A stretch of 64,000 bases of DNA from a virus. Positions within the stretch are counted from its first letter, which is position 1; every line of letters starts with the position of its first letter. Shown in pieces: positions 1 through 64,000 of this stretch. The stretch spans positions 36,505 to 100,504 of IMG/VR virus record IMGVR_UViG_3300027668_000010; one strand, 5' to 3'. The translations under genes were made by a program, and so were the position numbers. A model generated the notes under the pieces. It was given only the letters and a program-made list of their open reading frames with translations. It did not search any database and had not been told where the DNA came from.

Positions 1-1
1 A

Positions 2-457
2 ATGTCAGTACTAATCGATAATAGATTATGTACTCATGCTGGGGTTAGTTCTCAATTCTTAAAAGATGTAGGTTTCTATAAGCAAGATAATGTAGATGAA
101 TCAATGATATCTAATTATCTAAATGAACTGTTTCACCACAAGCCAAATGAATTTACATTCAATGGTTGTTATGATAGAAATAATACAGGCAAAAGCCCAA
201 ATGGACATGGAGATGATGATTGGCAATCACCAATTTGGATTCGACCTCATTCATTACAAAGAGTTAATAAGAATACAGAATTAAAGAAAAATTACATTCA
301 AATTGTTGGGCATACTCAACAACATCATATTGATATTAAAGGTAAAACGACCGGTGGTAAGTATTATTATATTGATACACTTCCTATTGGTGAATACCTT
401 ATCGATACAGATGGTGAATTTAAAATAGGATATACAACAATTGTAAAATACACATAA
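2..457 (+). CDS. metallophosphoesterase, C-terminal part (probably cut by window edge)
   Basis: The 151-residue reading frame carries two late motifs of calcineurin-like Ser/Thr phosphatases: THAGVS at residues 11-16 and GHTQQHH at about 103-109, with PIWIRP between them. These histidines are the metal ligands of the C-terminal half of the fold. The N-terminal GDxHG and GDxxDRG motifs are missing. The frame starts at the second base of the window, so the true start probably lies upstream and the first ATG is internal. The phosphatase substrate cannot be told from sequence. Confidence 0.7.
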   Translation: MSVLIDNRLCTHAGVSSQFLKDVGFYKQDNVDESMISNYLNELFHHKPNEFTFNGCYDRNNTGKSPNGHGDDDWQSPIWIRPHSLQRVNKNTELKKNYIQIVGHTQQHHIDIKGKTTGGKYYYIDTLPIGEYLIDTDGEFKIGYTTIVKYT

Positions 458-458
458 G

Positions 459-623
459 ATGATTGAGATTTCACTATTAGAGTTCTATGCTAAATATTGT
501 AAAGTAAATGGAAAAGAACCTACCATAACAGATAAGGATAAATGGTTGCTTGAAAATTTAGAGAGTGGCAATATACAAAGAGTATGGACTCGTAAATATG
601 GATGGCAATACAAACAATTGTAA
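459..623 (+). CDS. small hypothetical protein, 54 aa
   Basis: This ATG-started frame begins one base after the preceding stop and encodes a mixed-charge 54-residue protein ending in KYGWQYKQL. Tight packing with both neighbours and a well-formed codon pattern support a real gene. No family is recognised. The start region and the region just after the stop carry the same near-identical 25-bp sequence, a direct repeat at both gene junctions. Confidence 0.55.
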   Translation: MIEISLLEFYAKYCKVNGKEPTITDKDKWLLENLESGNIQRVWTRKYGWQYKQL

Positions 624-635
624 AATACATATAAG

Positions 636-782
636 ATGAGAAAAATAGAAATAGAAATAAGTGAAATATGGGGGCAAATATACCTCCTTCCCTTTATAAA
701 GATAACACATGATAAGTTTCTTAACGGAAAATATGAGTTTATAGTAGGGTGGTTAAAATGGGAAGTAATTATAATGTTATGA
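636..782 (+). CDS. small hypothetical protein, 48 aa
   Basis: A 48-residue frame begins at the ATG right after the second copy of the junction repeat and ends in an ATGA overlap with the next gene. It starts with alternating charged and aliphatic residues (KIEIEISEIW) and ends in a hydrophobic WLKWEVIIML segment. It is not recognised. The translational-coupling overlap is the main support. Confidence 0.45.
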   Translation: MRKIEIEISEIWGQIYLLPFIKITHDKFLNGKYEFIVGWLKWEVIIML

Positions 783-1003
783 AAGGAATATTAGAATACA
801 ATTTAGACGAAAGAGAAGATGAAATGGCAATGAAAAAAGCTATGAAATCATCAGATATGGCAGGATTTATATGGGACTTACAACATAACTTTTGGAGAAA
901 ATGGAAACATGATGAAACTGATTTTAACTTAGAAACATATAGAGAAGCATTGGGTGAGTTATTAGAGAATTACAATATTAACATAGATGAGTTAATAGAA
1001 TAA
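779..1003 (+). CDS. conserved-type phage hypothetical protein, 74 aa
   Basis: The ATG at 779 forms an ATGA overlap with the upstream stop and is preferred over a GTG 30 bases earlier. The acidic, helical protein has a pattern MKxxDM..F.WDL...RKWKHDE followed by LGELLENYNINIDELIE. It resembles a small family common in phages, with a DMxxxLWxxxxxxRxxxK core and a C-terminal GIxLDEL-like tail. No biochemical function is known to me for that family. Confidence 0.6.
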   Translation: MKGILEYNLDEREDEMAMKKAMKSSDMAGFIWDLQHNFWRKWKHDETDFNLETYREALGELLENYNINIDELIE

Positions 1004-1030
1004 AAATTAAAAAAGTTAGATTGAAATTAA

Positions 1031-2281
1031 ATGATTGATTTCCAAAGTGAAGGTTCAATAGTAATGAATAAAGTGTATATGCACCCAATATGGTCGGATG
1101 TACATCTTCACCCTGCGCAAAATAAACTATCATTACTCTACATCTACGATATAGAGGAAAAGCGAGAGGTTGTTATCAACATTGGTAATAGTGATTACCA
1201 TACATCATCCCTAAGTGATATAACATTCGATATAAAGGAGGCAAATGTATTTGGGAAGAAATCCTTCCTAAATATGATAGAACTCCCACAAACGGTTGAA
1301 GCGGGGTTGTACAAATACCTACAAGATAACAAAACCCTAAAAGAATACCCAACATCAGCACATACATTTTATCAGAGAAAGTTTCATAATATGAAATGGG
1401 TAAATAATTTAATACCTATCACTAAACATATAGAATCTATCAGACAAACAAGAGATGAATTCCTACAGTATTACGATGTAGGTGGGGGAATCGAAAAAAG
1501 TGTGAAGAAATTTGACAATTTCTACATAGAGCCGTTATCCAAAGTAGAAAAAAGTGGGATATGGACAGAGAGTGGGATGGAGTGGACTCAATATCATCCG
1601 TTTACGTTAACTTCCCGCCCTTCAAACAACTTTGGGGGTATCAACTATGCTGCACTTAACAAAGAAGATGGTAGTAGAGATAGATTTGTGAGTAGATTCG
1701 ATGGGGGTAAATTAATCCAATTTGATTATGATGCATATCATCCTCGTATTATTGGTAAGATGGTAGGAGAACCGATTCCGTTGGATGTGAGTGGACACCA
1801 AACCCTAGCAGATATGTATGGGGTATCTTATTCGGAATCAAAACCAATAACGTTTCGTCAATTATATGGTGGTGTTCAAAGTGAGTACTTACATATACCG
1901 TTGTTTAAGAAAGTATCACACAAAATAGATAAGATGTGGGTTGAGTTCACACGTAATGGTTACATTATTACTCCAATGGGTAGAAAGCTTGTTAGAACGA
2001 ACCTAAACGATATGAACGCTAATAAACTATTTAATTATGTTTTACAATCAACGGAAACCGAATTAAATATGGTTATACTTTTAAAATTAATGGAGTTTAT
2101 GAAAGATATGAAGTCTAAAATGGTTTTATATACATATGATTCATATTTATTGGATATACACCCTACTGAAATTGGGGTATTAAAAGAATTAAAGATACTT
2201 ATAGAAGTAAATGGCTTTCCAACGAAAGTAGAGGCTGGTAATCGGTATTCAGAGATGAGTTCGGTTGAAATGAATAAATAG
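1031..2281 (+). CDS. divergent family-A DNA polymerase-like protein
   Basis: Residues about 190-375 follow the palm/fingers order of family-A DNA polymerases. A TSRPSN..GGIN segment resembles the T/SGRLSS..PNLQNIP motif. Motif A reads FDYDAYHPR with the catalytic-type Asp at 232. Motif B reads KPITFRQLYGG, keeping the K, F and YG of the O-helix. Motif C reads LYTYDSYLL with Asp at 370, where HDE would be expected. Both metal-binding Asp positions are kept, but the His and Glu of HDE and the first O-helix Arg are not. At 416 aa it lacks a recognisable exonuclease domain. A family-B replicative polymerase lies further downstream, so this one is probably accessory (repair or gap filling; inference). 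Confidence 0.7.
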   Translation: MIDFQSEGSIVMNKVYMHPIWSDVHLHPAQNKLSLLYIYDIEEKREVVINIGNSDYHTSSLSDITFDIKEANVFGKKSFLNMIELPQTVEAGLYKYLQDNKTLKEYPTSAHTFYQRKFHNMKWVNNLIPITKHIESIRQTRDEFLQYYDVGGGIEKSVKKFDNFYIEPLSKVEKSGIWTESGMEWTQYHPFTLTSRPSNNFGGINYAALNKEDGSRDRFVSRFDGGKLIQFDYDAYHPRIIGKMVGEPIPLDVSGHQTLADMYGVSYSESKPITFRQLYGGVQSEYLHIPLFKKVSHKIDKMWVEFTRNGYIITPMGRKLVRTNLNDMNANKLFNYVLQSTETELNMVILLKLMEFMKDMKSKMVLYTYDSYLLDIHPTEIGVLKELKILIEVNGFPTKVEAGNRYSEMSSVEMNK

Positions 2282-2289
2282 GCAAATAT

Positions 2290-4335
2290 ATGAAAGATTT
2301 TCTTAAAGAGATTATAAGGTTATGGTGGGTTGAAGCTGGAACTGCATTAAAAAACCCTAAATCAGAGGCATCCATTAAAGCACTTAGAACAATTTTAAAA
2401 GAAGACTTAGATTTTCCTAGTGAAGCCATTGAGTACATAATTGAAAATATAAAAACACCAACAACTCACTTTGCAGCAGATACCAAATCATCATCAGGAA
2501 TCAATGTTGGCAAAAATCAATCTGCAGTTTCAGCACAATTACATCCTGATTGGGATGATGACGATTTAAATGAAGATGGTAACGATTTAAATGAAGCTGA
2601 AAAGTTTTCTGCTATAAAGAACGATACTAACAATCGAACTGATTTTGGAAGTCAACAAGCTAAAGATGCAGCAATTGCATTAGGTACACATACAGATATT
2701 AATAAAGATACCGGTGATGCAGAGGAAGATGATTCTACCGAAGAAGAAACTCCCGAAGACAAATTGGCCAGAGAAAAGGCGGAAGAGAAAGCTGCTGAAC
2801 CTGAATTTGATAAAGCTGCTCAAATGGATATGATGACCGCTCTCGAAAAGGATGTGGTTAAAGCAAACGATGATAAAGTTGAAAAAGATACAGCTGGTGA
2901 GAAATCAGAACCACAAGCAAATGGGTATGTAGGTGATAAGGATAAAAGTTTAAAACAAGGTGACCCGATAGAATCTGATGTTTATCAACAAGAGTTACCA
3001 CCTGATGATAAAGAGTTTACAGAAAAGAATAAAAAGTTTGCAAACCCAATCCCACCCGAACCATATAAAATGCCGGATTTCTTAAATGATAATCCTAAAT
3101 TCCCTAAGAAATATGTTAAGGCATTAGAACGTATGATGAATACACAGCCAAAGGGTGATGCTACTAAATGGGGGCATTTTTCTGATATAGAGGGTGGAGC
3201 CGGTCAAATCTCAGCACAAGCTGGTGAGTTAATGACTATGATGGGTTCTACTATGAGTGATGATGAGTGGAATGAATTTTCTAACTCAATTCTTAAACAT
3301 GATGATGATTTCAATAAAGCTAATCCAAAACTTAAAGCTTCTAAACATAAGATAGTTGATAAAACGTGGGTAAAGGCAGCAACACAAAGTAGAAAAGCAA
3401 TTAAGGATAGATTAACTGCTCAATATGGTGAAGGTGTTGAAATTGTAGCAGGTGCGTGGGATACACAATCTGATGTAGAAGCCATGGGATTATCAGATTA
3501 TGAAAAAAACAAAGGATTTTCAACTGATATGTATCTTAAAGTAAGAAAGTCTAATGGTGAAGAAGTTTTAGATGAGGTATCATTAAAAAAATCAACTAAA
3601 GTAAACTTCCTAAATTCAGGAGCTGGTGAATTTGCAAAATGGGATAAAAACTTACCTGATGAAATTAATCAATCCGTATATAGAGATAAAGCTAGAGCTC
3701 GTAATATATCAGTTGTTAATGAAAATAGAGCTGAAATTGAAAAGTTATTAAAATCACCTGAAGGTGCATCATTAAATGCTTTACTTAAATCTAAAAAGAT
3801 GAATTTGGATGATGCATTACAGGGTAACTCTAGAGCTAAACAAAAAGTTCTATGGACTGCTATTAATGAATTAGCTAAAAACGGAAACAAAGGTGCACAA
3901 TCTACTGTAGATACTGATGATAAAGCACATAGACAGTTTCAAGCTGATTCGGTTAAAGCAATTACTGAAAATCCAAAAATGAAAGAGGGTATGTTGAATA
4001 CCATTAAAAATGAGTTTCCATTAAAAGCTGTAAGTGATGGTGAAGAAACTATGGCCATCGGACCAAACTCATTAGATAAGAAAACGATGAAAGAGATATT
4101 TGGTACTGATGATTATAGTATATTAAAAGAGAACTTAGTTGCTGAAGATGGACCACCACCATTTATTGGATATAAAATAGAAACTTCAGGTGAAGTATTC
4201 GCAATTGCAGATATTGTTATTAGAGAAGATGGACGTGGTTATGGTGGTCAATTTAAATTTGAAATGCAGTTGAATCAAAAATCATTTGCAAAACGACTGG
4301 AACAAGCACAAGCAGATGTTTACGGTGATAACTAA
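2290..4335 (+). CDS. large acidic phage protein with possible nuclease-like core
   Basis: This 681-residue protein has a hydrophobic N-terminal helix (FLKEIIRLWWVEAG). An acidic, low-complexity region rich in D, E, K and A spans about 60-260. An ordered domain at about 330-460 contains GFSTDMYLK (Asp 413) followed by EVSLKKS (429-435). That spacing is reminiscent of a PD-(D/E)xK core, but the motif is imperfect. The C-terminal 60 residues form a separate conserved-looking domain (ALIADIVIREDGRGYGG-like pattern). It may be virion-associated or an internal protein. This is inference, and I do not recognise a named family. Confidence 0.5.
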   Translation: MKDFLKEIIRLWWVEAGTALKNPKSEASIKALRTILKEDLDFPSEAIEYIIENIKTPTTHFAADTKSSSGINVGKNQSAVSAQLHPDWDDDDLNEDGNDLNEAEKFSAIKNDTNNRTDFGSQQAKDAAIALGTHTDINKDTGDAEEDDSTEEETPEDKLAREKAEEKAAEPEFDKAAQMDMMTALEKDVVKANDDKVEKDTAGEKSEPQANGYVGDKDKSLKQGDPIESDVYQQELPPDDKEFTEKNKKFANPIPPEPYKMPDFLNDNPKFPKKYVKALERMMNTQPKGDATKWGHFSDIEGGAGQISAQAGELMTMMGSTMSDDEWNEFSNSILKHDDDFNKANPKLKASKHKIVDKTWVKAATQSRKAIKDRLTAQYGEGVEIVAGAWDTQSDVEAMGLSDYEKNKGFSTDMYLKVRKSNGEEVLDEVSLKKSTKVNFLNSGAGEFAKWDKNLPDEINQSVYRDKARARNISVVNENRAEIEKLLKSPEGASLNALLKSKKMNLDDALQGNSRAKQKVLWTAINELAKNGNKGAQSTVDTDDKAHRQFQADSVKAITENPKMKEGMLNTIKNEFPLKAVSDGEETMAIGPNSLDKKTMKEIFGTDDYSILKENLVAEDGPPPFIGYKIETSGEVFAIADIVIREDGRGYGGQFKFEMQLNQKSFAKRLEQAQADVYGDN

Positions 4336-4350
4336 ATACGGAGAGAATGA

Positions 4351-4740
4351 GTGAGAACACAACTATTATGTAGCTTTACCGATGAGAATTCATTTGAGGG
4401 GTTATTAGAAACTATATTTAAAAAGTACGAAATATTCAGTAGAAAGATATTCATATTAAAGTTAGACCCTTCTAAAGAATTGGTGATAAGTTATAATATA
4501 ATACCAAATGTTAATTCAGAGTTTTTACCAAGTACTATAATGGTACATCGAAAGCAGGAAAGTAACACTCTATACACTATTAATTCATTAAACAGTTTGA
4601 TATTAGACTTAAACAATGGTAAGGTAGATAACGAATACCAAGTAGATTGGCAGAATTACAAAAATTCAATGGTTCTGACTGATGGGGGTGGGTATAAGAT
4701 AATGAAAACACACTTATTCAGAATAGTCAACGTTAATTAA
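4351..4740 (+). CDS. hypothetical phage protein, 129 aa
   Basis: It probably starts at GTG 4351, because the ATG three bases upstream is in a frame that stops after eight codons. The pattern SNTLYTINSLNSLILDLNNG followed by VDWQNYKNSMVL suggests a folded alpha/beta protein, and similar patterns occur in other phage proteins. No catalytic motif is visible. It closes the first block and is followed by about 100 bases holding a promoter. Confidence 0.6.
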   Translation: MRTQLLCSFTDENSFEGLLETIFKKYEIFSRKIFILKLDPSKELVISYNIIPNVNSEFLPSTIMVHRKQESNTLYTINSLNSLILDLNNGKVDNEYQVDWQNYKNSMVLTDGGGYKIMKTHLFRIVNVN

Positions 4741-4779
4741 AATAATTTAATATTTATTAACATAAAAGACCAGCATAAT

Positions 4780-4810
4780 TTGGTAAATCCAATTAAATGT
4801 TGTATATTTA
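4780..4810 (+). promoter_or_regulatory. Bacteroidota-type phage promoter
   Basis: TTGGTAAATCCAA is followed by TATATTTA at 4803. The GG (4782) lies 21 nt upstream of the first T of the -7 element. It drives the gene at 4840. Confidence 0.75.
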
Positions 4811-4839
4811 CAAAGTAAAGAAATCAAAAGGATAACACT

Positions 4840-5229
4840 ATGGCAAATTTAAATGAAAACAGACGTTTAATGGAAGCGCAAATCAAATCATTAAGAAATA
4901 TCAACGAAGCTTTGGGGATGACCAAAGGGAAAGATAACAGACTAATGAAAGATTTAGAAAATATCATAGGTAATGAAGTTGAGTATACTACTAAAAAGAA
5001 CGGTAGAGTATCAGTTATCACATCATTTAGTGTACCTGGTGGAAAAAACAAATTGGAAGTTGAAGAAGATATGGATGGAATGTGGGTTGTAACATTGAGA
5101 GCTAAGAAAGGTATGAAAATATGGGCTAATGAGTTCGATTTTGGATTTAGTGATATCAAAGATGAAGAAACTGCAATGAAAGCTGCAATGAAAATGGCTA
5201 AAAAGCACAAAGGTGCATTCGCTTACTAA
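4840..5229 (+). CDS. hypothetical protein, 129 aa
   Basis: This 129-residue lysine-rich protein has its own promoter about 30 nt upstream. An N-terminal helical segment of about 45 residues (NENRRLMEAQIKSLRNINEAL) precedes a beta-rich middle (VEYTTKKNGRVSVITSFSV) and a C-terminal helix DEETAMKAAMKMAKKHKG. The promoter suggests early, strong expression. It is not recognised. Confidence 0.65.
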   Translation: MANLNENRRLMEAQIKSLRNINEALGMTKGKDNRLMKDLENIIGNEVEYTTKKNGRVSVITSFSVPGGKNKLEVEEDMDGMWVVTLRAKKGMKIWANEFDFGFSDIKDEETAMKAAMKMAKKHKGAFAY

Positions 5230-5259
5230 AAAGAAATTACAAAATATATACAGAAAGGA

Positions 5260-5290
5260 TTGGTTAATCCAAGTTCTTTCCGTATATTTA
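5260..5290 (+). promoter_or_regulatory. Bacteroidota-type phage promoter
   Basis: TTGGTTAATCCAA is followed by TATATTTA at 5283, with the same 21-nt GG-to-T spacing. It lies upstream of the small zinc-finger gene at 5318. Confidence 0.7.
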
Positions 5291-5317
5291 CAAACCAAAT
5301 GGGTTATAATCACATCA

Positions 5318-5452
5318 ATGAGTAAAGTACCTACTAAAGCAGTTATAAATACCGCAGAATGGCCTAAATGTGTATATTGTAAAGAATCAATACCGGTAGG
5401 ATTACAACTCAAAAGAATATGTTTAAAGTGTTTAGGTAATAAAAATAAGTAA
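5318..5452 (+). CDS. small CxxC...CxxC zinc-finger-like protein, 44 aa
   Basis: The frame is open further upstream, but that part runs through the promoter, so the ATG at 5318, about 20 nt beyond the expected transcription start, is chosen. The protein has CVYC (residues 17-20) and CLKC (36-39), a treble-clef or ribbon-like four-cysteine set. Function is unknown. A nucleic-acid-binding or adaptor role is possible. Confidence 0.55.
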   Translation: MSKVPTKAVINTAEWPKCVYCKESIPVGLQLKRICLKCLGNKNK

Positions 5453-5478
5453 AATAAATTAAAAAAAACAACAAAACA

Positions 5479-5510
5479 TTAGGAATATCCAAATTAATGT
5501 TGTATATTTA
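5479..5510 (+). promoter_or_regulatory. Bacteroidota-type phage promoter
   Basis: TTAGGAATATCCAA with TATATTTA at 5503 and 21-nt spacing. It transcribes the roughly 180-nt stretch before the gp32 promoter, which holds no convincing long gene. Confidence 0.7.
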
Positions 5511-5690
5511 CAAAGTAATGATTGAGAGATGTACTCTTTCAGCCTTACAGATGTATTGGTTATTTAGAATTGGCGTAAAGTTCGCCCTTAGTAAAATAAA
5601 TAATCGGTGGTTTTAAATCCACTATAAAAAATTAAGACCAGGTCAACGTATGGGTTTAAATTAACGTTGAAAAATAATAAATGAAATATA
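5511..5690 (+). ncRNA. candidate structured small RNA (or 32-codon ORF) between two promoters
   Basis: The segment lies between its own promoter and the next one and contains several short hairpins: GGCG/CGCC (5572-5586), GTGG/CCAC (5607-5622) and CAACGT/ACGTTG (5644-5669). A GAGAG/CTCTT pair sits near the start. A 32-codon frame from ATG 5518 to a stop at 5616 is also possible. Either a small RNA or a tiny protein could be the product, and sequence alone does not decide. Confidence 0.3.
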
Positions 5691-5691
5691 A

Positions 5692-5723
5692 TTAGGAAAT
5701 TAGAAATAGTTTTCGTATATTTG
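5692..5723 (+). promoter_or_regulatory. Bacteroidota-type phage promoter for the gp32-like gene
   Basis: TTAGGAAATTAG with TATATTTG at 5716 and 21-nt spacing. The leader to the gp32-like start is about 40 nt and A-rich. Confidence 0.75.
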
Positions 5724-5763
5724 TTTAAATAATAATAATTAATAACTAAAAACATAGTAAATT

Positions 5764-6570
5764 ATGGCAATTGATTTAAATGCAATTCGAAACAGACTAG
5801 ACAGTCTACAAACAAAGGTAACAAAAACAGATAACCTTTGGAAGCCGAAGCCCGGCAAACAGCAAGTAAGAATAGTACCTTACATCCACAACGAATCCAA
5901 TCCGTTTATTGAACTTTTCTTCCATTATGGTTTTGGTGGTAAGAATATTCTTTCACCCCAAACACATGGTGAAGCAGACCCATTAGTAGAGTTCGCTCAA
6001 CAACTAAAGGCGACTGGTGATAGAAACGATTGGAATTTATCAAAAGATTTAACACCCAAAATGAGAACTTATGTTCCCGTTGTAGTTCGTGGTGAAGAAT
6101 CAGAAGGAGTTAAGTTTTGGGGATTCGGTAAAACCGTATATCAAGAACTACTTGCTTTCTTTGCAGACCCAGACTATGGTGATTTAACAGACCCGATTAG
6201 TGGTAGAGATATCACCGTTGAGTTTAAGACAGCAAAGGAGTTAGGTAAGAACTATCCTGAAACTTATATCAGAGTTAAACCAAATCAAACACCTATTTCA
6301 GAAGATAAGAATGTTTTGACAATGTTGAAAGACCAAATTGAACTTCCTGGTATGTTCAAAAAATATGATTATGATGAAATGAAAGGTTTATTGGAAACTT
6401 GGATGGAAACTGGGAAAGTTGGTGAAGATACGGAATCTGAAACTCAACCTACTCAAACAGAATCACCATTTAAAGGTGATACCCCACAAACATCAGCACC
6501 ACAATCATCAGCACCTTCTTCGAAGGCAGCAGATGTAAAGGATGCATTTGATGATTTATTTAATAACTAA
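5764..6570 (+). CDS. 32: gp32-like single-stranded DNA-binding protein
   Basis: This 268-residue protein has the layout of T4-type gp32. A basic N-terminus is followed by an OB-like core with conserved-type segments VRIVPYIHN, FFHYGF and MRTYVPVVVRG. A Pro/Ser/Thr/Gln-rich linker (about 220-255) leads to an acidic tail DAFDDLFNN for partner binding. It has no cysteines, so the zinc site of T4 gp32 is absent. It sits directly upstream of uvsX, and its expected role is coating ssDNA in replication and recombination. The assignment rests on architecture, core segments and context. Confidence 0.85.
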   Translation: MAIDLNAIRNRLDSLQTKVTKTDNLWKPKPGKQQVRIVPYIHNESNPFIELFFHYGFGGKNILSPQTHGEADPLVEFAQQLKATGDRNDWNLSKDLTPKMRTYVPVVVRGEESEGVKFWGFGKTVYQELLAFFADPDYGDLTDPISGRDITVEFKTAKELGKNYPETYIRVKPNQTPISEDKNVLTMLKDQIELPGMFKKYDYDEMKGLLETWMETGKVGEDTESETQPTQTESPFKGDTPQTSAPQSSAPSSKAADVKDAFDDLFNN

Positions 6571-6579
6571 AATTAGGAT

Positions 6580-7701
6580 ATGGCAACGAAACGTGATGAA
6601 TTATCTTCACTTCTCGCCAGTAATCTTAATAAAAAGTTCAAAGGACAGGCACAAGCTGCATATTTCTTAGATGGCTCAGAACAGACACCCACCGATTTAA
6701 CGGAGTGGGTGTCTACTGGGGATGATATGTTAGATTTAGCAATATCGAATCGACCGAATGGTGGGTTTCCTGTTGGACGAATAGTTGAGGTTACGGGTTT
6801 AGAAGCGAGTGGAAAATCTCTATTATCTGCACATACATTAGCAAACTGCCAGAAGAAGGGTGGGTTAGCAGTATACATAGATACAGAGAACGCTATCAAT
6901 CAAGAGTTTTTAGAAGCATTAGGTGTTGATACCGCAAAGTTACTTTATGTACCTTTGGAAACGGTAGAAGATATCTTTGATGCTATGGATTCGATTATTG
7001 AATCAGTAAGAAAATCTGATAAGAAACGATTAGTAACAATTGTAGTTGATTCAGTAGCAGCTGCTACCACTAAGGTAGAACTTGCTGCAGATTATGACCA
7101 AGCGGGTTATGCAACCCAAAAGGCTATAATCATTTCAAAAGCAATGAGAAAGATTACAAATCTTATCGGAAGAGAAAGAATCTTAGTGGTATTTACAAAT
7201 CAACTGAGAGTTAGAATGGGAGTATCCTTTGGAGACCCATATACAACATCAGGTGGTAAAGCATTAGGGTTTCACGCATCTTGTAGATTGAGAATGAAAC
7301 AGATGGGTAAACTTAACGCTAAAATCGGTGGGGTTGAACAAGCAGTTGGTATTAAGACTAGAGTTCAGGTTATTAAAAACCGAATGGGACCACCATTACG
7401 TTCAATAGATTTTGAAATATATTTTGATAGGGGAATTGATAGATATGCTTCATGGCTTAACACTATGAAAACATATAAGTTACTAGAACAAGGTGGTGCA
7501 TGGTACACATGGACTTCCAAAGAGACTGGTGAGATTATTAAATTCCAAGCAAAAGATTTTCAAGGTAAATTGGATGAGAAGCCAGAGATAAAGGAGGAAA
7601 TGTATAAACAAATTTGTGATGCATATATTTTAGGATACAAAGAAGCATCCGAAAACGCAAACACAGATACAACCCAATTAGATGATACACACGAAATATA
7701 A
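6580..7701 (+). CDS. uvsX: UvsX/RecA-like recombinase
   Basis: The 373-residue protein has a RecA core with Walker A GLEASGKS at residues 73-80. TIVVDSVAA (Walker B-like) and a TSGGKALGFHAS segment, typical of RecA/UvsX L2 regions, follow. It catalyses ATP-dependent strand exchange and supports recombination-dependent replication with the gp32-like protein just upstream. Its 3' end overlaps the next gene by 20 bases. Confidence 0.93.
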   Translation: MATKRDELSSLLASNLNKKFKGQAQAAYFLDGSEQTPTDLTEWVSTGDDMLDLAISNRPNGGFPVGRIVEVTGLEASGKSLLSAHTLANCQKKGGLAVYIDTENAINQEFLEALGVDTAKLLYVPLETVEDIFDAMDSIIESVRKSDKKRLVTIVVDSVAAATTKVELAADYDQAGYATQKAIIISKAMRKITNLIGRERILVVFTNQLRVRMGVSFGDPYTTSGGKALGFHASCRLRMKQMGKLNAKIGGVEQAVGIKTRVQVIKNRMGPPLRSIDFEIYFDRGIDRYASWLNTMKTYKLLEQGGAWYTWTSKETGEIIKFQAKDFQGKLDEKPEIKEEMYKQICDAYILGYKEASENANTDTTQLDDTHEI

Positions 7702-8719
7702 AGAAATGGTTGACAATCTATCAGAAACAAAACATGGTGATGTTAATGATAAAGTAATGATTGTTGATGGATTGAATATGTTTATCAGATGTTTTGGGGC
7801 AGTTCCAACTTTAAATGATGATGGGAATCACGTCGGTGGGGTAACAGGTTTTCTGTTATCCCTCGGCGCTCTTATCCGAAACAATAAACCTACCAGGGTT
7901 TTTATGGTATTTGATGGAAAGGGTGGTTCTACTCGTAGAAAGAAAATGTATAAAGGTTATAAGGAAGGTAGAACTGGAATGACTAAAGTAAACAGATTAG
8001 CTGGATACGAAGATTTAGAAGACCAGAGAGAATCTATGAAGAATCAATTCAATACGTTGATGAGATACTTAGATTTACTTCCAATCGATGTATGTTTTGT
8101 AGATTACGTTGAGGCTGATGATATTATGGCATATGCTGCAAAGCATGTATTCAAAAAAGAAGTTTTGATAGTATCATCTGATAAGGACTTTCTACAATTA
8201 GTGGATGATAGGATATCAGTATGGCAACCGATAAAGAAAAAGATGATGTACAAAGATGATGTTCAAAAATTATATGGAGTTCCATCAAAGAACTTAGTGT
8301 ATTTCAGAATCTTCGATGGGGATAAATCAGATAATATTCCAGGTGTTAAGGGTGTAGGTCCTAAAACAATTTTAAATAAGTTACCATTCCTTCAAGAAGA
8401 TAATATGAGTATGGAGAAATTGTTTGAAAATGTAGAGAAGCTTGATGATGAGAAGTTAAAGGCAAAAATAATGAATAGTAAAGATGTATTAACATTGAAC
8501 TACGATTTAATGCAGTTAAAAGAACCAGATATGTTGAGTGCAGCAATAACCTCAACAGTCCGTAGCATGATAGATTCACCAATTGAAGGATTAAACTCAT
8601 TTCAGTTCAAAAAAGATTTTATGGTTGATAAACTATACACTGCTTTTAAGAATATAGAGGTATGGTTATCAAACACTTGGACCGAATTAGACACCTATTC
8701 AAAACAAACTAGAAAATAG
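7682..8719 (+). CDS. rnh: 5'-3' exonuclease / RNase H (T4 Rnh-like, FEN family)
   Basis: The PIN/FEN-type nuclease shows a metal-binding VMIVDGLNMF (Asp 29) and RVFMVFDGKGG. VEADDIMAYAA and IVSSDKDFLQLV follow, and then the helix-hairpin-helix DGDKSDNIPGVKGVGPKT. At 345 aa it has the size of T4 RNase H, which removes RNA primers from lagging strands. The start at 7682 overlaps uvsX. ATG 7707 is an alternative that leaves the catalytic core intact. Confidence 0.9.
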   Translation: MIHTKYKEMVDNLSETKHGDVNDKVMIVDGLNMFIRCFGAVPTLNDDGNHVGGVTGFLLSLGALIRNNKPTRVFMVFDGKGGSTRRKKMYKGYKEGRTGMTKVNRLAGYEDLEDQRESMKNQFNTLMRYLDLLPIDVCFVDYVEADDIMAYAAKHVFKKEVLIVSSDKDFLQLVDDRISVWQPIKKKMMYKDDVQKLYGVPSKNLVYFRIFDGDKSDNIPGVKGVGPKTILNKLPFLQEDNMSMEKLFENVEKLDDEKLKAKIMNSKDVLTLNYDLMQLKEPDMLSAAITSTVRSMIDSPIEGLNSFQFKKDFMVDKLYTAFKNIEVWLSNTWTELDTYSKQTRK

Positions 8720-8720
8720 C

Positions 8721-8751
8721 TTGTTAGTTTAGAATAAAAGTCGTATATTTA
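8721..8751 (+). promoter_or_regulatory. weaker Bacteroidota-type promoter
   Basis: TATATTTA at 8744 is preceded 21-23 nt upstream by TTG followed by T instead of GG. It drives the helicase-nrd segment. Confidence 0.55.
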
Positions 8752-8771
8752 CAAAGTACTAATAAAAAACT

Positions 8772-10130
8772 ATGGATACATTCGGGCAGAAATTTGGGAC
8801 TAGCTTTCAAATAAAAATAATATCAGCGTTATTATCTGATAGAATATTCCTACAAACGGTATATGATATCTTAAAGCCTGAGGCGTTCGATTCGGAGGCT
8901 AATGAGTGGTTAGTAAAGATAATACTAAAACATTTTGATGAATTTTCCAAATTACCCACCTTAGATGTATTCAAAGTTGAAATAGATAAGGTACAAAGGG
9001 ATGTACTAAAACAAACGGTTTTAGATAACTTAAAGCAAGTTTGGAATAAGTTAGAATCTGATGATTTAGAGTATGTTAAGGAACAAACGTTGGAGTTTTG
9101 TAAAAACCAAAACTTTAAGGGTGCTATCTTAGAATCTGTTCAATTACTTGAAGAAGGTAAGTTTGATGTTATCAAAGAAAAGATTGATAACGCTATGAAA
9201 TCAGGTCAAGATACTGATATCGGACATGAGTACAAAGCTGATGTTAAACAAAGGTATGAAGAAAACATTAGAAATGTTATTCCGACTGGATGGGATGTTG
9301 TTGATGAATTAGTTGATGGTGGGTTTGGAAAGGGTGAACTTATACTATTTGCGGCACCTCCGGGTATTGGTAAATCTTGGGCATTAATTAATGTTGGGAT
9401 GGCAGCTGTAAAAGCTGGTAAAACTGTGGTTCATTATACATTAGAGTTAAACGAAGGTTATGTAGGTCAGAGATATGATGCTATACTAACAGGTACAGCA
9501 GTACCTAACCTAAAATATAACATCGAAGAAGTAGAACGACAGGTTTCTAATTTATCAGGTGAATTGATAGTTAAGTATTGGCCTACTAAATCTGCTGGAT
9601 TGAACGCAATAAGAGCGAGTCTTGATAAATTAACATTGCAGGGTAAGAAACCTGATGTGATAATTTGTGATTACGCAGATTTATTATTGGGTAATAGTAG
9701 AAAAGAACGACACGAAGAGTTGGAAGAGTTAGTAGAAGGATTACGAGGTATTGCTGGTGAATATGAATGTCCGTTATATACAGCATCACAAATTAATCGA
9801 AGTGGAGCAGATGCAGATGTTATTACAGGCACATCAATAGCAGGTTCATTCTCAAAATTGATGACTGCTGATTTTGTGGTATCATTGAGTAGAAAGATTG
9901 AAGATAAATTAGCAGGAACGGGTCGATGGCACGTAATTAAAAACAGATTTGGGCCAGATGGAATGACTCTACCATCTAAAGCAAATATGAGTAATGGTAG
10001 GATGGATATTTATTCAGATGATAGCATTGATGGTAAAAAAACTCAAAGTGATATGAATAAAGGTGAATCATTAGTTCGTAAGAATTTATTACAAAAATAC
10101 AACGAATTAAAAACAGATACCGATTTTTAA
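8772..10130 (+). CDS. 41: replicative DNA helicase, DnaB/gp41 type
   Basis: The 452-residue protein has an N-terminal helical domain and a RecA-fold C-terminal domain. Walker A APPGIGKS spans 195-202, VIICDYADLL is Walker B, and YTASQINRSG and the downstream Arg/Lys-rich segment fit the H3/H4 region. It would unwind DNA at the fork as a hexamer and recruit primase. No primase (gp61-like) gene is visible in the window. Confidence 0.9.
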   Translation: MDTFGQKFGTSFQIKIISALLSDRIFLQTVYDILKPEAFDSEANEWLVKIILKHFDEFSKLPTLDVFKVEIDKVQRDVLKQTVLDNLKQVWNKLESDDLEYVKEQTLEFCKNQNFKGAILESVQLLEEGKFDVIKEKIDNAMKSGQDTDIGHEYKADVKQRYEENIRNVIPTGWDVVDELVDGGFGKGELILFAAPPGIGKSWALINVGMAAVKAGKTVVHYTLELNEGYVGQRYDAILTGTAVPNLKYNIEEVERQVSNLSGELIVKYWPTKSAGLNAIRASLDKLTLQGKKPDVIICDYADLLLGNSRKERHEELEELVEGLRGIAGEYECPLYTASQINRSGADADVITGTSIAGSFSKLMTADFVVSLSRKIEDKLAGTGRWHVIKNRFGPDGMTLPSKANMSNGRMDIYSDDSIDGKKTQSDMNKGESLVRKNLLQKYNELKTDTDF

Positions 10131-10185
10131 TCTATATTTATTATCACCCCAAATAAGTTAAATTAACAAAATTAAAAGGAAAAGA

Positions 10186-11178
10186 ATGGCATTATTTAAA
10201 GAAAGAATGGAGTATAAACCATTCGAATATCCAGAGTATTATACCGAAGGTTGGTTGAAGCAAGCACAAGCATTTTGGTTACATACTGAGATACCAATGC
10301 AAGGTGATATTAAAGATTGGAATGAAAATTTAACTAAAGAGGAAAAGAATTTAGTTGGTAATATTCTTTTAGGATTTTCACAAACAGAATGTGCAGTATC
10401 CGATTATTGGACTACTATGGTTACTAAGTGGTTTCCAAAGCACGAAATTAAACAAATGGCTATGATGTTCGGTTCGCAAGAAACAATTCATGCAACTGCA
10501 TATTCATACCTAAACGAATCTTTAGGATTAGAAGATTTTGAAGCATTCCTACACGAACCTGCAATAGCAGAGAAGTTTGATTTTCTAACATCTACTACAT
10601 CCGAATGGACACATACGGATTTACAAACAAATCCTATAGCACGAAAAGAAGTAGCCAGGTCATTAGCAATATTCTCAGCATTCGCCGAAGGGGTATCTTT
10701 ATATAGTTCTTTCGCAGTTCTATATAGTTTTCAAATGAGAAATCTTTTAAAAGGTATTGGACAGCAAATGAAATGGAGTGTAAGAGATGAATCTTTACAT
10801 TCGAAGATGGGTTGTCAGTTATTCAGAGAAATGTGTAATGAATATCCTGAACTTTTTGAAGAAGTTAAGGATGATGTGCATGAAGCAGCAAAACATATGA
10901 TAGAAATGGAACATAAGTTCATTGATATGATATTTGAGCAGGGTGATTTAGAAAACTTAAAATCATCTGATTTAAAAGAGTTTATCTCAAAAAGAGGTAA
11001 TGAAAAGTTAAAAGAATTAGGATACGAACCTACATTTGAATTTAATGATAAGAAAGCATCTAATTTAGATTGGTTTTATCATCTTACCGGGGGAATAACC
11101 CACACCGATTTCTTCGCAGTAAGACCAACTGATTATGCAAAGGCTGGTGAAGGTGAAGATTTTAGTGATATGTGGTAA
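10186..11178 (+). CDS. nrdB: ribonucleotide reductase class I, small (beta) subunit
   Basis: The di-iron/radical signature ETIHATAY (Glu99, His102, Tyr106) fits the E-x2-H-x3-Y pattern. A second set is the Glu of FAEGVS and the Glu and His of RDESLH. The 330-residue length is normal. It supplies the tyrosyl radical for reduction of ribonucleotides by the NrdA subunit two genes downstream. Only the mazG-like gene lies between, so the operon couples dNTP production to replication. Confidence 0.93.
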   Translation: MALFKERMEYKPFEYPEYYTEGWLKQAQAFWLHTEIPMQGDIKDWNENLTKEEKNLVGNILLGFSQTECAVSDYWTTMVTKWFPKHEIKQMAMMFGSQETIHATAYSYLNESLGLEDFEAFLHEPAIAEKFDFLTSTTSEWTHTDLQTNPIARKEVARSLAIFSAFAEGVSLYSSFAVLYSFQMRNLLKGIGQQMKWSVRDESLHSKMGCQLFREMCNEYPELFEEVKDDVHEAAKHMIEMEHKFIDMIFEQGDLENLKSSDLKEFISKRGNEKLKELGYEPTFEFNDKKASNLDWFYHLTGGITHTDFFAVRPTDYAKAGEGEDFSDMW

Positions 11179-11199
11179 TAATAAAAAAAAGAATAAGTT

Positions 11200-11499
11200 A
11201 TGGAATTTAATGAATTAATTACAAACGTAATAGGGTGGGCTGAAGATAAAGATATCTTAAAAGCTGAAAACGCACCTAAACAAATGTTAAAAGTTGTAGA
11301 AGAAGTTGGAGAAACTGCTGGGGCTTTACTTAAAAACAATAGGGATGAATTGATAGATGGTATTGGTGATTCCTTTGTAACATTGATTATATTATCAATG
11401 CAGTTAGGAGTACATCCATCCGAATGTTTAGAAGCGGCTTGGAATGAAATAAAAGACCGTAAAGGTGAAACTAAAAATGGGGTATTCATAAAAGAATGA
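11200..11499 (+). CDS. MazG-like nucleotide pyrophosphohydrolase
   Basis: The 99-residue all-alpha protein has the two metal-binding patches of the MazG/dUTPase-like NTP-PPase fold: KVVEEVGETAG (EExxE) and DGIGDSFVTL (ExxD-like). Phage MazG-type enzymes hydrolyse (d)NTPs and may tune nucleotide or alarmone pools. The position between nrdB and nrdA supports a nucleotide role. It overlaps nrdA by four bases (ATGA). Confidence 0.8.
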   Translation: MEFNELITNVIGWAEDKDILKAENAPKQMLKVVEEVGETAGALLKNNRDELIDGIGDSFVTLIILSMQLGVHPSECLEAAWNEIKDRKGETKNGVFIKE

Positions 11500-13268
11500 A
11501 AAATCACGGAGAAGAATTAGGATGGGAGTTGGATGTCGATTTCCCATCATGGGCAAATACAGAAATATATGTTAAAACAATTAGTAAAGGTTACCTTTTG
11601 GAAGGAGAAACTCCGAAAGATGCGTATTGGCGTGTCGCTACTAAAGTCGCCCGCCGTTTGGAACGGGGTGATATGGCCTCTAAGTTTTTTGATTATATTT
11701 GGCGTGGTTGGCTTAATCTTGCTACTCCCGTTTTATCTAATACGGGTACTGATAGGGGTTTGCCGATATCTTGTTTTGGAGTTGATGTTGGTGATTCGAT
11801 TCAAGAAATCGGAACCAAAAACTTAGAAATGATGCTACTCGCCAAAAGTGGTGGTGGTGTTGGGTTCGGTATGAATATGATTAGACCCGCTGGTAGTAAA
11901 ATCAATCAAAATGGAACATCAGATGGTGTAGTGCCATTTGCTAAGATATTTGATTCAACTATTATAGCTACCAATCAAGGTTCAGTTCGTAGAGGTGCTG
12001 CATCAGTAAACTTAAACATAGAACATGGTGATTTTGATGAATGGATTGATATTCGTGAACCAAAGGGTGATGTAAACAGACAATGTTTAAATTTACATCA
12101 ATGTGTAGTTGTTGGTGATAAGTTCATGCGACAATTAGAAGATGGAGATGCTGAAGCCCGTAGAAAGTGGAGTAAAGTAATTCAGAAACGTAAAGCAACT
12201 GGTGAACCTTATATTATGTATAAAGGTAATATCAATAAAGCAAATCCAGAAGCATATAAACATAATGGATTAAAAGTTCATATGACAAACATATGTTCTG
12301 AGATTACATTACATACAGATGAGAATCATTCATTCGTATGTTGTTTATCTTCTCTTAACCTTTCAAAATACGATGAGTGGAAAGATACAGATTTAATTTA
12401 TACAGCAACTTGGTTTTTAGATGGTGTATTAGATGAGTTTATTCAAAAAGCAAAAAATATGCGTGGTTTTGAAAACTCAGTACGTTCTGCTGAAAAGGGT
12501 AGAGCATTAGGATTAGGTGTATTAGGATGGCATACTTACTTACAACAAAGAGGTATTCCATTTGATTCATTAACCGCACAATTTGAAACTCGTAAAATAT
12601 TCTCTCAAATGAAGATTGAATCTGAAAGAGCAAGTAGAGATATGGCAGATGTTTACGGAGAACCACTATGGTGTGTTGGTACTGGGTTGAGAAATACTCA
12701 CCTAAGAGCAATTGCACCAACGGTATCTAACTCTAAATTAAGTGGTAACGTTTCTCCAGGTATTGAACCTTGGGCAGCAAATGTATTTACTGAACAAACT
12801 TCAAAAGGTACGTTTATTAGAAAAAACAGAGAATTAGAAAAAGTTCTTCGTAAAGCTGGAATCAACACCAAAGATACTTGGGATAAGATACTTGCTGATG
12901 GTGGTAGTATTCAGGATATAGCTGAATTAGATAATTGGTTATATTGTGATAATAAACTTACAAATATATCAGAAGTAGGTGAAGGTATTGAGTGTGATAA
13001 GGTAAAGGATGTATTTAAAACCTTTAAGGAAATCAATCAATTAGAATTGGTTAGACAAGCTGGTATTAGACAACAATATATCGACCAATCAGTATCATTG
13101 AACTTAGCATTCCCATCTGAGGCAACTCCGAAATGGCTTAATCTCGTACACATGGAAGCGTGGAAGCAAGGTGTAAAAACACTTTACTATACGAGAACCG
13201 AATCAGTACTTAGAGGTGATATAGCACAAAAGGCAATGGATGCAGACTGTATAAGTTGTGACGGATAG
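11496..13268 (+). CDS. nrdA: ribonucleotide reductase class I, large (alpha) subunit
   Basis: Active-site features are present: PISCF (first redox Cys), NICSEITLHTDE (Asn, thiyl Cys and Glu of the catalytic triad), SFVCCLSSLNLS (second redox Cys) and YYTRTES (the radical-transfer tyrosine pair). The C-terminus ends CISCDG, matching the swinging cysteine pair. At 590 aa it is shorter than cellular NrdA and lacks the N-terminal ATP-cone, so allosteric activity control is probably absent. A thioredoxin gene follows. Confidence 0.93.
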   Translation: MKNHGEELGWELDVDFPSWANTEIYVKTISKGYLLEGETPKDAYWRVATKVARRLERGDMASKFFDYIWRGWLNLATPVLSNTGTDRGLPISCFGVDVGDSIQEIGTKNLEMMLLAKSGGGVGFGMNMIRPAGSKINQNGTSDGVVPFAKIFDSTIIATNQGSVRRGAASVNLNIEHGDFDEWIDIREPKGDVNRQCLNLHQCVVVGDKFMRQLEDGDAEARRKWSKVIQKRKATGEPYIMYKGNINKANPEAYKHNGLKVHMTNICSEITLHTDENHSFVCCLSSLNLSKYDEWKDTDLIYTATWFLDGVLDEFIQKAKNMRGFENSVRSAEKGRALGLGVLGWHTYLQQRGIPFDSLTAQFETRKIFSQMKIESERASRDMADVYGEPLWCVGTGLRNTHLRAIAPTVSNSKLSGNVSPGIEPWAANVFTEQTSKGTFIRKNRELEKVLRKAGINTKDTWDKILADGGSIQDIAELDNWLYCDNKLTNISEVGEGIECDKVKDVFKTFKEINQLELVRQAGIRQQYIDQSVSLNLAFPSEATPKWLNLVHMEAWKQGVKTLYYTRTESVLRGDIAQKAMDADCISCDG

Positions 13269-13276
13269 AAGATAGT

Positions 13277-13352
13277 GTGGTCTAACGACCACCTTTAGGA
13301 CCGTTACTCGTAACGGACGAGATGGGGAGATTCGCTACCTCCCCATTTCATT
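13277..13352 (+). terminator. three tandem hairpins ending in a rho-independent terminator
   Basis: GTGGTC/GACCAC (13277-13292), CCGTTA/TAACGG (13301-13316) and ATGGGGAG/CTCCCCAT (13322-13346) are perfect stems in a row. The last is followed by a T-rich run. They close the nrd operon. Confidence 0.75.
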
Positions 13353-13379
13353 TTTGATAACAATTAAAATAAAAGCATT

Positions 13380-13619
13380 ATGAAATATTTATACTTCTCA
13401 GCAGCTTGGTGTGGCCCATGCAAAACATTAGCACCGATTATGGCTCAAGTAGGCCAATCAGTATCAGTTCAAAAAATCGATGTGGATTCACAATCAGCAT
13501 TAGCATCACAATACAACGTTAGGAATGTACCAACTGTGATATTAATAAATGGGTCAACTGAAGTAAAAAGATTCGTTGGGATTCAGTCAAAAGAAACTTA
13601 TATAAATGCCGCAAGATAA
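13380..13619 (+). CDS. thioredoxin
   Basis: This compact 79-residue thioredoxin has the active site WCGPC (Cys11, Cys14) and the cis-proline segment NVPT. It probably reduces the phage ribonucleotide reductase encoded immediately upstream. The size is similar to other short phage thioredoxins and glutaredoxins. It lies beyond the terminator hairpins, so it may be read through at a lower level. Confidence 0.9.
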   Translation: MKYLYFSAAWCGPCKTLAPIMAQVGQSVSVQKIDVDSQSALASQYNVRNVPTVILINGSTEVKRFVGIQSKETYINAAR

Positions 13620-13620
13620 A

Positions 13621-13652
13621 TTAGGAAATTCCAAAAAAAAGTTGTATATTTA
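13621..13652 (+). promoter_or_regulatory. Bacteroidota-type phage promoter
   Basis: TTAGGAAATTCC with TATATTTA at 13645 and 21-nt spacing. It directly follows the thioredoxin stop and drives the HTH and Mom-like genes. Confidence 0.7.
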
Positions 13653-13677
13653 CAATAAGAAACAGTTACGAAAGAAA

Positions 13678-13881
13678 ATGGCACTACGAGGGGAATCACA
13701 TCCAGCACATAAGCTTACGGAAGAGCAGGTTACATCTATTAGAACCCTATATAAAATAGGACACCGAAACATCAAAGTTTTGGCGAGAAATAATGGAGTA
13801 TCACCAGCTAACATCCGTAGGATTGTAAAGGGTGAGACTTGGAGACATTTATTGCACGGAAAATTCAATGATTATCAATAA
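13678..13881 (+). CDS. small HTH protein, 67 aa
   Basis: The start is the first ATG after the promoter, since the longer open frame runs through the promoter. The sequence HKLTEEQVTSIRTLYKIG...IKVLARNNGVSPANIRRIVKG.TWRHL is a helix-turn-helix of the type seen in NUMOD/resolvase-like DNA-binding modules. Here it stands alone without a nuclease domain. It could regulate the Mom-like gene six bases downstream (inference from proximity). Confidence 0.65.
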   Translation: MALRGESHPAHKLTEEQVTSIRTLYKIGHRNIKVLARNNGVSPANIRRIVKGETWRHLLHGKFNDYQ

Positions 13882-13887
13882 TCAGTT

Positions 13888-14691
13888 ATGAAAGAAGAAG
13901 GTAAACATTACGTTGATGCATCTAAGGTGAGTGTAGCTCCAATTGCTAAATCTATCGCTAAAGATATGATTATCAAAAAACACTATACTCATGCATGGAC
14001 TGCATGTAGGTATTCATTAGGTATATACCATACATTAGATGAAAAAGATGTATTTGGAAACGACCAGCAATTAGTTGGAGTTGCTGTATACGGATTCCCG
14101 GTCGGAGCAAGAGCACCCACATCAGTATGTGATGGTTTAACAAAAGATAATATCTTAGAACTTACTCGATTATATGTAGATGATGGGTTCGGTTCAAATA
14201 TAGAGAGCTGTGCATTAGGTAAAACTTTCCAATGGATAAAGGATAATGATAAAAATATCAAAGTGTTACTCAGTTATGCTAATAATGGTGAAGGACACGT
14301 TGGTGGTATTTACAAAGCAACCAATTGGATTTATCAAGGATTAAACACCGATTACGCATTGATGGCAAACTGGGGTATATCCCTAACCAAAGACCCATAT
14401 GATTGGATTCATAGTAGAACTGTTTATAATAATTGGGGTAGTGGTAACTTAGAACATCTTCGTAGAGAGATTGGTAAGGAAGGTCATACTGAGTTTTGGA
14501 GAAGAGAAGAACCACCTAAACATAGGTACATTCAGATACTTGCTACCAATAAAAAAGAAAAGAAGGATTTATTCAAAAGGTTAAAGCATGAAATCAAACC
14601 TTATCCTAAAGAATTAAATGATTACAACACCGAAGTTGTAACACATACCACTTATGCGCCTGAAGAGAGTAATGATATCAATTTTTGGTAA
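13888..14691 (+). CDS. Mom-like DNA modification protein (GNAT fold)
   Basis: The 267-residue protein resembles the Mom family: KKHYTHAWTACRYSLGIY near the N-terminus, GVAVYGFPVG, ELTRLYVDDGFGSNIESC.LGKTFQWI and LLSYANNGEGHVGGIYKATNWIYQG. Phage Mu Mom converts adenine to N6-methylcarbamoyl-adenine and blocks host restriction. This homologue would protect phage DNA in the same way, although the exact modification here is unknown. A small HTH gene lies just upstream. Confidence 0.8.
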   Translation: MKEEGKHYVDASKVSVAPIAKSIAKDMIIKKHYTHAWTACRYSLGIYHTLDEKDVFGNDQQLVGVAVYGFPVGARAPTSVCDGLTKDNILELTRLYVDDGFGSNIESCALGKTFQWIKDNDKNIKVLLSYANNGEGHVGGIYKATNWIYQGLNTDYALMANWGISLTKDPYDWIHSRTVYNNWGSGNLEHLRREIGKEGHTEFWRREEPPKHRYIQILATNKKEKKDLFKRLKHEIKPYPKELNDYNTEVVTHTTYAPEESNDINFW

Positions 14692-14724
14692 TTGTTAATA
14701 ACTTTTCAAAAAAAATACAAAATA

Positions 14725-14756
14725 TTAGGATATACGGAAACGAATTCGTATATTTG
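14725..14756 (+). promoter_or_regulatory. replication-type phage promoter
   Basis: TTAGGATATACGGAAAC followed by TATATTTG at 14749. It is nearly identical to the promoters at 17294 and 20284 and drives the DNA polymerase. Confidence 0.8.
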
Positions 14757-14776
14757 TTAAAATTAAAAACACATAA

Positions 14777-17293
14777 ATGTATCAAAATGTATATTATGAA
14801 AAACAAGCAGGAGTTATCCATTGTTGGGATGATTCTCGTGGATATTTTACAAAGAAGTATAGGAATTATGCTTATGTAGAAGATGGTAATGGTTCATACC
14901 AATCAATCTATGGTGAACGCTTAAAGAAAATCAATTATTGGAAGCATGAGGATAATCTGAAATTATATGAATCTGATGTAAATGAGGTAACTCGATTCTT
15001 GATTGATGAGTATGGTGATTCTGATGAGGTATCAGAGGGTAACGTTGTACTAACGTTTGACATTGAGGTAGAAATGAACTCAGGCCTACCTGATATTACG
15101 GAAGCTAAGAATGCAATGACTTCGGTAGCATTCCATGATTCAGCAACAAAAGATTATCACGTATATGTTATAAACGATGGTGATGAGATAAACAAAACTA
15201 TCAAAGGTGCTATGGTTCGTTCTTTCCGAAGTGAGGAAGATATGCTAATGGCATTCTTAACCAAATGGGAAGAGATTTCACCTACAATCATAACAGGTTG
15301 GAATATTGATTTCTTTGATGTGACTTATCTTTATAATCGAATGAATCGTTTATTGGGAACTAAAAACGCAAATAGATTATCCCCAATACAAAAGGTTCAT
15401 TGGAATAAATACAGACAACGTTATATCATAGCCGGTGTATCTGCATTAGATTATATGGCTCTATTTAAAAACTTTACATATACAGAACATCCAAATTATA
15501 GATTGGATACTATTGCTCGTATGACATTGGGTAGAGGTAAGATTGAATACGAAGGAAACCTCGACCAATTATTCAGAGATGATTTGGAAAAATTCATTGA
15601 GTATAACTTAGTGGATGTTGAATTGATTGTTGATATGGATAAGAAATTACAGTATATCGATTTGGCTAGAGCAATCTGCCATACAGGACACGTATTCTAT
15701 GAAGATTTTATATTCTCATCAAAATGGTTAGAAGGGGCGATATTAACATTCCTACGAAGAAGTAGTCGTATAGCTCCAGATAGACCTCACAGAAGAAATA
15801 AGAACGATGATGGAAGTGATGCAGAAGGTAAGTTTCAAGGAGCATATGTAAAAGAACCAAAACCTGGTCTTTATAAGTGGGTGTATGATTTAGATTTAAC
15901 ATCACTATACCCATCTATTATTATGACAATTAACATTTCCCCTGAAACAAAGGTTGGTAAGGTAAAAGGATACTCCGTTGAAGAACATATGAAATCTGCT
16001 ATTGATGAATACATCATTGTAGATGATAACGGTAAAGACTACCCATCAATGGATAAAGACAAGTTCGAAGATTTCGCTAAAAAGATGGATTTATCAGTAG
16101 CATCGAATGGTGTGTTATATAAGCAAGATTCCGTAGGTGTAATACCTGAGATTCTTAATGTATGGTTCGATAAGAGGGTTAAGTATAAAGACGAGATGAA
16201 AACGCATGGTAAAGCTGGGAATGATGAATTATACAAATTCTATCATCAAAGGCAGTTAGTTCAGAAGATTATGTTAAATTCACTTTATGGAGTATTAGGG
16301 CTACCTGCTTTTAGATTCTATGATGTGGATAATGCAGAAGCAGTTACACTTACAGGTCAGACTGTAATTAAAACTACTGAGATGATAGCTAATAGTTATT
16401 ATAGTAAAATCACAGGTGAGAATAAGGATTATAACATTTATGTTGATACGGATTCAGTATTTTATCAGGCAGCTCCATTAGTGAAAGCTAGAAACCCCGA
16501 AATTGATGAAAGTGATGATGCACAAATGATACCTGCGATACTGCAAGTAGCACAAGAGGTTGAGGCTCACATCAATGCAACGTATGATACGATGTCAAAA
16601 AAGTTATTCAACGTAATTAATCATCGGTTCGATATAAAACAGGAGACTATCGCAAAAGGTGGTTTTTGGGTATCAAAGAAACGATACGCACAATGGATTA
16701 TCAATGATAATACTGTGGATTGTGATAAATTAGATGTTAAGGGATTGGATGTAAAACGTAGTTCATTTCCAACATACTTTAAAGAGGTAATGTCAACTGT
16801 ATTATGGGATATTCTAAAGGATGAGGATAAGATGAAGTTGGACCAGAAGATTTTAGATTATAAGGATGACATGCCTAAAAGAAACTTTATCGATATTGCT
16901 AAGAATTCAGCAGTAAAGGGTATGAGTAAGTATTCTACTAAAACGCAAGTACTTGGTGAATTTATGAAAGGTACTCCAGCGCATGTTAAAGCAGCACTTA
17001 CTTACAATCAATTATTGAAGTATTACAAAACCGCTTTCAAATACGAACCAATGAAAGATGGTGATAAGATAAAGTATGTGTATTTGAAGAATAACCCATT
17101 AGGATTAGAAACAGTTGGATTGACTGGGTATAACGACCCAAAAGAGATATTGGATTTAGTAGAAGAGTATATTGATTACAATAAACTATGGGAACGTGAG
17201 TTAAAGAATAAGTTAGATGATTTCTATTCAGCGATGAATTGGGAGAACCCAAATCCAAACTTAGAGAATATAGGAAAATTCTTTTCGTTTTAA
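14777..17293 (+). CDS. 43: family-B replicative DNA polymerase (gp43-like)
   Basis: The 838-residue polymerase has exonuclease motif FDIEVEMNSG, polymerase motif A DLTSLYPSII, motif B KIMLNSLYGVLG and motif C YVDTDS (Asp 557, Asp 559). It is a full-length proofreading replicase of T4 gp43 type that would work with the clamp and clamp loader encoded next. It has its own promoter and a short A-rich leader. Confidence 0.96.
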   Translation: MYQNVYYEKQAGVIHCWDDSRGYFTKKYRNYAYVEDGNGSYQSIYGERLKKINYWKHEDNLKLYESDVNEVTRFLIDEYGDSDEVSEGNVVLTFDIEVEMNSGLPDITEAKNAMTSVAFHDSATKDYHVYVINDGDEINKTIKGAMVRSFRSEEDMLMAFLTKWEEISPTIITGWNIDFFDVTYLYNRMNRLLGTKNANRLSPIQKVHWNKYRQRYIIAGVSALDYMALFKNFTYTEHPNYRLDTIARMTLGRGKIEYEGNLDQLFRDDLEKFIEYNLVDVELIVDMDKKLQYIDLARAICHTGHVFYEDFIFSSKWLEGAILTFLRRSSRIAPDRPHRRNKNDDGSDAEGKFQGAYVKEPKPGLYKWVYDLDLTSLYPSIIMTINISPETKVGKVKGYSVEEHMKSAIDEYIIVDDNGKDYPSMDKDKFEDFAKKMDLSVASNGVLYKQDSVGVIPEILNVWFDKRVKYKDEMKTHGKAGNDELYKFYHQRQLVQKIMLNSLYGVLGLPAFRFYDVDNAEAVTLTGQTVIKTTEMIANSYYSKITGENKDYNIYVDTDSVFYQAAPLVKARNPEIDESDDAQMIPAILQVAQEVEAHINATYDTMSKKLFNVINHRFDIKQETIAKGGFWVSKKRYAQWIINDNTVDCDKLDVKGLDVKRSSFPTYFKEVMSTVLWDILKDEDKMKLDQKILDYKDDMPKRNFIDIAKNSAVKGMSKYSTKTQVLGEFMKGTPAHVKAALTYNQLLKYYKTAFKYEPMKDGDKIKYVYLKNNPLGLETVGLTGYNDPKEILDLVEEYIDYNKLWERELKNKLDDFYSAMNWENPNPNLENIGKFFSF

Positions 17294-17325
17294 TTAGGAT
17301 ATATGGAAAAGAATTCGTATATTAG
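17294..17325 (+). promoter_or_regulatory. replication-type phage promoter
   Basis: TTAGGATATATGGAAAAG followed by TATATTAG at 17318 with 21-nt spacing. It drives the sliding clamp. Confidence 0.75.
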
Positions 17326-17357
17326 TATAAATAAATAATAAATAGTAAATTTAAAGC

Positions 17358-18053
17358 ATGAAAAAAGCATCAATTGAACAATTCGTCAATCGTTACAACT
17401 TAGGTGGTGAGGTTGAATCAGTAAAAATTGAATCTACAGATGATTCAATGAAAGTAAGTTTTATCTCAGATGATAAAACTCTATTAGGTACAGTAGAATC
17501 CGCAGAGAAGGATTTCCCAAATGGTGAATTTGGTATCTATACAACATCTCAAATGAAAGCACTATTAGGTGTAGTAGAATCAAACGTAGACGTAGGAGCA
17601 GAAGATTCGTATCTTACGTTTTCGGATAAAGGTACATCAGTAAACTATATGTTGGCTGATTTATCAGTTATTCCAGTAGTTCCAGATTTAAAGCAAGTAC
17701 CACCATTCGATTCTGAAATTACTTTAGATGATGAATTTACAAATAGATTCATTAAATCTAAAGGAGCACTTAACGAATCAGATACATTTACATTTACTTG
17801 TACTGGCGGTAAAGGTGAGGTTGTATTAGGTTATTCAACTATTAATACAAACAGAATCTCTATGACAGTTGAGTGTAAATGTGATACGGATATAAAACCT
17901 ATTTCGTTTTCAGCAAAATATCTAAAAGAGATACTAATGGCGAACAAAGGTTCTAAATCAGCAACTCTTAAAATAGCATCAGCTGGATTAGCACATGTTA
18001 AGTTCGAACGAGATGGTTTAGTTTCCAATTATTTTCTCGTAGAAATTAAGTAG
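17358..18053 (+). CDS. 45: sliding clamp (gp45-like)
   Basis: The 231-residue protein lies between the polymerase and clamp-loader genes, at the size of T4 gp45. Its beta-rich sequence (SEKDFPNGEFGIYTTSQMKALLG, FSAKYLKEILMANKG) fits the repeated clamp fold. The KEILMANKG segment resembles clamp C-terminal repeats. It would tether the polymerase to DNA as a trimer. The individual match is weak, but context is strong. Confidence 0.85.
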   Translation: MKKASIEQFVNRYNLGGEVESVKIESTDDSMKVSFISDDKTLLGTVESAEKDFPNGEFGIYTTSQMKALLGVVESNVDVGAEDSYLTFSDKGTSVNYMLADLSVIPVVPDLKQVPPFDSEITLDDEFTNRFIKSKGALNESDTFTFTCTGGKGEVVLGYSTINTNRISMTVECKCDTDIKPISFSAKYLKEILMANKGSKSATLKIASAGLAHVKFERDGLVSNYFLVEIK

Positions 18054-18054
18054 T

Positions 18055-18085
18055 TTGGTAAAACCAATTCTTTTTCGTATATTTA
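18055..18085 (+). promoter_or_regulatory. Bacteroidota-type phage promoter
   Basis: TTTGGTAAAACCAA with TATATTTA at 18078 and 21-nt spacing. It drives the DruA-like gene. Confidence 0.75.
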
Positions 18086-18111
18086 CAAATAATAATTAAA
18101 AACAATTAAGT

Positions 18112-19329
18112 ATGGATTTTTGGGATGCAGAGCCAGAGAAACCTAAATTTGATTTTGAGAAGCAGAAGAGTGAGTTAATCCAAAATATGGATTATCTCGC
18201 TACCATGTCTGTTCAAGAGCAAGTTTTGTATAAGAAGTGGGTAGAATTACAGGATGTTAAAATGATTAGGGATAAATCTCAAATCGCAGCAATGTATGAT
18301 ACTCAATGGGCTCCAACTGATATTAACAATTTGGAGCAAACTATTAAAGAGATTGAAGAGTTAGAACCTTATGTTGAAATTTTGGAAGATACTAAAGATG
18401 CAGCTAAATGGACATATGCTAGACGTATGATTCATTCTATGGATTTTACTGCTAATCCCGGCCGCAATGTTAAAATCAATGTTAAAGATAAAACGAGTGG
18501 TAAACTCTTAGGACAAATATCATTAGCATCAGATGTAACATCAATGGCAGTTAGAGATAACTACATTGGTTGGACTAAGGATGATAAGTTTAAGAAAGGA
18601 AAGCTAAACCATACTACAATTGCATCAACTATTGTTTGTACACAACCGTTAGGTTATAATTTCTTAGGTGGAAAGCTCGTTGCTATGATGACAACAGTTC
18701 CGGACGTAAGAGAATTTTGGAAGAAAAAGTATGGACAGACTTTGGTAGGTGTTGGTACAACTTCATTATATGGGATTCATTCTCAATATAATGGAATTCC
18801 TCACTTTAAAACATTGGGTGAATCAGCAGGAAAGATTTCTCTGAAACCTGATGATAAGTTCTACGAACCTTGGCATCAGCATATTAAAGAAGAACATGCC
18901 GAATGGTATGAAACCGCAATCACTAATGAACGAATTCGTAATGGTGCTAGTATGGGTACTGGTGAAGGTGCTAGTGGACCTGTAAGTGGTATCAAACAAA
19001 AGATTCTTGGAAAGATTTTCAAAGAATGTGGTATCAAACAATCAGCTTACCACCACGGATTCCACAGGGGAGTTTATTTGGCAATGATGTACGATAATGG
19101 ACAAGCATTCTTACGAGATGAAATTGAAGAATCTGAATTGGTGATGAAAAAGAAGTTTGAGGATGGAGTTCCTTATATTAATAATTGGTGGAAGAAGAAA
19201 GCCATCAAACGTTACACTAAATTACACTCAGAGGGTAGGTTAAAGCCTGAGCATTTATTTTATTTGGAAGCAATTGGAATGAGTTGGGAAAAGATGAAGG
19301 AAACTTACTTAAAAGAAATAGGAAGATAA
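18112..19329 (+). CDS. DruA-family (DUF4338) protein
   Basis: Residues about 130-240 have the pattern of DUF4338: KLLGQISLASDV, then RDNYIGW (148-154), then LNHTTIASTIVCTQPLGYNFLGGKLVA..., then FWKKKYGQTLVGVGTTSLYG. This domain defines DruA of the Druantia anti-phage system. The 405-residue gene has an N-terminal helical region and a basic C-terminal region. It sits between clamp and clamp-loader genes with its own promoter, which suggests a role in DNA replication or processing rather than defence (inference). Biochemical activity is not known to me. Confidence 0.75.
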   Translation: MDFWDAEPEKPKFDFEKQKSELIQNMDYLATMSVQEQVLYKKWVELQDVKMIRDKSQIAAMYDTQWAPTDINNLEQTIKEIEELEPYVEILEDTKDAAKWTYARRMIHSMDFTANPGRNVKINVKDKTSGKLLGQISLASDVTSMAVRDNYIGWTKDDKFKKGKLNHTTIASTIVCTQPLGYNFLGGKLVAMMTTVPDVREFWKKKYGQTLVGVGTTSLYGIHSQYNGIPHFKTLGESAGKISLKPDDKFYEPWHQHIKEEHAEWYETAITNERIRNGASMGTGEGASGPVSGIKQKILGKIFKECGIKQSAYHHGFHRGVYLAMMYDNGQAFLRDEIEESELVMKKKFEDGVPYINNWWKKKAIKRYTKLHSEGRLKPEHLFYLEAIGMSWEKMKETYLKEIGR

Positions 19330-19339
19330 AATTACAAAT

Positions 19340-20272
19340 ATGATTAAAAAAGAAAAGCACTCACTATGGGTGGAACGGTATAGGCCGGATTCAATGGATG
19401 GGTATGTTGGTAATCAGCATATCATAGAGAAAGTAAAGATTTACATTGAGAGTAATGATGTACCCCATTTGTTACTATACGGACAAGCTGGTACAGGTAA
19501 AACAACTCTTGCTAAAATCATTACAAACCAAATCGATTGTGATTTGATGTATATTAACGCATCTGATGAAAACTCAGTTGATGCAGTTCGTGATAAGATT
19601 CGTGGATTTGCATCATCAATGGGATTCAAAGAGTGGAAGATTGTAATACTTGATGAAGCAGATTACCTAACACCAAACGCACAAGCAGCTCTCCGTAACC
19701 TGATGGAAACGTTCTCCAGAACGACAAGATTCATTTTGACTTGTAACTATGTAGAGAAAGTGATTGACCCTATCCAAAGTAGATGTCAAACATTTGGGAT
19801 TACACCACCATCTAAAAAGGAAGTAGCTATGAGATTGAAACAAATCTTAGATACCGAAGAGGTGAAGTATGAAATGTCTGACTTAGCAATCTTAGTGAAT
19901 AGTGGATACCCTGATATTCGTAGAGTTTTAAACGCAGCTCAACGACAAGTAGTAGGTAATGAATTAAAGATTGATAAAACATCAGCTATTCAGGCCAACT
20001 ATATGGATGAGGTACTTACTGTATTACAATCAAATGGTAGTGTTAAAGATTCTTTTACTAACGTAAGAAAGATTATAGCTGATTCAAAGGTAAGAGATTT
20101 TACACCATTTTACAGATTTTTGTATGATGAAGTAGATAACTATGCAAATGGTAAGATTGGTAGTACAATTTTAAATATAGCAGATGCTCAATATAAGGAT
20201 TCTCAATGTGTAGATAAAGAAATATCTGTGATGGCTATGTTGTTAGAAATAATAACTGACATTAGAAAATAA
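19340..20272 (+). CDS. 44: clamp loader large subunit (gp44 / RFC small-subunit like)
   Basis: The AAA+ protein, 310 aa, has Walker A GQAGTGKTT (48-56), Walker B ILDEAD, sensor-1-like FILTCNY and the SRC arginine-finger motif QSRCQTF. It starts with the RFC box LWVERYRPDSMDG. Together with the gp62-like product downstream it would load the gp45-like clamp. Confidence 0.95.
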   Translation: MIKKEKHSLWVERYRPDSMDGYVGNQHIIEKVKIYIESNDVPHLLLYGQAGTGKTTLAKIITNQIDCDLMYINASDENSVDAVRDKIRGFASSMGFKEWKIVILDEADYLTPNAQAALRNLMETFSRTTRFILTCNYVEKVIDPIQSRCQTFGITPPSKKEVAMRLKQILDTEEVKYEMSDLAILVNSGYPDIRRVLNAAQRQVVGNELKIDKTSAIQANYMDEVLTVLQSNGSVKDSFTNVRKIIADSKVRDFTPFYRFLYDEVDNYANGKIGSTILNIADAQYKDSQCVDKEISVMAMLLEIITDIRK

Positions 20273-20283
20273 AAGTAAATAAA

Positions 20284-20315
20284 TTAGGATATATGGAAAA
20301 GAATTCGTATATTTG
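20284..20315 (+). promoter_or_regulatory. replication-type phage promoter
   Basis: The same core as the clamp promoter (TTAGGATATATGGAAAAG, then TATATTTG at 20308). It drives the H1-like gene and gp62. Confidence 0.8.
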
Positions 20316-20364
20316 TGTAAACAATAAGTAAATTAAATTAGTAACAATAAACAAAAGTAGTATT

Positions 20365-20535
20365 ATGACAAATTCAAATGAAATTTTCGAATCAATTAAA
20401 GAATTATATACAGAGTTCGAAGCAGAGCACAACGGTACAACAAAAGCATCTAAAAGTAGAGCTAGAAAAGCTATCGGAGAAATCAAAAAGTTAGTAACTG
20501 AGTACAGAAAACTATCAGTAGAAGAATCTAAGTAA
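20365..20535 (+). CDS. histone H1-like (Hc1-type) DNA-binding protein, 56 aa
   Basis: This 56-residue frame reads IFESIKELYTEFEAEHNGTTKASKSRARKAIGEIKKLVTEYRKLSVEESK. It follows the pattern of the short histone-H1-like proteins common in Bacteroidota chromosomes (LVEEFxxxxxxxxKGNKAAGxRARKxSxEIxKLxKEFRKxSxxxxK). It would bind DNA non-specifically. It has a dedicated strong promoter and a leader of about 50 nt. Capture from the host is likely, given the family's distribution. Confidence 0.75.
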   Translation: MTNSNEIFESIKELYTEFEAEHNGTTKASKSRARKAIGEIKKLVTEYRKLSVEESK

Positions 20536-20537
20536 TT

Positions 20538-20798
20538 ATGGCAAAGAAAAGTGGAAAGGTGATTGGTATGAACCAACCGCCACCTGCACCTAAAATGCAG
20601 TTAGACCCAACAAAGTTGGACACCGTTCGTTGTGAAGAATGTGATGGTATATTCTTCAATGAGGTAACGATGTACAAAGTAGTTCCTGCAGTACAAGCAC
20701 CTAATGGTCAGAAATCAATGTTACCTATTCCGGTACAACGATGTGCTGATTGTGGTAATGTATCAGAACAATTTTTACCAAAAGAGTTATTACCTTAA
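20538..20798 (+). CDS. zinc-ribbon protein, 86 aa
   Basis: Two cysteine pairs, CEEC (about residues 33-36) and CADC (about 70-73), are separated by a 33-residue beta-rich segment, forming a zinc ribbon. The N-terminus is Pro/Lys-rich. It overlaps the gp62-like gene by one base, so the two are translationally linked. A transcription or replication accessory role is possible but unproven. Confidence 0.65.
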   Translation: MAKKSGKVIGMNQPPPAPKMQLDPTKLDTVRCEECDGIFFNEVTMYKVVPAVQAPNGQKSMLPIPVQRCADCGNVSEQFLPKELLP

Positions 20799-21253
20799 TG
20801 GCGAAAAAAGCAAGTACAGGTATAAAAGCAAAATCCATATTCGACCACCTTTCGGGAATTAAAGAAAAGAAAACATCTTGGGAATCTTTAACAGATATGG
20901 ACAAGAAATCATTCAGCCCCTTTATAATCAACCGATGGTTAAGTATGAATATGGATTTGCTGCCTATTGTTAATATTCTCCAAAAGTACACAATCGGACT
21001 TCTATCTGCTAGAGATACCTACAAAGTATATTTAGATTTCCTACCTAATAAGAAAACGTTTGATAAATATATCAAAGGTAAATCTGATGGGAAATATAAT
21101 AAAGATATGTTAAAGTATCTATCTACTTGGTATGGTGTTTCTCAGAGAGAGGTTATCGATTATATGGAGCTCCTACCGAAGCAGGAGGTTTTGGATATAT
21201 TAATGAAATACGGGTTAACAGATAAAGAAGCTAAAAAACTATTAAAAAAATGA
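20798..21253 (+). CDS. 62: clamp loader small subunit (gp62-like)
   Basis: The 151-residue protein has the characteristic start of T4-type gp62: IFDHLSGIKEKKTSWESLTDMDKKSFSPFIINRWLSMN. The part of the fold that positions the AAA+ ring of gp44 follows. Its tail includes YGVSQREVIDYMELLPKQEVLDIL. Location three genes after gp44 supports the call. Confidence 0.85.
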   Translation: MAKKASTGIKAKSIFDHLSGIKEKKTSWESLTDMDKKSFSPFIINRWLSMNMDLLPIVNILQKYTIGLLSARDTYKVYLDFLPNKKTFDKYIKGKSDGKYNKDMLKYLSTWYGVSQREVIDYMELLPKQEVLDILMKYGLTDKEAKKLLKK

Positions 21254-21516
21254 TGAGAAATAAAAACGTATTAGTAGATATGCTGAGAACATCAGCAATG
21301 GCTGATAAAGCAAAAGCACTACTTTCATTAGATTTGTTGGAACATCGAGCCGTAGGGATTGGTGACCATTCAACTGATGATTTCTATAAAAACGCGGAGG
21401 AAGCTCTTATGTTATTGGTAGATGCAGATGATAGATTAACGGCATTGGATAAGTATTTTAATCCAAATACAATTTCCAACGATAGTAATGAAAGTAAAAC
21501 TTGGTTAAATGGATAA
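21250..21516 (+). CDS. hypothetical protein, 88 aa
   Basis: It overlaps the gp62-like stop by four bases. The 88-residue helical, acidic protein reads VLVDMLRTSAMADKAKALLSLDLLEHRAVGIGDHSTDDFYKNAEEAL. It is not recognised. Coupling to gp62 and to the next gene places it in the replication operon. Confidence 0.6.
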   Translation: MMRNKNVLVDMLRTSAMADKAKALLSLDLLEHRAVGIGDHSTDDFYKNAEEALMLLVDADDRLTALDKYFNPNTISNDSNESKTWLNG

Positions 21517-21946
21517 TATTATATTAAAATTGGAGAATATTAAAGAATCAAAATCGAAAGTAGTTCATAGAGGTGAGAGAGAATACAAAGCCAATATGGG
21601 TGATAAAACCCTAACTGCAATCCAACATTGTGAAGAAACATATCCTATAATGATGGAAGAGTACAAACGTATTATGTGGGACCAATATGAAACGTTTTGT
21701 AAGAAACAAAAAAATTATGGGCCGGGTAACATATCAGTAGGTACTCCCTTAGAAACGAAGGATGATATTAAATTATCATTAACTGGATTGTGGTTTAGAA
21801 TGAATGATAAAATTCAAAGACTAAAACAATTAGTTGTATTAGGACATGATGATGAAGTAGGTGAATCTGTGCAAGATACATTTCAAGACTTATCGGTATA
21901 TGGAATCATAGCTCAAATTGTTCAAAATAAAAAGTGGGGAAAGTAA
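21509..21946 (+). CDS. DUF1599 / Nmad1-like protein
   Basis: Residues about 48-145 match the pattern of the DUF1599 domain: RIMWDQYETFCKKQKNYGPGNIS, then LTGLWFRMNDKIQRLKQLV, then VGESVQDTFQDLSVYGIIAQIV. The helical fold is MazG-like. It is also called nucleotide modification associated domain 1 because it often occurs with DNA-modification genes. With the Mom-like protein in this genome, a role in modified-nucleotide metabolism is possible (inference). Confidence 0.7.
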   Translation: MDNIILKLENIKESKSKVVHRGEREYKANMGDKTLTAIQHCEETYPIMMEEYKRIMWDQYETFCKKQKNYGPGNISVGTPLETKDDIKLSLTGLWFRMNDKIQRLKQLVVLGHDDEVGESVQDTFQDLSVYGIIAQIVQNKKWGK

Positions 21947-21947
21947 T

Positions 21948-22532
21948 ATGAAAAACTTATTAACATTAGTAGTATGTATATTGTTTACATACATAGGGTT
22001 TGGACAGAAAACAAAAACAATAGAAACTGATATATTTAAAATAGTATATTCAGAAAAGTATCAACAACCCCTTTCAGTAGAGTATGAGGTTCAATGTCCT
22101 AATGGGGATGCGAGTAGGAAGGGTATGAATTTCTATGGAGTTGATTCTGTAATAACATCAAACAACGCTGATTATAAAAACAATGTATGGGATAAAGGTC
22201 ATATGGCACCTGCAGCTGCATTCAATTGTAATACACAACTATTAAGAGAAACATTCAGTTATCTTAATTGTGCACTACAACATCAAGGTTTAAATAGAGG
22301 CCCATGGAAAGAATTGGAAGCGTTTGAGAGAAGCTTAGCAAAAGTACATTCATTAGTTATTGTAATTATTACAATTCATTTTGATGATGAGATGGGGTTA
22401 CTCCCAACTGATGCGAGAGTACCTACTGGATTTACAAAGAAAATATTCACAGGCTCTTCTGATTCACTCGTATTCCATTTTCCTAATAGTAATGTAGCCG
22501 GTGTAAATTGGTTGGAATTTCAAATAGATTAA
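21948..22532 (+). CDS. secreted DNA/RNA non-specific endonuclease (NucA type)
   Basis: The start at 21948 gives a signal peptide (MKNLLTLVVCILFTYIGFGQ). The mature protein has DKGHMAPAA (His85 as the DRGH-type general base) and LNRGPWKELE, with the metal-binding Asn at 116. Total length is 194 aa. Substrate would be DNA in the periplasm or outside the cell. A signal sequence on a phage nuclease could mean host or competing-DNA degradation in the periplasm (inference). Confidence 0.85.
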   Translation: MKNLLTLVVCILFTYIGFGQKTKTIETDIFKIVYSEKYQQPLSVEYEVQCPNGDASRKGMNFYGVDSVITSNNADYKNNVWDKGHMAPAAAFNCNTQLLRETFSYLNCALQHQGLNRGPWKELEAFERSLAKVHSLVIVIITIHFDDEMGLLPTDARVPTGFTKKIFTGSSDSLVFHFPNSNVAGVNWLEFQID

Positions 22533-22574
22533 AAATATAATTGTTCATAACTTAACAATTTGTTAACATTAAAA

Positions 22575-22598
22575 GCTTGGTAATACCAGGCTTTTTTT
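22575..22598 (+). terminator. rho-independent terminator overlapping a promoter
   Basis: GCTTGGT/ACCAGGC stem (one G-U pair), loop AAT and seven T. It follows the nuclease gene. The hairpin also contains the TTGG of the next promoter. Confidence 0.8.
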
Positions 22599-22607
22599 GT
22601 ATATTTA
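22577..22607 (+). promoter_or_regulatory. promoter fused to terminator hairpin
   Basis: TTGGTAATACCA followed, after the T tract, by TATATTTA at 22600; spacing 21 nt. It drives the gene at 22648. Confidence 0.75.
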
Positions 22608-22647
22608 CATAGTAAGAAAGTTAAGAAATACTTAAACAATTAAAACT

Positions 22648-22866
22648 ATGAGTGAATTATATCAAGTAATTAGAACAACTGAGGGGTATGAAGAACATAC
22701 AACCGATTTATCACATACTGATGCTGTGGAGTTAGTAACAGAATTAGAATCGTGTTTTGAAGGTGAACAATATGAAGTACACCCACAGATGGAAGCAACA
22801 CCTGAGCGTGAGTATAGAACTATACCACATGGAGCAGCTGATGGTTGGGAAGATTTAAATTACTAA
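22648..22866 (+). CDS. small acidic hypothetical protein, 72 aa
   Basis: The gene is expressed from its own promoter and flanked by a second promoter. The 72-residue acidic protein (YQVIRTTEGYEEHTTDLS, then LVTELESCFEGEQYEVHPQ) is not recognised. A highly acidic early phage protein could be a DNA mimic or host-takeover factor, but this is only suggested by composition. Confidence 0.6.
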   Translation: MSELYQVIRTTEGYEEHTTDLSHTDAVELVTELESCFEGEQYEVHPQMEATPEREYRTIPHGAADGWEDLNY

Positions 22867-22870
22867 AAGT

Positions 22871-22901
22871 TTGGTAGTTCCAATAATAATTTGTATATTT
22901 A
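22871..22901 (+). promoter_or_regulatory. Bacteroidota-type promoter producing a leaderless mRNA
   Basis: TTGGTAGTTCCAA with TATATTTA at 22894 and the start ATG at 22906, about 5 nt after the -7 element. Confidence 0.75.
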
Positions 22902-22905
22902 CACT

Positions 22906-23853
22906 ATGAAAGAATCAAAGATAAGTAATGTGTTTACATTTGGGGTGAAAGAACCTAATGAGGGTGATGTTACGGTATCATATTCGCAATACACGCAATA
23001 TGCGAATTGCCCACATCAATGGAAGTTGAATTATATGGATGGTAATCGTTCATTCGACCCATCAATCCATTTGGTATTTGGCACTGCAATGCACGAAACC
23101 TTACAAAGTTGGTTAGATACATTGTATAATAACTCAATTGAGGATGCATCTAAAATCGATTTAGGTAAGATGTTATACGAATGTATGTTAGTTGAATACA
23201 AAAAGATGAGAGAACAGACTGGAGTAGAATTCAGTAACGCATCTCAGATGGAAGAGTTCTTAGAGGATGGTATCGCCATACTTGATGAAGTTACTAAGAA
23301 TAGAGTTGATTACTTCAATACTCGTCATATGAACTTAGTAGCTATTGAATTACCAATATACCAAAAAGCAATGGAATCTCACAATGTTTATATGAGGGGG
23401 TTCTTAGATTTGGTATTCGAAGATACATACGAAAACAAACTACAGATTTGGGATATCAAAACATCTACGATGGGTTGGAACAAATGGCAGAAAGCTGATA
23501 AAACTAAAACAGCACAATTGGTGTTGTATAAGAAGTTCTTATCAGAACAATTCGGATATCCATTAGATAGAATTAGTACAAAGTATTTTATAGTAAAACG
23601 TAAGTTGATGGAAGGAATGATGTTTGCTCAGAAGAGAGTTCAAACATTCGAACCCGCAAACGGTAAACCGACACTAAATAAGATTACTAAGAGTTTTGAG
23701 GATTTCGTTAGAAATTCGTTCAATGAGGATGGTTCATATAGAACCAAATCGGAGTATCCTGCTATGGCAGGTAAGAACGGAAAATCATGCAAATACTGTC
23801 CATTTAAAACTGACTACGAAAAGTGTCCGAAGGAGAATAGACATCGAGTTTAA
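22906..23853 (+). CDS. Cas4/RecB-like PD-(D/E)xK nuclease with Fe-S cysteines
   Basis: The start is the ATG at 22906, because the longer frame begins inside the promoter. Motifs in order: QYANCPHQW (Cys 35), VFGTAMHETLQSW (RecB-type GxxxHE), GFLDLVFED (catalytic Asp), IWDIKTSTMGW (the DxK) and a C-terminal CKYCPFKTDYEKC. Four cysteines (one N-terminal, three C-terminal) fit a Cas4/AddB-style iron-sulphur cluster. It may process DNA ends in recombination. At 315 aa it is a single-domain nuclease without a helicase. Confidence 0.88.
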   Translation: MKESKISNVFTFGVKEPNEGDVTVSYSQYTQYANCPHQWKLNYMDGNRSFDPSIHLVFGTAMHETLQSWLDTLYNNSIEDASKIDLGKMLYECMLVEYKKMREQTGVEFSNASQMEEFLEDGIAILDEVTKNRVDYFNTRHMNLVAIELPIYQKAMESHNVYMRGFLDLVFEDTYENKLQIWDIKTSTMGWNKWQKADKTKTAQLVLYKKFLSEQFGYPLDRISTKYFIVKRKLMEGMMFAQKRVQTFEPANGKPTLNKITKSFEDFVRNSFNEDGSYRTKSEYPAMAGKNGKSCKYCPFKTDYEKCPKENRHRV

Positions 23854-23873
23854 CAATAATTAAAAATTAAAAT

Positions 23874-24413
23874 ATGAAAAAGTTAATATTATTAACAATA
23901 CCCGTTATATTTGGATTAGGTAGTACAAACCCTCATATGGTGGAATCAGCAGATACATTAGAACTAACAAACGTTGAAATGAAGTTAGTTGAACCTGTAT
24001 TTGTAACCCCAATATATACCTTAGATGTTGAATCATTAATTGAAGCGATGATTTGGGTTGAAAGTAGAGGAAATGATTCCGCATATTGCAAAAGAGAAGA
24101 AGCGGTAGGGTGTTTACAAATACGACCTATTATGTTACGGGAATGTAATCGTATATTAGGTATTCAGAAATCTGAATTAGAATACGCATTAGAGGATAGG
24201 TGGAGTAGAGAGAAGTCGATTGAAATATTTCATATCGTAAATAGTTATCACAACAAAAATAATACATATGAAGCAATCGCACGGTCGTGGAATGGTGGGC
24301 CACAATGGATTAAAAAAAGTAATACAAAAAAATATTGGAGAAAAGTTAACCATCAACTCAAAAAACTCAAAAAAGAAAATGAATATAGTTCTAATAGGTT
24401 CGCCCAGCTATGA
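23874..24413 (+). CDS. lytic transglycosylase-like protein with signal peptide
   Basis: A signal-like N-terminus (LILLTIPVIFGLGS) precedes an SLT/lysozyme-like domain: MIWVESRGNDSAYCKREEAVGCLQIRPIM with catalytic-type Glu63, and IARSWNGGPQW. The lysine-rich tail would suit wall binding. It would cut peptidoglycan in the periplasm, either during lysis or as a regulator of wall growth. The next gene overlaps its 3' end by 35 bases. Confidence 0.8.
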   Translation: MKKLILLTIPVIFGLGSTNPHMVESADTLELTNVEMKLVEPVFVTPIYTLDVESLIEAMIWVESRGNDSAYCKREEAVGCLQIRPIMLRECNRILGIQKSELEYALEDRWSREKSIEIFHIVNSYHNKNNTYEAIARSWNGGPQWIKKSNTKKYWRKVNHQLKKLKKENEYSSNRFAQL

Positions 24414-24774
24414 AAACATCAGAAAGCTTAGAGATTTCCTGTTTACTATAAAGCAGAGGTTAGGTACGGATGTTAATATCATTACGCGGGGGAATAAAGA
24501 TGGATGTGAAAAGTACATTCGGAAATATGCAATTGAGTTTGGATTCCGATATACTGAATACAACCCAGCAAGTACCAACAGAAATCTATATAGTGGAATG
24601 AGTAAGGAGTATTATGATAAACCATTTCATCCTACACAAACATTACATCAGTATGATTGTATTGTAAAGCACGCTGATAAAATGTTTTACTTTGGTGGTA
24701 TAAAGCCATCCGAACAAAAGCACTTGGAGAGATTATTAAATAGATATAATAAAAAAGTAATGTATTTGGATTGA
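24379..24774 (+). CDS. SLOG/YspA-like hypothetical protein, 131 aa
   Basis: The start at 24379 (MNIVLIGSPSYENIRKLRDFL) gives a Rossmann-like first strand and a GSPS turn. It continues with VNIITRGNKDGCEKYIRKYAIEFGFRYTEYNP and ends with a strand HADKMFYFGG. This is the layout of SLOG-superfamily proteins (DUF2493/YspA-like), which bind nucleotides or nucleic acids. The overlap with the upstream gene argues for co-expression. Function is uncertain. Confidence 0.55.
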   Translation: MNIVLIGSPSYENIRKLRDFLFTIKQRLGTDVNIITRGNKDGCEKYIRKYAIEFGFRYTEYNPASTNRNLYSGMSKEYYDKPFHPTQTLHQYDCIVKHADKMFYFGGIKPSEQKHLERLLNRYNKKVMYLD

Positions 24775-24786
24775 TTAATTTCAATT

Positions 24787-24797
24787 ACATATTTATA
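24787..24797 (+). promoter_or_regulatory. candidate late-promoter motif TATTTATA
   Basis: ACATATTTATAG lies about 35-40 nt upstream of the first gene of the glycan cassette. The motif recurs before structural and lysis genes. The strand assignment is inference. Confidence 0.35.
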
Positions 24798-24826
24798 GTA
24801 AACATATAAAAACAAGTTATAAAACA

Positions 24827-26224
24827 ATGAGTACAGAAAAAAAGAAACGCAAGATATTATTGCTATCAGATGATATGAGACTCCATAGTGGAATCGCTAC
24901 AATGTCGAAGGAGATGGTTCTACATACAGTACACAAATACGATTGGATTCAAGTCGGAGCAGCTGTTAAACATCCTGATGCAGGAAAACTATTTGATGTA
25001 TCAGATTCAGTAGCAGCAGAAAGTGGTGTTAAGGATGCTAGTGTAAAGATTATCCCATTTAGTGGATATGGTAATCAAGAACTACTTAGACAATTAATAG
25101 CATCAGAACGACCCGATGCTATATTACACTTTACAGACCCGAGGTTTTGGGAGTGGTTGTATGCTATGGAAGATGAAGTTCGTAGACACTGCCCTATTAT
25201 GTATTATAATATATGGGATGATTTACCAGACCCACAATGGAACGCTCCGTTCTATGCAAGTTGTGATTTACTAATGGGTATTTCAAAACAAACGTATGGT
25301 ATTAACCATAGGGTATTAGAAAAGTTTGGTGAGAAGTATGAAGATTGGCAGATAAAGTATGTACCACATGGTGTATCAGAAAAGTTCAAACCAATTCCAA
25401 AAGATTCAGTTGATTTCGGTAAAGTAACTGAATTAAAAAAGAAGCTGAATATTTCAGATAAGAAGTTCGTTGTGTTATATAACAATAGAAACATCCGTAG
25501 AAAGAACCCAGGTGATGTAATATTAGCATATAAAGAAATGTGTGATAGCATGACCGTTGATGAAGCTAAGGATTGTGTTTTATTATTACATACAACACCC
25601 ATCGACTCTAATGGTACAGATATCCCTGCAGTAATTAAGGAATTATGTTCTGATTATGATGTGGTATTTACAAACGCTCAGTTCTCAACTGATGAATTGA
25701 ATGTATTATACAATATTGCTGATGTTACACTTAATATGGCATCCAATGAAGGATTCGGATTAGCAACTTGTGAATCAATGAAAGCAGGTACACCTATTAT
25801 AGTTAATGTAACAGGTGGTATGCAAGACCATTGTGGATTTACCAAAGATGGTAAGTTCATATCAGCTGATGATTATATAGAATTAGGGTCACTCCACAAC
25901 CACAAAAAACTTCCAGAGAATTTAGGATGGGGTAGATGGGTAAAGCCAATATGGCCTACAAATCGTTCATTACAAGGTTCTCCTATGACACCTTATATAT
26001 TTGATGATAGGTGTTCATACGAAGATGCTGGTAAAGCATTAAAGCAATGGTATGATATGAGTGAAGAGACTCGTATCGAATGTGGATTAGAAGGTTCGGA
26101 GTTCGCAAATTCAGAAGAAAGTGGAATGAGTGCAAGAAATATGGGAGCGAGATTTATCGATTCCATTGAAGGTACATTTAAAAATTGGTCACCAAGAAAC
26201 GAAATAAATTTATGGAAAATATAA
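24827..26224 (+). CDS. GT4-like glycosyltransferase (cassette gene 1)
   Basis: The 465-residue GT-B protein starts with an ILLLSDDMRLHSGIATMSKEM loop typical of GT4 N-domains. It has the nucleotide-sugar-binding EGFGLATCESMKAGTPIIV near residue 306. It would transfer a sugar from an activated donor to a glycan or other acceptor in the cytoplasm. The next glycosyltransferase overlaps it by 13 bases, so the two may act in sequence. Confidence 0.88.
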   Translation: MSTEKKKRKILLLSDDMRLHSGIATMSKEMVLHTVHKYDWIQVGAAVKHPDAGKLFDVSDSVAAESGVKDASVKIIPFSGYGNQELLRQLIASERPDAILHFTDPRFWEWLYAMEDEVRRHCPIMYYNIWDDLPDPQWNAPFYASCDLLMGISKQTYGINHRVLEKFGEKYEDWQIKYVPHGVSEKFKPIPKDSVDFGKVTELKKKLNISDKKFVVLYNNRNIRRKNPGDVILAYKEMCDSMTVDEAKDCVLLLHTTPIDSNGTDIPAVIKELCSDYDVVFTNAQFSTDELNVLYNIADVTLNMASNEGFGLATCESMKAGTPIIVNVTGGMQDHCGFTKDGKFISADDYIELGSLHNHKKLPENLGWGRWVKPIWPTNRSLQGSPMTPYIFDDRCSYEDAGKALKQWYDMSEETRIECGLEGSEFANSEESGMSARNMGARFIDSIEGTFKNWSPRNEINLWKI

Positions 26225-27561
26225 AGAAGTTATGTGTAGTAAGTGCGCCCGTTGCAACCCGAAGTGGTTATGGTGCACGTAGTAGAGATTTTGTAAGAGG
26301 TCTTATCAAATCAAAACCAGATTGGGATATTAAAATCCTTTCTCAGAGATGGGGAGCAACTCCAATGGATGCACTTAAAGAAGGTGAAGATAGTGATTTA
26401 TTAAATAGAATCATATTGGAGAAAATGGATACTAAACCAAATGTATGGATTCAAATTACTGTACCAAATGAGTTTCAATCAGTTGGTGATTATAACATTG
26501 GTGTTACTGCAGGTGTAGAAACAACAGTTATGCCACCTGAATGTTTAGAGGGTATTAATCGTATGGATTTAACATTAGTATCATCCAATTTTACTAAGGA
26601 GGTAATAATGAGTTCTACCTTTGATAAGAAGGATAAAGATTCAGGTCAACAAATAGGCCAGTTGAAGCTTGAAAAGCCGGTTGAGGTTCTATTTGAAGGT
26701 ATCGATTTGGATATCTACAATGAAAAAGCAGCAACTGAACCTAGAATTGATAATGTTCTCAAAGATGTTACAGAGGAATTTGCGTTCCTATTTGTAGGAC
26801 ATTGGTTAAAGGGTGAATTCTTACAAGATAGAAAGAATGTAAGTGGTTTAATTTGGACATTCTTAAATCAGTTCAAAAATAAAAACAAAGTACCAGCATT
26901 AATTCTAAAAACATCATCAGGTTCTACTTCATTAGTAGATAGGGTTCATATTAAACAACAGATTGAACACATAAAGAATCATGTAAGAAAAGAAACGGGT
27001 GCAAAGAAATTACCTAATATATACCTACTACATTCAGATTTAACAGATGCGGAAATGAACGCATTATACAATCACCCAAAAGTTAAAGCCCATACTTCTT
27101 TTACGAGAGGTGAAGGATTTGGAAGACCTTTATTAGAAGCTACTATTAGTGGTAAACCAATGGTTGTTAGTGGTTGGAGTGGTCATATGGACTTTATGCA
27201 ACCAACATTTGTTAATGTAATTAGTGGTAAGTTAGACAACGTTCATAATACAGCTGCTGATAAGTTCCTTCTTAAAGAAGGGCAGTGGTTCACAATTGAT
27301 TATAGTGCCGCTGGTTCATATATGGAAGGTATTTTCAAAAATTACAAAACACATTTGGAATTATCAAGAAAACATCGTAAGTTTACAAAAGATAACTTTT
27401 CATTTGATAAGATGGTTGAATTAATGGGTACTCTAATAGATGAAACTAAGGTTGCCTCTAAACCACAGACTGTTGGTTTACAGTTACCTAAGTTGAAAAA
27501 AGTAGGAAGTACTACGGAGACACCTAAGTTAACCCTACCTACATTGAAAAGAGCTAAATAA
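26212..27561 (+). CDS. GT4-like glycosyltransferase (cassette gene 2)
   Basis: The start at ATG 26212 overlaps the preceding gene and skips an upstream TTG. VVSAPVATRSGYGARSRDFVRGL is a GT4-type N-terminal region, and EGFGRPLLEATISGKPMVVSGWSG carries the donor-binding Glu pair. The Pro/Lys-rich C-terminus (LQLPKLKKVGS, LTLPTLKRAK) is unusual and may bind a partner or membrane. It is paralogous in layout to the preceding gene. Confidence 0.85.
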   Translation: MENIKKLCVVSAPVATRSGYGARSRDFVRGLIKSKPDWDIKILSQRWGATPMDALKEGEDSDLLNRIILEKMDTKPNVWIQITVPNEFQSVGDYNIGVTAGVETTVMPPECLEGINRMDLTLVSSNFTKEVIMSSTFDKKDKDSGQQIGQLKLEKPVEVLFEGIDLDIYNEKAATEPRIDNVLKDVTEEFAFLFVGHWLKGEFLQDRKNVSGLIWTFLNQFKNKNKVPALILKTSSGSTSLVDRVHIKQQIEHIKNHVRKETGAKKLPNIYLLHSDLTDAEMNALYNHPKVKAHTSFTRGEGFGRPLLEATISGKPMVVSGWSGHMDFMQPTFVNVISGKLDNVHNTAADKFLLKEGQWFTIDYSAAGSYMEGIFKNYKTHLELSRKHRKFTKDNFSFDKMVELMGTLIDETKVASKPQTVGLQLPKLKKVGSTTETPKLTLPTLKRAK

Positions 27562-28052
27562 TGCCTGATTATTACAATACACATCTAAGAAAAACATCAG
27601 ACCCTACTCTAATTAACAAAACCAAATTAGAGAGGGGAATGGTTGTTAAAATGAAATACAAAAAAGATAAGGAAACTAAACTTTATATAGTGTTTGTATT
27701 ACAACCCAAATGGCCAAATACAACAGATGGTAAGTTACATGGATTATCATTCTCAGTAATACCTCCAAATAAGGTCAAAGAAATTTCAGAACTGTATGAT
27801 GAGGTTATATCATCTTCGAAAAAGGTGAAACGATTGGATTTAGCTAAGATTCAAATCAATGAAGCATCTAAAGTGTTTTATACATCAGAAATCAAAACTG
27901 AAAAACAATTAAGAGCTGGTTATAGAACATTTGATTTAAAGAAAATACAATCAGTTATGGCAGTTAACTATGATTGGGGTAAATATGATAAGATACCATC
28001 AGCAGCTCAACGTAGAATTGATGAACAAAAAAAGTTAGATGATGAAGATTAG
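27561..28052 (+). CDS. hypothetical protein in glycan cassette, 163 aa
   Basis: The start overlaps the preceding stop by one base. The 163-residue basic protein has a beta-rich N-terminal half (GMVVKMKYKKDKETKLYIVFVLQPKWP...LHGLSFSVIPP) and a C-terminal part, VFYTSEIKTEKQLRAGYRTFDLKKI. Similar patterns occur in tailed-phage structural neighbourhoods. It has no glycosyltransferase features. It could be a virion protein lying among the sugar genes, possibly even their acceptor (speculation). Confidence 0.6.
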   Translation: MPDYYNTHLRKTSDPTLINKTKLERGMVVKMKYKKDKETKLYIVFVLQPKWPNTTDGKLHGLSFSVIPPNKVKEISELYDEVISSSKKVKRLDLAKIQINEASKVFYTSEIKTEKQLRAGYRTFDLKKIQSVMAVNYDWGKYDKIPSAAQRRIDEQKKLDDED

Positions 28053-28662
28053 TTATGCAATACCCGTTTGTAATGAGTTAAATGAAATTAAAAGATTAAT
28101 TCCCTTTTTACTACAAACCAAACAACCTGATGATGAGGTTGTTGTACTATTTGATTCAATTAATGGGTCTGATGGGGTTAGGGATTACCTTATGAGTGCT
28201 AGTGAGTATGGTGAATTTAAATGGTATGATTATCCATTCGATGGGCACTTTGGTAATATGAAAAATAAACTAACTACTCATTGTAGTGGTGATTATATAT
28301 TTCAGATTGATGCAGATGAAATTCCAAATGAATCATTCATGCTTAACATTCATGCAATACTTGAAGAGAATGATGTTGATGTTGTTTTAGTACCGAGAGT
28401 TAATACAGTAGAAGGTTTAACTGATGAGCATATCCAAAAATGGGGATGGAACGTAGATGAAAAAGGATGGGTACAGTTTCCCGATTATCAATGGAGGATT
28501 TATAAGAACAACGAATCAATCAGATGGCAAAATAAAGTACATGAAACTTTAATAGGATATAACACCATTTCTAATTTACCTTCAATAGAAGAGTTAGCAT
28601 TATATCACCCAAAGACAATTGATAGACAAGAAAAACAAAACGCATACTACGATACCTTATGA
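28039..28662 (+). CDS. GT2-like glycosyltransferase
   Basis: GT-A fold: ISYAIPVCNELNEIKRLIPFLLQTKQPDDEVVVLFDS, FQIDADEIP (DxD-type metal site) and WVQFPDYQWRIYKNNESIRWQNKVHETL. It is a short 207-aa catalytic domain. The start may be either of two adjacent ATGs. It overlaps both neighbours, a sign of coupling within the cassette. Confidence 0.85.
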   Translation: MMKISYAIPVCNELNEIKRLIPFLLQTKQPDDEVVVLFDSINGSDGVRDYLMSASEYGEFKWYDYPFDGHFGNMKNKLTTHCSGDYIFQIDADEIPNESFMLNIHAILEENDVDVVLVPRVNTVEGLTDEHIQKWGWNVDEKGWVQFPDYQWRIYKNNESIRWQNKVHETLIGYNTISNLPSIEELALYHPKTIDRQEKQNAYYDTL

Positions 28663-29501
28663 TATTTTGGAGAACGTATAACAACAAAGTACACTCAATT
28701 GAAGAAACTAACAAATTAGGATTCCCAATTGATAATGCATCATATATACCTGATGAGTATTTAGAAAAAGGTGAATTTGTAATTTTAAGGACAGCATTTG
28801 GAGTGGGTGATTGGGGAATAATATCAGCATTCCCTCGAAAACTTAAAGAGAAGTATCCTGATTGTAAGGTTTTAATACCATCACCAACATTACTAAGAAG
28901 TATGTTTGGTGAGCTAGAGAAAAATTGGAGCTCTTGGAGTGACCCATTTAAAGTAGTTAATACTATATTTGATAACAATCCTTATGTTGATGGGTTTATT
29001 GATTCATTTGAAGAAGATGTGTTCAATGACCACTATCGTATATATGGTAATACAGATGTACCATTGATGGAAGAAATTTTACGATTTTGGCAGTTTGATA
29101 ATTTTGATAATATTGAGCCGGAATTACATTGGTCTAAAGAAGAACTAGAACTCGGTGATAAAATCATTAAGGAACATTGTAATGGTGAATTCGGAACTCT
29201 CCTTATATCAAACAGATTTGATGGTATTGGTATTAAGAAAATTCAGAAAGTGGTTAGTGATTATAACTTACCAATGTTTTATTGGACTAAATCACCTGAA
29301 ATTGATGGGTTGGAATTTACAAAAGCTTTGGATATGAGACATATAGATACTCGTATTCAACTATACATTAAAAGTAAAGCAAAGTTCAATGTAGGTAATC
29401 AGACTGGTGTTAATGATACAATAGCAAACTATACACCAACATTAACCGTAGCTCGACCTAATATTGGGTCTAATATAATCCGTAGTCAGATTTATTTATG
29501 A
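28659..29501 (+). CDS. glycosyltransferase-like protein (GT9-like)
   Basis: ATGA overlap with the preceding gene. The N-terminal part, ILRTAFGVGDWGIISAFPRKLKEKYPDCKVLIP, resembles GT9/heptosyltransferase GT-B starts (G-x-GD...A...l...p). The C-terminal VGNQTGVNDTIANYTPTLTVARPN has the G-P donor-loop style. At 280 aa it is on the short side. The donor sugar is unknown. Confidence 0.6.
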   Translation: MIFWRTYNNKVHSIEETNKLGFPIDNASYIPDEYLEKGEFVILRTAFGVGDWGIISAFPRKLKEKYPDCKVLIPSPTLLRSMFGELEKNWSSWSDPFKVVNTIFDNNPYVDGFIDSFEEDVFNDHYRIYGNTDVPLMEEILRFWQFDNFDNIEPELHWSKEELELGDKIIKEHCNGEFGTLLISNRFDGIGIKKIQKVVSDYNLPMFYWTKSPEIDGLEFTKALDMRHIDTRIQLYIKSKAKFNVGNQTGVNDTIANYTPTLTVARPNIGSNIIRSQIYL

Positions 29502-30181
29502 AAATAGTAGTTTATACCGCAATCATTGGTGGATATGATACATTAACCGAACCATTAGTAACACCTGATGGGGTTGATTTCATATGCTTTACTGATAGGG
29601 ATATTAAAAGTGATGTATGGGAAATTCGAAAGGTTTTACCTTTATATGAAGATAATACCCGAACTGCCAGAAAATATAAAATATTACCTCATAGATTTTT
29701 ACCTGAGTATGATATATCAATTTGGGCCGATGGGAACGAAACGATAGTAGGTGACGTTAATAAACTTTTAGAAAAGTTCCTTACTGATAAGAATATGGCT
29801 GTTTATAATCATATGAGTTGTTGGGATAAGCGGGATTGTGTATATAAAGAAGCTCAGGCTATATTTGATTTAGGTAATAACAATAATAATTGGAAAGATT
29901 CCCCATCTATAATTCAGAAACAAATAAAACGATATACGGATGATGGGTATCCTTTAAACAATGGATTAATAGTTAGTGGGGTAGTTCTTAGAAAGCATAA
30001 TGAAGGTGATATTATAAAATGTATGGAACTATGGTGGGAAGAACTTAAATATGGTAGCAAAAGAGACCAGCTGAGTTTTAATTATTCTGCTTGGAAATGT
30101 AATACTCACTTTAATTGGATTAACCAAGATATCAGAAATGATGGTTATGTCTTAGAAGTTAAACACAATCACCAAAAATGA
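29498..30181 (+). CDS. TOD1/MUCI70-type (DUF616) glycosyltransferase-like protein
   Basis: The N-terminus VVYTAIIGGYDTLTEP...DFICFTDRDIKSDVWEIRKVLP..EDNTRTARKYKILPHRFLPEYDISIWADGN matches the DUF616 pattern. This family has glycosyltransferase-like fold features, with WADGN as the metal-binding position. ATGA overlaps on both sides couple it to the neighbours. The acceptor is unknown. Confidence 0.75.
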   Translation: MKIVVYTAIIGGYDTLTEPLVTPDGVDFICFTDRDIKSDVWEIRKVLPLYEDNTRTARKYKILPHRFLPEYDISIWADGNETIVGDVNKLLEKFLTDKNMAVYNHMSCWDKRDCVYKEAQAIFDLGNNNNNWKDSPSIIQKQIKRYTDDGYPLNNGLIVSGVVLRKHNEGDIIKCMELWWEELKYGSKRDQLSFNYSAWKCNTHFNWINQDIRNDGYVLEVKHNHQK

Positions 30182-30735
30182 AAATAGCAATACATCAACC
30201 GAACTTTTTACCTTGGTATCCGTTTTTTCAAAAAGTTGAAGAAGTGGATAGGTTTATTATATTAGGTAATCCACAATTTGAAAAAAATGGGTTTCAAAAC
30301 CGTTTCAATCTAAATGAGAAATGGCATACGATGAGCACCAAAAAGGGATTAGACCCTATTAATACAAAGATATATTTAAATCCTTTAAAAGATTGGAATA
30401 AAATTAAATTAAACTTACCGGAATATAAAGATATTTTAGATAAGTTGGATGAGTGTATTAGTGATAATCTGTTTACAACCAATTCTAAAATAATAGAAAA
30501 ACTTACAGAAATGTTAGGGTATAACACAGAGATATTATACGATTATCCAACTGATTTAAAATCAACTGAGCGGTTAGTGGATATCTGCTTACATTATGGG
30601 GCTACTGAATACCTTTCGGGTATTAGTGGTAAGAAATATTTAGATTTGAATTTGTTTGAATCTAATGGAATTAAGGTAAAGTTCCAAGAAACATCAACAA
30701 AAATACATACATTAAAATTATTAAGTAATGAGTAG
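30178..30735 (+). CDS. WbqC-like family protein
   Basis: The start MKIAIHQPNFLPWYPFFQKVEEVDRFIIL, followed by FQNRF and a YLSGISGKKYLDLNLFESNGIKV segment, is the signature of the WbqC family. This family is found in O-antigen and polysaccharide loci, often next to aminotransferases and glycosyltransferases. The length, 185 aa, is slightly short. It supports a surface-glycan pathway encoded by this phage. Confidence 0.85.
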   Translation: MKIAIHQPNFLPWYPFFQKVEEVDRFIILGNPQFEKNGFQNRFNLNEKWHTMSTKKGLDPINTKIYLNPLKDWNKIKLNLPEYKDILDKLDECISDNLFTTNSKIIEKLTEMLGYNTEILYDYPTDLKSTERLVDICLHYGATEYLSGISGKKYLDLNLFESNGIKVKFQETSTKIHTLKLLSNE

Positions 30736-31282
30736 AAAAACATTTAGATTCGATGATATATGTTCAAACGCTGATATGAAACTTCATATTGATATAGCAG
30801 AACATATTAAAAAAGAAATCCCATCAGCGGATGTAATATTCTGTGTATCACCATTGGTGCATGATATGAGTTCAGAGATTGGTAAAACAAAACAACGAAT
30901 ATTTCCACAGATATTAAACGCACATAGTGATTATAGGAAATTTTATCAAGTAGATAACTGTGGTATCCCCACATTTCCAGAGTGGATAAGTAGAGCTGGG
31001 CATGGGTTAATACACGTCGACCATAGATTATTAACTAAAGAAACACAAGAACTTAGTATCCTAACCAGTTGTAGTTTATCTAAATCTACTACATTCGTAC
31101 CACCATTTAATAAATGGAATGCACATACTGATGCAATTTGTAATGAGCATGGTATAAAGTTAGTAAAATTTGAAGATGGGTGGTTATGTTGTGAATATAA
31201 CGAATACAATCCTAAGAATAATCTATGGTATATACATGCTAGAGAATTTACATTAGAAAGTTTTAAAAATTGGTTAGGGTGA
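30728..31282 (+). CDS. NodB-like polysaccharide deacetylase-like protein
   Basis: RFDDICSN near the N-terminus fits the metal-binding Asp pair of NodB-type deacetylases. GHGLIHVDHRLL supplies a histidine motif, and FVPPFNKWN resembles the catalytic-arm FRPPxG motif. At 184 aa it is a minimal domain. It would remove acetyl groups from an N-acetylated sugar of the cassette product. Confidence 0.6.
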   Translation: MSRKTFRFDDICSNADMKLHIDIAEHIKKEIPSADVIFCVSPLVHDMSSEIGKTKQRIFPQILNAHSDYRKFYQVDNCGIPTFPEWISRAGHGLIHVDHRLLTKETQELSILTSCSLSKSTTFVPPFNKWNAHTDAICNEHGIKLVKFEDGWLCCEYNEYNPKNNLWYIHAREFTLESFKNWLG

Positions 31283-32274
31283 AACGTATATTACTTATAA
31301 CATCCCAATATAGGGTAGGTGAGCGAATATATCCAATAATACCACATCTTGCAACGGAGTATGATGTCGACTTACTAAAAGTATATCAAATGGCTGATAA
31401 TCATAAGTGGGTTGGTGATGTTGATATGAGGGGTGTATTTAATAAAAAATATTCAGAGTACTTTCAGAATATATATCAACATAAATGTGATGTATCAAAT
31501 TACGACCTCATCATATCCGATGATAATAGGGATAGTAAAAAGACTAATCTAAGAGATGTATATTCTAAAAAGAACTGTAATCTTATAGCATTTGGACATG
31601 GTAACACCGAAGAACCCTACTTCAAACGAGGATATAAGATTGTATTTGATAAATGTATGGTGTTCGGTAAAAAGGATACTATACATACAGATTGCATAGC
31701 TAGTGGTATTCCATGTAATGATAATCTTATTAACTATAAGAATCTTCCCAAAAAACATATATTGGTTATAGTTAACTTTTTAGGTAATAGGAATGCACCA
31801 TTTCAAAAATTCAATGAGGATTTTTTCAAAAAGATTGATATATTAAATATACAAAAGTACTTTAATCTTCCTGTAATTATAAAATTAAAGAGTCGGGCTG
31901 ATGAGGGTGGTTATTCCCAAAATACATCATACCTACATAAGATTTTACCAGATGAGTTAGATTATAAAATAGTAATCGATACCGTTGATGATAATAAACT
32001 AATAGCGGAGAGTAAGTGTGTTATTTCAGCACCATCAACTTTTGCGTTTAAACCAATACAGCTTGGAATACCTACTGTTTTAATAAAAAGATATGGCCAG
32101 GATGGTAGTTTTTCTGATTACGATTCTTTATTTGATATTAATACAAATATATTACCACATTTATCAAATGATGTAAAGCATACCGATTGGATATTAAATT
32201 CAATAGAAGGTGGTTTGATGTTTAATAGTACAGATATTGTAGTTAACATTTTAAAAGAATTAATCCGAAATTAA
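31279..32274 (+). CDS. GT-B-like transferase / CDP-glycerol transferase-like protein
   Basis: A GTG start at 31279 makes a four-base GTGA overlap with the preceding gene and is preferred over an upstream TTG. The 331-residue protein starts RILLITSQYRVGERIYPIIPHL. Its C-terminal AESKCVISAPSTFAFKPIQLGIPTVLIKRYGQDGS resembles the donor site of UDP-sugar epimerase/glycerophosphotransferase-type GT-B enzymes. The precise activity is unknown. It is the last gene of the first cassette transcript, and a promoter follows. Confidence 0.55.
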   Translation: MKRILLITSQYRVGERIYPIIPHLATEYDVDLLKVYQMADNHKWVGDVDMRGVFNKKYSEYFQNIYQHKCDVSNYDLIISDDNRDSKKTNLRDVYSKKNCNLIAFGHGNTEEPYFKRGYKIVFDKCMVFGKKDTIHTDCIASGIPCNDNLINYKNLPKKHILVIVNFLGNRNAPFQKFNEDFFKKIDILNIQKYFNLPVIIKLKSRADEGGYSQNTSYLHKILPDELDYKIVIDTVDDNKLIAESKCVISAPSTFAFKPIQLGIPTVLIKRYGQDGSFSDYDSLFDINTNILPHLSNDVKHTDWILNSIEGGLMFNSTDIVVNILKELIRN

Positions 32275-32275
32275 T

Positions 32276-32306
32276 TAGGTTATATGGGAAATAATTAGTA
32301 TATTTG
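32276..32306 (+). promoter_or_regulatory. replication-type promoter inside the glycan cassette
   Basis: TTAGGTTATATGGG with TATATTTG at 32299 and 21-nt spacing. Its downstream flank closely matches that of the promoter at 20284. Confidence 0.75.
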
Positions 32307-32327
32307 TGTAAACAATAGGTATAAATA

Positions 32328-33287
32328 ATGAAAGAAAACATAATTGTATATGTGTCATCTAGAAACAACTATGATATGGTTGAAGGGGCTGTTCTAAAAA
32401 ATATTAAATTAGATGGTTACGAATTTATCAATGTGGATGATGGTAGTTGTGATGAAGAGGTAGCTAAAGGGATAGAACAATCAAAAAGGATTGGGTTCAC
32501 ATTCCTACAGAATAAGAAGCGTGGTGTACAGTATGCAACTCAAACCGTAATTGATTGGGTAAATGAAAATAGACCTAACTGTAAGTACATAGTTTGTTTT
32601 CAGCACGATAATTACCCAATAAGTGATAACTTCTTTGATTCAATGAATACACAAATTAAATCATTGGAAAATGAAAACGTAGGATTGATTGGATTTAATG
32701 TTTTAGATAAGGGTAGTTATACCGGCAATTCGTTAAAACGATACTATAACTCAGAACCCAATGTTAAGGGGATGATAGGTATGTGCCATTTAACTGTAAT
32801 GGATAATCGTAAGAGGTGGTTATGTCCTACACGTCAACCAAACCTAATTAAGCATGAGGGGTTCAACACTCCGTTTTCAATTGAATTCCCAATGTGGGCT
32901 GCAATCGGTATTAATGTAAAAGCATGGAATGATGTAATAGAGCCAACGGAGGATTACCAATTTCACTTATGGGCTCCAGATATAGCATTCCAATTCAATT
33001 TTAAAAATTATATGTCGGTTATTCTACCAAATTTATATTGTATGAATGACCAGAATTTGAAGAACAATTTTGGGATACATGAGAATAGCGCCCATAGTGC
33101 TAAAGCTGGTAATGAATTCCATTTCGGAGAATACGGACCTCATTTAACTAATTTCAAAAAGAGATGGGGGTGGGATTACGAAAATGTAAAAGGGACGTTC
33201 CCAAAAGTAAAAGATAAGTACGTTGGTACTTTAATAGAACAATATTATATGCACGATATAAATAAAGGACCATTATGGAAACTATGA
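32328..33287 (+). CDS. GT2-like glycosyltransferase
   Basis: The 319-residue protein has a GT-A type N-terminus (IVYVSSRNNYDMVEGAVLKNIKLDGYEFINVDDGS) and a CFQHDNYP segment at the metal-site position. GFNTPFSIEFPMWAAIGINVKAWND is the acceptor region. It is the first gene of the second cassette transcript and overlaps the NeuC-like gene. Confidence 0.8.
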   Translation: MKENIIVYVSSRNNYDMVEGAVLKNIKLDGYEFINVDDGSCDEEVAKGIEQSKRIGFTFLQNKKRGVQYATQTVIDWVNENRPNCKYIVCFQHDNYPISDNFFDSMNTQIKSLENENVGLIGFNVLDKGSYTGNSLKRYYNSEPNVKGMIGMCHLTVMDNRKRWLCPTRQPNLIKHEGFNTPFSIEFPMWAAIGINVKAWNDVIEPTEDYQFHLWAPDIAFQFNFKNYMSVILPNLYCMNDQNLKNNFGIHENSAHSAKAGNEFHFGEYGPHLTNFKKRWGWDYENVKGTFPKVKDKYVGTLIEQYYMHDINKGPLWKL

Positions 33288-34303
33288 TTATGAGTAGATT
33301 TTTACATATAGTTGGAACACGCCCCAACTTTATAAAAGCTTGGCCTGTTATTGTAGAACTAAATAAATTAGGTTATACTAATGAGGTTTTAAATACAGGC
33401 CAACATTATGATAAGAATATGACAGATGATATTCTGAATGATATTGGTATGTATACCCCACATTATAATATTAATAGAGGTAATGTTGCAGAAATGATTA
33501 ATGGGATTACACCTATTATGGAGTACAATTATGATGCTATCTTTATTTATGGAGATGTTGATTCCAGCTTAGCTGGGGCAATCGCAGCTCATTCAAAAAA
33601 AATAGATATAATTCACGTTGAATCGGGACTAAGGAGTGGTGATTTACAAATGCCTGAAGAAGTTAATAGGAGAGTAATTGATATACTATCTAAATGGAAA
33701 TTTACAACAGAGATTGATGGGGTACATAATCTAATAGATGAGGGGTTATCAGAAAACACCAAGTTGATTGGGAACACAGCTATCGATACGTTAAAGAAGT
33801 TACCTTTACATAAAGTAAATACGGATAATTTCGGAGGCATATTACTAACACTCCACCGACCTTTCAATGTTGATAATTGCCCCAACCTCACAGAAATTCT
33901 TTTGGAAGTTGATTCATTAGGATTGGATGTTATATTCCCAATACACCCCAGAACCAGAGAAAACATAATAGGTCATTATAATAATATTACATTAGTTGAA
34001 CCAATGGGTTATAAAAAATTCATGTCAACCTTAGTAAATTCTGATTTTGTAATAAGTGATTCAGGTGGTATACAATGTGAATGTGCTTCATTGAATGTTC
34101 CGTTATTCATACTAAGACCAAGCACAGAGCATAAATCAGTATTAAAACATAACAAAGCAAAGTTAATTAACACAGATGATATTACTCTCAAAAAATTAAC
34201 CGATTTCATAGAGAATGAGTATAACCATAACTCAGTAAATACTTTATGGGATGGTAAAGCAGCAGAGAGATTAGCATTTGAAATAAGTAAAATATATGAG
34301 TAA
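33284..34303 (+). CDS. UDP-GlcNAc 2-epimerase (NeuC/WecB type)
   Basis: Family motifs are complete: HIVGTRPNFIKAWPVIVEL, GDVDSSLAGAIAA, HVESGLRSGDLQMPEEVNRRVID, LTLHRP and SDSGGIQCECASLNVPLFILR. In nonulosonate pathways the hydrolysing form (NeuC) releases ManNAc-type sugars from UDP-GlcNAc. The non-hydrolysing form (WecB) makes UDP-ManNAc. The NeuB and NeuA neighbours favour the former. The start at 33284 gives an ATGA overlap. ATGs at 33275 and 33290 are alternatives. Confidence 0.88.
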   Translation: MIMSRFLHIVGTRPNFIKAWPVIVELNKLGYTNEVLNTGQHYDKNMTDDILNDIGMYTPHYNINRGNVAEMINGITPIMEYNYDAIFIYGDVDSSLAGAIAAHSKKIDIIHVESGLRSGDLQMPEEVNRRVIDILSKWKFTTEIDGVHNLIDEGLSENTKLIGNTAIDTLKKLPLHKVNTDNFGGILLTLHRPFNVDNCPNLTEILLEVDSLGLDVIFPIHPRTRENIIGHYNNITLVEPMGYKKFMSTLVNSDFVISDSGGIQCECASLNVPLFILRPSTEHKSVLKHNKAKLINTDDITLKKLTDFIENEYNHNSVNTLWDGKAAERLAFEISKIYE

Positions 34304-35252
34304 GATATTAGTTACAGGTTGTGCAGGCCTGATTGGAAATCACGTAGTAGAAATCCTTTTAGATAAAGGTTACGATGTAATCGGAGTAGATGATTTGAGT
34401 TATGGTTCGAATATGATGAATCACCCAAAGTTCAAATTTGTAGAAAGTAAAGTGCAAAGAGTTTCATTAAAACAGTTGATAAATACGGATGAGTTGGATG
34501 TAGTATTCCATTTAGCAACTCTAAAAAAACCATTTAATGGAGTTAAGTGTAACTCATCAGATGTAATGTTAAATAGCGTTACAATGGCTCAAACTATTAA
34601 ATCCATATGTAAATCGACTGGAGCATTTCTCATATTCAGTAGTACATCAGATGTATATTCAAACTCAAGTACATTTAAAGAAACCGATAGATTAACGATT
34701 GGACCTCCTACCATTAGAAGATATAGTTATGCGATGACCAAATTATGGGAAGAGCAATATTATATGGACTTATTTAAAGAAGGTTACATCAATGGTTCGA
34801 TTGCTAGAATATTTGGATGCACCAGTCCAAAAGCTGTAAAAGGTTGGAGTGGTGGACATATCCCATTATTTTTAGATAAAGCAATGAAAGGTGAGGATAT
34901 TGTTATACATGGTGATGGTACTCAAACGAGAAGTATAGCTCACGCCGAAACCATCGCTGCAGGATTAATTAGAATGTATGAGATGAAGCAAGTTTCAACT
35001 AAAGAAATATTTAATTTAGGTTCTGATAAACAGGCCTCAGTAAGAACGGCAGCGGAACTAATTAAAACAATAACAAATAGTAAATCAGAAATAAAACACA
35101 TAAGTACTAAAGAGGCTTTTGGTGATTATCCTGAAATAGAATATAGATTCGCAGATACCAAAAAAGCACGTAAGATTTTAGGTGTTACATTTGATGATAA
35201 TTTGGATGATATAATAACAGAAATGTACAACGAATGGAAAATAGAAAAATAG
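34296..35252 (+). CDS. NAD-dependent epimerase/dehydratase (SDR)
   Basis: Extended SDR with LVTGCAGLIGNHVVEILL (NAD-binding GxxGxxG), FSSTSDVYSNS and the catalytic pair YSYAMTK (YxxxK). HGDGTQTRSIAHAETIAAGLI is the UDP-sugar-binding end. It would epimerise or dehydrate a nucleotide sugar to supply a donor for the neighbouring glycosyltransferases. It overlaps the NeuC-like gene by eight bases. Confidence 0.87.
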   Translation: MSKILVTGCAGLIGNHVVEILLDKGYDVIGVDDLSYGSNMMNHPKFKFVESKVQRVSLKQLINTDELDVVFHLATLKKPFNGVKCNSSDVMLNSVTMAQTIKSICKSTGAFLIFSSTSDVYSNSSTFKETDRLTIGPPTIRRYSYAMTKLWEEQYYMDLFKEGYINGSIARIFGCTSPKAVKGWSGGHIPLFLDKAMKGEDIVIHGDGTQTRSIAHAETIAAGLIRMYEMKQVSTKEIFNLGSDKQASVRTAAELIKTITNSKSEIKHISTKEAFGDYPEIEYRFADTKKARKILGVTFDDNLDDIITEMYNEWKIEK

Positions 35253-35280
35253 TAGTAAAATTAATAGCAAACTAAGAGTT

Positions 35281-36636
35281 ATGAAAATAAAAAATATCCA
35301 CAACGCATTTACAGTAGTAAATGTAAACAATCATAAAATAATATGTGACCCTTGGATATCAGAAGGAATATTTGATGGGACTTGGGGTAAATTCCCTTAT
35401 GTTAAAAACATAGAACAATATATAAAAGATACAACCCATTGTTTTATATCACATGTACACCAAGACCACATGGATTTAGAAGCTATAAAGCTTATGGGTA
35501 AATCTACTAAATTTTACATCCCAAACATATACCCAAACCATGTTATAACCAATATATTAAATAATTTAGGATTTGAATACATAAAGATGTTAGACCCATT
35601 AGTAAAAACCGAAATAGAACCTGGATTATATTTTAGTATAATACCACCAATGAATGGGGGTGGTTTGGTTATGGATAAAACAGATGAAGAGGGAACATTA
35701 GCACATTTATCTGTTGATGCTGGGTTAGTTATAGAGGATAAAGATGCAAAAGTAGTATTATTATCTGATAATGGACCTTATAAATTAAATAAAGAGTTAA
35801 CGAAGGTGATGGGTGGTGCAGATTTATTAGCATTTCCTTTTAATGGTGTAGCCGATAATTACCCGGTATGTTTTAATAATATGACTTTAAAAGAAAAACA
35901 AAACGCTTCTTTAAGAAGGCAATCAAATAGAAAAACACTTCAATCTGAAACTTTTAAAACATTACAACCCAAAAATCTTATGCCATATTCATCTGATATT
36001 GTTATAATAGGACCAAGAGCAAAGGATTTTGCTAACGTACATCCTATTGAGTATGTAGATAGGGAATTGGTATCAAAAATATATGAAGAATCAACAAATA
36101 TACCAACACATGCGGTATGTTACAATAATAATATAATGATAGAAAATCATAATATGGTTATAGAGGGGGATTATATTGAACATGATTTTAAATCATATGC
36201 ATATTCTAAATACTCTAATGATATTAACCCCATTATATCACACCCTTCTATAGATAAAGAAACATTAATGCATAATTTTAAATTAGCATGTGATAATATG
36301 TTTTCTATGATGGGAAAGTTAAATCTAAAATCAGAATGGGTATTATGCTTTAATATTGAAGATTTAAATATTAGTTTTAGTGTAAATCTAAAAACAAAAA
36401 CATTAAAATTTAACAAAACGCAACCACCATCATTTCTATCTCTTTCTTATATTAATGAAAAAGTTCAAACACTAACAATCACATCAGGGTATTTAGATAA
36501 GCATTTTTTGTTTTATCACCATTGGAATAATTCTATTATATCACATAATTTAAATTGGCATAGAACTATAGATGAATATTGTGGGGGGATGGAAAGTGCA
36601 CTAAACTTCTTACACTTAAACACTAAAGATAGATAA
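35281..36636 (+). CDS. metallo-beta-lactamase-fold protein, CMP-sialate hydroxylase (CMAH)-like
   Basis: The N-terminal half has ICDPWISEGIFDGTWGKFP, then CFISHVHQDHMD (HxHxDH, His58 to His63), then LLSDNGPYK. This matches the DPWLxGxxF...ISHxHxDHLH pattern of the metallo-beta-lactamase-like part of CMP-Neu5Ac hydroxylase and related UlaG-type proteins. No Rieske CxH..CxxH motif is visible, so oxygenase chemistry as in CMAH is unlikely without a partner. It sits in a nonulosonate gene cluster, so a sugar-related substrate is inferred. The sequence is notably AT-rich (AAA, ATA codons), and recent acquisition is possible. Confidence 0.7.
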   Translation: MKIKNIHNAFTVVNVNNHKIICDPWISEGIFDGTWGKFPYVKNIEQYIKDTTHCFISHVHQDHMDLEAIKLMGKSTKFYIPNIYPNHVITNILNNLGFEYIKMLDPLVKTEIEPGLYFSIIPPMNGGGLVMDKTDEEGTLAHLSVDAGLVIEDKDAKVVLLSDNGPYKLNKELTKVMGGADLLAFPFNGVADNYPVCFNNMTLKEKQNASLRRQSNRKTLQSETFKTLQPKNLMPYSSDIVIIGPRAKDFANVHPIEYVDRELVSKIYEESTNIPTHAVCYNNNIMIENHNMVIEGDYIEHDFKSYAYSKYSNDINPIISHPSIDKETLMHNFKLACDNMFSMMGKLNLKSEWVLCFNIEDLNISFSVNLKTKTLKFNKTQPPSFLSLSYINEKVQTLTITSGYLDKHFLFYHHWNNSIISHNLNWHRTIDEYCGGMESALNFLHLNTKDR

Positions 36637-37562
36637 TGGGAAATAAAAAAATAGCAGTTATAACGCCAGTATCTCATCTTGATGGTGTAGTAGAATTACT
36701 TTTAACTAAAGGTACATTATTTGTATTTGAAGAAGCAACAAAAGTTAGGGTTAGAGAATTATTACTAACACATGATATTGATACTATTATATGTAACCCT
36801 AACCAACAGACATATAAAATAGATAAAGAATTACTAGATGGGACTAATGTTAATCTAATTAATACCTGTTCCACAGGTATGAATCATATTGATGTTGAAT
36901 ATTGTGAATCTATTGGAATCAAAATATATTCTCTTACCAAAGATTATGAATTAATTAATCAACTACCATCCACATCAGAACTTGCGTTCGGATTGTTGTT
37001 GGACTTAATGCGAAACATCACAAAATCAAACAACGTTACAAAACGTGATGAGAGTTGGGATTACTTACCATTCATAGGCCAACAGATGAAAGATTATAGA
37101 ATTGGTATTGTTGGTTATGGTAGACTTGGTAAGATGATGGCTAAGTATTGTAGGGCATTTGATGCTATTGTGGATATATACGACCCATATTCAAATGAAT
37201 CGACTGTTGATACCTTAGAAGAGTTATTTGATAAGTGTGATGCTGTATCACTTCATGTTCACGTTACTGATGAAACTAAGTATATGATTGATTATAACTT
37301 ACTTTCCCGTAATGTTAAGTTCTTAGTAAATACAGCACGTGGTGAAATTGTAGAAGAATCTGATGTTGTTAAAGCATTAAAGGAATCTAAGTTATTAGGT
37401 TACGGTACGGATGTAATTGAAGATGAATTTGGTGATATTAAAAATTCACCTCTGTTTTATTTGGAAAATTCAAATTTAAATTGTATATTTACACCTCACA
37501 TTGGTGGTATGACCATACAAGGACAAACAAAAGCCTACAAATGGGCCATTAATAAACTGTAA
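36636..37562 (+). CDS. D-isomer-specific 2-hydroxyacid dehydrogenase
   Basis: NAD-binding GIVGYGRLGKMMA, then VNTARGEIVEE (Arg), then a GTDVIEDEFGD (Glu/Asp) and CIFTPHIGGMT (His). This is the R-E-H catalytic order of the family. Length is 308 aa. It would reduce a 2-keto acid, and in a nonulosonate cluster the substrate might be a keto-acid intermediate (inference). A promoter for the next gene lies within its last 100 bases. Confidence 0.88.
   Translation: MGNKKIAVITPVSHLDGVVELLLTKGTLFVFEEATKVRVRELLLTHDIDTIICNPNQQTYKIDKELLDGTNVNLINTCSTGMNHIDVEYCESIGIKIYSLTKDYELINQLPSTSELAFGLLLDLMRNITKSNNVTKRDESWDYLPFIGQQMKDYRIGIVGYGRLGKMMAKYCRAFDAIVDIYDPYSNESTVDTLEELFDKCDAVSLHVHVTDETKYMIDYNLLSRNVKFLVNTARGEIVEESDVVKALKESKLLGYGTDVIEDEFGDIKNSPLFYLENSNLNCIFTPHIGGMTIQGQTKAYKWAINKL
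37461..37491 (+). promoter_or_regulatory. internal promoter for neuA-neuB
   Basis: TTTGGAAAATTC with TATATTTA at 37484 and exactly 21-nt spacing. It lies inside the dehydrogenase gene, about 75 nt ahead of the cytidylyltransferase start. Confidence 0.6.
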
Positions 37563-37567
37563 AAACT

Positions 37568-38119
37568 ATGAAAGTATTAACAATTATACCGGCTAAGTTA
37601 GATTCGACTAGGTTAGAGAAAAAGAATATTCGTAAGATTAACGGAAAAACATTAGTGGAACATTCAATTGAATATGCAAAGAACAGTAAGCATGATGTAG
37701 ATATCATAGTTTCATCAGAATCAGATGAGGTTAAAGAAACCGTTTTACCACATGATGTTATATTTCATAATAGAAAACAAGAACTATGTGGGGATACAGA
37801 AGTAGTAGATGTATATTTAGATGTTGTAAATAACGTAGTTAAAGATTATGATTTAGTAGTAGCGTTACAGCCTGATAATCCTAACAGGTCACATACTTTA
37901 GATGAGTGTATTAATTATATGTTGGATAACAATTACGATGATTTGATTACAGTAAATCCAAATTATAAACGAAGTGGTTCAGTTCGTATTTTTAAATATA
38001 AATATTTAAAAAATGGTGAAGTGAGTAAACGGCTTGGGTGTATAAAGGATTCTGCTATTGATATTCATTATGAAGATGATTTAAATAAAACAAAAACTAA
38101 AATGGCAAGTAATGATTAA
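37568..38119 (+). CDS. CMP-nonulosonate (NeuA-like) cytidylyltransferase
   Basis: The N-terminus TIIPAKLDSTRLEKKNIRKINGKTLVEHSIEYA is the nucleotidyl-transfer motif of NeuA/KdsB-type enzymes. IIVSSESDEV, VALQPDNPNRSHTLDECI and a C-terminal acidic metal-binding end follow. The protein is 183 aa, shorter than bacterial NeuA (about 220 or more), so part of the dimer arm is reduced. It would activate a nonulosonic acid with CTP. It overlaps the NeuB-like gene by eight bases. Confidence 0.88.
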   Translation: MKVLTIIPAKLDSTRLEKKNIRKINGKTLVEHSIEYAKNSKHDVDIIVSSESDEVKETVLPHDVIFHNRKQELCGDTEVVDVYLDVVNNVVKDYDLVVALQPDNPNRSHTLDECINYMLDNNYDDLITVNPNYKRSGSVRIFKYKYLKNGEVSKRLGCIKDSAIDIHYEDDLNKTKTKMASND

Positions 38120-38933
38120 AGTAATAGCAGAGATAGGTTGGAATCATTGTGGTGATATGAACCTTGCAAAAGAAATGATTTTAGCCGCTAAAGAAAGTGG
38201 TGCAACATACGCAAAATTCCAAAGTTGGTCAGTAAGCAAATTAAAAGCTGGTGATTGGGATTCTGATGGTAGACGTGAAATATATAAAAAAGCAGAGCTA
38301 ACAAAAGAACGTCATTTGGAACTGATAGATTACTGTAAAAAAGTGGATATCACATTTCTATCAAGTGTATTCAGTATTAGAGATGCTGAGTTATTAGTAG
38401 AGTTAGGTGTTAGGGAAGTTAAAATCCCAAGCTTTGAATCTAGGAATCATAAACTTATAAGATTCTGCGATGATAATTTTGATGTGGTTTTCATGTCAAC
38501 TGGGACTTCTAATTTAGACGAAATCGCCGAAAGTGTTAAGAATATTAAAAAATCAAACTTATATTTACTACACTGCGTTTCAACTTATCCATGTGACCCA
38601 TCAATGGCTAACATACTTCGTATGAATAGCTTGAAACTATTAGGATGTTCAAAAGGTGAAAGTCGACCTAAAATTGGATATTCAGACCATATTCAAGGTG
38701 TTGAATCCGCAAAAGTTGCAATTGGGGAAGGTGCAGAAGTTATAGAGAAGCACTTTACAACTGATAATGATTTACCAGGTAGAGATAATAAGTTTGCAAT
38801 ACTACCACATGAAATGAAAGATTTAACCGATTACATTACTATGCGAGATGAAATGTTTATATCACATGGTACGGGATATCAAAGTAGTGAATCAGATTCA
38901 AGAACTAATTACGCTGGTAGGTTTGATGTATAA
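38112..38933 (+). CDS. NeuB-like nonulosonate synthase without SAF domain
   Basis: TIM-barrel motifs are conserved: AEIGWNHCGDMNLAKEMI, AKFQSWS, FLSSVFS, EVKIPSFESRNH, FMSTGTSNLDEI, LLHCVSTYPCD, IGYSDHIQGVE and VIEKHFTTDNDLPGRDNKFAI. This is the PEP-condensing domain. The usual C-terminal SAF/antifreeze-like domain is missing (273 aa against about 340), which removes the lid that normally closes over the neighbouring active site. The product would be a sialic-, legionaminic- or pseudaminic-type acid. Confidence 0.9.
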   Translation: MIKVIAEIGWNHCGDMNLAKEMILAAKESGATYAKFQSWSVSKLKAGDWDSDGRREIYKKAELTKERHLELIDYCKKVDITFLSSVFSIRDAELLVELGVREVKIPSFESRNHKLIRFCDDNFDVVFMSTGTSNLDEIAESVKNIKKSNLYLLHCVSTYPCDPSMANILRMNSLKLLGCSKGESRPKIGYSDHIQGVESAKVAIGEGAEVIEKHFTTDNDLPGRDNKFAILPHEMKDLTDYITMRDEMFISHGTGYQSSESDSRTNYAGRFDV

Positions 38934-38953
38934 TTTTAAAAAAGAAAATTAAT

Positions 38954-39589
38954 ATGGTTAGTATTATACTTAGAAATAAAAATGAATCCGAATATATAGG
39001 ATTTACATTACAATCGATATGTGATTACCTGCCTGATGCGGAGGTAATCGTTATGGATAATAACTCAACTGATGATTCATTAAGTGTGGTTTCTCTATTT
39101 AATGATAGGTTAAGTATATCAGTAATTAATATAAATAATTACACTCCAGGAAAATCAATTAATGATGCAGTTAAGATATGTTCCAATGAAACTATATTAG
39201 TACTATCAGCACATTCTCAAATTACAGATATGGATTTGCCATATGTAGTTAAAGAACTAAAAACACATGCTGCTGTATTTGGAAATCAAACACCAATTTA
39301 TCGTGGTAAGAAGATTTCTAAACGATATATATGGTCGCATTTTACAACTTCCTCTAAAGTAAATATGTGGTCGGAGATTGAAGATAGACCTTTTTTACAT
39401 AACGCATTTTGTTTTTATAACAAAGCGGATTTGGTTAATAAACCATTCGATGAGAATTATTCAACTAAAGAAGATAGATATTGGGCAGCTGATATTTTAT
39501 CAATTAAAAAATCATATTTATATACACCGGTGATAGGAGTGAACCATTATTATACTAACAATGGTGCAACTTGGAAAGGTATCGGTTAA
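38954..39589 (+). CDS. GT2-like glycosyltransferase
   Basis: GT-A N-terminus: SIILRNKNESEYIGFTLQSICDYLPDAEVIVMDNNSTDDSL. It ends at the acceptor region with FLHNAFCFYNKADL and EDRYWAADIL. At 211 aa it is the catalytic domain only. It lies directly downstream of neuA-neuB and upstream of an epimerase, so a transferase using the new sugar is plausible but unproven. Confidence 0.83.
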   Translation: MVSIILRNKNESEYIGFTLQSICDYLPDAEVIVMDNNSTDDSLSVVSLFNDRLSISVININNYTPGKSINDAVKICSNETILVLSAHSQITDMDLPYVVKELKTHAAVFGNQTPIYRGKKISKRYIWSHFTTSSKVNMWSEIEDRPFLHNAFCFYNKADLVNKPFDENYSTKEDRYWAADILSIKKSYLYTPVIGVNHYYTNNGATWKGIG

Positions 39590-39599
39590 AATTATTATA

Positions 39600-40448
39600 A
39601 TGAAAATATTAGTTACAGGCGGTGCAGGTTTTGTTGGCACCAATCTTATTAAACGGTTATTAAAAGATGGACATGAAGTCATTTCTATTGATAATTACTC
39701 AACAGGTAAACCCGAAAACGAACAAAGTGGTTGTACCTATTTTAATGATGATATAGATAATATAACTAACTACGATAACTACCTATTGAGTAGTGTAGAT
39801 GTTGTATATCACTTAGCATCAATCGCAAGAATACAACCATCATTTGAACGTCCTGAAGATTACATCCAAACCAATTTTGGAGGGACATATGAAGTAGTTA
39901 AGTTCTGTGTTAAGTATAATATTCCATTAGTCTATGCTGGTTCATCATCTAAACACAATGGTAGATTCAAAAACCCATATACATTCTCAAAGGATTTGGG
40001 TGAGGATATTATAACATTATATTCAGAACACTTTGGATTAAAAGCATCAATAGCTAGATTTTATAATGTGTACGGACCACATCAATTAACTGAGGGTGGT
40101 TACACTACATTAATTGGCAGATGGCTTAATAATATAGAAAACGGAAATGATTGTGTTATCTATGGTGATGGAGAAAAGAGACGTGATTTCACTCACATTG
40201 ATGATATCGTAGAAGCTCTTATTAGAATACCACAAAAAGATGCTTGGGGGTGTTCATTTGAATTAGGTAGAGGTGTTAATCATTCAGTTAATGAAGTAGC
40301 TGATATGTTTGGTATAACACCTACATACGAAGATGATAAGCCTGGTGAAGCACAAACTACATTAAATGATGATATAGTAGCATCTGAGATTTTAGATTGG
40401 AAAGCTAGTATCGATTTAAAAGATTACATAAAAACAATAATAAAATGA
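39600..40448 (+). CDS. NAD-dependent nucleotide-sugar epimerase (SDR, GalE-like)
   Basis: The start at 39600 puts MKILVTGGAGFVGTNLIKRLL at the N-terminus. An earlier in-frame ATG lies within the preceding gene. The catalytic region AGSSSKHNGRFKNPYTFSKDLGED has YTFSK as the YxxxK motif, and GDGEKRRDFTHIDDIVEAL closes the sugar-binding site. At 282 aa it is a compact extended SDR. The following gene overlaps by four bases. Confidence 0.87.
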   Translation: MKILVTGGAGFVGTNLIKRLLKDGHEVISIDNYSTGKPENEQSGCTYFNDDIDNITNYDNYLLSSVDVVYHLASIARIQPSFERPEDYIQTNFGGTYEVVKFCVKYNIPLVYAGSSSKHNGRFKNPYTFSKDLGEDIITLYSEHFGLKASIARFYNVYGPHQLTEGGYTTLIGRWLNNIENGNDCVIYGDGEKRRDFTHIDDIVEALIRIPQKDAWGCSFELGRGVNHSVNEVADMFGITPTYEDDKPGEAQTTLNDDIVASEILDWKASIDLKDYIKTIIK

Positions 40449-41212
40449 AGAAAAATATAGTATTTATCCCAGCTATTGATGCCGGTAGAGGTAGGCATAA
40501 CGCATACCAATACAGTATTTCTTCTTGGAGGAAATGGGCTGAAAAACACAATGCGGAGGTATTGGTATGGGATACCCCATTATATACATGGGAGGATATG
40601 ACCATTCCTTGGCAGAGATATTATTTATTTAAGATATTGGAACATAACAATATAGATTATGACCAGATTCTAATGGTAGATTCAGATACAGTTGTACATC
40701 CAGATACCCCAAACTTCTTTGAATTTACAGAAAGAAAGTATGTTGGTGTATTAGATTTAGGTTGTTGGGAATGGACTGGTAGGTCTATCAGACACTATAA
40801 GGATTTATTTAATGGATTTAAGATTGATAGAGGTATATACTTTAATGGTGGGTTTCAGATTGTTAACGAAACGCATAAACCATTCTTTGATAAAGTAATA
40901 GAATTTTATAATGAACACAAAGATGTATTAGTAGAAAAGCAAAAGGCTGGACTTGGTACTGACCAAACTGTTATAAACTATTTAGTTCAGACGAGTGGTA
41001 TTGATTTAAAAATGTTTTCTCCATCATATAACTTACACCACTTAGTTAGTAAAAACTTACTGAACTTCGGTCATTCTTGGTGGGGAGATACACTTGAAAA
41101 TCTATATGAGCAAGCTTGGGTGTATCACTTTAACGCAATGCCGGCAAATAAGTTAAACAGAGATTCCGATTATTTTATAAAAAGAGCATATACTGAGTTA
41201 TGGGAAAAATAG
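40445..41212 (+). CDS. GT-A glycosyltransferase-like protein
   Basis: ATGA overlap with the epimerase. The 255-residue protein has a Rossmann-like start (IVFIPAIDAGRGRHNAYQYSISSWRKWAEKHN) and LMVDSDTVVHPDTP as a DxD-type metal site. YFNGGFQIVNE and GTDQTVINYLV are typical of GT8-like enzymes. The donor sugar is not predictable. Confidence 0.78.
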   Translation: MKKNIVFIPAIDAGRGRHNAYQYSISSWRKWAEKHNAEVLVWDTPLYTWEDMTIPWQRYYLFKILEHNNIDYDQILMVDSDTVVHPDTPNFFEFTERKYVGVLDLGCWEWTGRSIRHYKDLFNGFKIDRGIYFNGGFQIVNETHKPFFDKVIEFYNEHKDVLVEKQKAGLGTDQTVINYLVQTSGIDLKMFSPSYNLHHLVSKNLLNFGHSWWGDTLENLYEQAWVYHFNAMPANKLNRDSDYFIKRAYTELWEK

Positions 41213-42147
41213 CATTCATTTCAGAACTACCATTTAATGGTAAAGTAGACCGAAACCACCCACATATGAGAACCGAGTTTGCACAGTTCTGTGCATTACA
41301 AGCGGACCATTATTGTTTCTATGATATAGATGATATTAAAAGTGGATACGACCACATAATATTACTTGTAAGTAAGACGGATTCACTAAGGGATTACCTT
41401 TATAAAAAGGGTGATATAGTTGCAGGGCTACGAGTACATGGTAATAAAATTTGGTTTATGCAAGAGTCAAGCGCTCAGATATATCAAACAAAACCACTAC
41501 ATCTACAAATCTGGCATTATAACTTATTACAAGAAGTTGATGGTGTTCTAACTGAGAATACTACTGATTTTAACTATTTTAGGGGTATCATTGGGGATAA
41601 AAAAGAAATAAATACCATTCCGACTTTGATTATTCAGGATAATATTGTACATTTAAGGGATAACGTAAAAGAAGAAAAGACAATGGTGGGTGGTAACTTC
41701 AATTCATGGTATGGGGGATTTGATTCTTATTTAGTTGCATCTGAATTTGAAACACCTATATCAGTACCTAAAATGCGTAAGGTTGATAATGAACATCAGT
41801 TGGTGGAGGTATTACCCCACGTAACATTTAACGAATGGATGGGTATATTATCAAAATATAAATATGCAGTACATATGATGTCAAATGTTACGGCTGGTAC
41901 GTTTTCACTAAATTGTTCATTTTTTGGAATACCTTGCATTGGGTATGTAGAATCCGATACACAAAGATTAACACAACCGAAGTTATCAGTTGATAGATTT
42001 GATTTAGGTAAAGCTGTTAAATTAGCCAAACTATTAAAAAACGATAATGATTTTTACAATGAGTGTTCTAAAGAAGCACTTGATAACTACAACAAACACT
42101 TCTCAGAAGAAGTATTTTTAACCCATATGAAAAAAGTTTTAAAATGA
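41200..42147 (+). CDS. GT-B-like glycosyltransferase
   Basis: The 315-residue protein begins IAFISELPFNGKVDRNHPHMRTEF and ends with an SLNCSFFGIPCIGYVESDTQRLTQPKLSVDRFDLGKAVKLAKLL segment of donor-binding character. The region between looks like an alpha/beta GT-B protein. Strong motifs are lacking, so the call rests on general layout and on position between two glycosyltransferase genes it overlaps. Confidence 0.5.
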   Translation: MGKIAFISELPFNGKVDRNHPHMRTEFAQFCALQADHYCFYDIDDIKSGYDHIILLVSKTDSLRDYLYKKGDIVAGLRVHGNKIWFMQESSAQIYQTKPLHLQIWHYNLLQEVDGVLTENTTDFNYFRGIIGDKKEINTIPTLIIQDNIVHLRDNVKEEKTMVGGNFNSWYGGFDSYLVASEFETPISVPKMRKVDNEHQLVEVLPHVTFNEWMGILSKYKYAVHMMSNVTAGTFSLNCSFFGIPCIGYVESDTQRLTQPKLSVDRFDLGKAVKLAKLLKNDNDFYNECSKEALDNYNKHFSEEVFLTHMKKVLK

Positions 42148-43355
42148 TAACAAAAAAAGATATTTCGTTTATACAACCCTCAAGGAACAATTTACGCTAC
42201 TTGAAGTGGTCATACGATTCAATCAGAAAGAATGGTGGACCAGAACCAACTATATGTGTTGCTGATGATTTCAGTAACGATGGAACTTGGGAATGGTGTG
42301 AGGATATGATGAAGAAAGACCCAAACTTCAAAGCAATAAGAAATGAAGGGCCGAAACGATTAGGACATACGATTCTATATGATGAGTTAGTTGAGATAGC
42401 AGATACTCCAATTGTAGGAATCTACCATGCAGATATGTATCTTTGTCCTGGTGCATTGGAATCTGTATTAGAACATATCAAACCAATGCACGTTGTATCA
42501 CTTACTAGAATAGAACCACCACTACATCCAGATGGGCCTGAGAAGATTCTATTGGATTTTGGTATAGAGCCTGAAGAGTTTGAAAAGTTAGAAGATGAAC
42601 TCCTACATCAGATTCCATCATTAAAGCAGGGTAAAACTACGGAAGGTATATTTGCACCTTGGTTCTTATTTAAAGAAGATTTCACATCAATTGGTGGGCA
42701 TGACCCATTATTTGCACCACAATCAAAAGAAGATACTGATATTTTCAATAGATTTCATTTGAATGGATATAAGTTCGTTCAGACTTGGGATGGGTTTGTA
42801 TATCATATGACTTGTAGAGGTAGTAGATTTGCAGATGGTGCTAAGAGAAACCCAAATGGTGAAGTGTTTATGAAGAATAGAGAAACGGATGAGTGGTTAA
42901 CTCAGAACAACCGTTCAAAACGTAACTTCATCAGAAAGTGGGGGCATTTTTGTAAGCATGATTCTTTAATGAAACCAATCGTACCACCAAAGTATGATAT
43001 TGGATTTAGAGTTTCTAATGTAAATGAGAAAATTCTAAATATGTTAGAACCTTGGTGCAACAATATTAGTGTTGAAACTGGGATGAATAATGAATTAATT
43101 AACGAATATATTAAATCAGAACAACCGGATACGGAATTTAATATAGCAGATAAAATAAACAATACAGTTGGAAATGATATTATTGTAAAGTTTGATGCAA
43201 ATAAATTAACCCAATATTCGTTTCAGCTGATAACAGAGTTCTCATCAATACTTGAGTCATCAGAAATTGAGATAGGTGAGTTCGAATTGGATATCTTCAA
43301 ATTCACCATCAATAGATTGAAAACTTACGAAAGTGAATTGATAGTATGCTGGTAA
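42144..43355 (+). CDS. GT2-like glycosyltransferase with C-terminal extension
   Basis: The N-terminal 250 residues form a GT-A domain: ISFIQPSRNNLRYLKWSYDSIRKNGGPEPTICVADDFSNDG, GIYHADMYL (DxD-like) and FTSIGGHDPLFAPQSKEDTDIFNRFHLNG. About 130 extra C-terminal residues (NISVETGMNNELINEYIKSEQPDTEFNIADKI) resemble an acceptor- or partner-binding module. It is the last gene of the cassette and overlaps its neighbour by four bases. Confidence 0.85.
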   Translation: MITKKDISFIQPSRNNLRYLKWSYDSIRKNGGPEPTICVADDFSNDGTWEWCEDMMKKDPNFKAIRNEGPKRLGHTILYDELVEIADTPIVGIYHADMYLCPGALESVLEHIKPMHVVSLTRIEPPLHPDGPEKILLDFGIEPEEFEKLEDELLHQIPSLKQGKTTEGIFAPWFLFKEDFTSIGGHDPLFAPQSKEDTDIFNRFHLNGYKFVQTWDGFVYHMTCRGSRFADGAKRNPNGEVFMKNRETDEWLTQNNRSKRNFIRKWGHFCKHDSLMKPIVPPKYDIGFRVSNVNEKILNMLEPWCNNISVETGMNNELINEYIKSEQPDTEFNIADKINNTVGNDIIVKFDANKLTQYSFQLITEFSSILESSEIEIGEFELDIFKFTINRLKTYESELIVCW

Positions 43356-43392
43356 ACAACCAAAAAATTAAATTGATATAGTTATTTGTATT

Positions 43393-43635
43393 ATGATGTA
43401 TTATATTCTACTTCCCGATGACGCCGAAGATGGTGTTCAGTACTCAACAAATGTGTTGGGTGAATCCTCATTCAAAAACTTTTGGGCAGACCAGGGGTTC
43501 GAAATATTAGTTCGTTTAATCGAAATGTATCCAGATACATTAGACACAGTAAAAATCAAAGATGACCAATCTAAAGAATACTCAATTGAGGATTTTTTGA
43601 ATATAACATCTAAACTTAATCTTATCAGAAATTAA
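43393..43635 (+). CDS. hypothetical protein, 80 aa
   Basis: This small acidic protein begins MMYYILLPDDAEDGVQYSTNVLGESSFKNFWADQGF, with LVRLIEMYPDTLDTVKIKDDQSKEYSIEDFL at its C-terminal half. The pattern resembles a small phage family of tail/structure regions, but no function is known to me. It is followed two bases later by the next start. Confidence 0.55.
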   Translation: MMYYILLPDDAEDGVQYSTNVLGESSFKNFWADQGFEILVRLIEMYPDTLDTVKIKDDQSKEYSIEDFLNITSKLNLIRN

Positions 43636-43637
43636 TT

Positions 43638-43874
43638 ATGGGAAAAATACCACTAAACAGAATCAATTTTGATGATTTTGATGATTATGATGATACAGAA
43701 TACTTAGAATCCAAACGAACCGCAAAACGCAAAGTTAAAAATGAAAAACATACAGAAAACTACGATGAAAGTGACTTTCACGAACCACAAAGGCTGCCTT
43801 CCGGTTGGAGAGAGGGTGATAGTTTTATCGGTCTCAGACGAAAAGGAAGAAGTGACACTAGCCGACCCCTTTGA
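43638..43874 (+). CDS. hypothetical protein, 78 aa (C-terminus uncertain)
   Basis: The N-terminal half is acidic then basic (FDDFDDYDDTEYLESKRTAKRKVKNEKHTENY). The last third overlaps a second frame that encodes a better-formed small protein. The final residues (GLRRKGRSDTSRPL) may therefore be a by-product of overlapping reading frames. It is not recognised. Confidence 0.4.
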   Translation: MGKIPLNRINFDDFDDYDDTEYLESKRTAKRKVKNEKHTENYDESDFHEPQRLPSGWREGDSFIGLRRKGRSDTSRPL

Positions 43875-43917
43875 CCAACAATGGGTTGTTCCAAAATTAT
43901 ACGTTAATTTAAATTAA
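43765..43917 (+). CDS. overlapping small protein, 50 aa (SH3-like)
   Basis: The +1 frame within and beyond the preceding gene starts at ATG 43765 and reads MKVTFTNHKGCLPVGERVIVLSV, then DPFDQQWVVPKLYVNL. This alternating hydrophobic pattern looks like a small beta-barrel (SH3-like). It is too short for automatic calling. The dyad of strands and the good length to a natural stop support it. Confidence 0.45.
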   Translation: MKVTFTNHKGCLPVGERVIVLSVSDEKEEVTLADPFDQQWVVPKLYVNLN

Positions 43918-43918
43918 T

Positions 43919-43930
43919 ACATATTTATAT
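43919..43930 (+). promoter_or_regulatory. candidate late-promoter motif TATTTATA
   Basis: ACATATTTATAT lies about 34 nt upstream of the wall-enzyme gene. Confidence 0.35.
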
Positions 43931-43954
43931 CCAAACAACAATAAAGGATATATA

Positions 43955-44560
43955 ATGAGTTTTACAAGAGAACAATTACAAAAAGCAGTTAAATCAAACG
44001 AATACCGATGGTTTGAAGGTGGTGATTACAACTTAAACATAGTAGGTATCAGAAATTCAGATACCGAAGGTAAGGTAACCAACAAATTTGATGATTGGGT
44101 TACACTCTCATATAGTGTTAATGGTGAAATGATGTTTCATTGTTTTGATGCAACAACAGACCCTGGTTCACATTGGGAAAAGAACTTGCTAAACAAAGAT
44201 GGTGTAGCAATATTAGTACCTGGACAATATAGAGGTTCTCATACAATTGGATTACATCAAGGTAAGTATGAAGCACTTAGACAGAAAAGTTCACTTAAAG
44301 TTTACAGAGACAAAGATAAAGATGGTGTATATGATTTCTTAGAAGAGAATATCAAAGAAGGTATATATGGAATCAATATCCATAGAGCAACTTCAAGAGT
44401 GGGTGGTAAATCAACTCAAATAGATAAATGGTCAGCAGGTTGTCAAGTAATTGCCGCAAACGCAGATTTCAAATTATTTATGGAAGTTGTAAATAAATCA
44501 GCAAAACTTTACGGAAATTCATTCACTTATACATTAATTGAAAGTAAAGATATAATATAA
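43955..44560 (+). CDS. YkuD-like cell-wall enzyme (candidate endolysin)
   Basis: The 201-residue protein has GINIHRA (His143) and KWSAGCQVI (Ser160, Gly162, Cys163). This is the H...SxGC motif of L,D-transpeptidase (YkuD) enzymes. FDATTDPGSHWEKN and ILVPGQYRGSHTIGLHQGKYEAL form the N-terminal half. Proteins of this pattern are found near phage lysis genes, here followed by a coiled-coil TM protein and a holin-like protein. It has no signal peptide, so a holin or pinholin would be needed for release. Confidence 0.65.
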   Translation: MSFTREQLQKAVKSNEYRWFEGGDYNLNIVGIRNSDTEGKVTNKFDDWVTLSYSVNGEMMFHCFDATTDPGSHWEKNLLNKDGVAILVPGQYRGSHTIGLHQGKYEALRQKSSLKVYRDKDKDGVYDFLEENIKEGIYGINIHRATSRVGGKSTQIDKWSAGCQVIAANADFKLFMEVVNKSAKLYGNSFTYTLIESKDII

Positions 44561-44703
44561 CAGATAATATGGTATGGTATTAAAAATTCCAACTATTTAT
44601 TGTTAGAAATAAGTTTTACAAATACGATTAATAATTATAAAAATAAAGATATACTATGCGATAGTAATCTGTGTTTACACAAAGGGGTACTGAGGTGACT
44701 GAT

Positions 44704-44958
44704 ATGAATGAATTAATGATAGAAATTTTAAGTGGATTGGGTGTATTAGCATCTGGATTTTTTTATACAAAATTCCAAACAACACAAAACCATAAAGAAA
44801 TTGACCAACTAAAACGTCAAATGCAAGATAATGAAAAAACTGATGCAGCTAGGGATACGGAAATTGCAGTTCTAAAAAGCACAAATGGTGGAATTATGAC
44901 TCGTTTAGATAAAATGGATATTTTACTTGAAAAGATATTCGATAAATTGAATAAATAA
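44704..44958 (+). CDS. single-TM coiled-coil protein, 84 aa
   Basis: An ATG start at 44704 is chosen, with a GTG 33 bases upstream as the alternative. A hydrophobic stretch at about 7-22 (EILSGLGVLASGFFYTKF) is followed by a helical, charged coiled-coil (NHKEIDQLKRQMQDNEKTDAARDTEIAVLK). This topology is common in phage lysis accessory (spanin- or antiholin-like) proteins. Confidence 0.6.
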   Translation: MNELMIEILSGLGVLASGFFYTKFQTTQNHKEIDQLKRQMQDNEKTDAARDTEIAVLKSTNGGIMTRLDKMDILLEKIFDKLNK

Positions 44959-44987
44959 TAAAATATAGTTACAGAAGAAGTTAAAAT

Positions 44988-45236
44988 ATGATAAAAACAA
45001 TTTGGAGAAACTTAATGTCATTTAAAAATATATTCAAAGATGATAACGATGTGAATGAAAAGAATGTAATTGGGTTTATGTCGTTTGCTATAATGACTGT
45101 ATTCGCAGTTGTAGACTTAACAACAGGCTACTTCGGTAAAGACTTAGTAATCAATGAGTTTATATATAACTCATTTGTAATTGTTACATTAGGATGTTTT
45201 GGTATTGCCGGAATAGAAAAGTTCGCTAAAAAGTAA
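44988..45236 (+). CDS. holin-like protein, 82 aa
   Basis: Two hydrophobic helices (VIGFMSFAIMTVFAVVDLTTGYF and FIYNSFVIVTLGCFGIAGI) with short charged ends and a basic C-terminal KFAKK fit a class II holin layout. It lies next to the wall-enzyme gene. It would form lesions in the inner membrane at lysis. ATG 45015 is an alternative start. The assignment rests on topology and position. Confidence 0.55.
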   Translation: MIKTIWRNLMSFKNIFKDDNDVNEKNVIGFMSFAIMTVFAVVDLTTGYFGKDLVINEFIYNSFVIVTLGCFGIAGIEKFAKK

Positions 45237-45240
45237 TAAT

Positions 45241-45846
45241 ATGGAGTTAGTGGCAGCATTCCTTACTGGCGTAGTAGGGCCAGCATTATATTTAATCATC
45301 AACAAAGTTATAATCAAACGTGCTTCGGTGAAGTGTAAGGTACGAGAGGCTATTGTTGATACTACAATTATTAACAATGAGTTGGAGAAGATTAGAGAAG
45401 AGTTTGAAGGGGATAGAGTTTGGATTTCTCAATTCCACAATGGTGGTAACTTTTACCCAACAGGTAAATCAATACAGAAATTCTCAGTATTCTACGAAGT
45501 AATGACAAACGGTGTATCATCAGTTGCACATACATTTAGTAACATACCATGTTCTCTGTATCCAAAAACATTCGAAGTTCTTATGGATGGTAAGGGTATA
45601 TTTATAAATGATTACAAAGACCCAACAATTGCAACATATGGGTTAAAACAAGCTGCTGAAGCAGTTGGTACTAAATCAACATTTATGATACCTTTATTTA
45701 CATTAGATGGATGTAAATTTATGGGAACGATTGGGTTGGATTATGTTGGTAAAAACCGAAAACTAACCAAAGATGAGTGGGAACACCTTCAGATTAAAGC
45801 AGGTAGAATTGCAGGATACTTATCATCATATTTGGGTAAATCATAA
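45241..45846 (+). CDS. membrane-anchored GAF-domain protein
   Basis: An N-terminal TM helix (VAAFLTGVVGPALYLIIN) precedes a GAF-like domain of about 150 residues: RVWISQFHNGGNFYPTGKSIQKFSVFYEV and GIFINDYKD, then TKSTFMIPLFTLDGCKFMGTIGLDYVGK. GAF domains bind small molecules such as cyclic nucleotides. In a lysis block, a signal-sensing function in lysis timing is a possible reading (inference). Confidence 0.65.
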   Translation: MELVAAFLTGVVGPALYLIINKVIIKRASVKCKVREAIVDTTIINNELEKIREEFEGDRVWISQFHNGGNFYPTGKSIQKFSVFYEVMTNGVSSVAHTFSNIPCSLYPKTFEVLMDGKGIFINDYKDPTIATYGLKQAAEAVGTKSTFMIPLFTLDGCKFMGTIGLDYVGKNRKLTKDEWEHLQIKAGRIAGYLSSYLGKS

Positions 45847-45910
45847 AATATATTAATAGTTACAAAACAAGTTAGGAGCGAAATAAAGTAAATAAAACAA
45901 GGAATATGTC

Positions 45911-46180
45911 ATGGATGACAGCGTAATATTAATAGTATCCACTTTAGCGGGTGCATTAGGAATCAAAGAAATTTGGAGTATCGTTAAAAAACGAATGGAC
46001 CAGACACATTCTATAACTGAAAATTCACAATCATACAAAGAAAAACGTATAGAAGAGCTAGAAAATGATTTAAAAGAATCACAATCCACTATATTAGCAC
46101 TTACCATCAGAGTATCTAAGTTGGAAGAACGTATCTTACATACTGCTAAGAATCGTGTAAAATCAAACAGTACTGAGTAA
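45911..46180 (+). CDS. TM plus coiled-coil protein, 89 aa
   Basis: The N-terminal hydrophobic segment (VILIVSTLAGALGI) and long charged coiled-coil (SQSYKEKRIEELENDLKESQSTILALTIRVSKLEERI) follow the same topology as the gene at 44704. It may be the second accessory lysis protein. An SD-like GGAAT lies upstream. Confidence 0.6.
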   Translation: MDDSVILIVSTLAGALGIKEIWSIVKKRMDQTHSITENSQSYKEKRIEELENDLKESQSTILALTIRVSKLEERILHTAKNRVKSNSTE

Positions 46181-46204
46181 GTACCATTGATAAAAAATAA
46201 TTCA

Positions 46205-46214
46205 ATACTTATTA
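46205..46214 (+). promoter_or_regulatory. candidate late-promoter motif TACTTATT
   Basis: ATACTTATT lies 13 nt upstream of ATG 46219. Confidence 0.3.
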
Positions 46215-46218
46215 GTAT

Positions 46219-46386
46219 ATGAATAGATTAAGAGAATATAGTTGGAAAGATTGGATTAACGTTCCAAAGAACAAAGAATTGTACAATTCTAATATGAATG
46301 AAGGATTACGTCAATTTCAATTAGAGAAAAATCGTAGAGATAAATTAACTCAGGTAGCTGTATTTAATCAAAAAGGATTCCAATGA
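46219..46386 (+). CDS. small basic protein, 55 aa
   Basis: The 55-residue frame MNRLREYSWKDWINVPKNKELYNSNMNEGLRQFQLEKNRRDKL ends in an ATGA overlap with the next gene. It is preceded by a late-promoter-like motif. It is a basic, helical small protein without a recognised family and begins the candidate virion-internal protein block. Confidence 0.55.
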   Translation: MNRLREYSWKDWINVPKNKELYNSNMNEGLRQFQLEKNRRDKLTQVAVFNQKGFQ

Positions 46387-47174
46387 AAAAGTCAAAATTA
46401 ACAGAGTTATTAGAAGCTCTTTACATCAAGTATGGTAATAAGAATATTACAGAATCATATAAATCTCAGATAGCTCAAATTGTTAAAGAAGAGATAACAA
46501 AAGTTAGTACAATACTTAAACTCAAAGAAGATGAACAATTAGACCAAGCATTCAACGATGCAAAGCCTGTTACTGAAGAAAAAGTTTACATTGACTATCT
46601 AAATAAGAAAAAGGGATTTAAACAAGATAGGATTAAATTTAAGTCTTATGAAGATGCAGTAAAATGGGCCAATAAGAATTTTGAAAAGTTTAATCCTGAT
46701 ATGATTAAATACGAATCAGTAACAGAGGAAGCTAAAAGAGATTATAAAGATGAGTATAAGAAGTTCCAATCTTCAGACAAATCAAAGAAATACAGAGCAG
46801 AACTAAATAAGTACAATAGAGATAAAGGTACTTATGGTAATGGTGATGGTAAAGATGCATCTCACAAAGGTGGTAAGATAGTAGGTTTCGAATCTGAATC
46901 TAAGAATAGAGGAAGAGCTGAGAAAAGTAGATTGAAGAAAGAAGAAAAACTTACAGAAAATAAAGCTCGTTTTGTAAGAAATCATATGGAATTTTATCAA
47001 ATGGAAATTGATAGTCTTAAAGGCCAAATAGCATATTCTCAAGACGCATTGAGACAAAAAGATATAAAAGATTGGGAAAAGAAAGAATTTACATTAGTTT
47101 TAAAAGATACTAAACAAAGATTAAAAGATAATCTTAAAGCTTTACAACGAATAAAAAAAGTAAATAATGTCTGA
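46383..47174 (+). CDS. lysine-rich hypothetical protein, candidate internal head protein
   Basis: The 263-residue, very lysine/glutamate-rich, helical protein starts MKKSKLTELLEALYIKYGNKN. It carries an EKSRLKKEE segment encoded by a 25-bp sequence found identically in the gene at 50740. A high charge and shared modules are consistent with internal head or injected proteins. No enzyme motif is visible. Confidence 0.6.
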   Translation: MKKSKLTELLEALYIKYGNKNITESYKSQIAQIVKEEITKVSTILKLKEDEQLDQAFNDAKPVTEEKVYIDYLNKKKGFKQDRIKFKSYEDAVKWANKNFEKFNPDMIKYESVTEEAKRDYKDEYKKFQSSDKSKKYRAELNKYNRDKGTYGNGDGKDASHKGGKIVGFESESKNRGRAEKSRLKKEEKLTENKARFVRNHMEFYQMEIDSLKGQIAYSQDALRQKDIKDWEKKEFTLVLKDTKQRLKDNLKALQRIKKVNNV

Positions 47175-47424
47175 ACCAACTCAATCATTTTTATCTAAAA
47201 ATTGGCATATTCTATTATGGGCAGTCTCAGCAGTCTTTATTGCAGGTGGGTTATTTGCAGAATTTCAATATTTACAATCTGAAATAGAAACTCTTAATCA
47301 ACGTTTGAATAAAAAGATTGATGTAATAACTCATTTAGATAATAGAGTTGAAAAAATAGAGCATTGGGTAGAATACGAAACTGGTTATAAAGCAGGTATC
47401 GGTAGTAAAAGAAAAGGTAAATAA
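47167..47424 (+). CDS. single-TM coiled-coil protein, 85 aa
   Basis: It has a TM segment at about 10-32 (HILLWAVSAVFIAGGLFAEF) followed by a coiled coil (LQSEIETLNQRLNKKIDVITHLDNRVEKIEHWVEY). It overlaps both neighbours. Role unknown, possibly a membrane-associated virion or lysis accessory protein. Confidence 0.6.
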   Translation: MSEPTQSFLSKNWHILLWAVSAVFIAGGLFAEFQYLQSEIETLNQRLNKKIDVITHLDNRVEKIEHWVEYETGYKAGIGSKRKGK

Positions 47425-48509
47425 TGCCAGTCTATAAGAGAAAAGATATGCCACAAGTGAATACTCAAAAACTGAGTAAAGCTATTGATATTGCAAAATC
47501 TAAGGTAAAGGTAACTAAAGGAATGAGTATTGCAGGGAGTCTAAAACCTTCTCAGAAAGAACTCATTAAATCTAAGGTTATTGGTATCTCAAAAAAATAC
47601 AACAAACCTACTGATATGAAACCTTTAATCATATCTAAGGATAACTACATAGTTGATGGCCATCACAGATGGGGAGCTGCAAAATTCAAATTCGGTAAAG
47701 ATGCAAAAGTTCCTACATTCACATTACACTTAAAACGAGATGAAGCAATTGAACTTTATAATGATATTGCAAGTTCATTAAATGAAGACATTACGATACC
47801 AATTAACGTAGGTGATACCGTATTAGGTGGTAAGTTCAAAAATAAAAGAATCGTTGTTAAATCAATCGGTAAGAACGAAAAAGGTGATATTACAATCAAC
47901 AACAAACCACTAATGAAATTCAGATTAGTGAATGAAAGTACAGGTGCATCAATACAATGTTCCAACTGTAATCATAGTTGGGATATTATACATAGTGATG
48001 ATAGACCATACTTTTGTCATAATTGTGGGTATGATGCACAATCACAAAAGATTGATTTAGTTGGATTAGAGGATTGGAAAAAAACACTAAAAGAAAACGT
48101 AGCACCTAATCACAATGGTAAATCAGCACCATATGGTAGTGGCTATGATGTGGTGGAAGATGCAATCAACGAAATCCCAATGGGTGATTTACAGAAGATA
48201 GATACATTCGCAGATAAGAAACTTAATCCAATGGATGTAGTACTTACAGGTAAACATTTCTTTGACCGATTAAACGACAAAAGAAACGATAAAGAGATAT
48301 CATCAGCAGAATTGATACGTTTTTTTAAACAACTTTCGAAAAAGAAGAAAGAATTCTTAGGGTTCTTAGACACCTACAATTCGGTAGTTGCAACTGATAA
48401 TAAAACCAATATCAATATACCTTTTATGAAACAAGCAAATAAAGTGATTGCTAAGACCGTAATGAGAAAGAAAGATTTCAAAACAACTGATAAAAAGTTG
48501 GATATTTAA
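47424..48509 (+). CDS. ParB/Srx-like protein with zinc ribbon
   Basis: The N-terminal domain has a ParB/sulfiredoxin-fold signature: KPLIISKDNYIVDGHHRWGAAK, where GHHR (79-82) is the CTPase/nuclease motif. The central region has a zinc ribbon, CSNCNHSW....CHNCGYD (about 177-205). The C-terminus is helical. ParB-fold proteins in phages may be nucleases or CTP-dependent DNA clamps. It lies next to the metalloprotease-like gene. Confidence 0.75.
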   Translation: MPVYKRKDMPQVNTQKLSKAIDIAKSKVKVTKGMSIAGSLKPSQKELIKSKVIGISKKYNKPTDMKPLIISKDNYIVDGHHRWGAAKFKFGKDAKVPTFTLHLKRDEAIELYNDIASSLNEDITIPINVGDTVLGGKFKNKRIVVKSIGKNEKGDITINNKPLMKFRLVNESTGASIQCSNCNHSWDIIHSDDRPYFCHNCGYDAQSQKIDLVGLEDWKKTLKENVAPNHNGKSAPYGSGYDVVEDAINEIPMGDLQKIDTFADKKLNPMDVVLTGKHFFDRLNDKRNDKEISSAELIRFFKQLSKKKKEFLGFLDTYNSVVATDNKTNINIPFMKQANKVIAKTVMRKKDFKTTDKKLDI

Positions 48510-48528
48510 TAATAAATTCGTATATTTG
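48498..48528 (+). promoter_or_regulatory. Bacteroidota-type promoter producing a leaderless mRNA
   Basis: TTGGATATTTAA with TATATTTG at 48521 and 21-nt spacing. ATG 48531 follows after two bases, so the start of the next gene falls at or before the expected transcription start. Confidence 0.65.
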
Positions 48529-48530
48529 TA

Positions 48531-49289
48531 ATGAAGCTACTAAAAGATTTAATAATAGAGGGGATGTACGATAAACTGACGGGTCAGATAAACAAAGATG
48601 TATTTAAAACTATAAAGAGTGCTATCAAAGGTAGTGGTACTGAATCTAAACCAAAGAAGTTTAAAGGTTACATGGTTAGAAAAGAACCTATGGGTACAAT
48701 GCAGGATTTATTTGCAAAAGAAACTCGTAAATTACAAGTTGGTGATTACTCAGATAATATAAGTGGTGTTGATGTTGAGGTAGAACTTAAATTAGCAGTA
48801 ACAGATGATGGTGTTGAGCCAGGTAAGTTCTTTATTGATGGGTTTGCCGAAGCTGATGAAGATTACCCAACATTGGAAGTGAATATCGGTATCCACCCTA
48901 ATGATATAAATGGAAGTATTTTCTCAAAGATACAACCAGTACTCAGAGATTTGGTAAGACATGAAATAGAACACCTAACACATGGTAAAGATTCTGCTTC
49001 CGAAAAACCTAGTAAAACGATGAGGGGTGATGATGCTATGAGACGTAAAATACAAGACAACCCTAAATTATACTACAAATACTTTTTATTACCAAAAGAG
49101 GTAGATGCTAACATACATGGATTATACTCAAAGGCTAAAACAATAAAAAAACCATATCAGAAAGTGGTTGATGATTATTTAGATTCTTTGGTTGATGATG
49201 GTGTAATTACAACTAAGAAGAGAACTGAGATTTATAATAAATGGAAAGCCCGTATTCCAAAAATTGGTGGTATTCCTAAATTAAAATGA
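48531..49289 (+). CDS. HExxH metalloprotease-like protein
   Basis: HEIEH (His144, Glu145, His148) in VRHEIEHLTHG is the zinc-binding motif. The conserved-looking GIHPNDINGSIFSKIQPVLRDL precedes it and LPKEVDANIHGLYSKAK follows (possible third ligand). The N-terminus MKLLKDLIIEGM resembles the helical start of other genes here, with an IxE-type junction. It may be a prohead or host protease. The promoter touches the ATG; ATG 48564 (Met12) is an alternative start. Confidence 0.6.
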   Translation: MKLLKDLIIEGMYDKLTGQINKDVFKTIKSAIKGSGTESKPKKFKGYMVRKEPMGTMQDLFAKETRKLQVGDYSDNISGVDVEVELKLAVTDDGVEPGKFFIDGFAEADEDYPTLEVNIGIHPNDINGSIFSKIQPVLRDLVRHEIEHLTHGKDSASEKPSKTMRGDDAMRRKIQDNPKLYYKYFLLPKEVDANIHGLYSKAKTIKKPYQKVVDDYLDSLVDDGVITTKKRTEIYNKWKARIPKIGGIPKLK

Positions 49290-49888
49290 AGAAAAGTGAA
49301 TTTATATCAGAGGTATTCAAAGAAGAAATCCAAATGATACGTGAAGGTAAGACTCTTCGTGTGTTTGATTTCGATGATACTTTAGCAACTTCAACATCAT
49401 ACATCTATGTAAAACATAAGGATGGTAAAGAATCCAAATTAGACCCATCAGATTACGCAACTTATAACGAAAAACCTGGTGATGAATTTGATTTCAAAGA
49501 TTTCAATAGAAAACTAAACAATCCAAAGGTAATCAAAAAGAACTTCAATCTACTTCAGAGAATGTTAGATAACCCACAGAAAAAGGTTACGATTCTAACT
49601 GCTCGTAAGTTGGCATTTCCAGTAAGAAAGTATCTAAAGGATACATTTGGGATGGATGTGTATGTAGTTGCACTTGGTAGTAACAATCCTAAAGACAAAG
49701 CAGATTGGATTGAAAAGCATATTAAGAAGGGGTACAAATCAATTGCTTTCATGGATGACAGTAAAAAGAATATCCAAGCGGTGGATGCACTCAAATCCAA
49801 ATACCCCAATGTTCAAATAAAAACCAAATGGGTAACAGAGGGTATCGAAGAAGATGTTCAGAAATATGTTAACAAAATCCTCAAATAA
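49286..49888 (+). CDS. HAD-superfamily phosphatase
   Basis: HAD motif I VFDFDDTLA (28-33, catalytic Asp), motif II ILTAR and motif IV FMDDSKKNIQAV are all present. The 200-residue protein belongs to the small-molecule or polynucleotide phosphatase branch. The N-terminus MKKSEFISEVFKEEIQMIREGK looks like a capsid-targeting sequence of T4 internal proteins. The role is inferred only. Confidence 0.8.
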   Translation: MKKSEFISEVFKEEIQMIREGKTLRVFDFDDTLATSTSYIYVKHKDGKESKLDPSDYATYNEKPGDEFDFKDFNRKLNNPKVIKKNFNLLQRMLDNPQKKVTILTARKLAFPVRKYLKDTFGMDVYVVALGSNNPKDKADWIEKHIKKGYKSIAFMDDSKKNIQAVDALKSKYPNVQIKTKWVTEGIEEDVQKYVNKILK

Positions 49889-49910
49889 TTCACAATAATC
49901 AGAGATATGT

Positions 49911-49941
49911 TAGGATTATTTAAATAAAAGTTGTATATTTG
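49911..49941 (+). promoter_or_regulatory. Bacteroidota-type phage promoter
   Basis: TTAGGATTATTT with TATATTTG at 49934 and 21-nt spacing. A 13-codon frame from ATG 49948 overlaps the next start by ATGA and could be a leader peptide. Confidence 0.7.
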
Positions 49942-49985
49942 TAGTTAATGAAGTTCACTAAATTTAAAACCATATTTATTATCAA

Positions 49986-50225
49986 ATGAATTACGAAAAG
50001 AAAGTAATGCAGAACACCTACGAAATCTTAACAAATGAGGGTTTCGAATGGACTAATGAATTTAGTAACTCAATGAAATTAAAAATGATTGAGTTATTAT
50101 TAGAGTATTTTACAGATATTGAACACTATGAAAAATGTGCTAAATTGAAACCAATACTCAATAAATTGGAGAATAACAATGAAAATAGTAGTGAAATCAT
50201 TATCACCGGAAGTAACAACAGTTAA
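49986..50225 (+). CDS. hypothetical protein, 79 aa
   Basis: The acidic helical protein has a pattern KKVMQNTYEILTNEGFEWTNEFSNSMKLKMIELLLEYFTDIEHYEKCAKL. The KCAKL-type end resembles small phage proteins with a helix-rich fold. It is preceded by a 13-codon frame and a TATTTATT motif. It overlaps the next small frame. Confidence 0.5.
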   Translation: MNYEKKVMQNTYEILTNEGFEWTNEFSNSMKLKMIELLLEYFTDIEHYEKCAKLKPILNKLENNNENSSEIIITGSNNS

Positions 50226-50340
50226 AGAGTGGATAGTATACGTTATGAGTGAAACAGACCAATCAATAGAAGCATCTATATGTGGAATTGATAGTTTAGT
50301 TGCAACTATAACAGATTTAGCACTGAAATACAAACTTTAA
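50179..50340 (+). CDS. small hypothetical protein, 53 aa
   Basis: It begins inside the preceding gene, in another frame, and ends just before a TATTTATA motif. The sequence MKIVVKSLSPEVTTVKEWIVYVMSETDQSIEASICGIDSLVATITDLALKYKL has a strand-helix pattern. Its only support is continuous coding, the dense packing and a natural start. Confidence 0.4.
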   Translation: MKIVVKSLSPEVTTVKEWIVYVMSETDQSIEASICGIDSLVATITDLALKYKL

Positions 50341-50341
50341 A

Positions 50342-50353
50342 CATATTTATATA
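50342..50353 (+). promoter_or_regulatory. candidate late-promoter motif TATTTATA
   Basis: ATATTTATATATG sits almost on the start of the next gene. Confidence 0.3.
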
Positions 50354-50574
50354 TGAAATTATATATTTTAAATGATGATATTAATACATTTGAGCATGTA
50401 GTAGATTGCATTCAAAAGTATTTAAATTATCCGTATATGCAAAGTGTATCAATTTCCCACATCGTAAATGATAATGGGGAATGTTTGGTTAAACAGACTG
50501 ATGATGAAGAGTTGATACAAAATGTATATGAAAATTTAGTTAAAGACGGTTTAAACTTACGAATAGAGAATTAA
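50353..50574 (+). CDS. ClpS-like hypothetical protein, 73 aa
   Basis: The sequence MKLYILNDDINTFEHVVDCIQKYLNYPYMQSVSISHIVNDNGECLVKQTDDEELIQNVYENLVKDGLNLRI resembles the ClpS fold. LYILNDDINTFEHVV matches the LxNDDxxTFexVi start of ClpS. This suggests an N-end-rule adaptor mimic that could redirect the host ClpAP/ClpCP protease. Length (73 aa) is slightly short for ClpS, and the key tip residues should be checked. Confidence 0.65.
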   Translation: MKLYILNDDINTFEHVVDCIQKYLNYPYMQSVSISHIVNDNGECLVKQTDDEELIQNVYENLVKDGLNLRIEN

Positions 50575-50575
50575 T

Positions 50576-50743
50576 ATGAGCAAATCAAAAGGATTAGGTG
50601 ATGATATTAAAAAAATAACATCAGCCACTAAATTAGATATAATTGCAGAAAAAATTGCAACAACAATTGGTAAAAAAGACTGTGGTTGCAGTAAACGCCA
50701 AGAGAGTCTTAATAAAATGTTCCCATACGGAGATAAGAAATGA
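50576..50743 (+). CDS. small protein with CGC motif, 55 aa
   Basis: The 55-residue protein (TKLDIIAEKIATTIGKKDCGCSKRQESLNKMFPYGDKK) ends in a pattern (DCGCxxRQExLNxxFPY) recurrent in small phage proteins. It overlaps the next gene by an ATGA. Function unknown. Confidence 0.6.
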   Translation: MSKSKGLGDDIKKITSATKLDIIAEKIATTIGKKDCGCSKRQESLNKMFPYGDKK

Positions 50744-52818
50744 ATTTAAAAGAATTTATACAAACGGAAATAAAATCACAAATGAGTGAATCCAAAGATA
50801 TGACATTTGTTGATTATCTTAAAGTGTTAGATGCTAAGTTTTTAGATGCTATGAAAGCAGTTCGTGGAGACAATGGAAGTGATGCTGCAATTACACCAAC
50901 TAGAGGTGATATACTACAAAACTTTACATTATTCAGAAATTACTTATCTGCTTTAACTAAGAAATATAAAGGTGATAAGACTAAACTTAGATTTATATCA
51001 GAACACACTAACAAATTCAATGAAACAATAGAATCGGTAGTTAACGAAGCTAAAAAGAAATTACCAAACTTTAAAAAAATTCCATCGTGGGCTAAGTATG
51101 TAGCTCAATCATCTGATGGTGAGTGGACTTGGTATGAAGATACACCAACGATGATAAAATTCAAAGATGGTTCAGGTGGTGCTTGGAAGCAAGATGGTAA
51201 CCAAACTTATACTGGTGTAAAAACTAATGGTAAGGATTGGGATAAGATACCTACATACTATAATGTAAAGAATGGAGTAATTACCGAATCAATCAACGAA
51301 GAACAGATAGATGAGAAAAGTAGATTGAAGAAAGAAGCTTCATTCAGACCAAACTCAGGTACTATGAGTGGTGGAACACATAATCTTGATAATCGCAAAT
51401 ACAAATTAAACAGAGATGTTACTGGTGTTAGAATTGGTGATTATGTTGGAATTACATTACCCAAAGGTACTATTATATATAATATATCAGGTGGGTTATT
51501 CGCAGACCATATATCATTAAAAAAATATGCTGACCGTAATAGAATCTATTTTAATAAACCTACATTTAAAGGAATATCAATCACAAGAGAAAAAAGTACT
51601 TTAAACTCTATTGAAACAAATAGTAAAATATTAGAATCAATAGTTAACGAAGGTGATGATTTTAATATGGTATCTGCTAAATTTAAAGATGCACTTGATG
51701 ATGCATCATCACTATCTACAAAATCCGTAAAACTATTAATAAAGAAGTTTAAGGAAGAATCACCTAAAGCTGCAATGGATTATGCAAAGCAGGAATTTGG
51801 ATGGATGATGAAAGAGGGTAGCTCTAAGTTTAAAGAATCGGTAACAAACGAAGAACAGATAGATGAGAAACTAATCACATTCTCAAACAGAGCACCTTAT
51901 GGACAGATAGTGTTTATGGCAGGTGGAGCTGGTAGTGGTAAAGGATTCGCAATTGATAACTTCATAGATTCAGCTGGATTCAAAGTAAGAGATGTTGATG
52001 ATATGAAAAAAGCAGTTGGGAAATTAAACCAATTAGGTAAATTCTCAGTTGATAAGTGGTATAAAAAATATGGTAAGACATTATCAGATAAATCTAAGGG
52101 TAATGGGTTATCACCTAAAGCTCACGTTGAAGAGTTTGTATTAGGTAAGGGAATGAGTATTTCAGATATCTCAAAAGATTTAAAGAATCCTAACAATGTA
52201 GCATCACTACATTATATCGTAGACTCTATGGGATTAAAAGATAAGTGGTTAATTAATATGTTAAGTGGTAAAACAAACAAAGAAACTTTACCAAACCTAT
52301 TGTTTGATATTACTGCTAAAAAAGTATCATCAATTACAGATGTTATCAAACCATTAATCGCCAATGGATATGATTCTAAAAACGTTCACCTTATTTGGGT
52401 ACTTAAAAATTATCATGCAGCAGTTGAAGCTAATAAAGAAAGAGCAAGAGTTGTACCAAGTGATATTTTACTACAAACACATGAAGGTGCTACTAAAACT
52501 ATGTGGCAAGTTCTAACCCAAATACAACCAAAAGGATTAAATGGTAGAATTGATGTTATTTTAAATAATAATAAATTCACAGCTGCCTTTGTTGATTCAA
52601 ATGGTAAGGAAATCCAAGTAGAACCTAACCAAATGAACAAACTTAAAAAAGCACAACCAGTTGTTAGTGGATTCAAATCACTTCCTATCAAAAAACAAGG
52701 TGGTGGTGTAATTCCTGAAACACAATGGCAAGGTATACTCAAAGGTTGGATTCTATCAAATACACCAAATACAATTGATTTTGAAGAATTAGAAGAACCA
52801 CCAAAGGATAAAGAGTAA
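50740..52818 (+). CDS. large P-loop (zeta-toxin/kinase-like) protein, candidate internal protein
   Basis: The 692-residue protein has a P-loop GGAGSGK (395-401) in IVFMAGGAGSGKGFAIDNF, followed by VRDVDDMKKA. A C-terminal kinase-like region includes HLIWVLKNYHAAVEANKERARVV. This resembles zeta-toxin or AAA-type phage kinases. Two exact 24-bp repeats encode NEEQIDEK at about 186 and 370, as linkers between modules. The N-terminus MNLKEFIQTEIKSQMSES resembles the T4 internal-protein targeting peptide. Confidence 0.65.
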   Translation: MNLKEFIQTEIKSQMSESKDMTFVDYLKVLDAKFLDAMKAVRGDNGSDAAITPTRGDILQNFTLFRNYLSALTKKYKGDKTKLRFISEHTNKFNETIESVVNEAKKKLPNFKKIPSWAKYVAQSSDGEWTWYEDTPTMIKFKDGSGGAWKQDGNQTYTGVKTNGKDWDKIPTYYNVKNGVITESINEEQIDEKSRLKKEASFRPNSGTMSGGTHNLDNRKYKLNRDVTGVRIGDYVGITLPKGTIIYNISGGLFADHISLKKYADRNRIYFNKPTFKGISITREKSTLNSIETNSKILESIVNEGDDFNMVSAKFKDALDDASSLSTKSVKLLIKKFKEESPKAAMDYAKQEFGWMMKEGSSKFKESVTNEEQIDEKLITFSNRAPYGQIVFMAGGAGSGKGFAIDNFIDSAGFKVRDVDDMKKAVGKLNQLGKFSVDKWYKKYGKTLSDKSKGNGLSPKAHVEEFVLGKGMSISDISKDLKNPNNVASLHYIVDSMGLKDKWLINMLSGKTNKETLPNLLFDITAKKVSSITDVIKPLIANGYDSKNVHLIWVLKNYHAAVEANKERARVVPSDILLQTHEGATKTMWQVLTQIQPKGLNGRIDVILNNNKFTAAFVDSNGKEIQVEPNQMNKLKKAQPVVSGFKSLPIKKQGGGVIPETQWQGILKGWILSNTPNTIDFEELEEPPKDKE

Positions 52819-52847
52819 TAATTCTTAACATAAATTTAACATTGAAA

Positions 52848-52871
52848 GCTTGGTAATACCAGGCTTTTTTT
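52848..52871 (+). terminator. rho-independent terminator overlapping a promoter
   Basis: The same GCTTGGT/ACCAGGC hairpin and seven-T run as at 22575, with the promoter's TTGG inside the 5' arm. Confidence 0.8.
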
Positions 52872-52880
52872 GTATATTTA
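52850..52880 (+). promoter_or_regulatory. promoter fused to terminator hairpin
   Basis: TTGGTAATACCA, T tract, then TATATTTA at 52873; spacing 21 nt. Drives the small gene at 52889. Confidence 0.75.
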
Positions 52881-52888
52881 CTATAGTA

Positions 52889-53029
52889 ATGAGTGATAAG
52901 AAAGAACATATAGTTAAATTGGAAAAGATAACCCTATCTCAACAAGAGATATGGCAAGCAATGCGTTCTAATGTAGAGAAAAATAAGAAAAAATACAATC
53001 GTAAAGAAAAACACAAAGACAAAACTTAA
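52889..53029 (+). CDS. small basic protein, 46 aa
   Basis: The frame lies 9 nt beyond its promoter's -7 element and encodes a lysine-rich 46-residue protein (MSDKKEHIVKLEKITLSQQEIWQAMRSNVEKNKKKYNRKEKHKDKT). It ends before the next promoter. It is probably a small host-takeover or DNA-binding protein, but it is not recognised. Confidence 0.55.
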   Translation: MSDKKEHIVKLEKITLSQQEIWQAMRSNVEKNKKKYNRKEKHKDKT

Positions 53030-53050
53030 CAATTTGTTAACATTGAAAGC

Positions 53051-53081
53051 TTGGTAAATACGGATATTATTCGTATATTAG
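53051..53081 (+). promoter_or_regulatory. Bacteroidota-type phage promoter
   Basis: TTGGTAAATACG with TATATTAG at 53074 and 21-nt spacing. The sequence just upstream (AACAATTTGTTAACATT..AAAGCTTGGTAA) repeats that before 22575. Confidence 0.65.
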
Positions 53082-53136
53082 TAGTGTAATAAGGGTTAGG
53101 TATTAACCCAATTGAAAATTAAAAAATAAATAAGTT

Positions 53137-53739
53137 ATGAGTAAGAAAATCAAATTAGTAATCGAAGGTACAGAGTATCAACTTCCAATTTCAGCAGCAC
53201 GATTGAAAGGGGATTGTAAATGGAATGATGAAACCCACATCTATATGGGTGCAAAAAATACCGCATCAATCATCAAACAATATGTAAAGAAATTCTTTCC
53301 AGAAATTAAGGTTTGGAGTAAATCCAATGTATATAGTGGTGGTTCATCAGTTGATGTAAATATATCTAATTCAGATGGTTCGGAAGTCAATTACAATATA
53401 TACCAACAAATTCAGAGTTTCTCTAATAAGTTCAAAGCAGGTTCGTTCAATGGTATGGAAGATATCTATGAGTATAAGGAAGGTACAATAACTACCGATA
53501 ACAATACTCCACTAAAATATTTCCCATCTTATGTGTTTTGTAAGAACGCTCCAAAGTGGGGAACTGTTGAGTATTGGATGAATGAATACAGAGAGTTCAA
53601 AAATATGACTTCTGAAAATTCAAACTATGATTCTTATATGGCTGCAGTTAATAAAGCTGGTGGCTGGTTGAATATGAACAAAGCCTATATGAGTGATAAA
53701 GAATATAGTATGGTAGCAAAAACCTTAACATTAAATTAA
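53137..53739 (+). CDS. LPD29-like hypothetical protein, 200 aa
   Basis: The middle of the protein, IIKQYVKKFFPEIKVWSKSNVYSGGSSVDVNI, matches the LPD29 domain pattern (large polyvalent protein-associated). A conserved-looking C-terminal part with YMNEYREFKNMT follows. LPD domains are found in conjugative and phage polyvalent proteins. The molecular role is unknown. The gene has its own strong promoter and a leader of about 50 nt. Confidence 0.6.
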   Translation: MSKKIKLVIEGTEYQLPISAARLKGDCKWNDETHIYMGAKNTASIIKQYVKKFFPEIKVWSKSNVYSGGSSVDVNISNSDGSEVNYNIYQQIQSFSNKFKAGSFNGMEDIYEYKEGTITTDNNTPLKYFPSYVFCKNAPKWGTVEYWMNEYREFKNMTSENSNYDSYMAAVNKAGGWLNMNKAYMSDKEYSMVAKTLTLN

Positions 53740-53749
53740 CATTAGAAAT

Positions 53750-53780
53750 TAGGATAATTCAAATATAATTCGTATATTTA
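53750..53780 (+). promoter_or_regulatory. Bacteroidota-type phage promoter
   Basis: TTAGGATAATTCAAA with TATATTTA at 53773 and 21-nt spacing. The ATG lies 9 nt after the element. Confidence 0.7.
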
Positions 53781-53788
53781 CATAGTAA

Positions 53789-54259
53789 ATGAGTGAGATG
53801 ATAAAGATAAAAAAGAAAATAGTTTACTTCGATATGGATAACACATTGGTTAATTTCCAAAGTGCCATCGACCAACTACCAACGCAAGTTAGAGAGAGTT
53901 ACAATGGTGAGTTGGATAATGTGCCAGGTATATTCTCAAAAATGAAACCAATTGCTAGAATGGTTGAGTTGTTCAACCAAATGGCTGATGATGAACGTTA
54001 CGATGTTTATATACTATCCACATCCCCTTGGGATAATCCGACCGCTGCTTCTGATAAAGTTGCATGGGTTAAGAAATACCTTCCACTACATGGATACAAA
54101 CGATTGATTCTATCTCACCAAAAACACCTTAACATTGGTGATTACCTTATTGATGATAGAACTGCTAATGGGGCAGGGGAGTTCGGTGGTGAACTTATTC
54201 AGTATGGTTCATTAAAATTCCCAACTGCAGAAAGTATTAAAACTTACTTAAACGTATAG
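53789..54259 (+). CDS. 5'(3')-deoxyribonucleotidase
   Basis: HAD-type motif I VYFDMDNTL (Asp15, Asp17), motif II ILSTSPW and motif III/IV ILSHQKHLNIGDYLIDDR are characteristic of the NT5C-like family. Length, 156 aa, is typical. It would dephosphorylate dNMPs (for example dUMP or dTMP) and adjust nucleotide pools. ATG 53798 is an alternative start. Confidence 0.88.
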   Translation: MSEMIKIKKKIVYFDMDNTLVNFQSAIDQLPTQVRESYNGELDNVPGIFSKMKPIARMVELFNQMADDERYDVYILSTSPWDNPTAASDKVAWVKKYLPLHGYKRLILSHQKHLNIGDYLIDDRTANGAGEFGGELIQYGSLKFPTAESIKTYLNV

Positions 54260-54260
54260 G

Positions 54261-54761
54261 ATGGATAGATTACCAAATGTAAAGAACGTAAATAAAGCAA
54301 AACGGCACAAAAAGAAACACCAATTTAAAATAGGAACCGCTGTTGTATTTAAATGGATGGGTGAACGTGATTACGGACACATATCAGCATTAACATTTGA
54401 TAAGGGAACTAAAAACGCACAATACTCCATAAAAGCTACGGGTAGAATGGGGTGTGTGTATCATACATTGGAATTAGATGACCCAAACGACCCGTATTGT
54501 TATGTATCATCTATATTAACTAAATCTATACCTGATAAGGAACTCCAAAAGATTTCAGACCACAAATTAGGTAAACATTTGATTACAGTAGTTAAACCAT
54601 CTGTAACTAAAGAGGTGGTTAAAAAGAAGGTGGTTAAGAAAAAGGTAATAAAAAAGGTAGCTAAACCTAAGAAAGAATCTGTTAATAAAACAGAACTTAA
54701 AAAAGCAATAAATAAACAAAAGGATTTCTTAAACGGAAAAATAGAGAAAAACTTTTGGTAA
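54261..54761 (+). CDS. hypothetical protein with Lys/Val repeat tail, 166 aa
   Basis: The N-terminal part is beta-rich and SH3-like (FKIGTAVVFKWMGERDYGHISALTFDKGTKNAQYSI). The C-terminal part has tandem VVKKKV-type repeats at about 116-132 and a helical end. The basic tail could bind nucleic acid. Lies one base after the nucleotidase stop. Confidence 0.6.
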   Translation: MDRLPNVKNVNKAKRHKKKHQFKIGTAVVFKWMGERDYGHISALTFDKGTKNAQYSIKATGRMGCVYHTLELDDPNDPYCYVSSILTKSIPDKELQKISDHKLGKHLITVVKPSVTKEVVKKKVVKKKVIKKVAKPKKESVNKTELKKAINKQKDFLNGKIEKNFW

Positions 54762-54785
54762 ATCCAAAAATTAATTGTATATTTG
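54755..54785 (+). promoter_or_regulatory. Bacteroidota-type promoter producing a leaderless mRNA
   Basis: TTGGTAAATCCAA with TATATTTG at 54778. The next ATG is at 54790, five bases after the element. Confidence 0.75.
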
Positions 54786-54789
54786 TATT

Positions 54790-55008
54790 ATGAGTTTAAC
54801 TAAAAGATGGATAGAAGACCAGATGGTGAATAACGGAAAAGAATGGAGCTGGATGGATTCAGCTGAGAAAGCTTATGGTGAGGAATTTGATGATGCAGAT
54901 GCTACCATAGATGATGATGAGGCTCGTCATTATGAAGAGCAAAAACGTAAAACCACAGATGATAGAAACAATGGTGATGGGTATGTTGATTATACTGAAG
55001 ACGAATGA
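54790..55008 (+). CDS. small acidic protein, 72 aa
   Basis: It starts at 54790, immediately downstream of the promoter. A longer frame would begin inside the -7 element. The protein is acidic in its C-terminal half (EEFDDADATIDDDEARHYEEQ). Not recognised. Confidence 0.55.
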   Translation: MSLTKRWIEDQMVNNGKEWSWMDSAEKAYGEEFDDADATIDDDEARHYEEQKRKTTDDRNNGDGYVDYTEDE

Positions 55009-55349
55009 AGAATTTATTAATAGGGTTAACCCTTACCTTTATAGGACAGATATTGATATTCTTTCAAACCAATGGTCAATTCTTTATACCTTGGTTTAAA
55101 AATCACCCATTCATAATATCGTTAGTAGGTGGTACTATGGTATCATACCTATTCATTACAGGAACAGGTTATACCGTAGAGTATTTCGGTGGAACTGTTT
55201 GGGAAAACAGATTATTGGGATTTGGTATGGGTATGATATCATTCTCATTTTTAACTTGGGCTTATTTAGGTGAAGGAATCACCACAAAAACAACAATATC
55301 GTTAATGTTAGCATTAACTTTAGTATTAATTCAAATTCTTTGGAAATGA
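55005..55349 (+). CDS. multi-TM membrane protein, 114 aa
   Basis: ATGA overlap with the preceding gene. Four hydrophobic segments are visible (LLIGLTLTFIGQILIFF; IISLVGGTMVSYLFITGT; LLGFGMGMISFSFLTWAYL; ISLMLALTLVLIQIL). It is an inner-membrane protein of unknown function, perhaps in superinfection exclusion or lysis (no specific evidence). Confidence 0.65.
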   Translation: MKNLLIGLTLTFIGQILIFFQTNGQFFIPWFKNHPFIISLVGGTMVSYLFITGTGYTVEYFGGTVWENRLLGFGMGMISFSFLTWAYLGEGITTKTTISLMLALTLVLIQILWK

Positions 55350-55573
55350 CAAATGTTAGTAATGTAAAAAATAGTATAATGAATCAGCAACTTCATATAT
55401 TAATGTATATAAAGGGTATTGTATATGGTAGTGGTAATATAAATGGAATACCACAATGGCTTGATAGAAGTAAATTATACAAATTAACTGATGAGGCATT
55501 CAACACCGATTATCTGTTTACTCAAAGAGATTTTGAATTTTTAGAAAGGTTACACTTAAAATATAAATTTTAA
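55346..55573 (+). CDS. hypothetical protein, 75 aa
   Basis: It starts at ATG 55346 with an ATGA overlap. The 75-residue protein MTNVSNVKNSIMNQQLHILMYIKGIVYGSGNINGIPQWLDRSKLYKLTDEAF resembles small phage proteins of unknown function. No motif. Confidence 0.5.
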   Translation: MTNVSNVKNSIMNQQLHILMYIKGIVYGSGNINGIPQWLDRSKLYKLTDEAFNTDYLFTQRDFEFLERLHLKYKF

Positions 55574-55583
55574 TACTTATATA
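55573..55583 (+). promoter_or_regulatory. candidate late-promoter motif TACTTATA
   Basis: ATACTTATATAC lies about 25 nt upstream of the next start. Confidence 0.3.
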
Positions 55584-55598
55584 CAAACAAAAGAAGTT

Positions 55599-55826
55599 AT
55601 GGATAATATATTTAAACAAATGAGTACTATTCTATTTGCCATTATGGTAGTTATAGGAATAATCACAGTAGGTGTGTTTGTATTCGCAGGACCAGCTTGG
55701 TACATATGGAATCATATAATAAGTCCAAAGTTCGGTTTACCAATATTTTCTTTTTGGGAAGCATTCTTAACAGTATTAATGATTAAATTGTTAATACAAC
55801 CGTTTTCATCTTTTAAGAAGATATGA
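55599..55826 (+). CDS. two-TM membrane protein, 75 aa
   Basis: Two hydrophobic segments (ILFAIMVVIGIITVGVFVFA and FWEAFLTVLMIKLLI) are separated by a short loop (GPAWYIWNHIISPKFGLP). It overlaps the next gene by ATGA. Function unknown. Confidence 0.55.
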   Translation: MDNIFKQMSTILFAIMVVIGIITVGVFVFAGPAWYIWNHIISPKFGLPIFSFWEAFLTVLMIKLLIQPFSSFKKI

Positions 55827-56437
55827 AGAAGGGGGATGTAATGTCATCTGGATTTGTTCTTGGTAGGGGAAGGCAACCAATGAACCTATCAGAAAAGGCT
55901 ATTAGATATGCGATGAAAAACTCCAAATCTAATTCAGGCGCATCTAGATTCTTAAATATATCATTAACAACTTATGAAAAGTATTCTAAGAGATATATTG
56001 ATGAGGAAACGGGTAAGACGTTATGGGAAATTCAAAAGAACAAACGTGGGTTAGGTATTAAAAAACCATACAATATAACCAAAGGTAAATATGCTTTAAA
56101 GGATATATTAGAAGGTAAGTATCCTGAATATTCAGTACATCAATTGAAACGAAGATTGATGAATAATTCTGATAAAGTAGATTTCCCATGCAAATGTCAT
56201 AACTGTGGATATGATGAACGTAGAATTACAGATAATAAAATACCATTGGTATTAGACCATATAGATGATAATTGGACAAATCATATAAAAGAGAATATAC
56301 GATTTTTATGTTATAATTGTTTTCATAATCTAAAGGGTAATATCAGAGGTGGTCAACCACAATGGCGTATTGAACAGGTGGCAAAAGCTAAAGCTACAAT
56401 AAAGTTAAATAAGAAAAAAGAAGAATCTAATAAGTAA
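55823..56437 (+). CDS. HNH endonuclease-like protein
   Basis: The C-terminal half has an HNH core with zinc ligands: CKCHNCGYDERR, then LVLDHIDDNWTNH, then LCYNCFHNLKG. The N-terminal region has an HTH-like helical part. The layout resembles a free-standing homing-type endonuclease. ATG 55841 is an alternative start. It is directly upstream of groEL, a typical intrusion position. Confidence 0.8.
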   Translation: MKKGDVMSSGFVLGRGRQPMNLSEKAIRYAMKNSKSNSGASRFLNISLTTYEKYSKRYIDEETGKTLWEIQKNKRGLGIKKPYNITKGKYALKDILEGKYPEYSVHQLKRRLMNNSDKVDFPCKCHNCGYDERRITDNKIPLVLDHIDDNWTNHIKENIRFLCYNCFHNLKGNIRGGQPQWRIEQVAKAKATIKLNKKKEESNK

Positions 56438-56450
56438 ACAATAAAAATAG

Positions 56451-58073
<1,623 letters not shown>

Positions 58074-58095
58074 TAATTTAACTAATTAATTTTAT

Positions 58096-58106
58096 ATACT
58101 TATAAT
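58096..58106 (+). promoter_or_regulatory. candidate late-promoter motif TACTTATA
   Basis: TATACTTATAAT lies about 25 nt upstream of ATG 58122. Confidence 0.3.
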
Positions 58107-58121
58107 AAATGTAAGGATTAT

Positions 58122-58301
58122 ATGTTTAGTAATACAATATTTGATAATACTCAGGCCTTTAGCCAAAAGTATCCATTTCAGTATATAAATATTCTCTTCC
58201 CATTAAATGAAGAAACTGAACTAACAATACAGTTGTATGATAAAATAATTAGGATGTTGAAGGATGATACAGGTAGTATGTGGGCTATTGATTTGGAATG
58301 A
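58122..58301 (+). CDS. small protein, 59 aa
   Basis: The 59-residue frame MFSNTIFDNTQAFSQKYPFQYINILFPLNEETELTIQLYDKIIRMLKDDTGSMWAIDLE overlaps the NUDIX start by 38 bases. The sequence is not recognised. Position after groEL and spacing to a late-type motif support it. Confidence 0.5.
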   Translation: MFSNTIFDNTQAFSQKYPFQYINILFPLNEETELTIQLYDKIIRMLKDDTGSMWAIDLE

Positions 58302-58659
58302 TAAAGTATTAATTGGTAAAAGAAAATCGAATAATAAATCATATCCTGGAAAGTGGGAATTCCCCGGTGGAAAGGTTGATATGTATGAGAGTTTTTCGGA
58401 AGCAGTTAAGCGTGAATGGAAAGAAGAGTTGGATATAGAAGTACAACCAATCCATCAACTTAGAACATTGAACAATGATGATATTGAATTTATACCGTTC
58501 ATTTTGAAATTAATAAGTGGTAAAGCTAAGATGCTTGAGCACGATGAAATTAGATTTGTGGAGAGGAAGGAATTCCTCTCTATGGATTTAACAAAATTGA
58601 GTAAAGAAGCGGGGCTAATATTATTTGGCTCATATGGTATATTTTTAAAAAGGAGTTAG
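58264..58659 (+). CDS. NUDIX hydrolase (MutT-like)
   Basis: The NUDIX box GGKVDMYESFSEAVKREWKEELDI (residues 35-58; G, E42, R50, E51, E54 and E55) is intact, preceded by PGKWEFPGG as in MutT. Length is 131 aa. It hydrolyses nucleoside diphosphates linked to X, possibly oxidised dNTPs or mRNA caps. Its ATG overlaps the small preceding gene. Confidence 0.9.
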   Translation: MIQVVCGLLIWNDKVLIGKRKSNNKSYPGKWEFPGGKVDMYESFSEAVKREWKEELDIEVQPIHQLRTLNNDDIEFIPFILKLISGKAKMLEHDEIRFVERKEFLSMDLTKLSKEAGLILFGSYGIFLKRS

Positions 58660-58662
58660 TTT

Positions 58663-58791
58663 ATGTTAAAGAAAGTATTACGAGTATGGTCTGTGATTGT
58701 ATATAAATTTCGTAAAAAAGCAAAGAAAGAACACATGGTAAAGGATTGGTGGATGGAGATAGGACGACCACATCTAACTAAATATGATTAA
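58663..58791 (+). CDS. small basic protein, 42 aa
   Basis: MLKKVLRVWSVIVYKFRKKAKKEHMVKDWWMEIGRPHLTKYD, preceded by AGGAG nine bases upstream of the ATG, one of few SD-like sites in the window. The amphipathic, basic protein may be membrane-associated. No family known. Confidence 0.5.
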   Translation: MLKKVLRVWSVIVYKFRKKAKKEHMVKDWWMEIGRPHLTKYD

Positions 58792-58803
58792 GTATAATAA
58801 CAA

Positions 58804-59055
58804 ATGAAAGAAGTAGGTATTAGATGGGGTGATATGAATAAAGCCCAACAGGAATCAATAATGGTTTTAAAAAATTGGTTACATCAGATGTGGTCTAACG
58901 ATGATATAAGAGATTATTATAGTTTACATAAATGGTTATCTGAAATCCCCAATAAAAATACATTGGTATCAGCATCCGATTTAACAGTTCTTAAAGAATT
59001 GTGGGATGTGTATAGTTCAAGCATAGATACCCAAACAAAAGTTAATTTAAAATAA
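58804..59055 (+). CDS. hypothetical protein, 83 aa
   Basis: The helical 83-residue protein has the pattern IRWGDMNKAQQESIMVLKNWLHQMWSNDDIRDYYSLHKWLSEIP. It ends before a run that includes a late-type motif. Not recognised. Confidence 0.5.
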   Translation: MKEVGIRWGDMNKAQQESIMVLKNWLHQMWSNDDIRDYYSLHKWLSEIPNKNTLVSASDLTVLKELWDVYSSSIDTQTKVNLK

Positions 59056-59063
59056 AAAAACAC

Positions 59064-59074
59064 CATATTTATAT
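59064..59074 (+). promoter_or_regulatory. candidate late-promoter motif TATTTATA
   Basis: CATATTTATATA lies about 24 nt upstream of ATG 59090. Confidence 0.35.
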
Positions 59075-59089
59075 AAAAGTAAGGAACAC

Positions 59090-59458
59090 ATGGAAGTAAT
59101 GTTATCACAATATCAGGCAGTTGTATTAAATAGAGCAATTGATATATTTAGTACTAGAAAAATAGGAACAAATACCTTAATAGATGATGCGTATATTTTA
59201 CAAAAACGGCTTGCCGAATGGGTAGCCGTAAATACACCTAAAACAGGTAATAGTAGTTCAGTTTCTGCTGTAACAGCATCGGCTACATTGGCATTCAATA
59301 CGGTTATTAATGATAATCGGGCAGTAACAGTACCAGTATATTCAGATGTTGTAGGTAACGACTCGGCAGTAGGTGTTGATATCGTTTCACGAGAAAAATC
59401 GGAATTTACAACTGTTAACGTTTCACGAGAATCATCGAACAATACATCTACATTTTAA
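59090..59458 (+). CDS. Ser/Thr/Val-rich protein, 122 aa
   Basis: An ordered N-terminal helical part (VMLSQYQAVVLNRAIDIFSTRKIGTNTLIDDAYILQKRLAEWVAV) precedes a low-complexity, Ser/Thr/Val-rich C-terminal part with repeated VTVPVYSDVV, DIVSRE and NVSRESS. This resembles a surface-exposed repeat or fibre-like region. It could be a virion decoration protein (inference). Confidence 0.5.
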   Translation: MEVMLSQYQAVVLNRAIDIFSTRKIGTNTLIDDAYILQKRLAEWVAVNTPKTGNSSSVSAVTASATLAFNTVINDNRAVTVPVYSDVVGNDSAVGVDIVSREKSEFTTVNVSRESSNNTSTF

Positions 59459-59546
59459 TCTGCTTAACGATTTCTAAATCTAAAAATATAATACCCCAAT
59501 TTGTATAAATAATAAATACTTTTTGGGTTATTTTTTGCTTAAAAGT

Positions 59547-59577
59547 TTGGTTTATTGAATAAAAATGTGTATATTTG
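59547..59577 (+). promoter_or_regulatory. Bacteroidota-type phage promoter
   Basis: TTTGGTTTATTGAA with TATATTTG at 59570 and 21-nt spacing. Drives the gene at 59601. Confidence 0.7.
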
Positions 59578-59600
59578 TTTAAATAAAGTTTAAAAAAGTT

Positions 59601-60746
59601 ATGATAGAAACCGCACTATATAGTTTCGCATCCAATTCTACAAAATCGGAGATATCCCCTAAAGCATTCTTTGGGTTTAATAATGAATCTGATTTTGCAT
59701 TGAGTTGGGTAACATCAGTTAAATCAGCAAAACTACACTTCAAAAATGTAGTATTGGTAACCGATACTTGGGCTTGGGATAACATATTCTCAAAATTAGA
59801 TTTACCATTTGATGAGGTTAAATTAACATTAGATTCTATCGATGAAAACACTAATATGTGGGCCATTTCAAAAGCACATGCTATATTAGAAATGAACGAA
59901 CCATTTTTACATATCGATTCGGATGTTTATATATGGGAATCTTTAGATAAAAAATATCTAATGAGTAATGTTTTGGTTCAAAGTAATGAATCATCAGAAT
60001 CCGATATACAATCTGATTTTTATAATCATTTGGAACATATCCATACTCTACATTTCAACGGTACAAACGTATATTTAGATAATTCAAATATGAGTGAACG
60101 TAATATATATGCTTATAATTGTGGAGTAGTTGGTGGCACAGATGTGGAGTTTTTAAGAAAATGGGCGGGGCAGATGATTGAAACCGCAAATGCAATTGAT
60201 TCCATTATGCCTTCAATTAATGAGTTAACAAACTCAGGTGATATTATGGTATGGGTTGAACAATCATTACTTATGTTGATGGCTGAACATCATATGGTTG
60301 ATGTATCTGAATTAGTAGAAAATGGAGTTGAACAATCATACTATACACATTTTTGTGGTAATGTTAAAAGGTCTGTAAATCTTATGAAAGCCCTTAATGT
60401 TAAATCAAACACATTATTTGGTGAAATCAAACTACCAATTGATGGATTTGGTATATCTACAGGTGGTGTTATAAAACCTAAACCAACAAATGATATACCA
60501 ACATATGACCCTCAAACAGGGGATTTAAATCCCCACTACAAAGAACTTACAGGTAAAGTAAATCCGATGAATGAATTCCTAAATCTTATTGAAGAAAAAA
60601 ACGTGAAATACGGTATATTAAAAGAAAAGAATAATATCATACTAAATCGGTATAAAGAATCTAAAGAAGTACCCATTCCAAAATGGAAACATTTGGTTAA
60701 TAAAATAATAAATTTAATAAAAAGTTATGGCAAATCACGTAAGTAA
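59601..60746 (+). CDS. glycosyltransferase-like protein (DUF6734-like)
   Basis: The 381-residue protein has a GT-A-like layout. AFFGFNNESDFALSWVTSVKSAKLHFKNVVLVTDTWAWD is the N-terminus, and AHAILEMNEPFLHIDSDVYIWESL carries DSD at the metal site. YNCGVVGGTDVEFLRKWA follows in the acceptor part. It is similar in pattern to a Bacteroidota family of capsule/glycan proteins. It is an isolated, promoter-bearing gene away from the main cassette. Donor and acceptor unknown. Confidence 0.7.
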   Translation: MIETALYSFASNSTKSEISPKAFFGFNNESDFALSWVTSVKSAKLHFKNVVLVTDTWAWDNIFSKLDLPFDEVKLTLDSIDENTNMWAISKAHAILEMNEPFLHIDSDVYIWESLDKKYLMSNVLVQSNESSESDIQSDFYNHLEHIHTLHFNGTNVYLDNSNMSERNIYAYNCGVVGGTDVEFLRKWAGQMIETANAIDSIMPSINELTNSGDIMVWVEQSLLMLMAEHHMVDVSELVENGVEQSYYTHFCGNVKRSVNLMKALNVKSNTLFGEIKLPIDGFGISTGGVIKPKPTNDIPTYDPQTGDLNPHYKELTGKVNPMNEFLNLIEEKNVKYGILKEKNNIILNRYKESKEVPIPKWKHLVNKIINLIKSYGKSRK

Positions 60747-61317
60747 TAGAATAGTAATTTCAAATATCAATAATGATATTTTAGATGAAGTAAATCGTAT
60801 ATTCAAAAAAGCAGATGGTGAATACGAGGTTGGTACAGAAGAGTTAGCAAAGCGTGTATTCGGTGATGATGCTCCTGATGAATATGATAGAAGTTGGTAT
60901 TGTGATAATTGTGGAGCTAAGTGGATGCATGGATATGCTGAGCTTGAAGAATACGATAGTATGGATGAAATTTGTATAGAGATAACATCAGCGTGGGATT
61001 CGATAAATGGGTGGGTATATAGATTATTCCAAAATCTATCTAAGATTAACGAAAGTGTTATCATAATGAATACATTTGAAGATGAAGGTTATAACTTCGC
61101 CGGTGTGTATTATACATCTAAAGAGAATGAAGATGAATGTGAGTGGATAGATATGGATGAACATGATGTTGATATAATGTTTGGAGATGATATTGAACAA
61201 TCTGCGATTGCTAATGATAAATTTTACGATGCGATGTATGAATTAGAAAAATCACATAAAGAATGTCATTTAAGAGTTATTGAAGATATGAAATTAAACC
61301 CAGAAAATTATGAGTAA
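60727..61317 (+). CDS. YubB/Api92-like ferredoxin-fold protein
   Basis: The start MANHVSNRIVIS and the pattern WYCDNCGAKWMHGYAELEEYDSMDEICIEITSAWDSINGWVYRLFQNLS are typical of the YubB/Api92 family of phage and plasmid proteins. A zinc knuckle (CDNCGAKW) is included. It overlaps the preceding gene by 20 bases. Function is unknown. Confidence 0.7.
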   Translation: MANHVSNRIVISNINNDILDEVNRIFKKADGEYEVGTEELAKRVFGDDAPDEYDRSWYCDNCGAKWMHGYAELEEYDSMDEICIEITSAWDSINGWVYRLFQNLSKINESVIIMNTFEDEGYNFAGVYYTSKENEDECEWIDMDEHDVDIMFGDDIEQSAIANDKFYDAMYELEKSHKECHLRVIEDMKLNPENYE

Positions 61318-61510
61318 GTCAGCATATCAAATAAGAAAAACATCAGTTGAAAGAGATTTCTCTGTAATATTAAACGATAGTTTAGGGAGTGTATTAGAAT
61401 TTGATACATTCGAAGATGCTTCTCAAATAGTTATAATACTAAATTCAAATTCGGATAGTAATTGTAGATATGAGTTGGTAGTAGTTCCTTCACTTAAAAA
61501 ATCCATATGA
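61310..61510 (+). CDS. hypothetical protein, 66 aa
   Basis: The 66-residue frame overlaps both neighbours. The protein MSKSAYQIRKTSVERDFSVILNDSLGSVLEFDTFEDASQIVIILNSNSDSNCRYELVVV has a beta-strand-rich character. Not recognised. Confidence 0.5.
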   Translation: MSKSAYQIRKTSVERDFSVILNDSLGSVLEFDTFEDASQIVIILNSNSDSNCRYELVVVPSLKKSI

Positions 61511-61809
61511 AGTTAAGAAGTGGTAAATACGCAGGTAAAGATATAGAGTATGTTCGAAGGGTAGCACCCTGGTATATCAATTGGGTAAAAACGAATAGAC
61601 CTGAGATGTTAAAGGAACGTACTTCTAAGAAAGAACCTAATGATACTATTAACTCAATGAAATCTGATAACCTTTGGGCACGGAGTATAAAACCTAACTT
61701 AGATTTTGATACCCAACCATCAGAATTGTATAAGATACCATTAGAAGAACCAATCGCTGAAATTAAAGTTGAGGTTGAAAAAGATACATCAAATGAATGG
61801 TGGGGTTAA
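61507..61809 (+). CDS. DUF3820/ExoX-tail-like protein, 100 aa
   Basis: The N-terminus MKLRSGKYAGKDIEYVRRVAPWYINWVKTNRPEM fits the pattern GKYxGKxIexV..xdPxYixWi of the small domain found at the end of exonuclease X and in phage proteins. The rest is acidic and disordered. Overlaps the preceding gene by ATGA. Confidence 0.6.
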   Translation: MKLRSGKYAGKDIEYVRRVAPWYINWVKTNRPEMLKERTSKKEPNDTINSMKSDNLWARSIKPNLDFDTQPSELYKIPLEEPIAEIKVEVEKDTSNEWWG

Positions 61810-61822
61810 CAAAATTTAAAAT

Positions 61823-62137
61823 ATGAAAACACAAAAGTTAATTAACGAATACAAAGAAGCATCACCAAAAGAAATGCGGTATGCTATATTAGAAAACTTC
61901 TTCTTTGGATTAAGTGGAGCAGTAATTGTTCCATTCATTGCATTAAGAATGGATATAGGGGTACTCATAGGTTATATGATACATTACTTTTATATCAGTA
62001 AAGTTATTAACAGACCCAAATACACAACAAGTTTAGCAAAGTTTATCTTATTCCCAATACCAACATCAGTTGGGGCGTATACGGGATATAAATTAGCATA
62101 CTTTGTTTCACAATATTTAACACAATACATTCAATAA
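61823..62137 (+). CDS. two-TM membrane protein, 104 aa
   Basis: Hydrophobic segments at about 27-55 (FFFGLSGAVIVPFIALRMDIGVLIGYMIHYFYI) and 74-96 (FILFPIPTSVGAYTGYKLAYFV) make this a membrane protein. Function unknown. Confidence 0.55.
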   Translation: MKTQKLINEYKEASPKEMRYAILENFFFGLSGAVIVPFIALRMDIGVLIGYMIHYFYISKVINRPKYTTSLAKFILFPIPTSVGAYTGYKLAYFVSQYLTQYIQ

Positions 62138-62152
62138 AACATCAATTATAAT

Positions 62153-62183
62153 TTGGTAAATCCAAATAAAAATTGTATATTTA
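62153..62183 (+). promoter_or_regulatory. Bacteroidota-type phage promoter
   Basis: TTTGGTAAATCCAA with TATATTTA at 62176 and 21-nt spacing. Drives the small gene at 62204. Confidence 0.75.
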
Positions 62184-62203
62184 CATAACAAGAAACATAT
62201 GAT

Positions 62204-62383
62204 ATGAAAAGTAAAAGAAAGCAAGAGATTATAGATAATCTTGAAGGAACTTTAGCTAATAAAAAGAACGTTAACGAAGTAGTTCGAACCGTTCTAATAA
62301 AGATTTTAGAGAACGTTAAGAATGATACCCATGTGGTAGCTAAGAAACGAGGGAGAAAAGCAAAACGAAAGAAAGATTTATGA
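62204..62383 (+). CDS. small basic protein, 59 aa
   Basis: The 59-residue protein MKSKRKQEIIDNLEGTLANKKNVNEVVRTVLIKILENVKNDTHVVAKKRGRKAKRKKDL ends in a KRGRKAKRKK basic cluster, an AT-hook-like end. This suggests DNA binding. It overlaps the next gene by ATGA. Not recognised. Confidence 0.6.
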   Translation: MKSKRKQEIIDNLEGTLANKKNVNEVVRTVLIKILENVKNDTHVVAKKRGRKAKRKKDL

Positions 62384-62565
62384 TATTTTGGGAAGAAATG
62401 TGGAATTTACCAAAGAATAAACCAAAAGAAATAACTAAAGAGATTTTAGAAGAAGAGTTGTGGGACCATTATTCAGAGTTACCGAATCCTCTTTGGTATG
62501 AACAGCCAATCCAAATTGATAATGTGGATGATAAAATTAAGCCAGCACCACAAAAAACGGAATAG
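62380..62565 (+). CDS. hypothetical protein, 61 aa, possibly frameshifted with extension to 62657
   Basis: The 61-residue acidic protein stops at 62565. Immediately before the stop, codons CAA AAA ACG contain a run of six A. A -1 shift there opens a frame (NGIAAGGNTLEELRAELNRMLESLDKEVLQYED) to a stop at 62657. That extension is helical and well formed, and has no start of its own. Either programmed frameshifting or a frameshift mutation is possible. Confidence 0.55.
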   Translation: MIFWEEMWNLPKNKPKEITKEILEEELWDHYSELPNPLWYEQPIQIDNVDDKIKPAPQKTE

Positions 62566-62673
62566 CAGCCGGTGGTAATACATTAGAAGAACTAAGAGCA
62601 GAACTTAACCGTATGTTAGAATCACTCGATAAAGAAGTTCTTCAGTACGAAGATTAAACTAAAACTATAAAGT

Positions 62674-62865
62674 ATGAATACAGTATATTTTCAACCACCA
62701 AATATTAATAAACAATATTGTGAAGCAGGTATGATTTCAGAAACAGACCCTAACCACATTTGGTATTTCGATGAACCTTGTAAAATATTAATTAGTGAGG
62801 TAACGATAATACCTAAAGAACAAGTCATTTATAACAAAAAGGACAGGTTATATTATATTAAATAA
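62674..62865 (+). CDS. hypothetical protein, 63 aa
   Basis: MNTVYFQPPNINKQYCEAGMISETDPNHIWYFDEPCKILISEVTIIPKEQVIYNKKDRLYYI is a beta-rich small protein. It lies in a run of small accessory genes. Not recognised. Confidence 0.55.
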   Translation: MNTVYFQPPNINKQYCEAGMISETDPNHIWYFDEPCKILISEVTIIPKEQVIYNKKDRLYYIK

Positions 62866-62887
62866 ATAACAATAAAATAAAGAGATA

Positions 62888-62955
62888 GAGTGATACCTCT
62901 TCCCTACCGTAGGATTCACTCCGAAGGTGTGTAGAAGAAAAATTCCGATGGAATT
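62888..62955 (+). other. candidate structured RNA element
   Basis: Between two genes, GAGTGA (62888) pairs with TCACTC (62916) around an inner CCTA/TAGG hairpin. Downstream GAAGGT can pair with ACCTCTTC inside that loop, forming a possible pseudoknot. AATTCC/GGAATT (62941-62955) is a third hairpin. No ORF covers it. It may be the 5' leader of the tiny gene at 62990. Confidence 0.35.
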
Positions 62956-62989
62956 CCTCAAGTGGTAATATTAACAATCTAAAACAGTA

Positions 62990-63091
62990 ATGAACGATTT
63001 ACATACAATAGTATTTATATCAAAACTAACTTTATTATCCATTGTAGTATTAGCATTGGGGTATTATTTTAATAAAAATAATGATGAATAA
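62990..63091 (+). CDS. tiny single-TM protein, 33 aa
   Basis: MNDLHTIVFISKLTLLSIVVLALGYYFNKNNDE has a clear hydrophobic helix and charged ends. It overlaps the HNH gene start. Its small size makes the assignment tentative. Tiny membrane proteins of this kind occur in many phages. Confidence 0.4.
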   Translation: MNDLHTIVFISKLTLLSIVVLALGYYFNKNNDE

Positions 63092-63515
63092 CGAAGAGAT
63101 GATAACAATAGAATCTAATATATGTTTTGAATGTGGTTCAGATATGAATATTCATAATCACCACGTAGTACCGAAAGTATTAGGTGGTACTAAAACAATT
63201 CCGTTATGTACTTCCTGCCATAGTAAAGTACATTCAAAGAATTTAACTAAATTTTCAAAATTAGCTAGGATTGGAAGGATGAAGTATGTGGCGAATGGTG
63301 GTAAGTTGGGAAGACCAGAAGGAGCGAAAGAATCAAATGATAAGTTTTTATCGAAACCAAAGAACCAGGAGATATTCAAACTCCTACAACGTGGTTTGAA
63401 ATACTCAGAGATTCAGAAGGTTGTTGGATGTTCTCCGAAAACAATTAAAAAAGTTAAAGAGTTTCAACCACTTTTAGCAGAGGATAATATGAGAAAGGGT
63501 GATAGGATACTATAA
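63081..63515 (+). CDS. HNH endonuclease with HTH tail
   Basis: CFECGSD...IHNHHVVPKVLGG...LCTSCHSKVHS is an HNH core with zinc-binding cysteines. The C-terminal half has NQEIFKLLQRGLKYSEIQKVVGCSPKTIKKV, a helix-turn-helix. A basic linker (GGKLGRPEGAKES) connects the two. It resembles small phage-borne endonucleases with Hin-like DNA-binding tails. The start is 63081 or 63084. Confidence 0.82.
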   Translation: MMNNEEMITIESNICFECGSDMNIHNHHVVPKVLGGTKTIPLCTSCHSKVHSKNLTKFSKLARIGRMKYVANGGKLGRPEGAKESNDKFLSKPKNQEIFKLLQRGLKYSEIQKVVGCSPKTIKKVKEFQPLLAEDNMRKGDRIL

Positions 63516-63525
63516 ATAAAAAGTT

Positions 63526-63861
63526 ATGGGTATATCAAAGAAACTAAAATTAAAACAGCAAAGGTTAAAGGAAGATAAACGTAAACAGATAGAAGAACGT
63601 TATAACAAAATACAAGAGTTATCCAAAAACCACAATCCATTACCAGATAGGGGTAGGTATAATACACATACACATCTTGGAGTAAATCCAAACTCTAATA
63701 TGATTAATGTAAAGCAGGGGTATTTTAATAAAGGTAAGTATCAACATAAGCGGGTTGAAACTGTTCCAATCCATTATCTTAAATGGATGTTAGAAACTAA
63801 AGAATTAAATAAATCAGAAACCAGATTGGTTAAAAAACTCATAAAAAGTGAGGGTGAATAA
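63526..63861 (+). CDS. basic hypothetical protein, 111 aa
   Basis: The basic helical N-terminus KLKLKQQRLKEDKRKQIEERYNKIQEL precedes a less charged part (NPLPDRGRYNTHTHLGVNPNSNMINVKQGYFNKGKYQHKRVETVPIHYLKWMLETKELNKSETRLVKKLI). Not recognised. The remaining 139 bases to the window end contain short CTCAC/GTGAG hairpin-forming repeats and no gene I can support. Confidence 0.55.
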   Translation: MGISKKLKLKQQRLKEDKRKQIEERYNKIQELSKNHNPLPDRGRYNTHTHLGVNPNSNMINVKQGYFNKGKYQHKRVETVPIHYLKWMLETKELNKSETRLVKKLIKSEGE

Positions 63862-64000
63862 ACTCACTAAACTCACAAAAAAAGTGAGGTGGAAAAGAAT
63901 CAGCTAAATCCAGATAATGATACTAAAACTAATAGTAGTAATAGGGTATATAGTAAGGAATAGAATACTATACTATATGGATAAGTAAATCAATGTAACT

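Follow-up and report, generated by a model that had tools for sequence, protein, structure and literature searches.

The gene at 35281..36636 (+ strand) of the window, i.e., the whole 64-kb stretch analysed, which is part of a 100.5-kb virus record, encodes a 451-residue protein (P0001). Based on its open reading frame, Pfam matches, alignment and phylogenetic tree, P0001 very probably belongs to the CMAH/NamH superfamily, as a member without a Rieske domain. In this superfamily, NamH converts the N-acetyl group of UDP-MurNAc to N-glycolyl, and CMAH converts CMP-Neu5Ac to CMP-Neu5Gc. The most likely activity of P0001, to which we assign a probability of about 0.5, is hydroxylation of the N-acyl group on a nucleotide-activated sugar, the electrons being supplied by an external donor. 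By tree and alignment, P0001 is not an isolated case of Rieske loss but part of a large Rieske-free branch. This branch is broad and so far apparently unstudied; literature searches on phage nonulosonate synthesis and on prokaryotic CMAH homologues found nothing on point.

The reading frame is intact from its ATG to its TAA, which overlaps the next start as TAATG. In comparison with two virus relatives, the dN/dS ratio amounts to about 0.20-0.24 (0.21/1.04 and 0.35/1.50), which indicates purifying selection. With regard to the domains, the only Pfam match is Lactamase_B_2 (3.6e-6; 27.2 bits, cut-off 27; residues 18-196), and no Rieske domain was found in this search. The MBL-fold domain comprises about residues 1-250 (35281..36030, + strand), as indicated by Pfam, secondary structure and the match to the CmlA profile (positions 4-236). 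The AlphaFold2 model, for which 40 window and locus sequences were used as input, exhibits a mean pLDDT of 89, with a loop predicted to be disordered at residues 126-143, and Foldseek searches with this model retrieved MBL-fold proteins. No family matching P0001 was found in PHROGs, a PDB search with P0001 as a single protein gave chance-level matches only, and a fold search of BFVD returned nothing informative.

The D23-P24-W25 motif (35347..35355) and the putative metal-binding motif H58-x-H60-x-D62-H63 (35452..35469), both on the + strand, are invariant in 40/40 family members, as is W35. Two invariant carboxylates follow on the same strand: D146 (35716..35718), ahead of the motif-4 strand, whose role as a metal ligand is only possible, and D163 (35767..35769), the motif-4 Asp, which corresponds in the alignment and profile match to the D of 'AADST' in CmlA. 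Overall, 13 residues are invariant in the 40-member alignment, with or without Rieske: D23, P24, W25, W35, S57, H58, H60, D62, H63, D146, D163, A191, and P195. The MBL fold with DPW and HxHxDH motifs, already recognised in the sequence-only reading, is thus borne out by Pfam, AlphaFold2, Foldseek and residue conservation.

The C-terminal part, about residues 256-446 (36046..36618, + strand), is a probable SCP2-like domain, recognised with hhalign via intermediates and ending in a HWNN...NW.R.......LNFLH motif. This domain matches the C-domains of other Rieske-free proteins (probability 98.3, 2.3e-14), and these match the C-domain of the Rieske-bearing proteins, including those of the NamH type (probability 96.4, 1.1e-9). 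The direct comparison of the P0001-clade C-domain with the Rieske-bearing C-domain is weak (6%), so the homology of this domain of P0001 to that of the Rieske-bearing proteins runs through intermediates. The Pfam SCP2-like domain PF25451 is matched in 9/40 family members and in none of the Rieske-free ones. This second domain was absent from the sequence-only reading.

At least 80 loci were collected from a genome scan, which is not a census, and 32 from a virus scan. Searches of plasmids with tblastn retrieved haloarchaeal proteins of 447-448 residues, i.e., of P0001-like length, and nocardial proteins of 516-517 residues annotated as MBL or Rieske, which comprise MBL, SCP2_Rv3818 and Rieske domains according to Pfam. 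The SCP2_Rv3818 and Rieske domains are matched by Pfam in L004 and L005. A Pfam Rieske domain is present in exactly 10 of the 40 aligned members, and the tree splits these from the 30 Rieske-free sequences. The Rieske-free branch that holds P0001 is strongly supported and comprises sequences from phages, haloarchaea, thaumarchaea, alphaproteobacteria and CPR. The first 40-sequence tree took in the Rieske columns; the split between the microbial Rieske-bearing sequences and the rest recurs in the tree from which the Rieske part was removed. Within the Rieske-free branch, P0001 forms a 100/100 group with L001, L087 and the Nitrosopumilus protein L007. A search of viral_contigs for further members of this sub-branch returned just L001 and L087 again, and a search of 50,697 phage records yielded no full-length relative. 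A staphylococcal match among cultured phages (two records), covering 82 residues at an E value of 8e-3, was rejected as a relative.

The proposed relationship to the MBL domain of CMP-sialate hydroxylase is supported by the two-domain family of NamH and by the alignment with a 588-residue protein of a virus contig, L169, which was found by a reverse scan with NeuB. On this contig (109-4736), NanE, NeuB, a methyltransferase-like ORF, a CMP-transferase and the 588-residue Rieske-MBL protein are followed by a DnaB-type helicase. The L169 protein exhibits an N-terminal Rieske domain (2.9e-10), an MBL domain and the family C-domain, which is the CMAH domain order; it scores 200 bits against a family profile built without it and shares 25% identity with P0001 across 232 residues. 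It serves as the real-sequence link to CMAH; an unverified CMAH sequence, with 124.7 bits against the family profile, is no more than a lead. The tree placement of this unverified sequence was dropped (very long branch of 3.16, weak support of 59/57), and CMAH is counted in the MBL and SCP2-like family by architecture. From its gene content, the L169 operon possibly encodes a complete phage Neu5Gc-type pathway. Neither L169 nor the Rieske-free phage protein L100 (8001-9341) had a match among cultured phages.

In L100 and 16 related Rieske-free proteins, a C-x4-C-x5-C loop is invariant (17/17), a Cys follows the motif-4 Asp in 94%, and YPQC is present in 88%; the sampled members of this sub-branch are haloarchaeal, phage and proteobacterial. 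These cysteines could form an internal Fe-S or Zn site. The loop is absent from P0001 and its own sub-branch, which would rely on an external donor. A further type is found in L107, L110, L114 and L115, phage proteins of NamH order (C-terminal Rieske) located in amino-sugar clusters; NeuB was not found near these genes on the three records checked.

With regard to the electron supply, the Rieske centre that the first inspection had failed to see is missing from P0001 and from the whole 100.5-kb virus record (possibly a fragment), where neither a Rieske nor a Fer2 ferredoxin was found. Likewise, no Rieske or replacement was found in the flanks of the Rieske-free loci. The Rieske [2Fe-2S] domain is reported to be essential for CMAH (PMC8227644), and CMAH requires cytochrome b5 partners (PMC9219854). 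Of the 13 genomes that carry a Rieske-free homologue, 12 encode COX1, which indicates that those hosts use O2, and also have separate Rieske proteins; the CPR bacterium L010, whose assembly is possibly incomplete, encodes neither COX1 nor any Rieske protein. CMAH loses its activity with the loss of its Rieske domain, which is the route by which Neu5Gc was lost in humans. As a fused Rieske is missing, the electrons for P0001 would come from a separate carrier of the host or the phage.

The record belongs to a phage with T4-like replication genes, whose DNA polymerase shares 48.5% identity with its counterpart in Microcystis phage Mel-JY01 and about 31% with those of Synechococcus myoviruses. 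Positions 24827-43355 of the + strand comprise a long run of glycosyltransferase and sugar-enzyme genes, inside which a WbqC-family protein is also encoded (30178-30735). Upstream of P0001 lie an Epimerase_2 gene, coding for a WecB/NeuC-like UDP-HexNAc 2-epimerase (33275..34303; Pfam 1.3e-65; NCBIfam wecB 202.7 bits, slightly below the cut-off of 210.15), and an NAD-dependent epimerase/dehydratase (SDR) gene (34296..35252; Pfam Epimerase 1.5e-34). Downstream are the genes of a D-2-hydroxyacid dehydrogenase (36636..37562; Pfam 2.7e-38), which overlaps the MBL gene stop codon, a short CMP-sugar cytidylyltransferase of 183 residues (CTP_transf_3, 37568..38119; Pfam 4.1e-20) and a NeuB-family PEP-condensing synthase of 273 residues (38112..38933; Pfam NeuB 8.2e-55), all of these neighbours being on the + strand. 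In the synthase, NeuB is the only domain matched by Pfam, and the protein scores 191 bits for NCBIfam NeuB and 153 bits for PseI, each under its own cut-off. The nonulosonate neighbourhood noticed from the sequence is therefore real: according to Pfam, Epimerase_2, NeuB and the CMP-transferase are all within 3 kb of P0001.

This neighbourhood also extends to many Rieske-free relatives, as the association with nonulosonate genes put forward earlier implied. Among the matches listed, NeuB lies within about 10 kb of 21/46 Rieske-free and 0/72 Rieske-bearing loci; the Fisher p of 7e-11 is inflated, since the Rieske-bearing set is mostly from Actinobacteria and the Rieske-free set includes duplicates (L093-L095, L088/L089, L108/L112, and the window twice). 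The presence of NeuB anywhere in the genome (10/13 genomes with a Rieske-free gene against 9/14 controls) is uninformative alone. In Nitrosopumilaceae, the MBL homologue adjoins NeuB in two genomes, and the NeuB enrichment (5/7 vs 64/193, p = 0.049) is suggestive only. In the phages L093, L100, L101, L106 and L108, the MBL gene adjoins NeuB, a CMP-transferase or a Polysacc_synt_2 dehydratase, the latter adjoining both the Rieske-bearing L107 and the Rieske-free L093 and L100 homologues. Two different NeuB genes flank one MBL gene in L097, L098, L100, L101, L106 and L108, which suggests two nonulosonates per phage.

The closest relatives, L001 and L087, keep Epimerase_2, the SDR, the D-2-hydroxyacid dehydrogenase and the CMP-transferase. 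In these otherwise matching clusters, a DAHP/KDO8P-type synthase (PF00793; 1.1e-53 in L001) occupies the NeuB position (L001:12581-13423; L087:15169-15999), and the weak NeuB matches in both records fall at this position. The product of this synthase need not carry an N-acyl group. Among 80 NeuB-seeded phage loci, the MBL gene is present in 3/80, the D-2-hydroxyacid dehydrogenase in 35/80 and the CMP-transferase in 77/80; the MBL gene is thus an optional accessory gene rather than a core step, as is expected of a decorating enzyme on a conserved phage cassette. A cassette comprising the D-2-hydroxyacid dehydrogenase, a short CMP-transferase and a short NeuB is conserved in marine phages (window 36636-38933; L128-L160).

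We propose that P0001 is a monooxygenase with a non-haem iron centre, probably diiron, in which H58, H60, D62, H63, D163, and possibly D146, would hold the metal that activates O2. The iron site itself is inferred for the family from the invariant HxHxDH and the two Asp residues. The enzyme would hydroxylate the methyl group of the N-acyl substituent on a nucleotide-activated amino sugar from the phage cluster, with CMP-nonulosonate or UDP-HexNAc as candidate substrates. The resulting N-glycolyl-type sugar would then be transferred by the neighbouring glycosyltransferases.

Among solved proteins, the family profile best matches FrsH (8a90, 5.8e-13) and CmlA (4jo0, 4e-10) at profile positions 4-236, both of which are diiron monooxygenases (PMC7794379). 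Like P0001, these two proteins lack a Rieske domain and carry HxHxDH in their MBL domain. Their substrates, in contrast, are NRPS-bound amino acids, and they possess a large N-terminal domain, whereas P0001 starts directly with the MBL domain and has a C-terminal SCP2-like domain instead. In addition, the third-motif Glu of CmlA, E377, has no conserved counterpart in the family: it aligns to an unconserved loop, and D146 aligns elsewhere. NamH (Rv3818), which comprises a UlaG domain and a Rieske domain and makes N-glycolyl muramic acid (MurNGlyc) (PMC10050696), shares with P0001 the UlaG-type MBL domain, the 13 invariant residues and probably, through the intermediates described above, the SCP2-like domain. 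It acts on a nucleotide-activated amino sugar, as would P0001; nevertheless, its Rieske domain is C-terminal, the identity is about 15-20% over the alignment, and NamH-type genes are found near murB in two plasmid loci, whereas P0001 lies in a NeuB/CMP-transferase cluster. CMAH and L169 share with P0001 the DPW and HxHxDH motifs, the downstream Asp, a putative sialic-type pathway context and a WNN/WDD...R.PD.Y-like C-terminal end, the CMAH side of this comparison coming from the unverified sequence, but both exhibit an N-terminal Rieske. As P0001 lacks the Rieske domain that defines CMAH and NamH, it is filed under neither.

The missing Rieske domain and the exchanged synthase of L001 and L087 make a hydrolase, or another substrate, possible. 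A hydrolase of sugar lactones or nucleotide sugars was suggested as a possibility in the sequence-only reading. Such an enzyme (lactonase, N-deacylase, esterase, or cyclic phosphodiesterase) would act on a sugar acid, either free or nucleotide-activated, with Zn or Mn in the common MBL site, the Rieske domain having been added or kept only in hydroxylases. This is consistent with the best library matches (Pfam Lactamase_B_2 and Lactamase_B_3, NCBIfam 'metal-dependent hydrolase'), with the lack of a Rieske domain in the protein itself, in its gene neighbourhood and in the virus record, and with the homologue in the one host without COX1. The top Foldseek matches are likewise hydrolases (SaxA, Igni18, and NAPE-PLD), but UlaG-type hydrolases and CmlA rank together in this search, so the fold cannot arbitrate between hydrolase and oxygenase. 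MBL hydrolases are marked by the His residues of motifs 3 and 5, and neither is conserved in the 40-member alignment; H142 of P0001 is missing from L087 and L007, while the QHG motif of SaxA is seen in the profile alignment. The UlaG/UPF0173/SaxA-type hydrolases share the fold and HxHxDH with P0001, but SaxA matches the family profile less well (7.7e-7) than the diiron monooxygenases, and P0001 exhibits an extra C-terminal domain. Together with the invariant residues, which are those of NamH-type proteins, and a cluster co-occurrence that fits an accessory sugar-modifying hydroxylase, these observations make hydrolysis rather unlikely. The earlier interpretation therefore stands as to the family, no unrelated MBL family giving a better fit, whereas hydrolysis finds no support as the leading option.

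An oxygenase could also act on another target, either a C-H bond at a carbon of the sugar ring or the chain, or a 3-deoxy-ulosonate without an N-acyl group. L001 and L087 retain the MBL gene while the PEP-condensing enzyme shifts from NeuB to the PF00793 type, and the MBL diiron site of CmlA and FrsH can hydroxylate non-amide carbons. However, the two sugar-acting members characterised so far both have an N-acetyl group as their target. Moreover, the window, L001 and L087 all retain Epimerase_2, whose family acts on UDP-HexNAc, so these clusters probably still produce an N-acyl sugar; we consider this target improbable. The loss of the Rieske domain and the disordered loop might further point to an inactive, scaffolding or lipid-binding relative whose role rests on the SCP2-like domain, a very remote prospect given that all the putative metal-binding residues are conserved and dN/dS is low. 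Against the N-acyl hydroxylation proposed here stand the Rieske requirement of CMAH, the L001/L087 synthase, L010, the Foldseek tie, the E377 gap and the low frequency of the MBL gene (3/80), and this reading keeps the even odds given above.

More tentatively, the Rieske-free branch as a whole might hydroxylate nonulosonate-type sugars, with the C-x4-C-x5-C and NDC cysteines of one sub-branch as an internal metal or Fe-S site, and phages might carry three versions of the enzyme (N-terminal Rieske, C-terminal Rieske, and none) for N-glycolyl-type surface sugars, their own or those of the host; we hold this broader scheme to be doubtful. The large natural Rieske-free group makes it possible to address directly the function of the MBL domain on its own and the source of its electrons. 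The clusters described here suggest that uncultivated marine phages make and modify nonulosonate-type sugars, including one phage with the full CMAH domain order.
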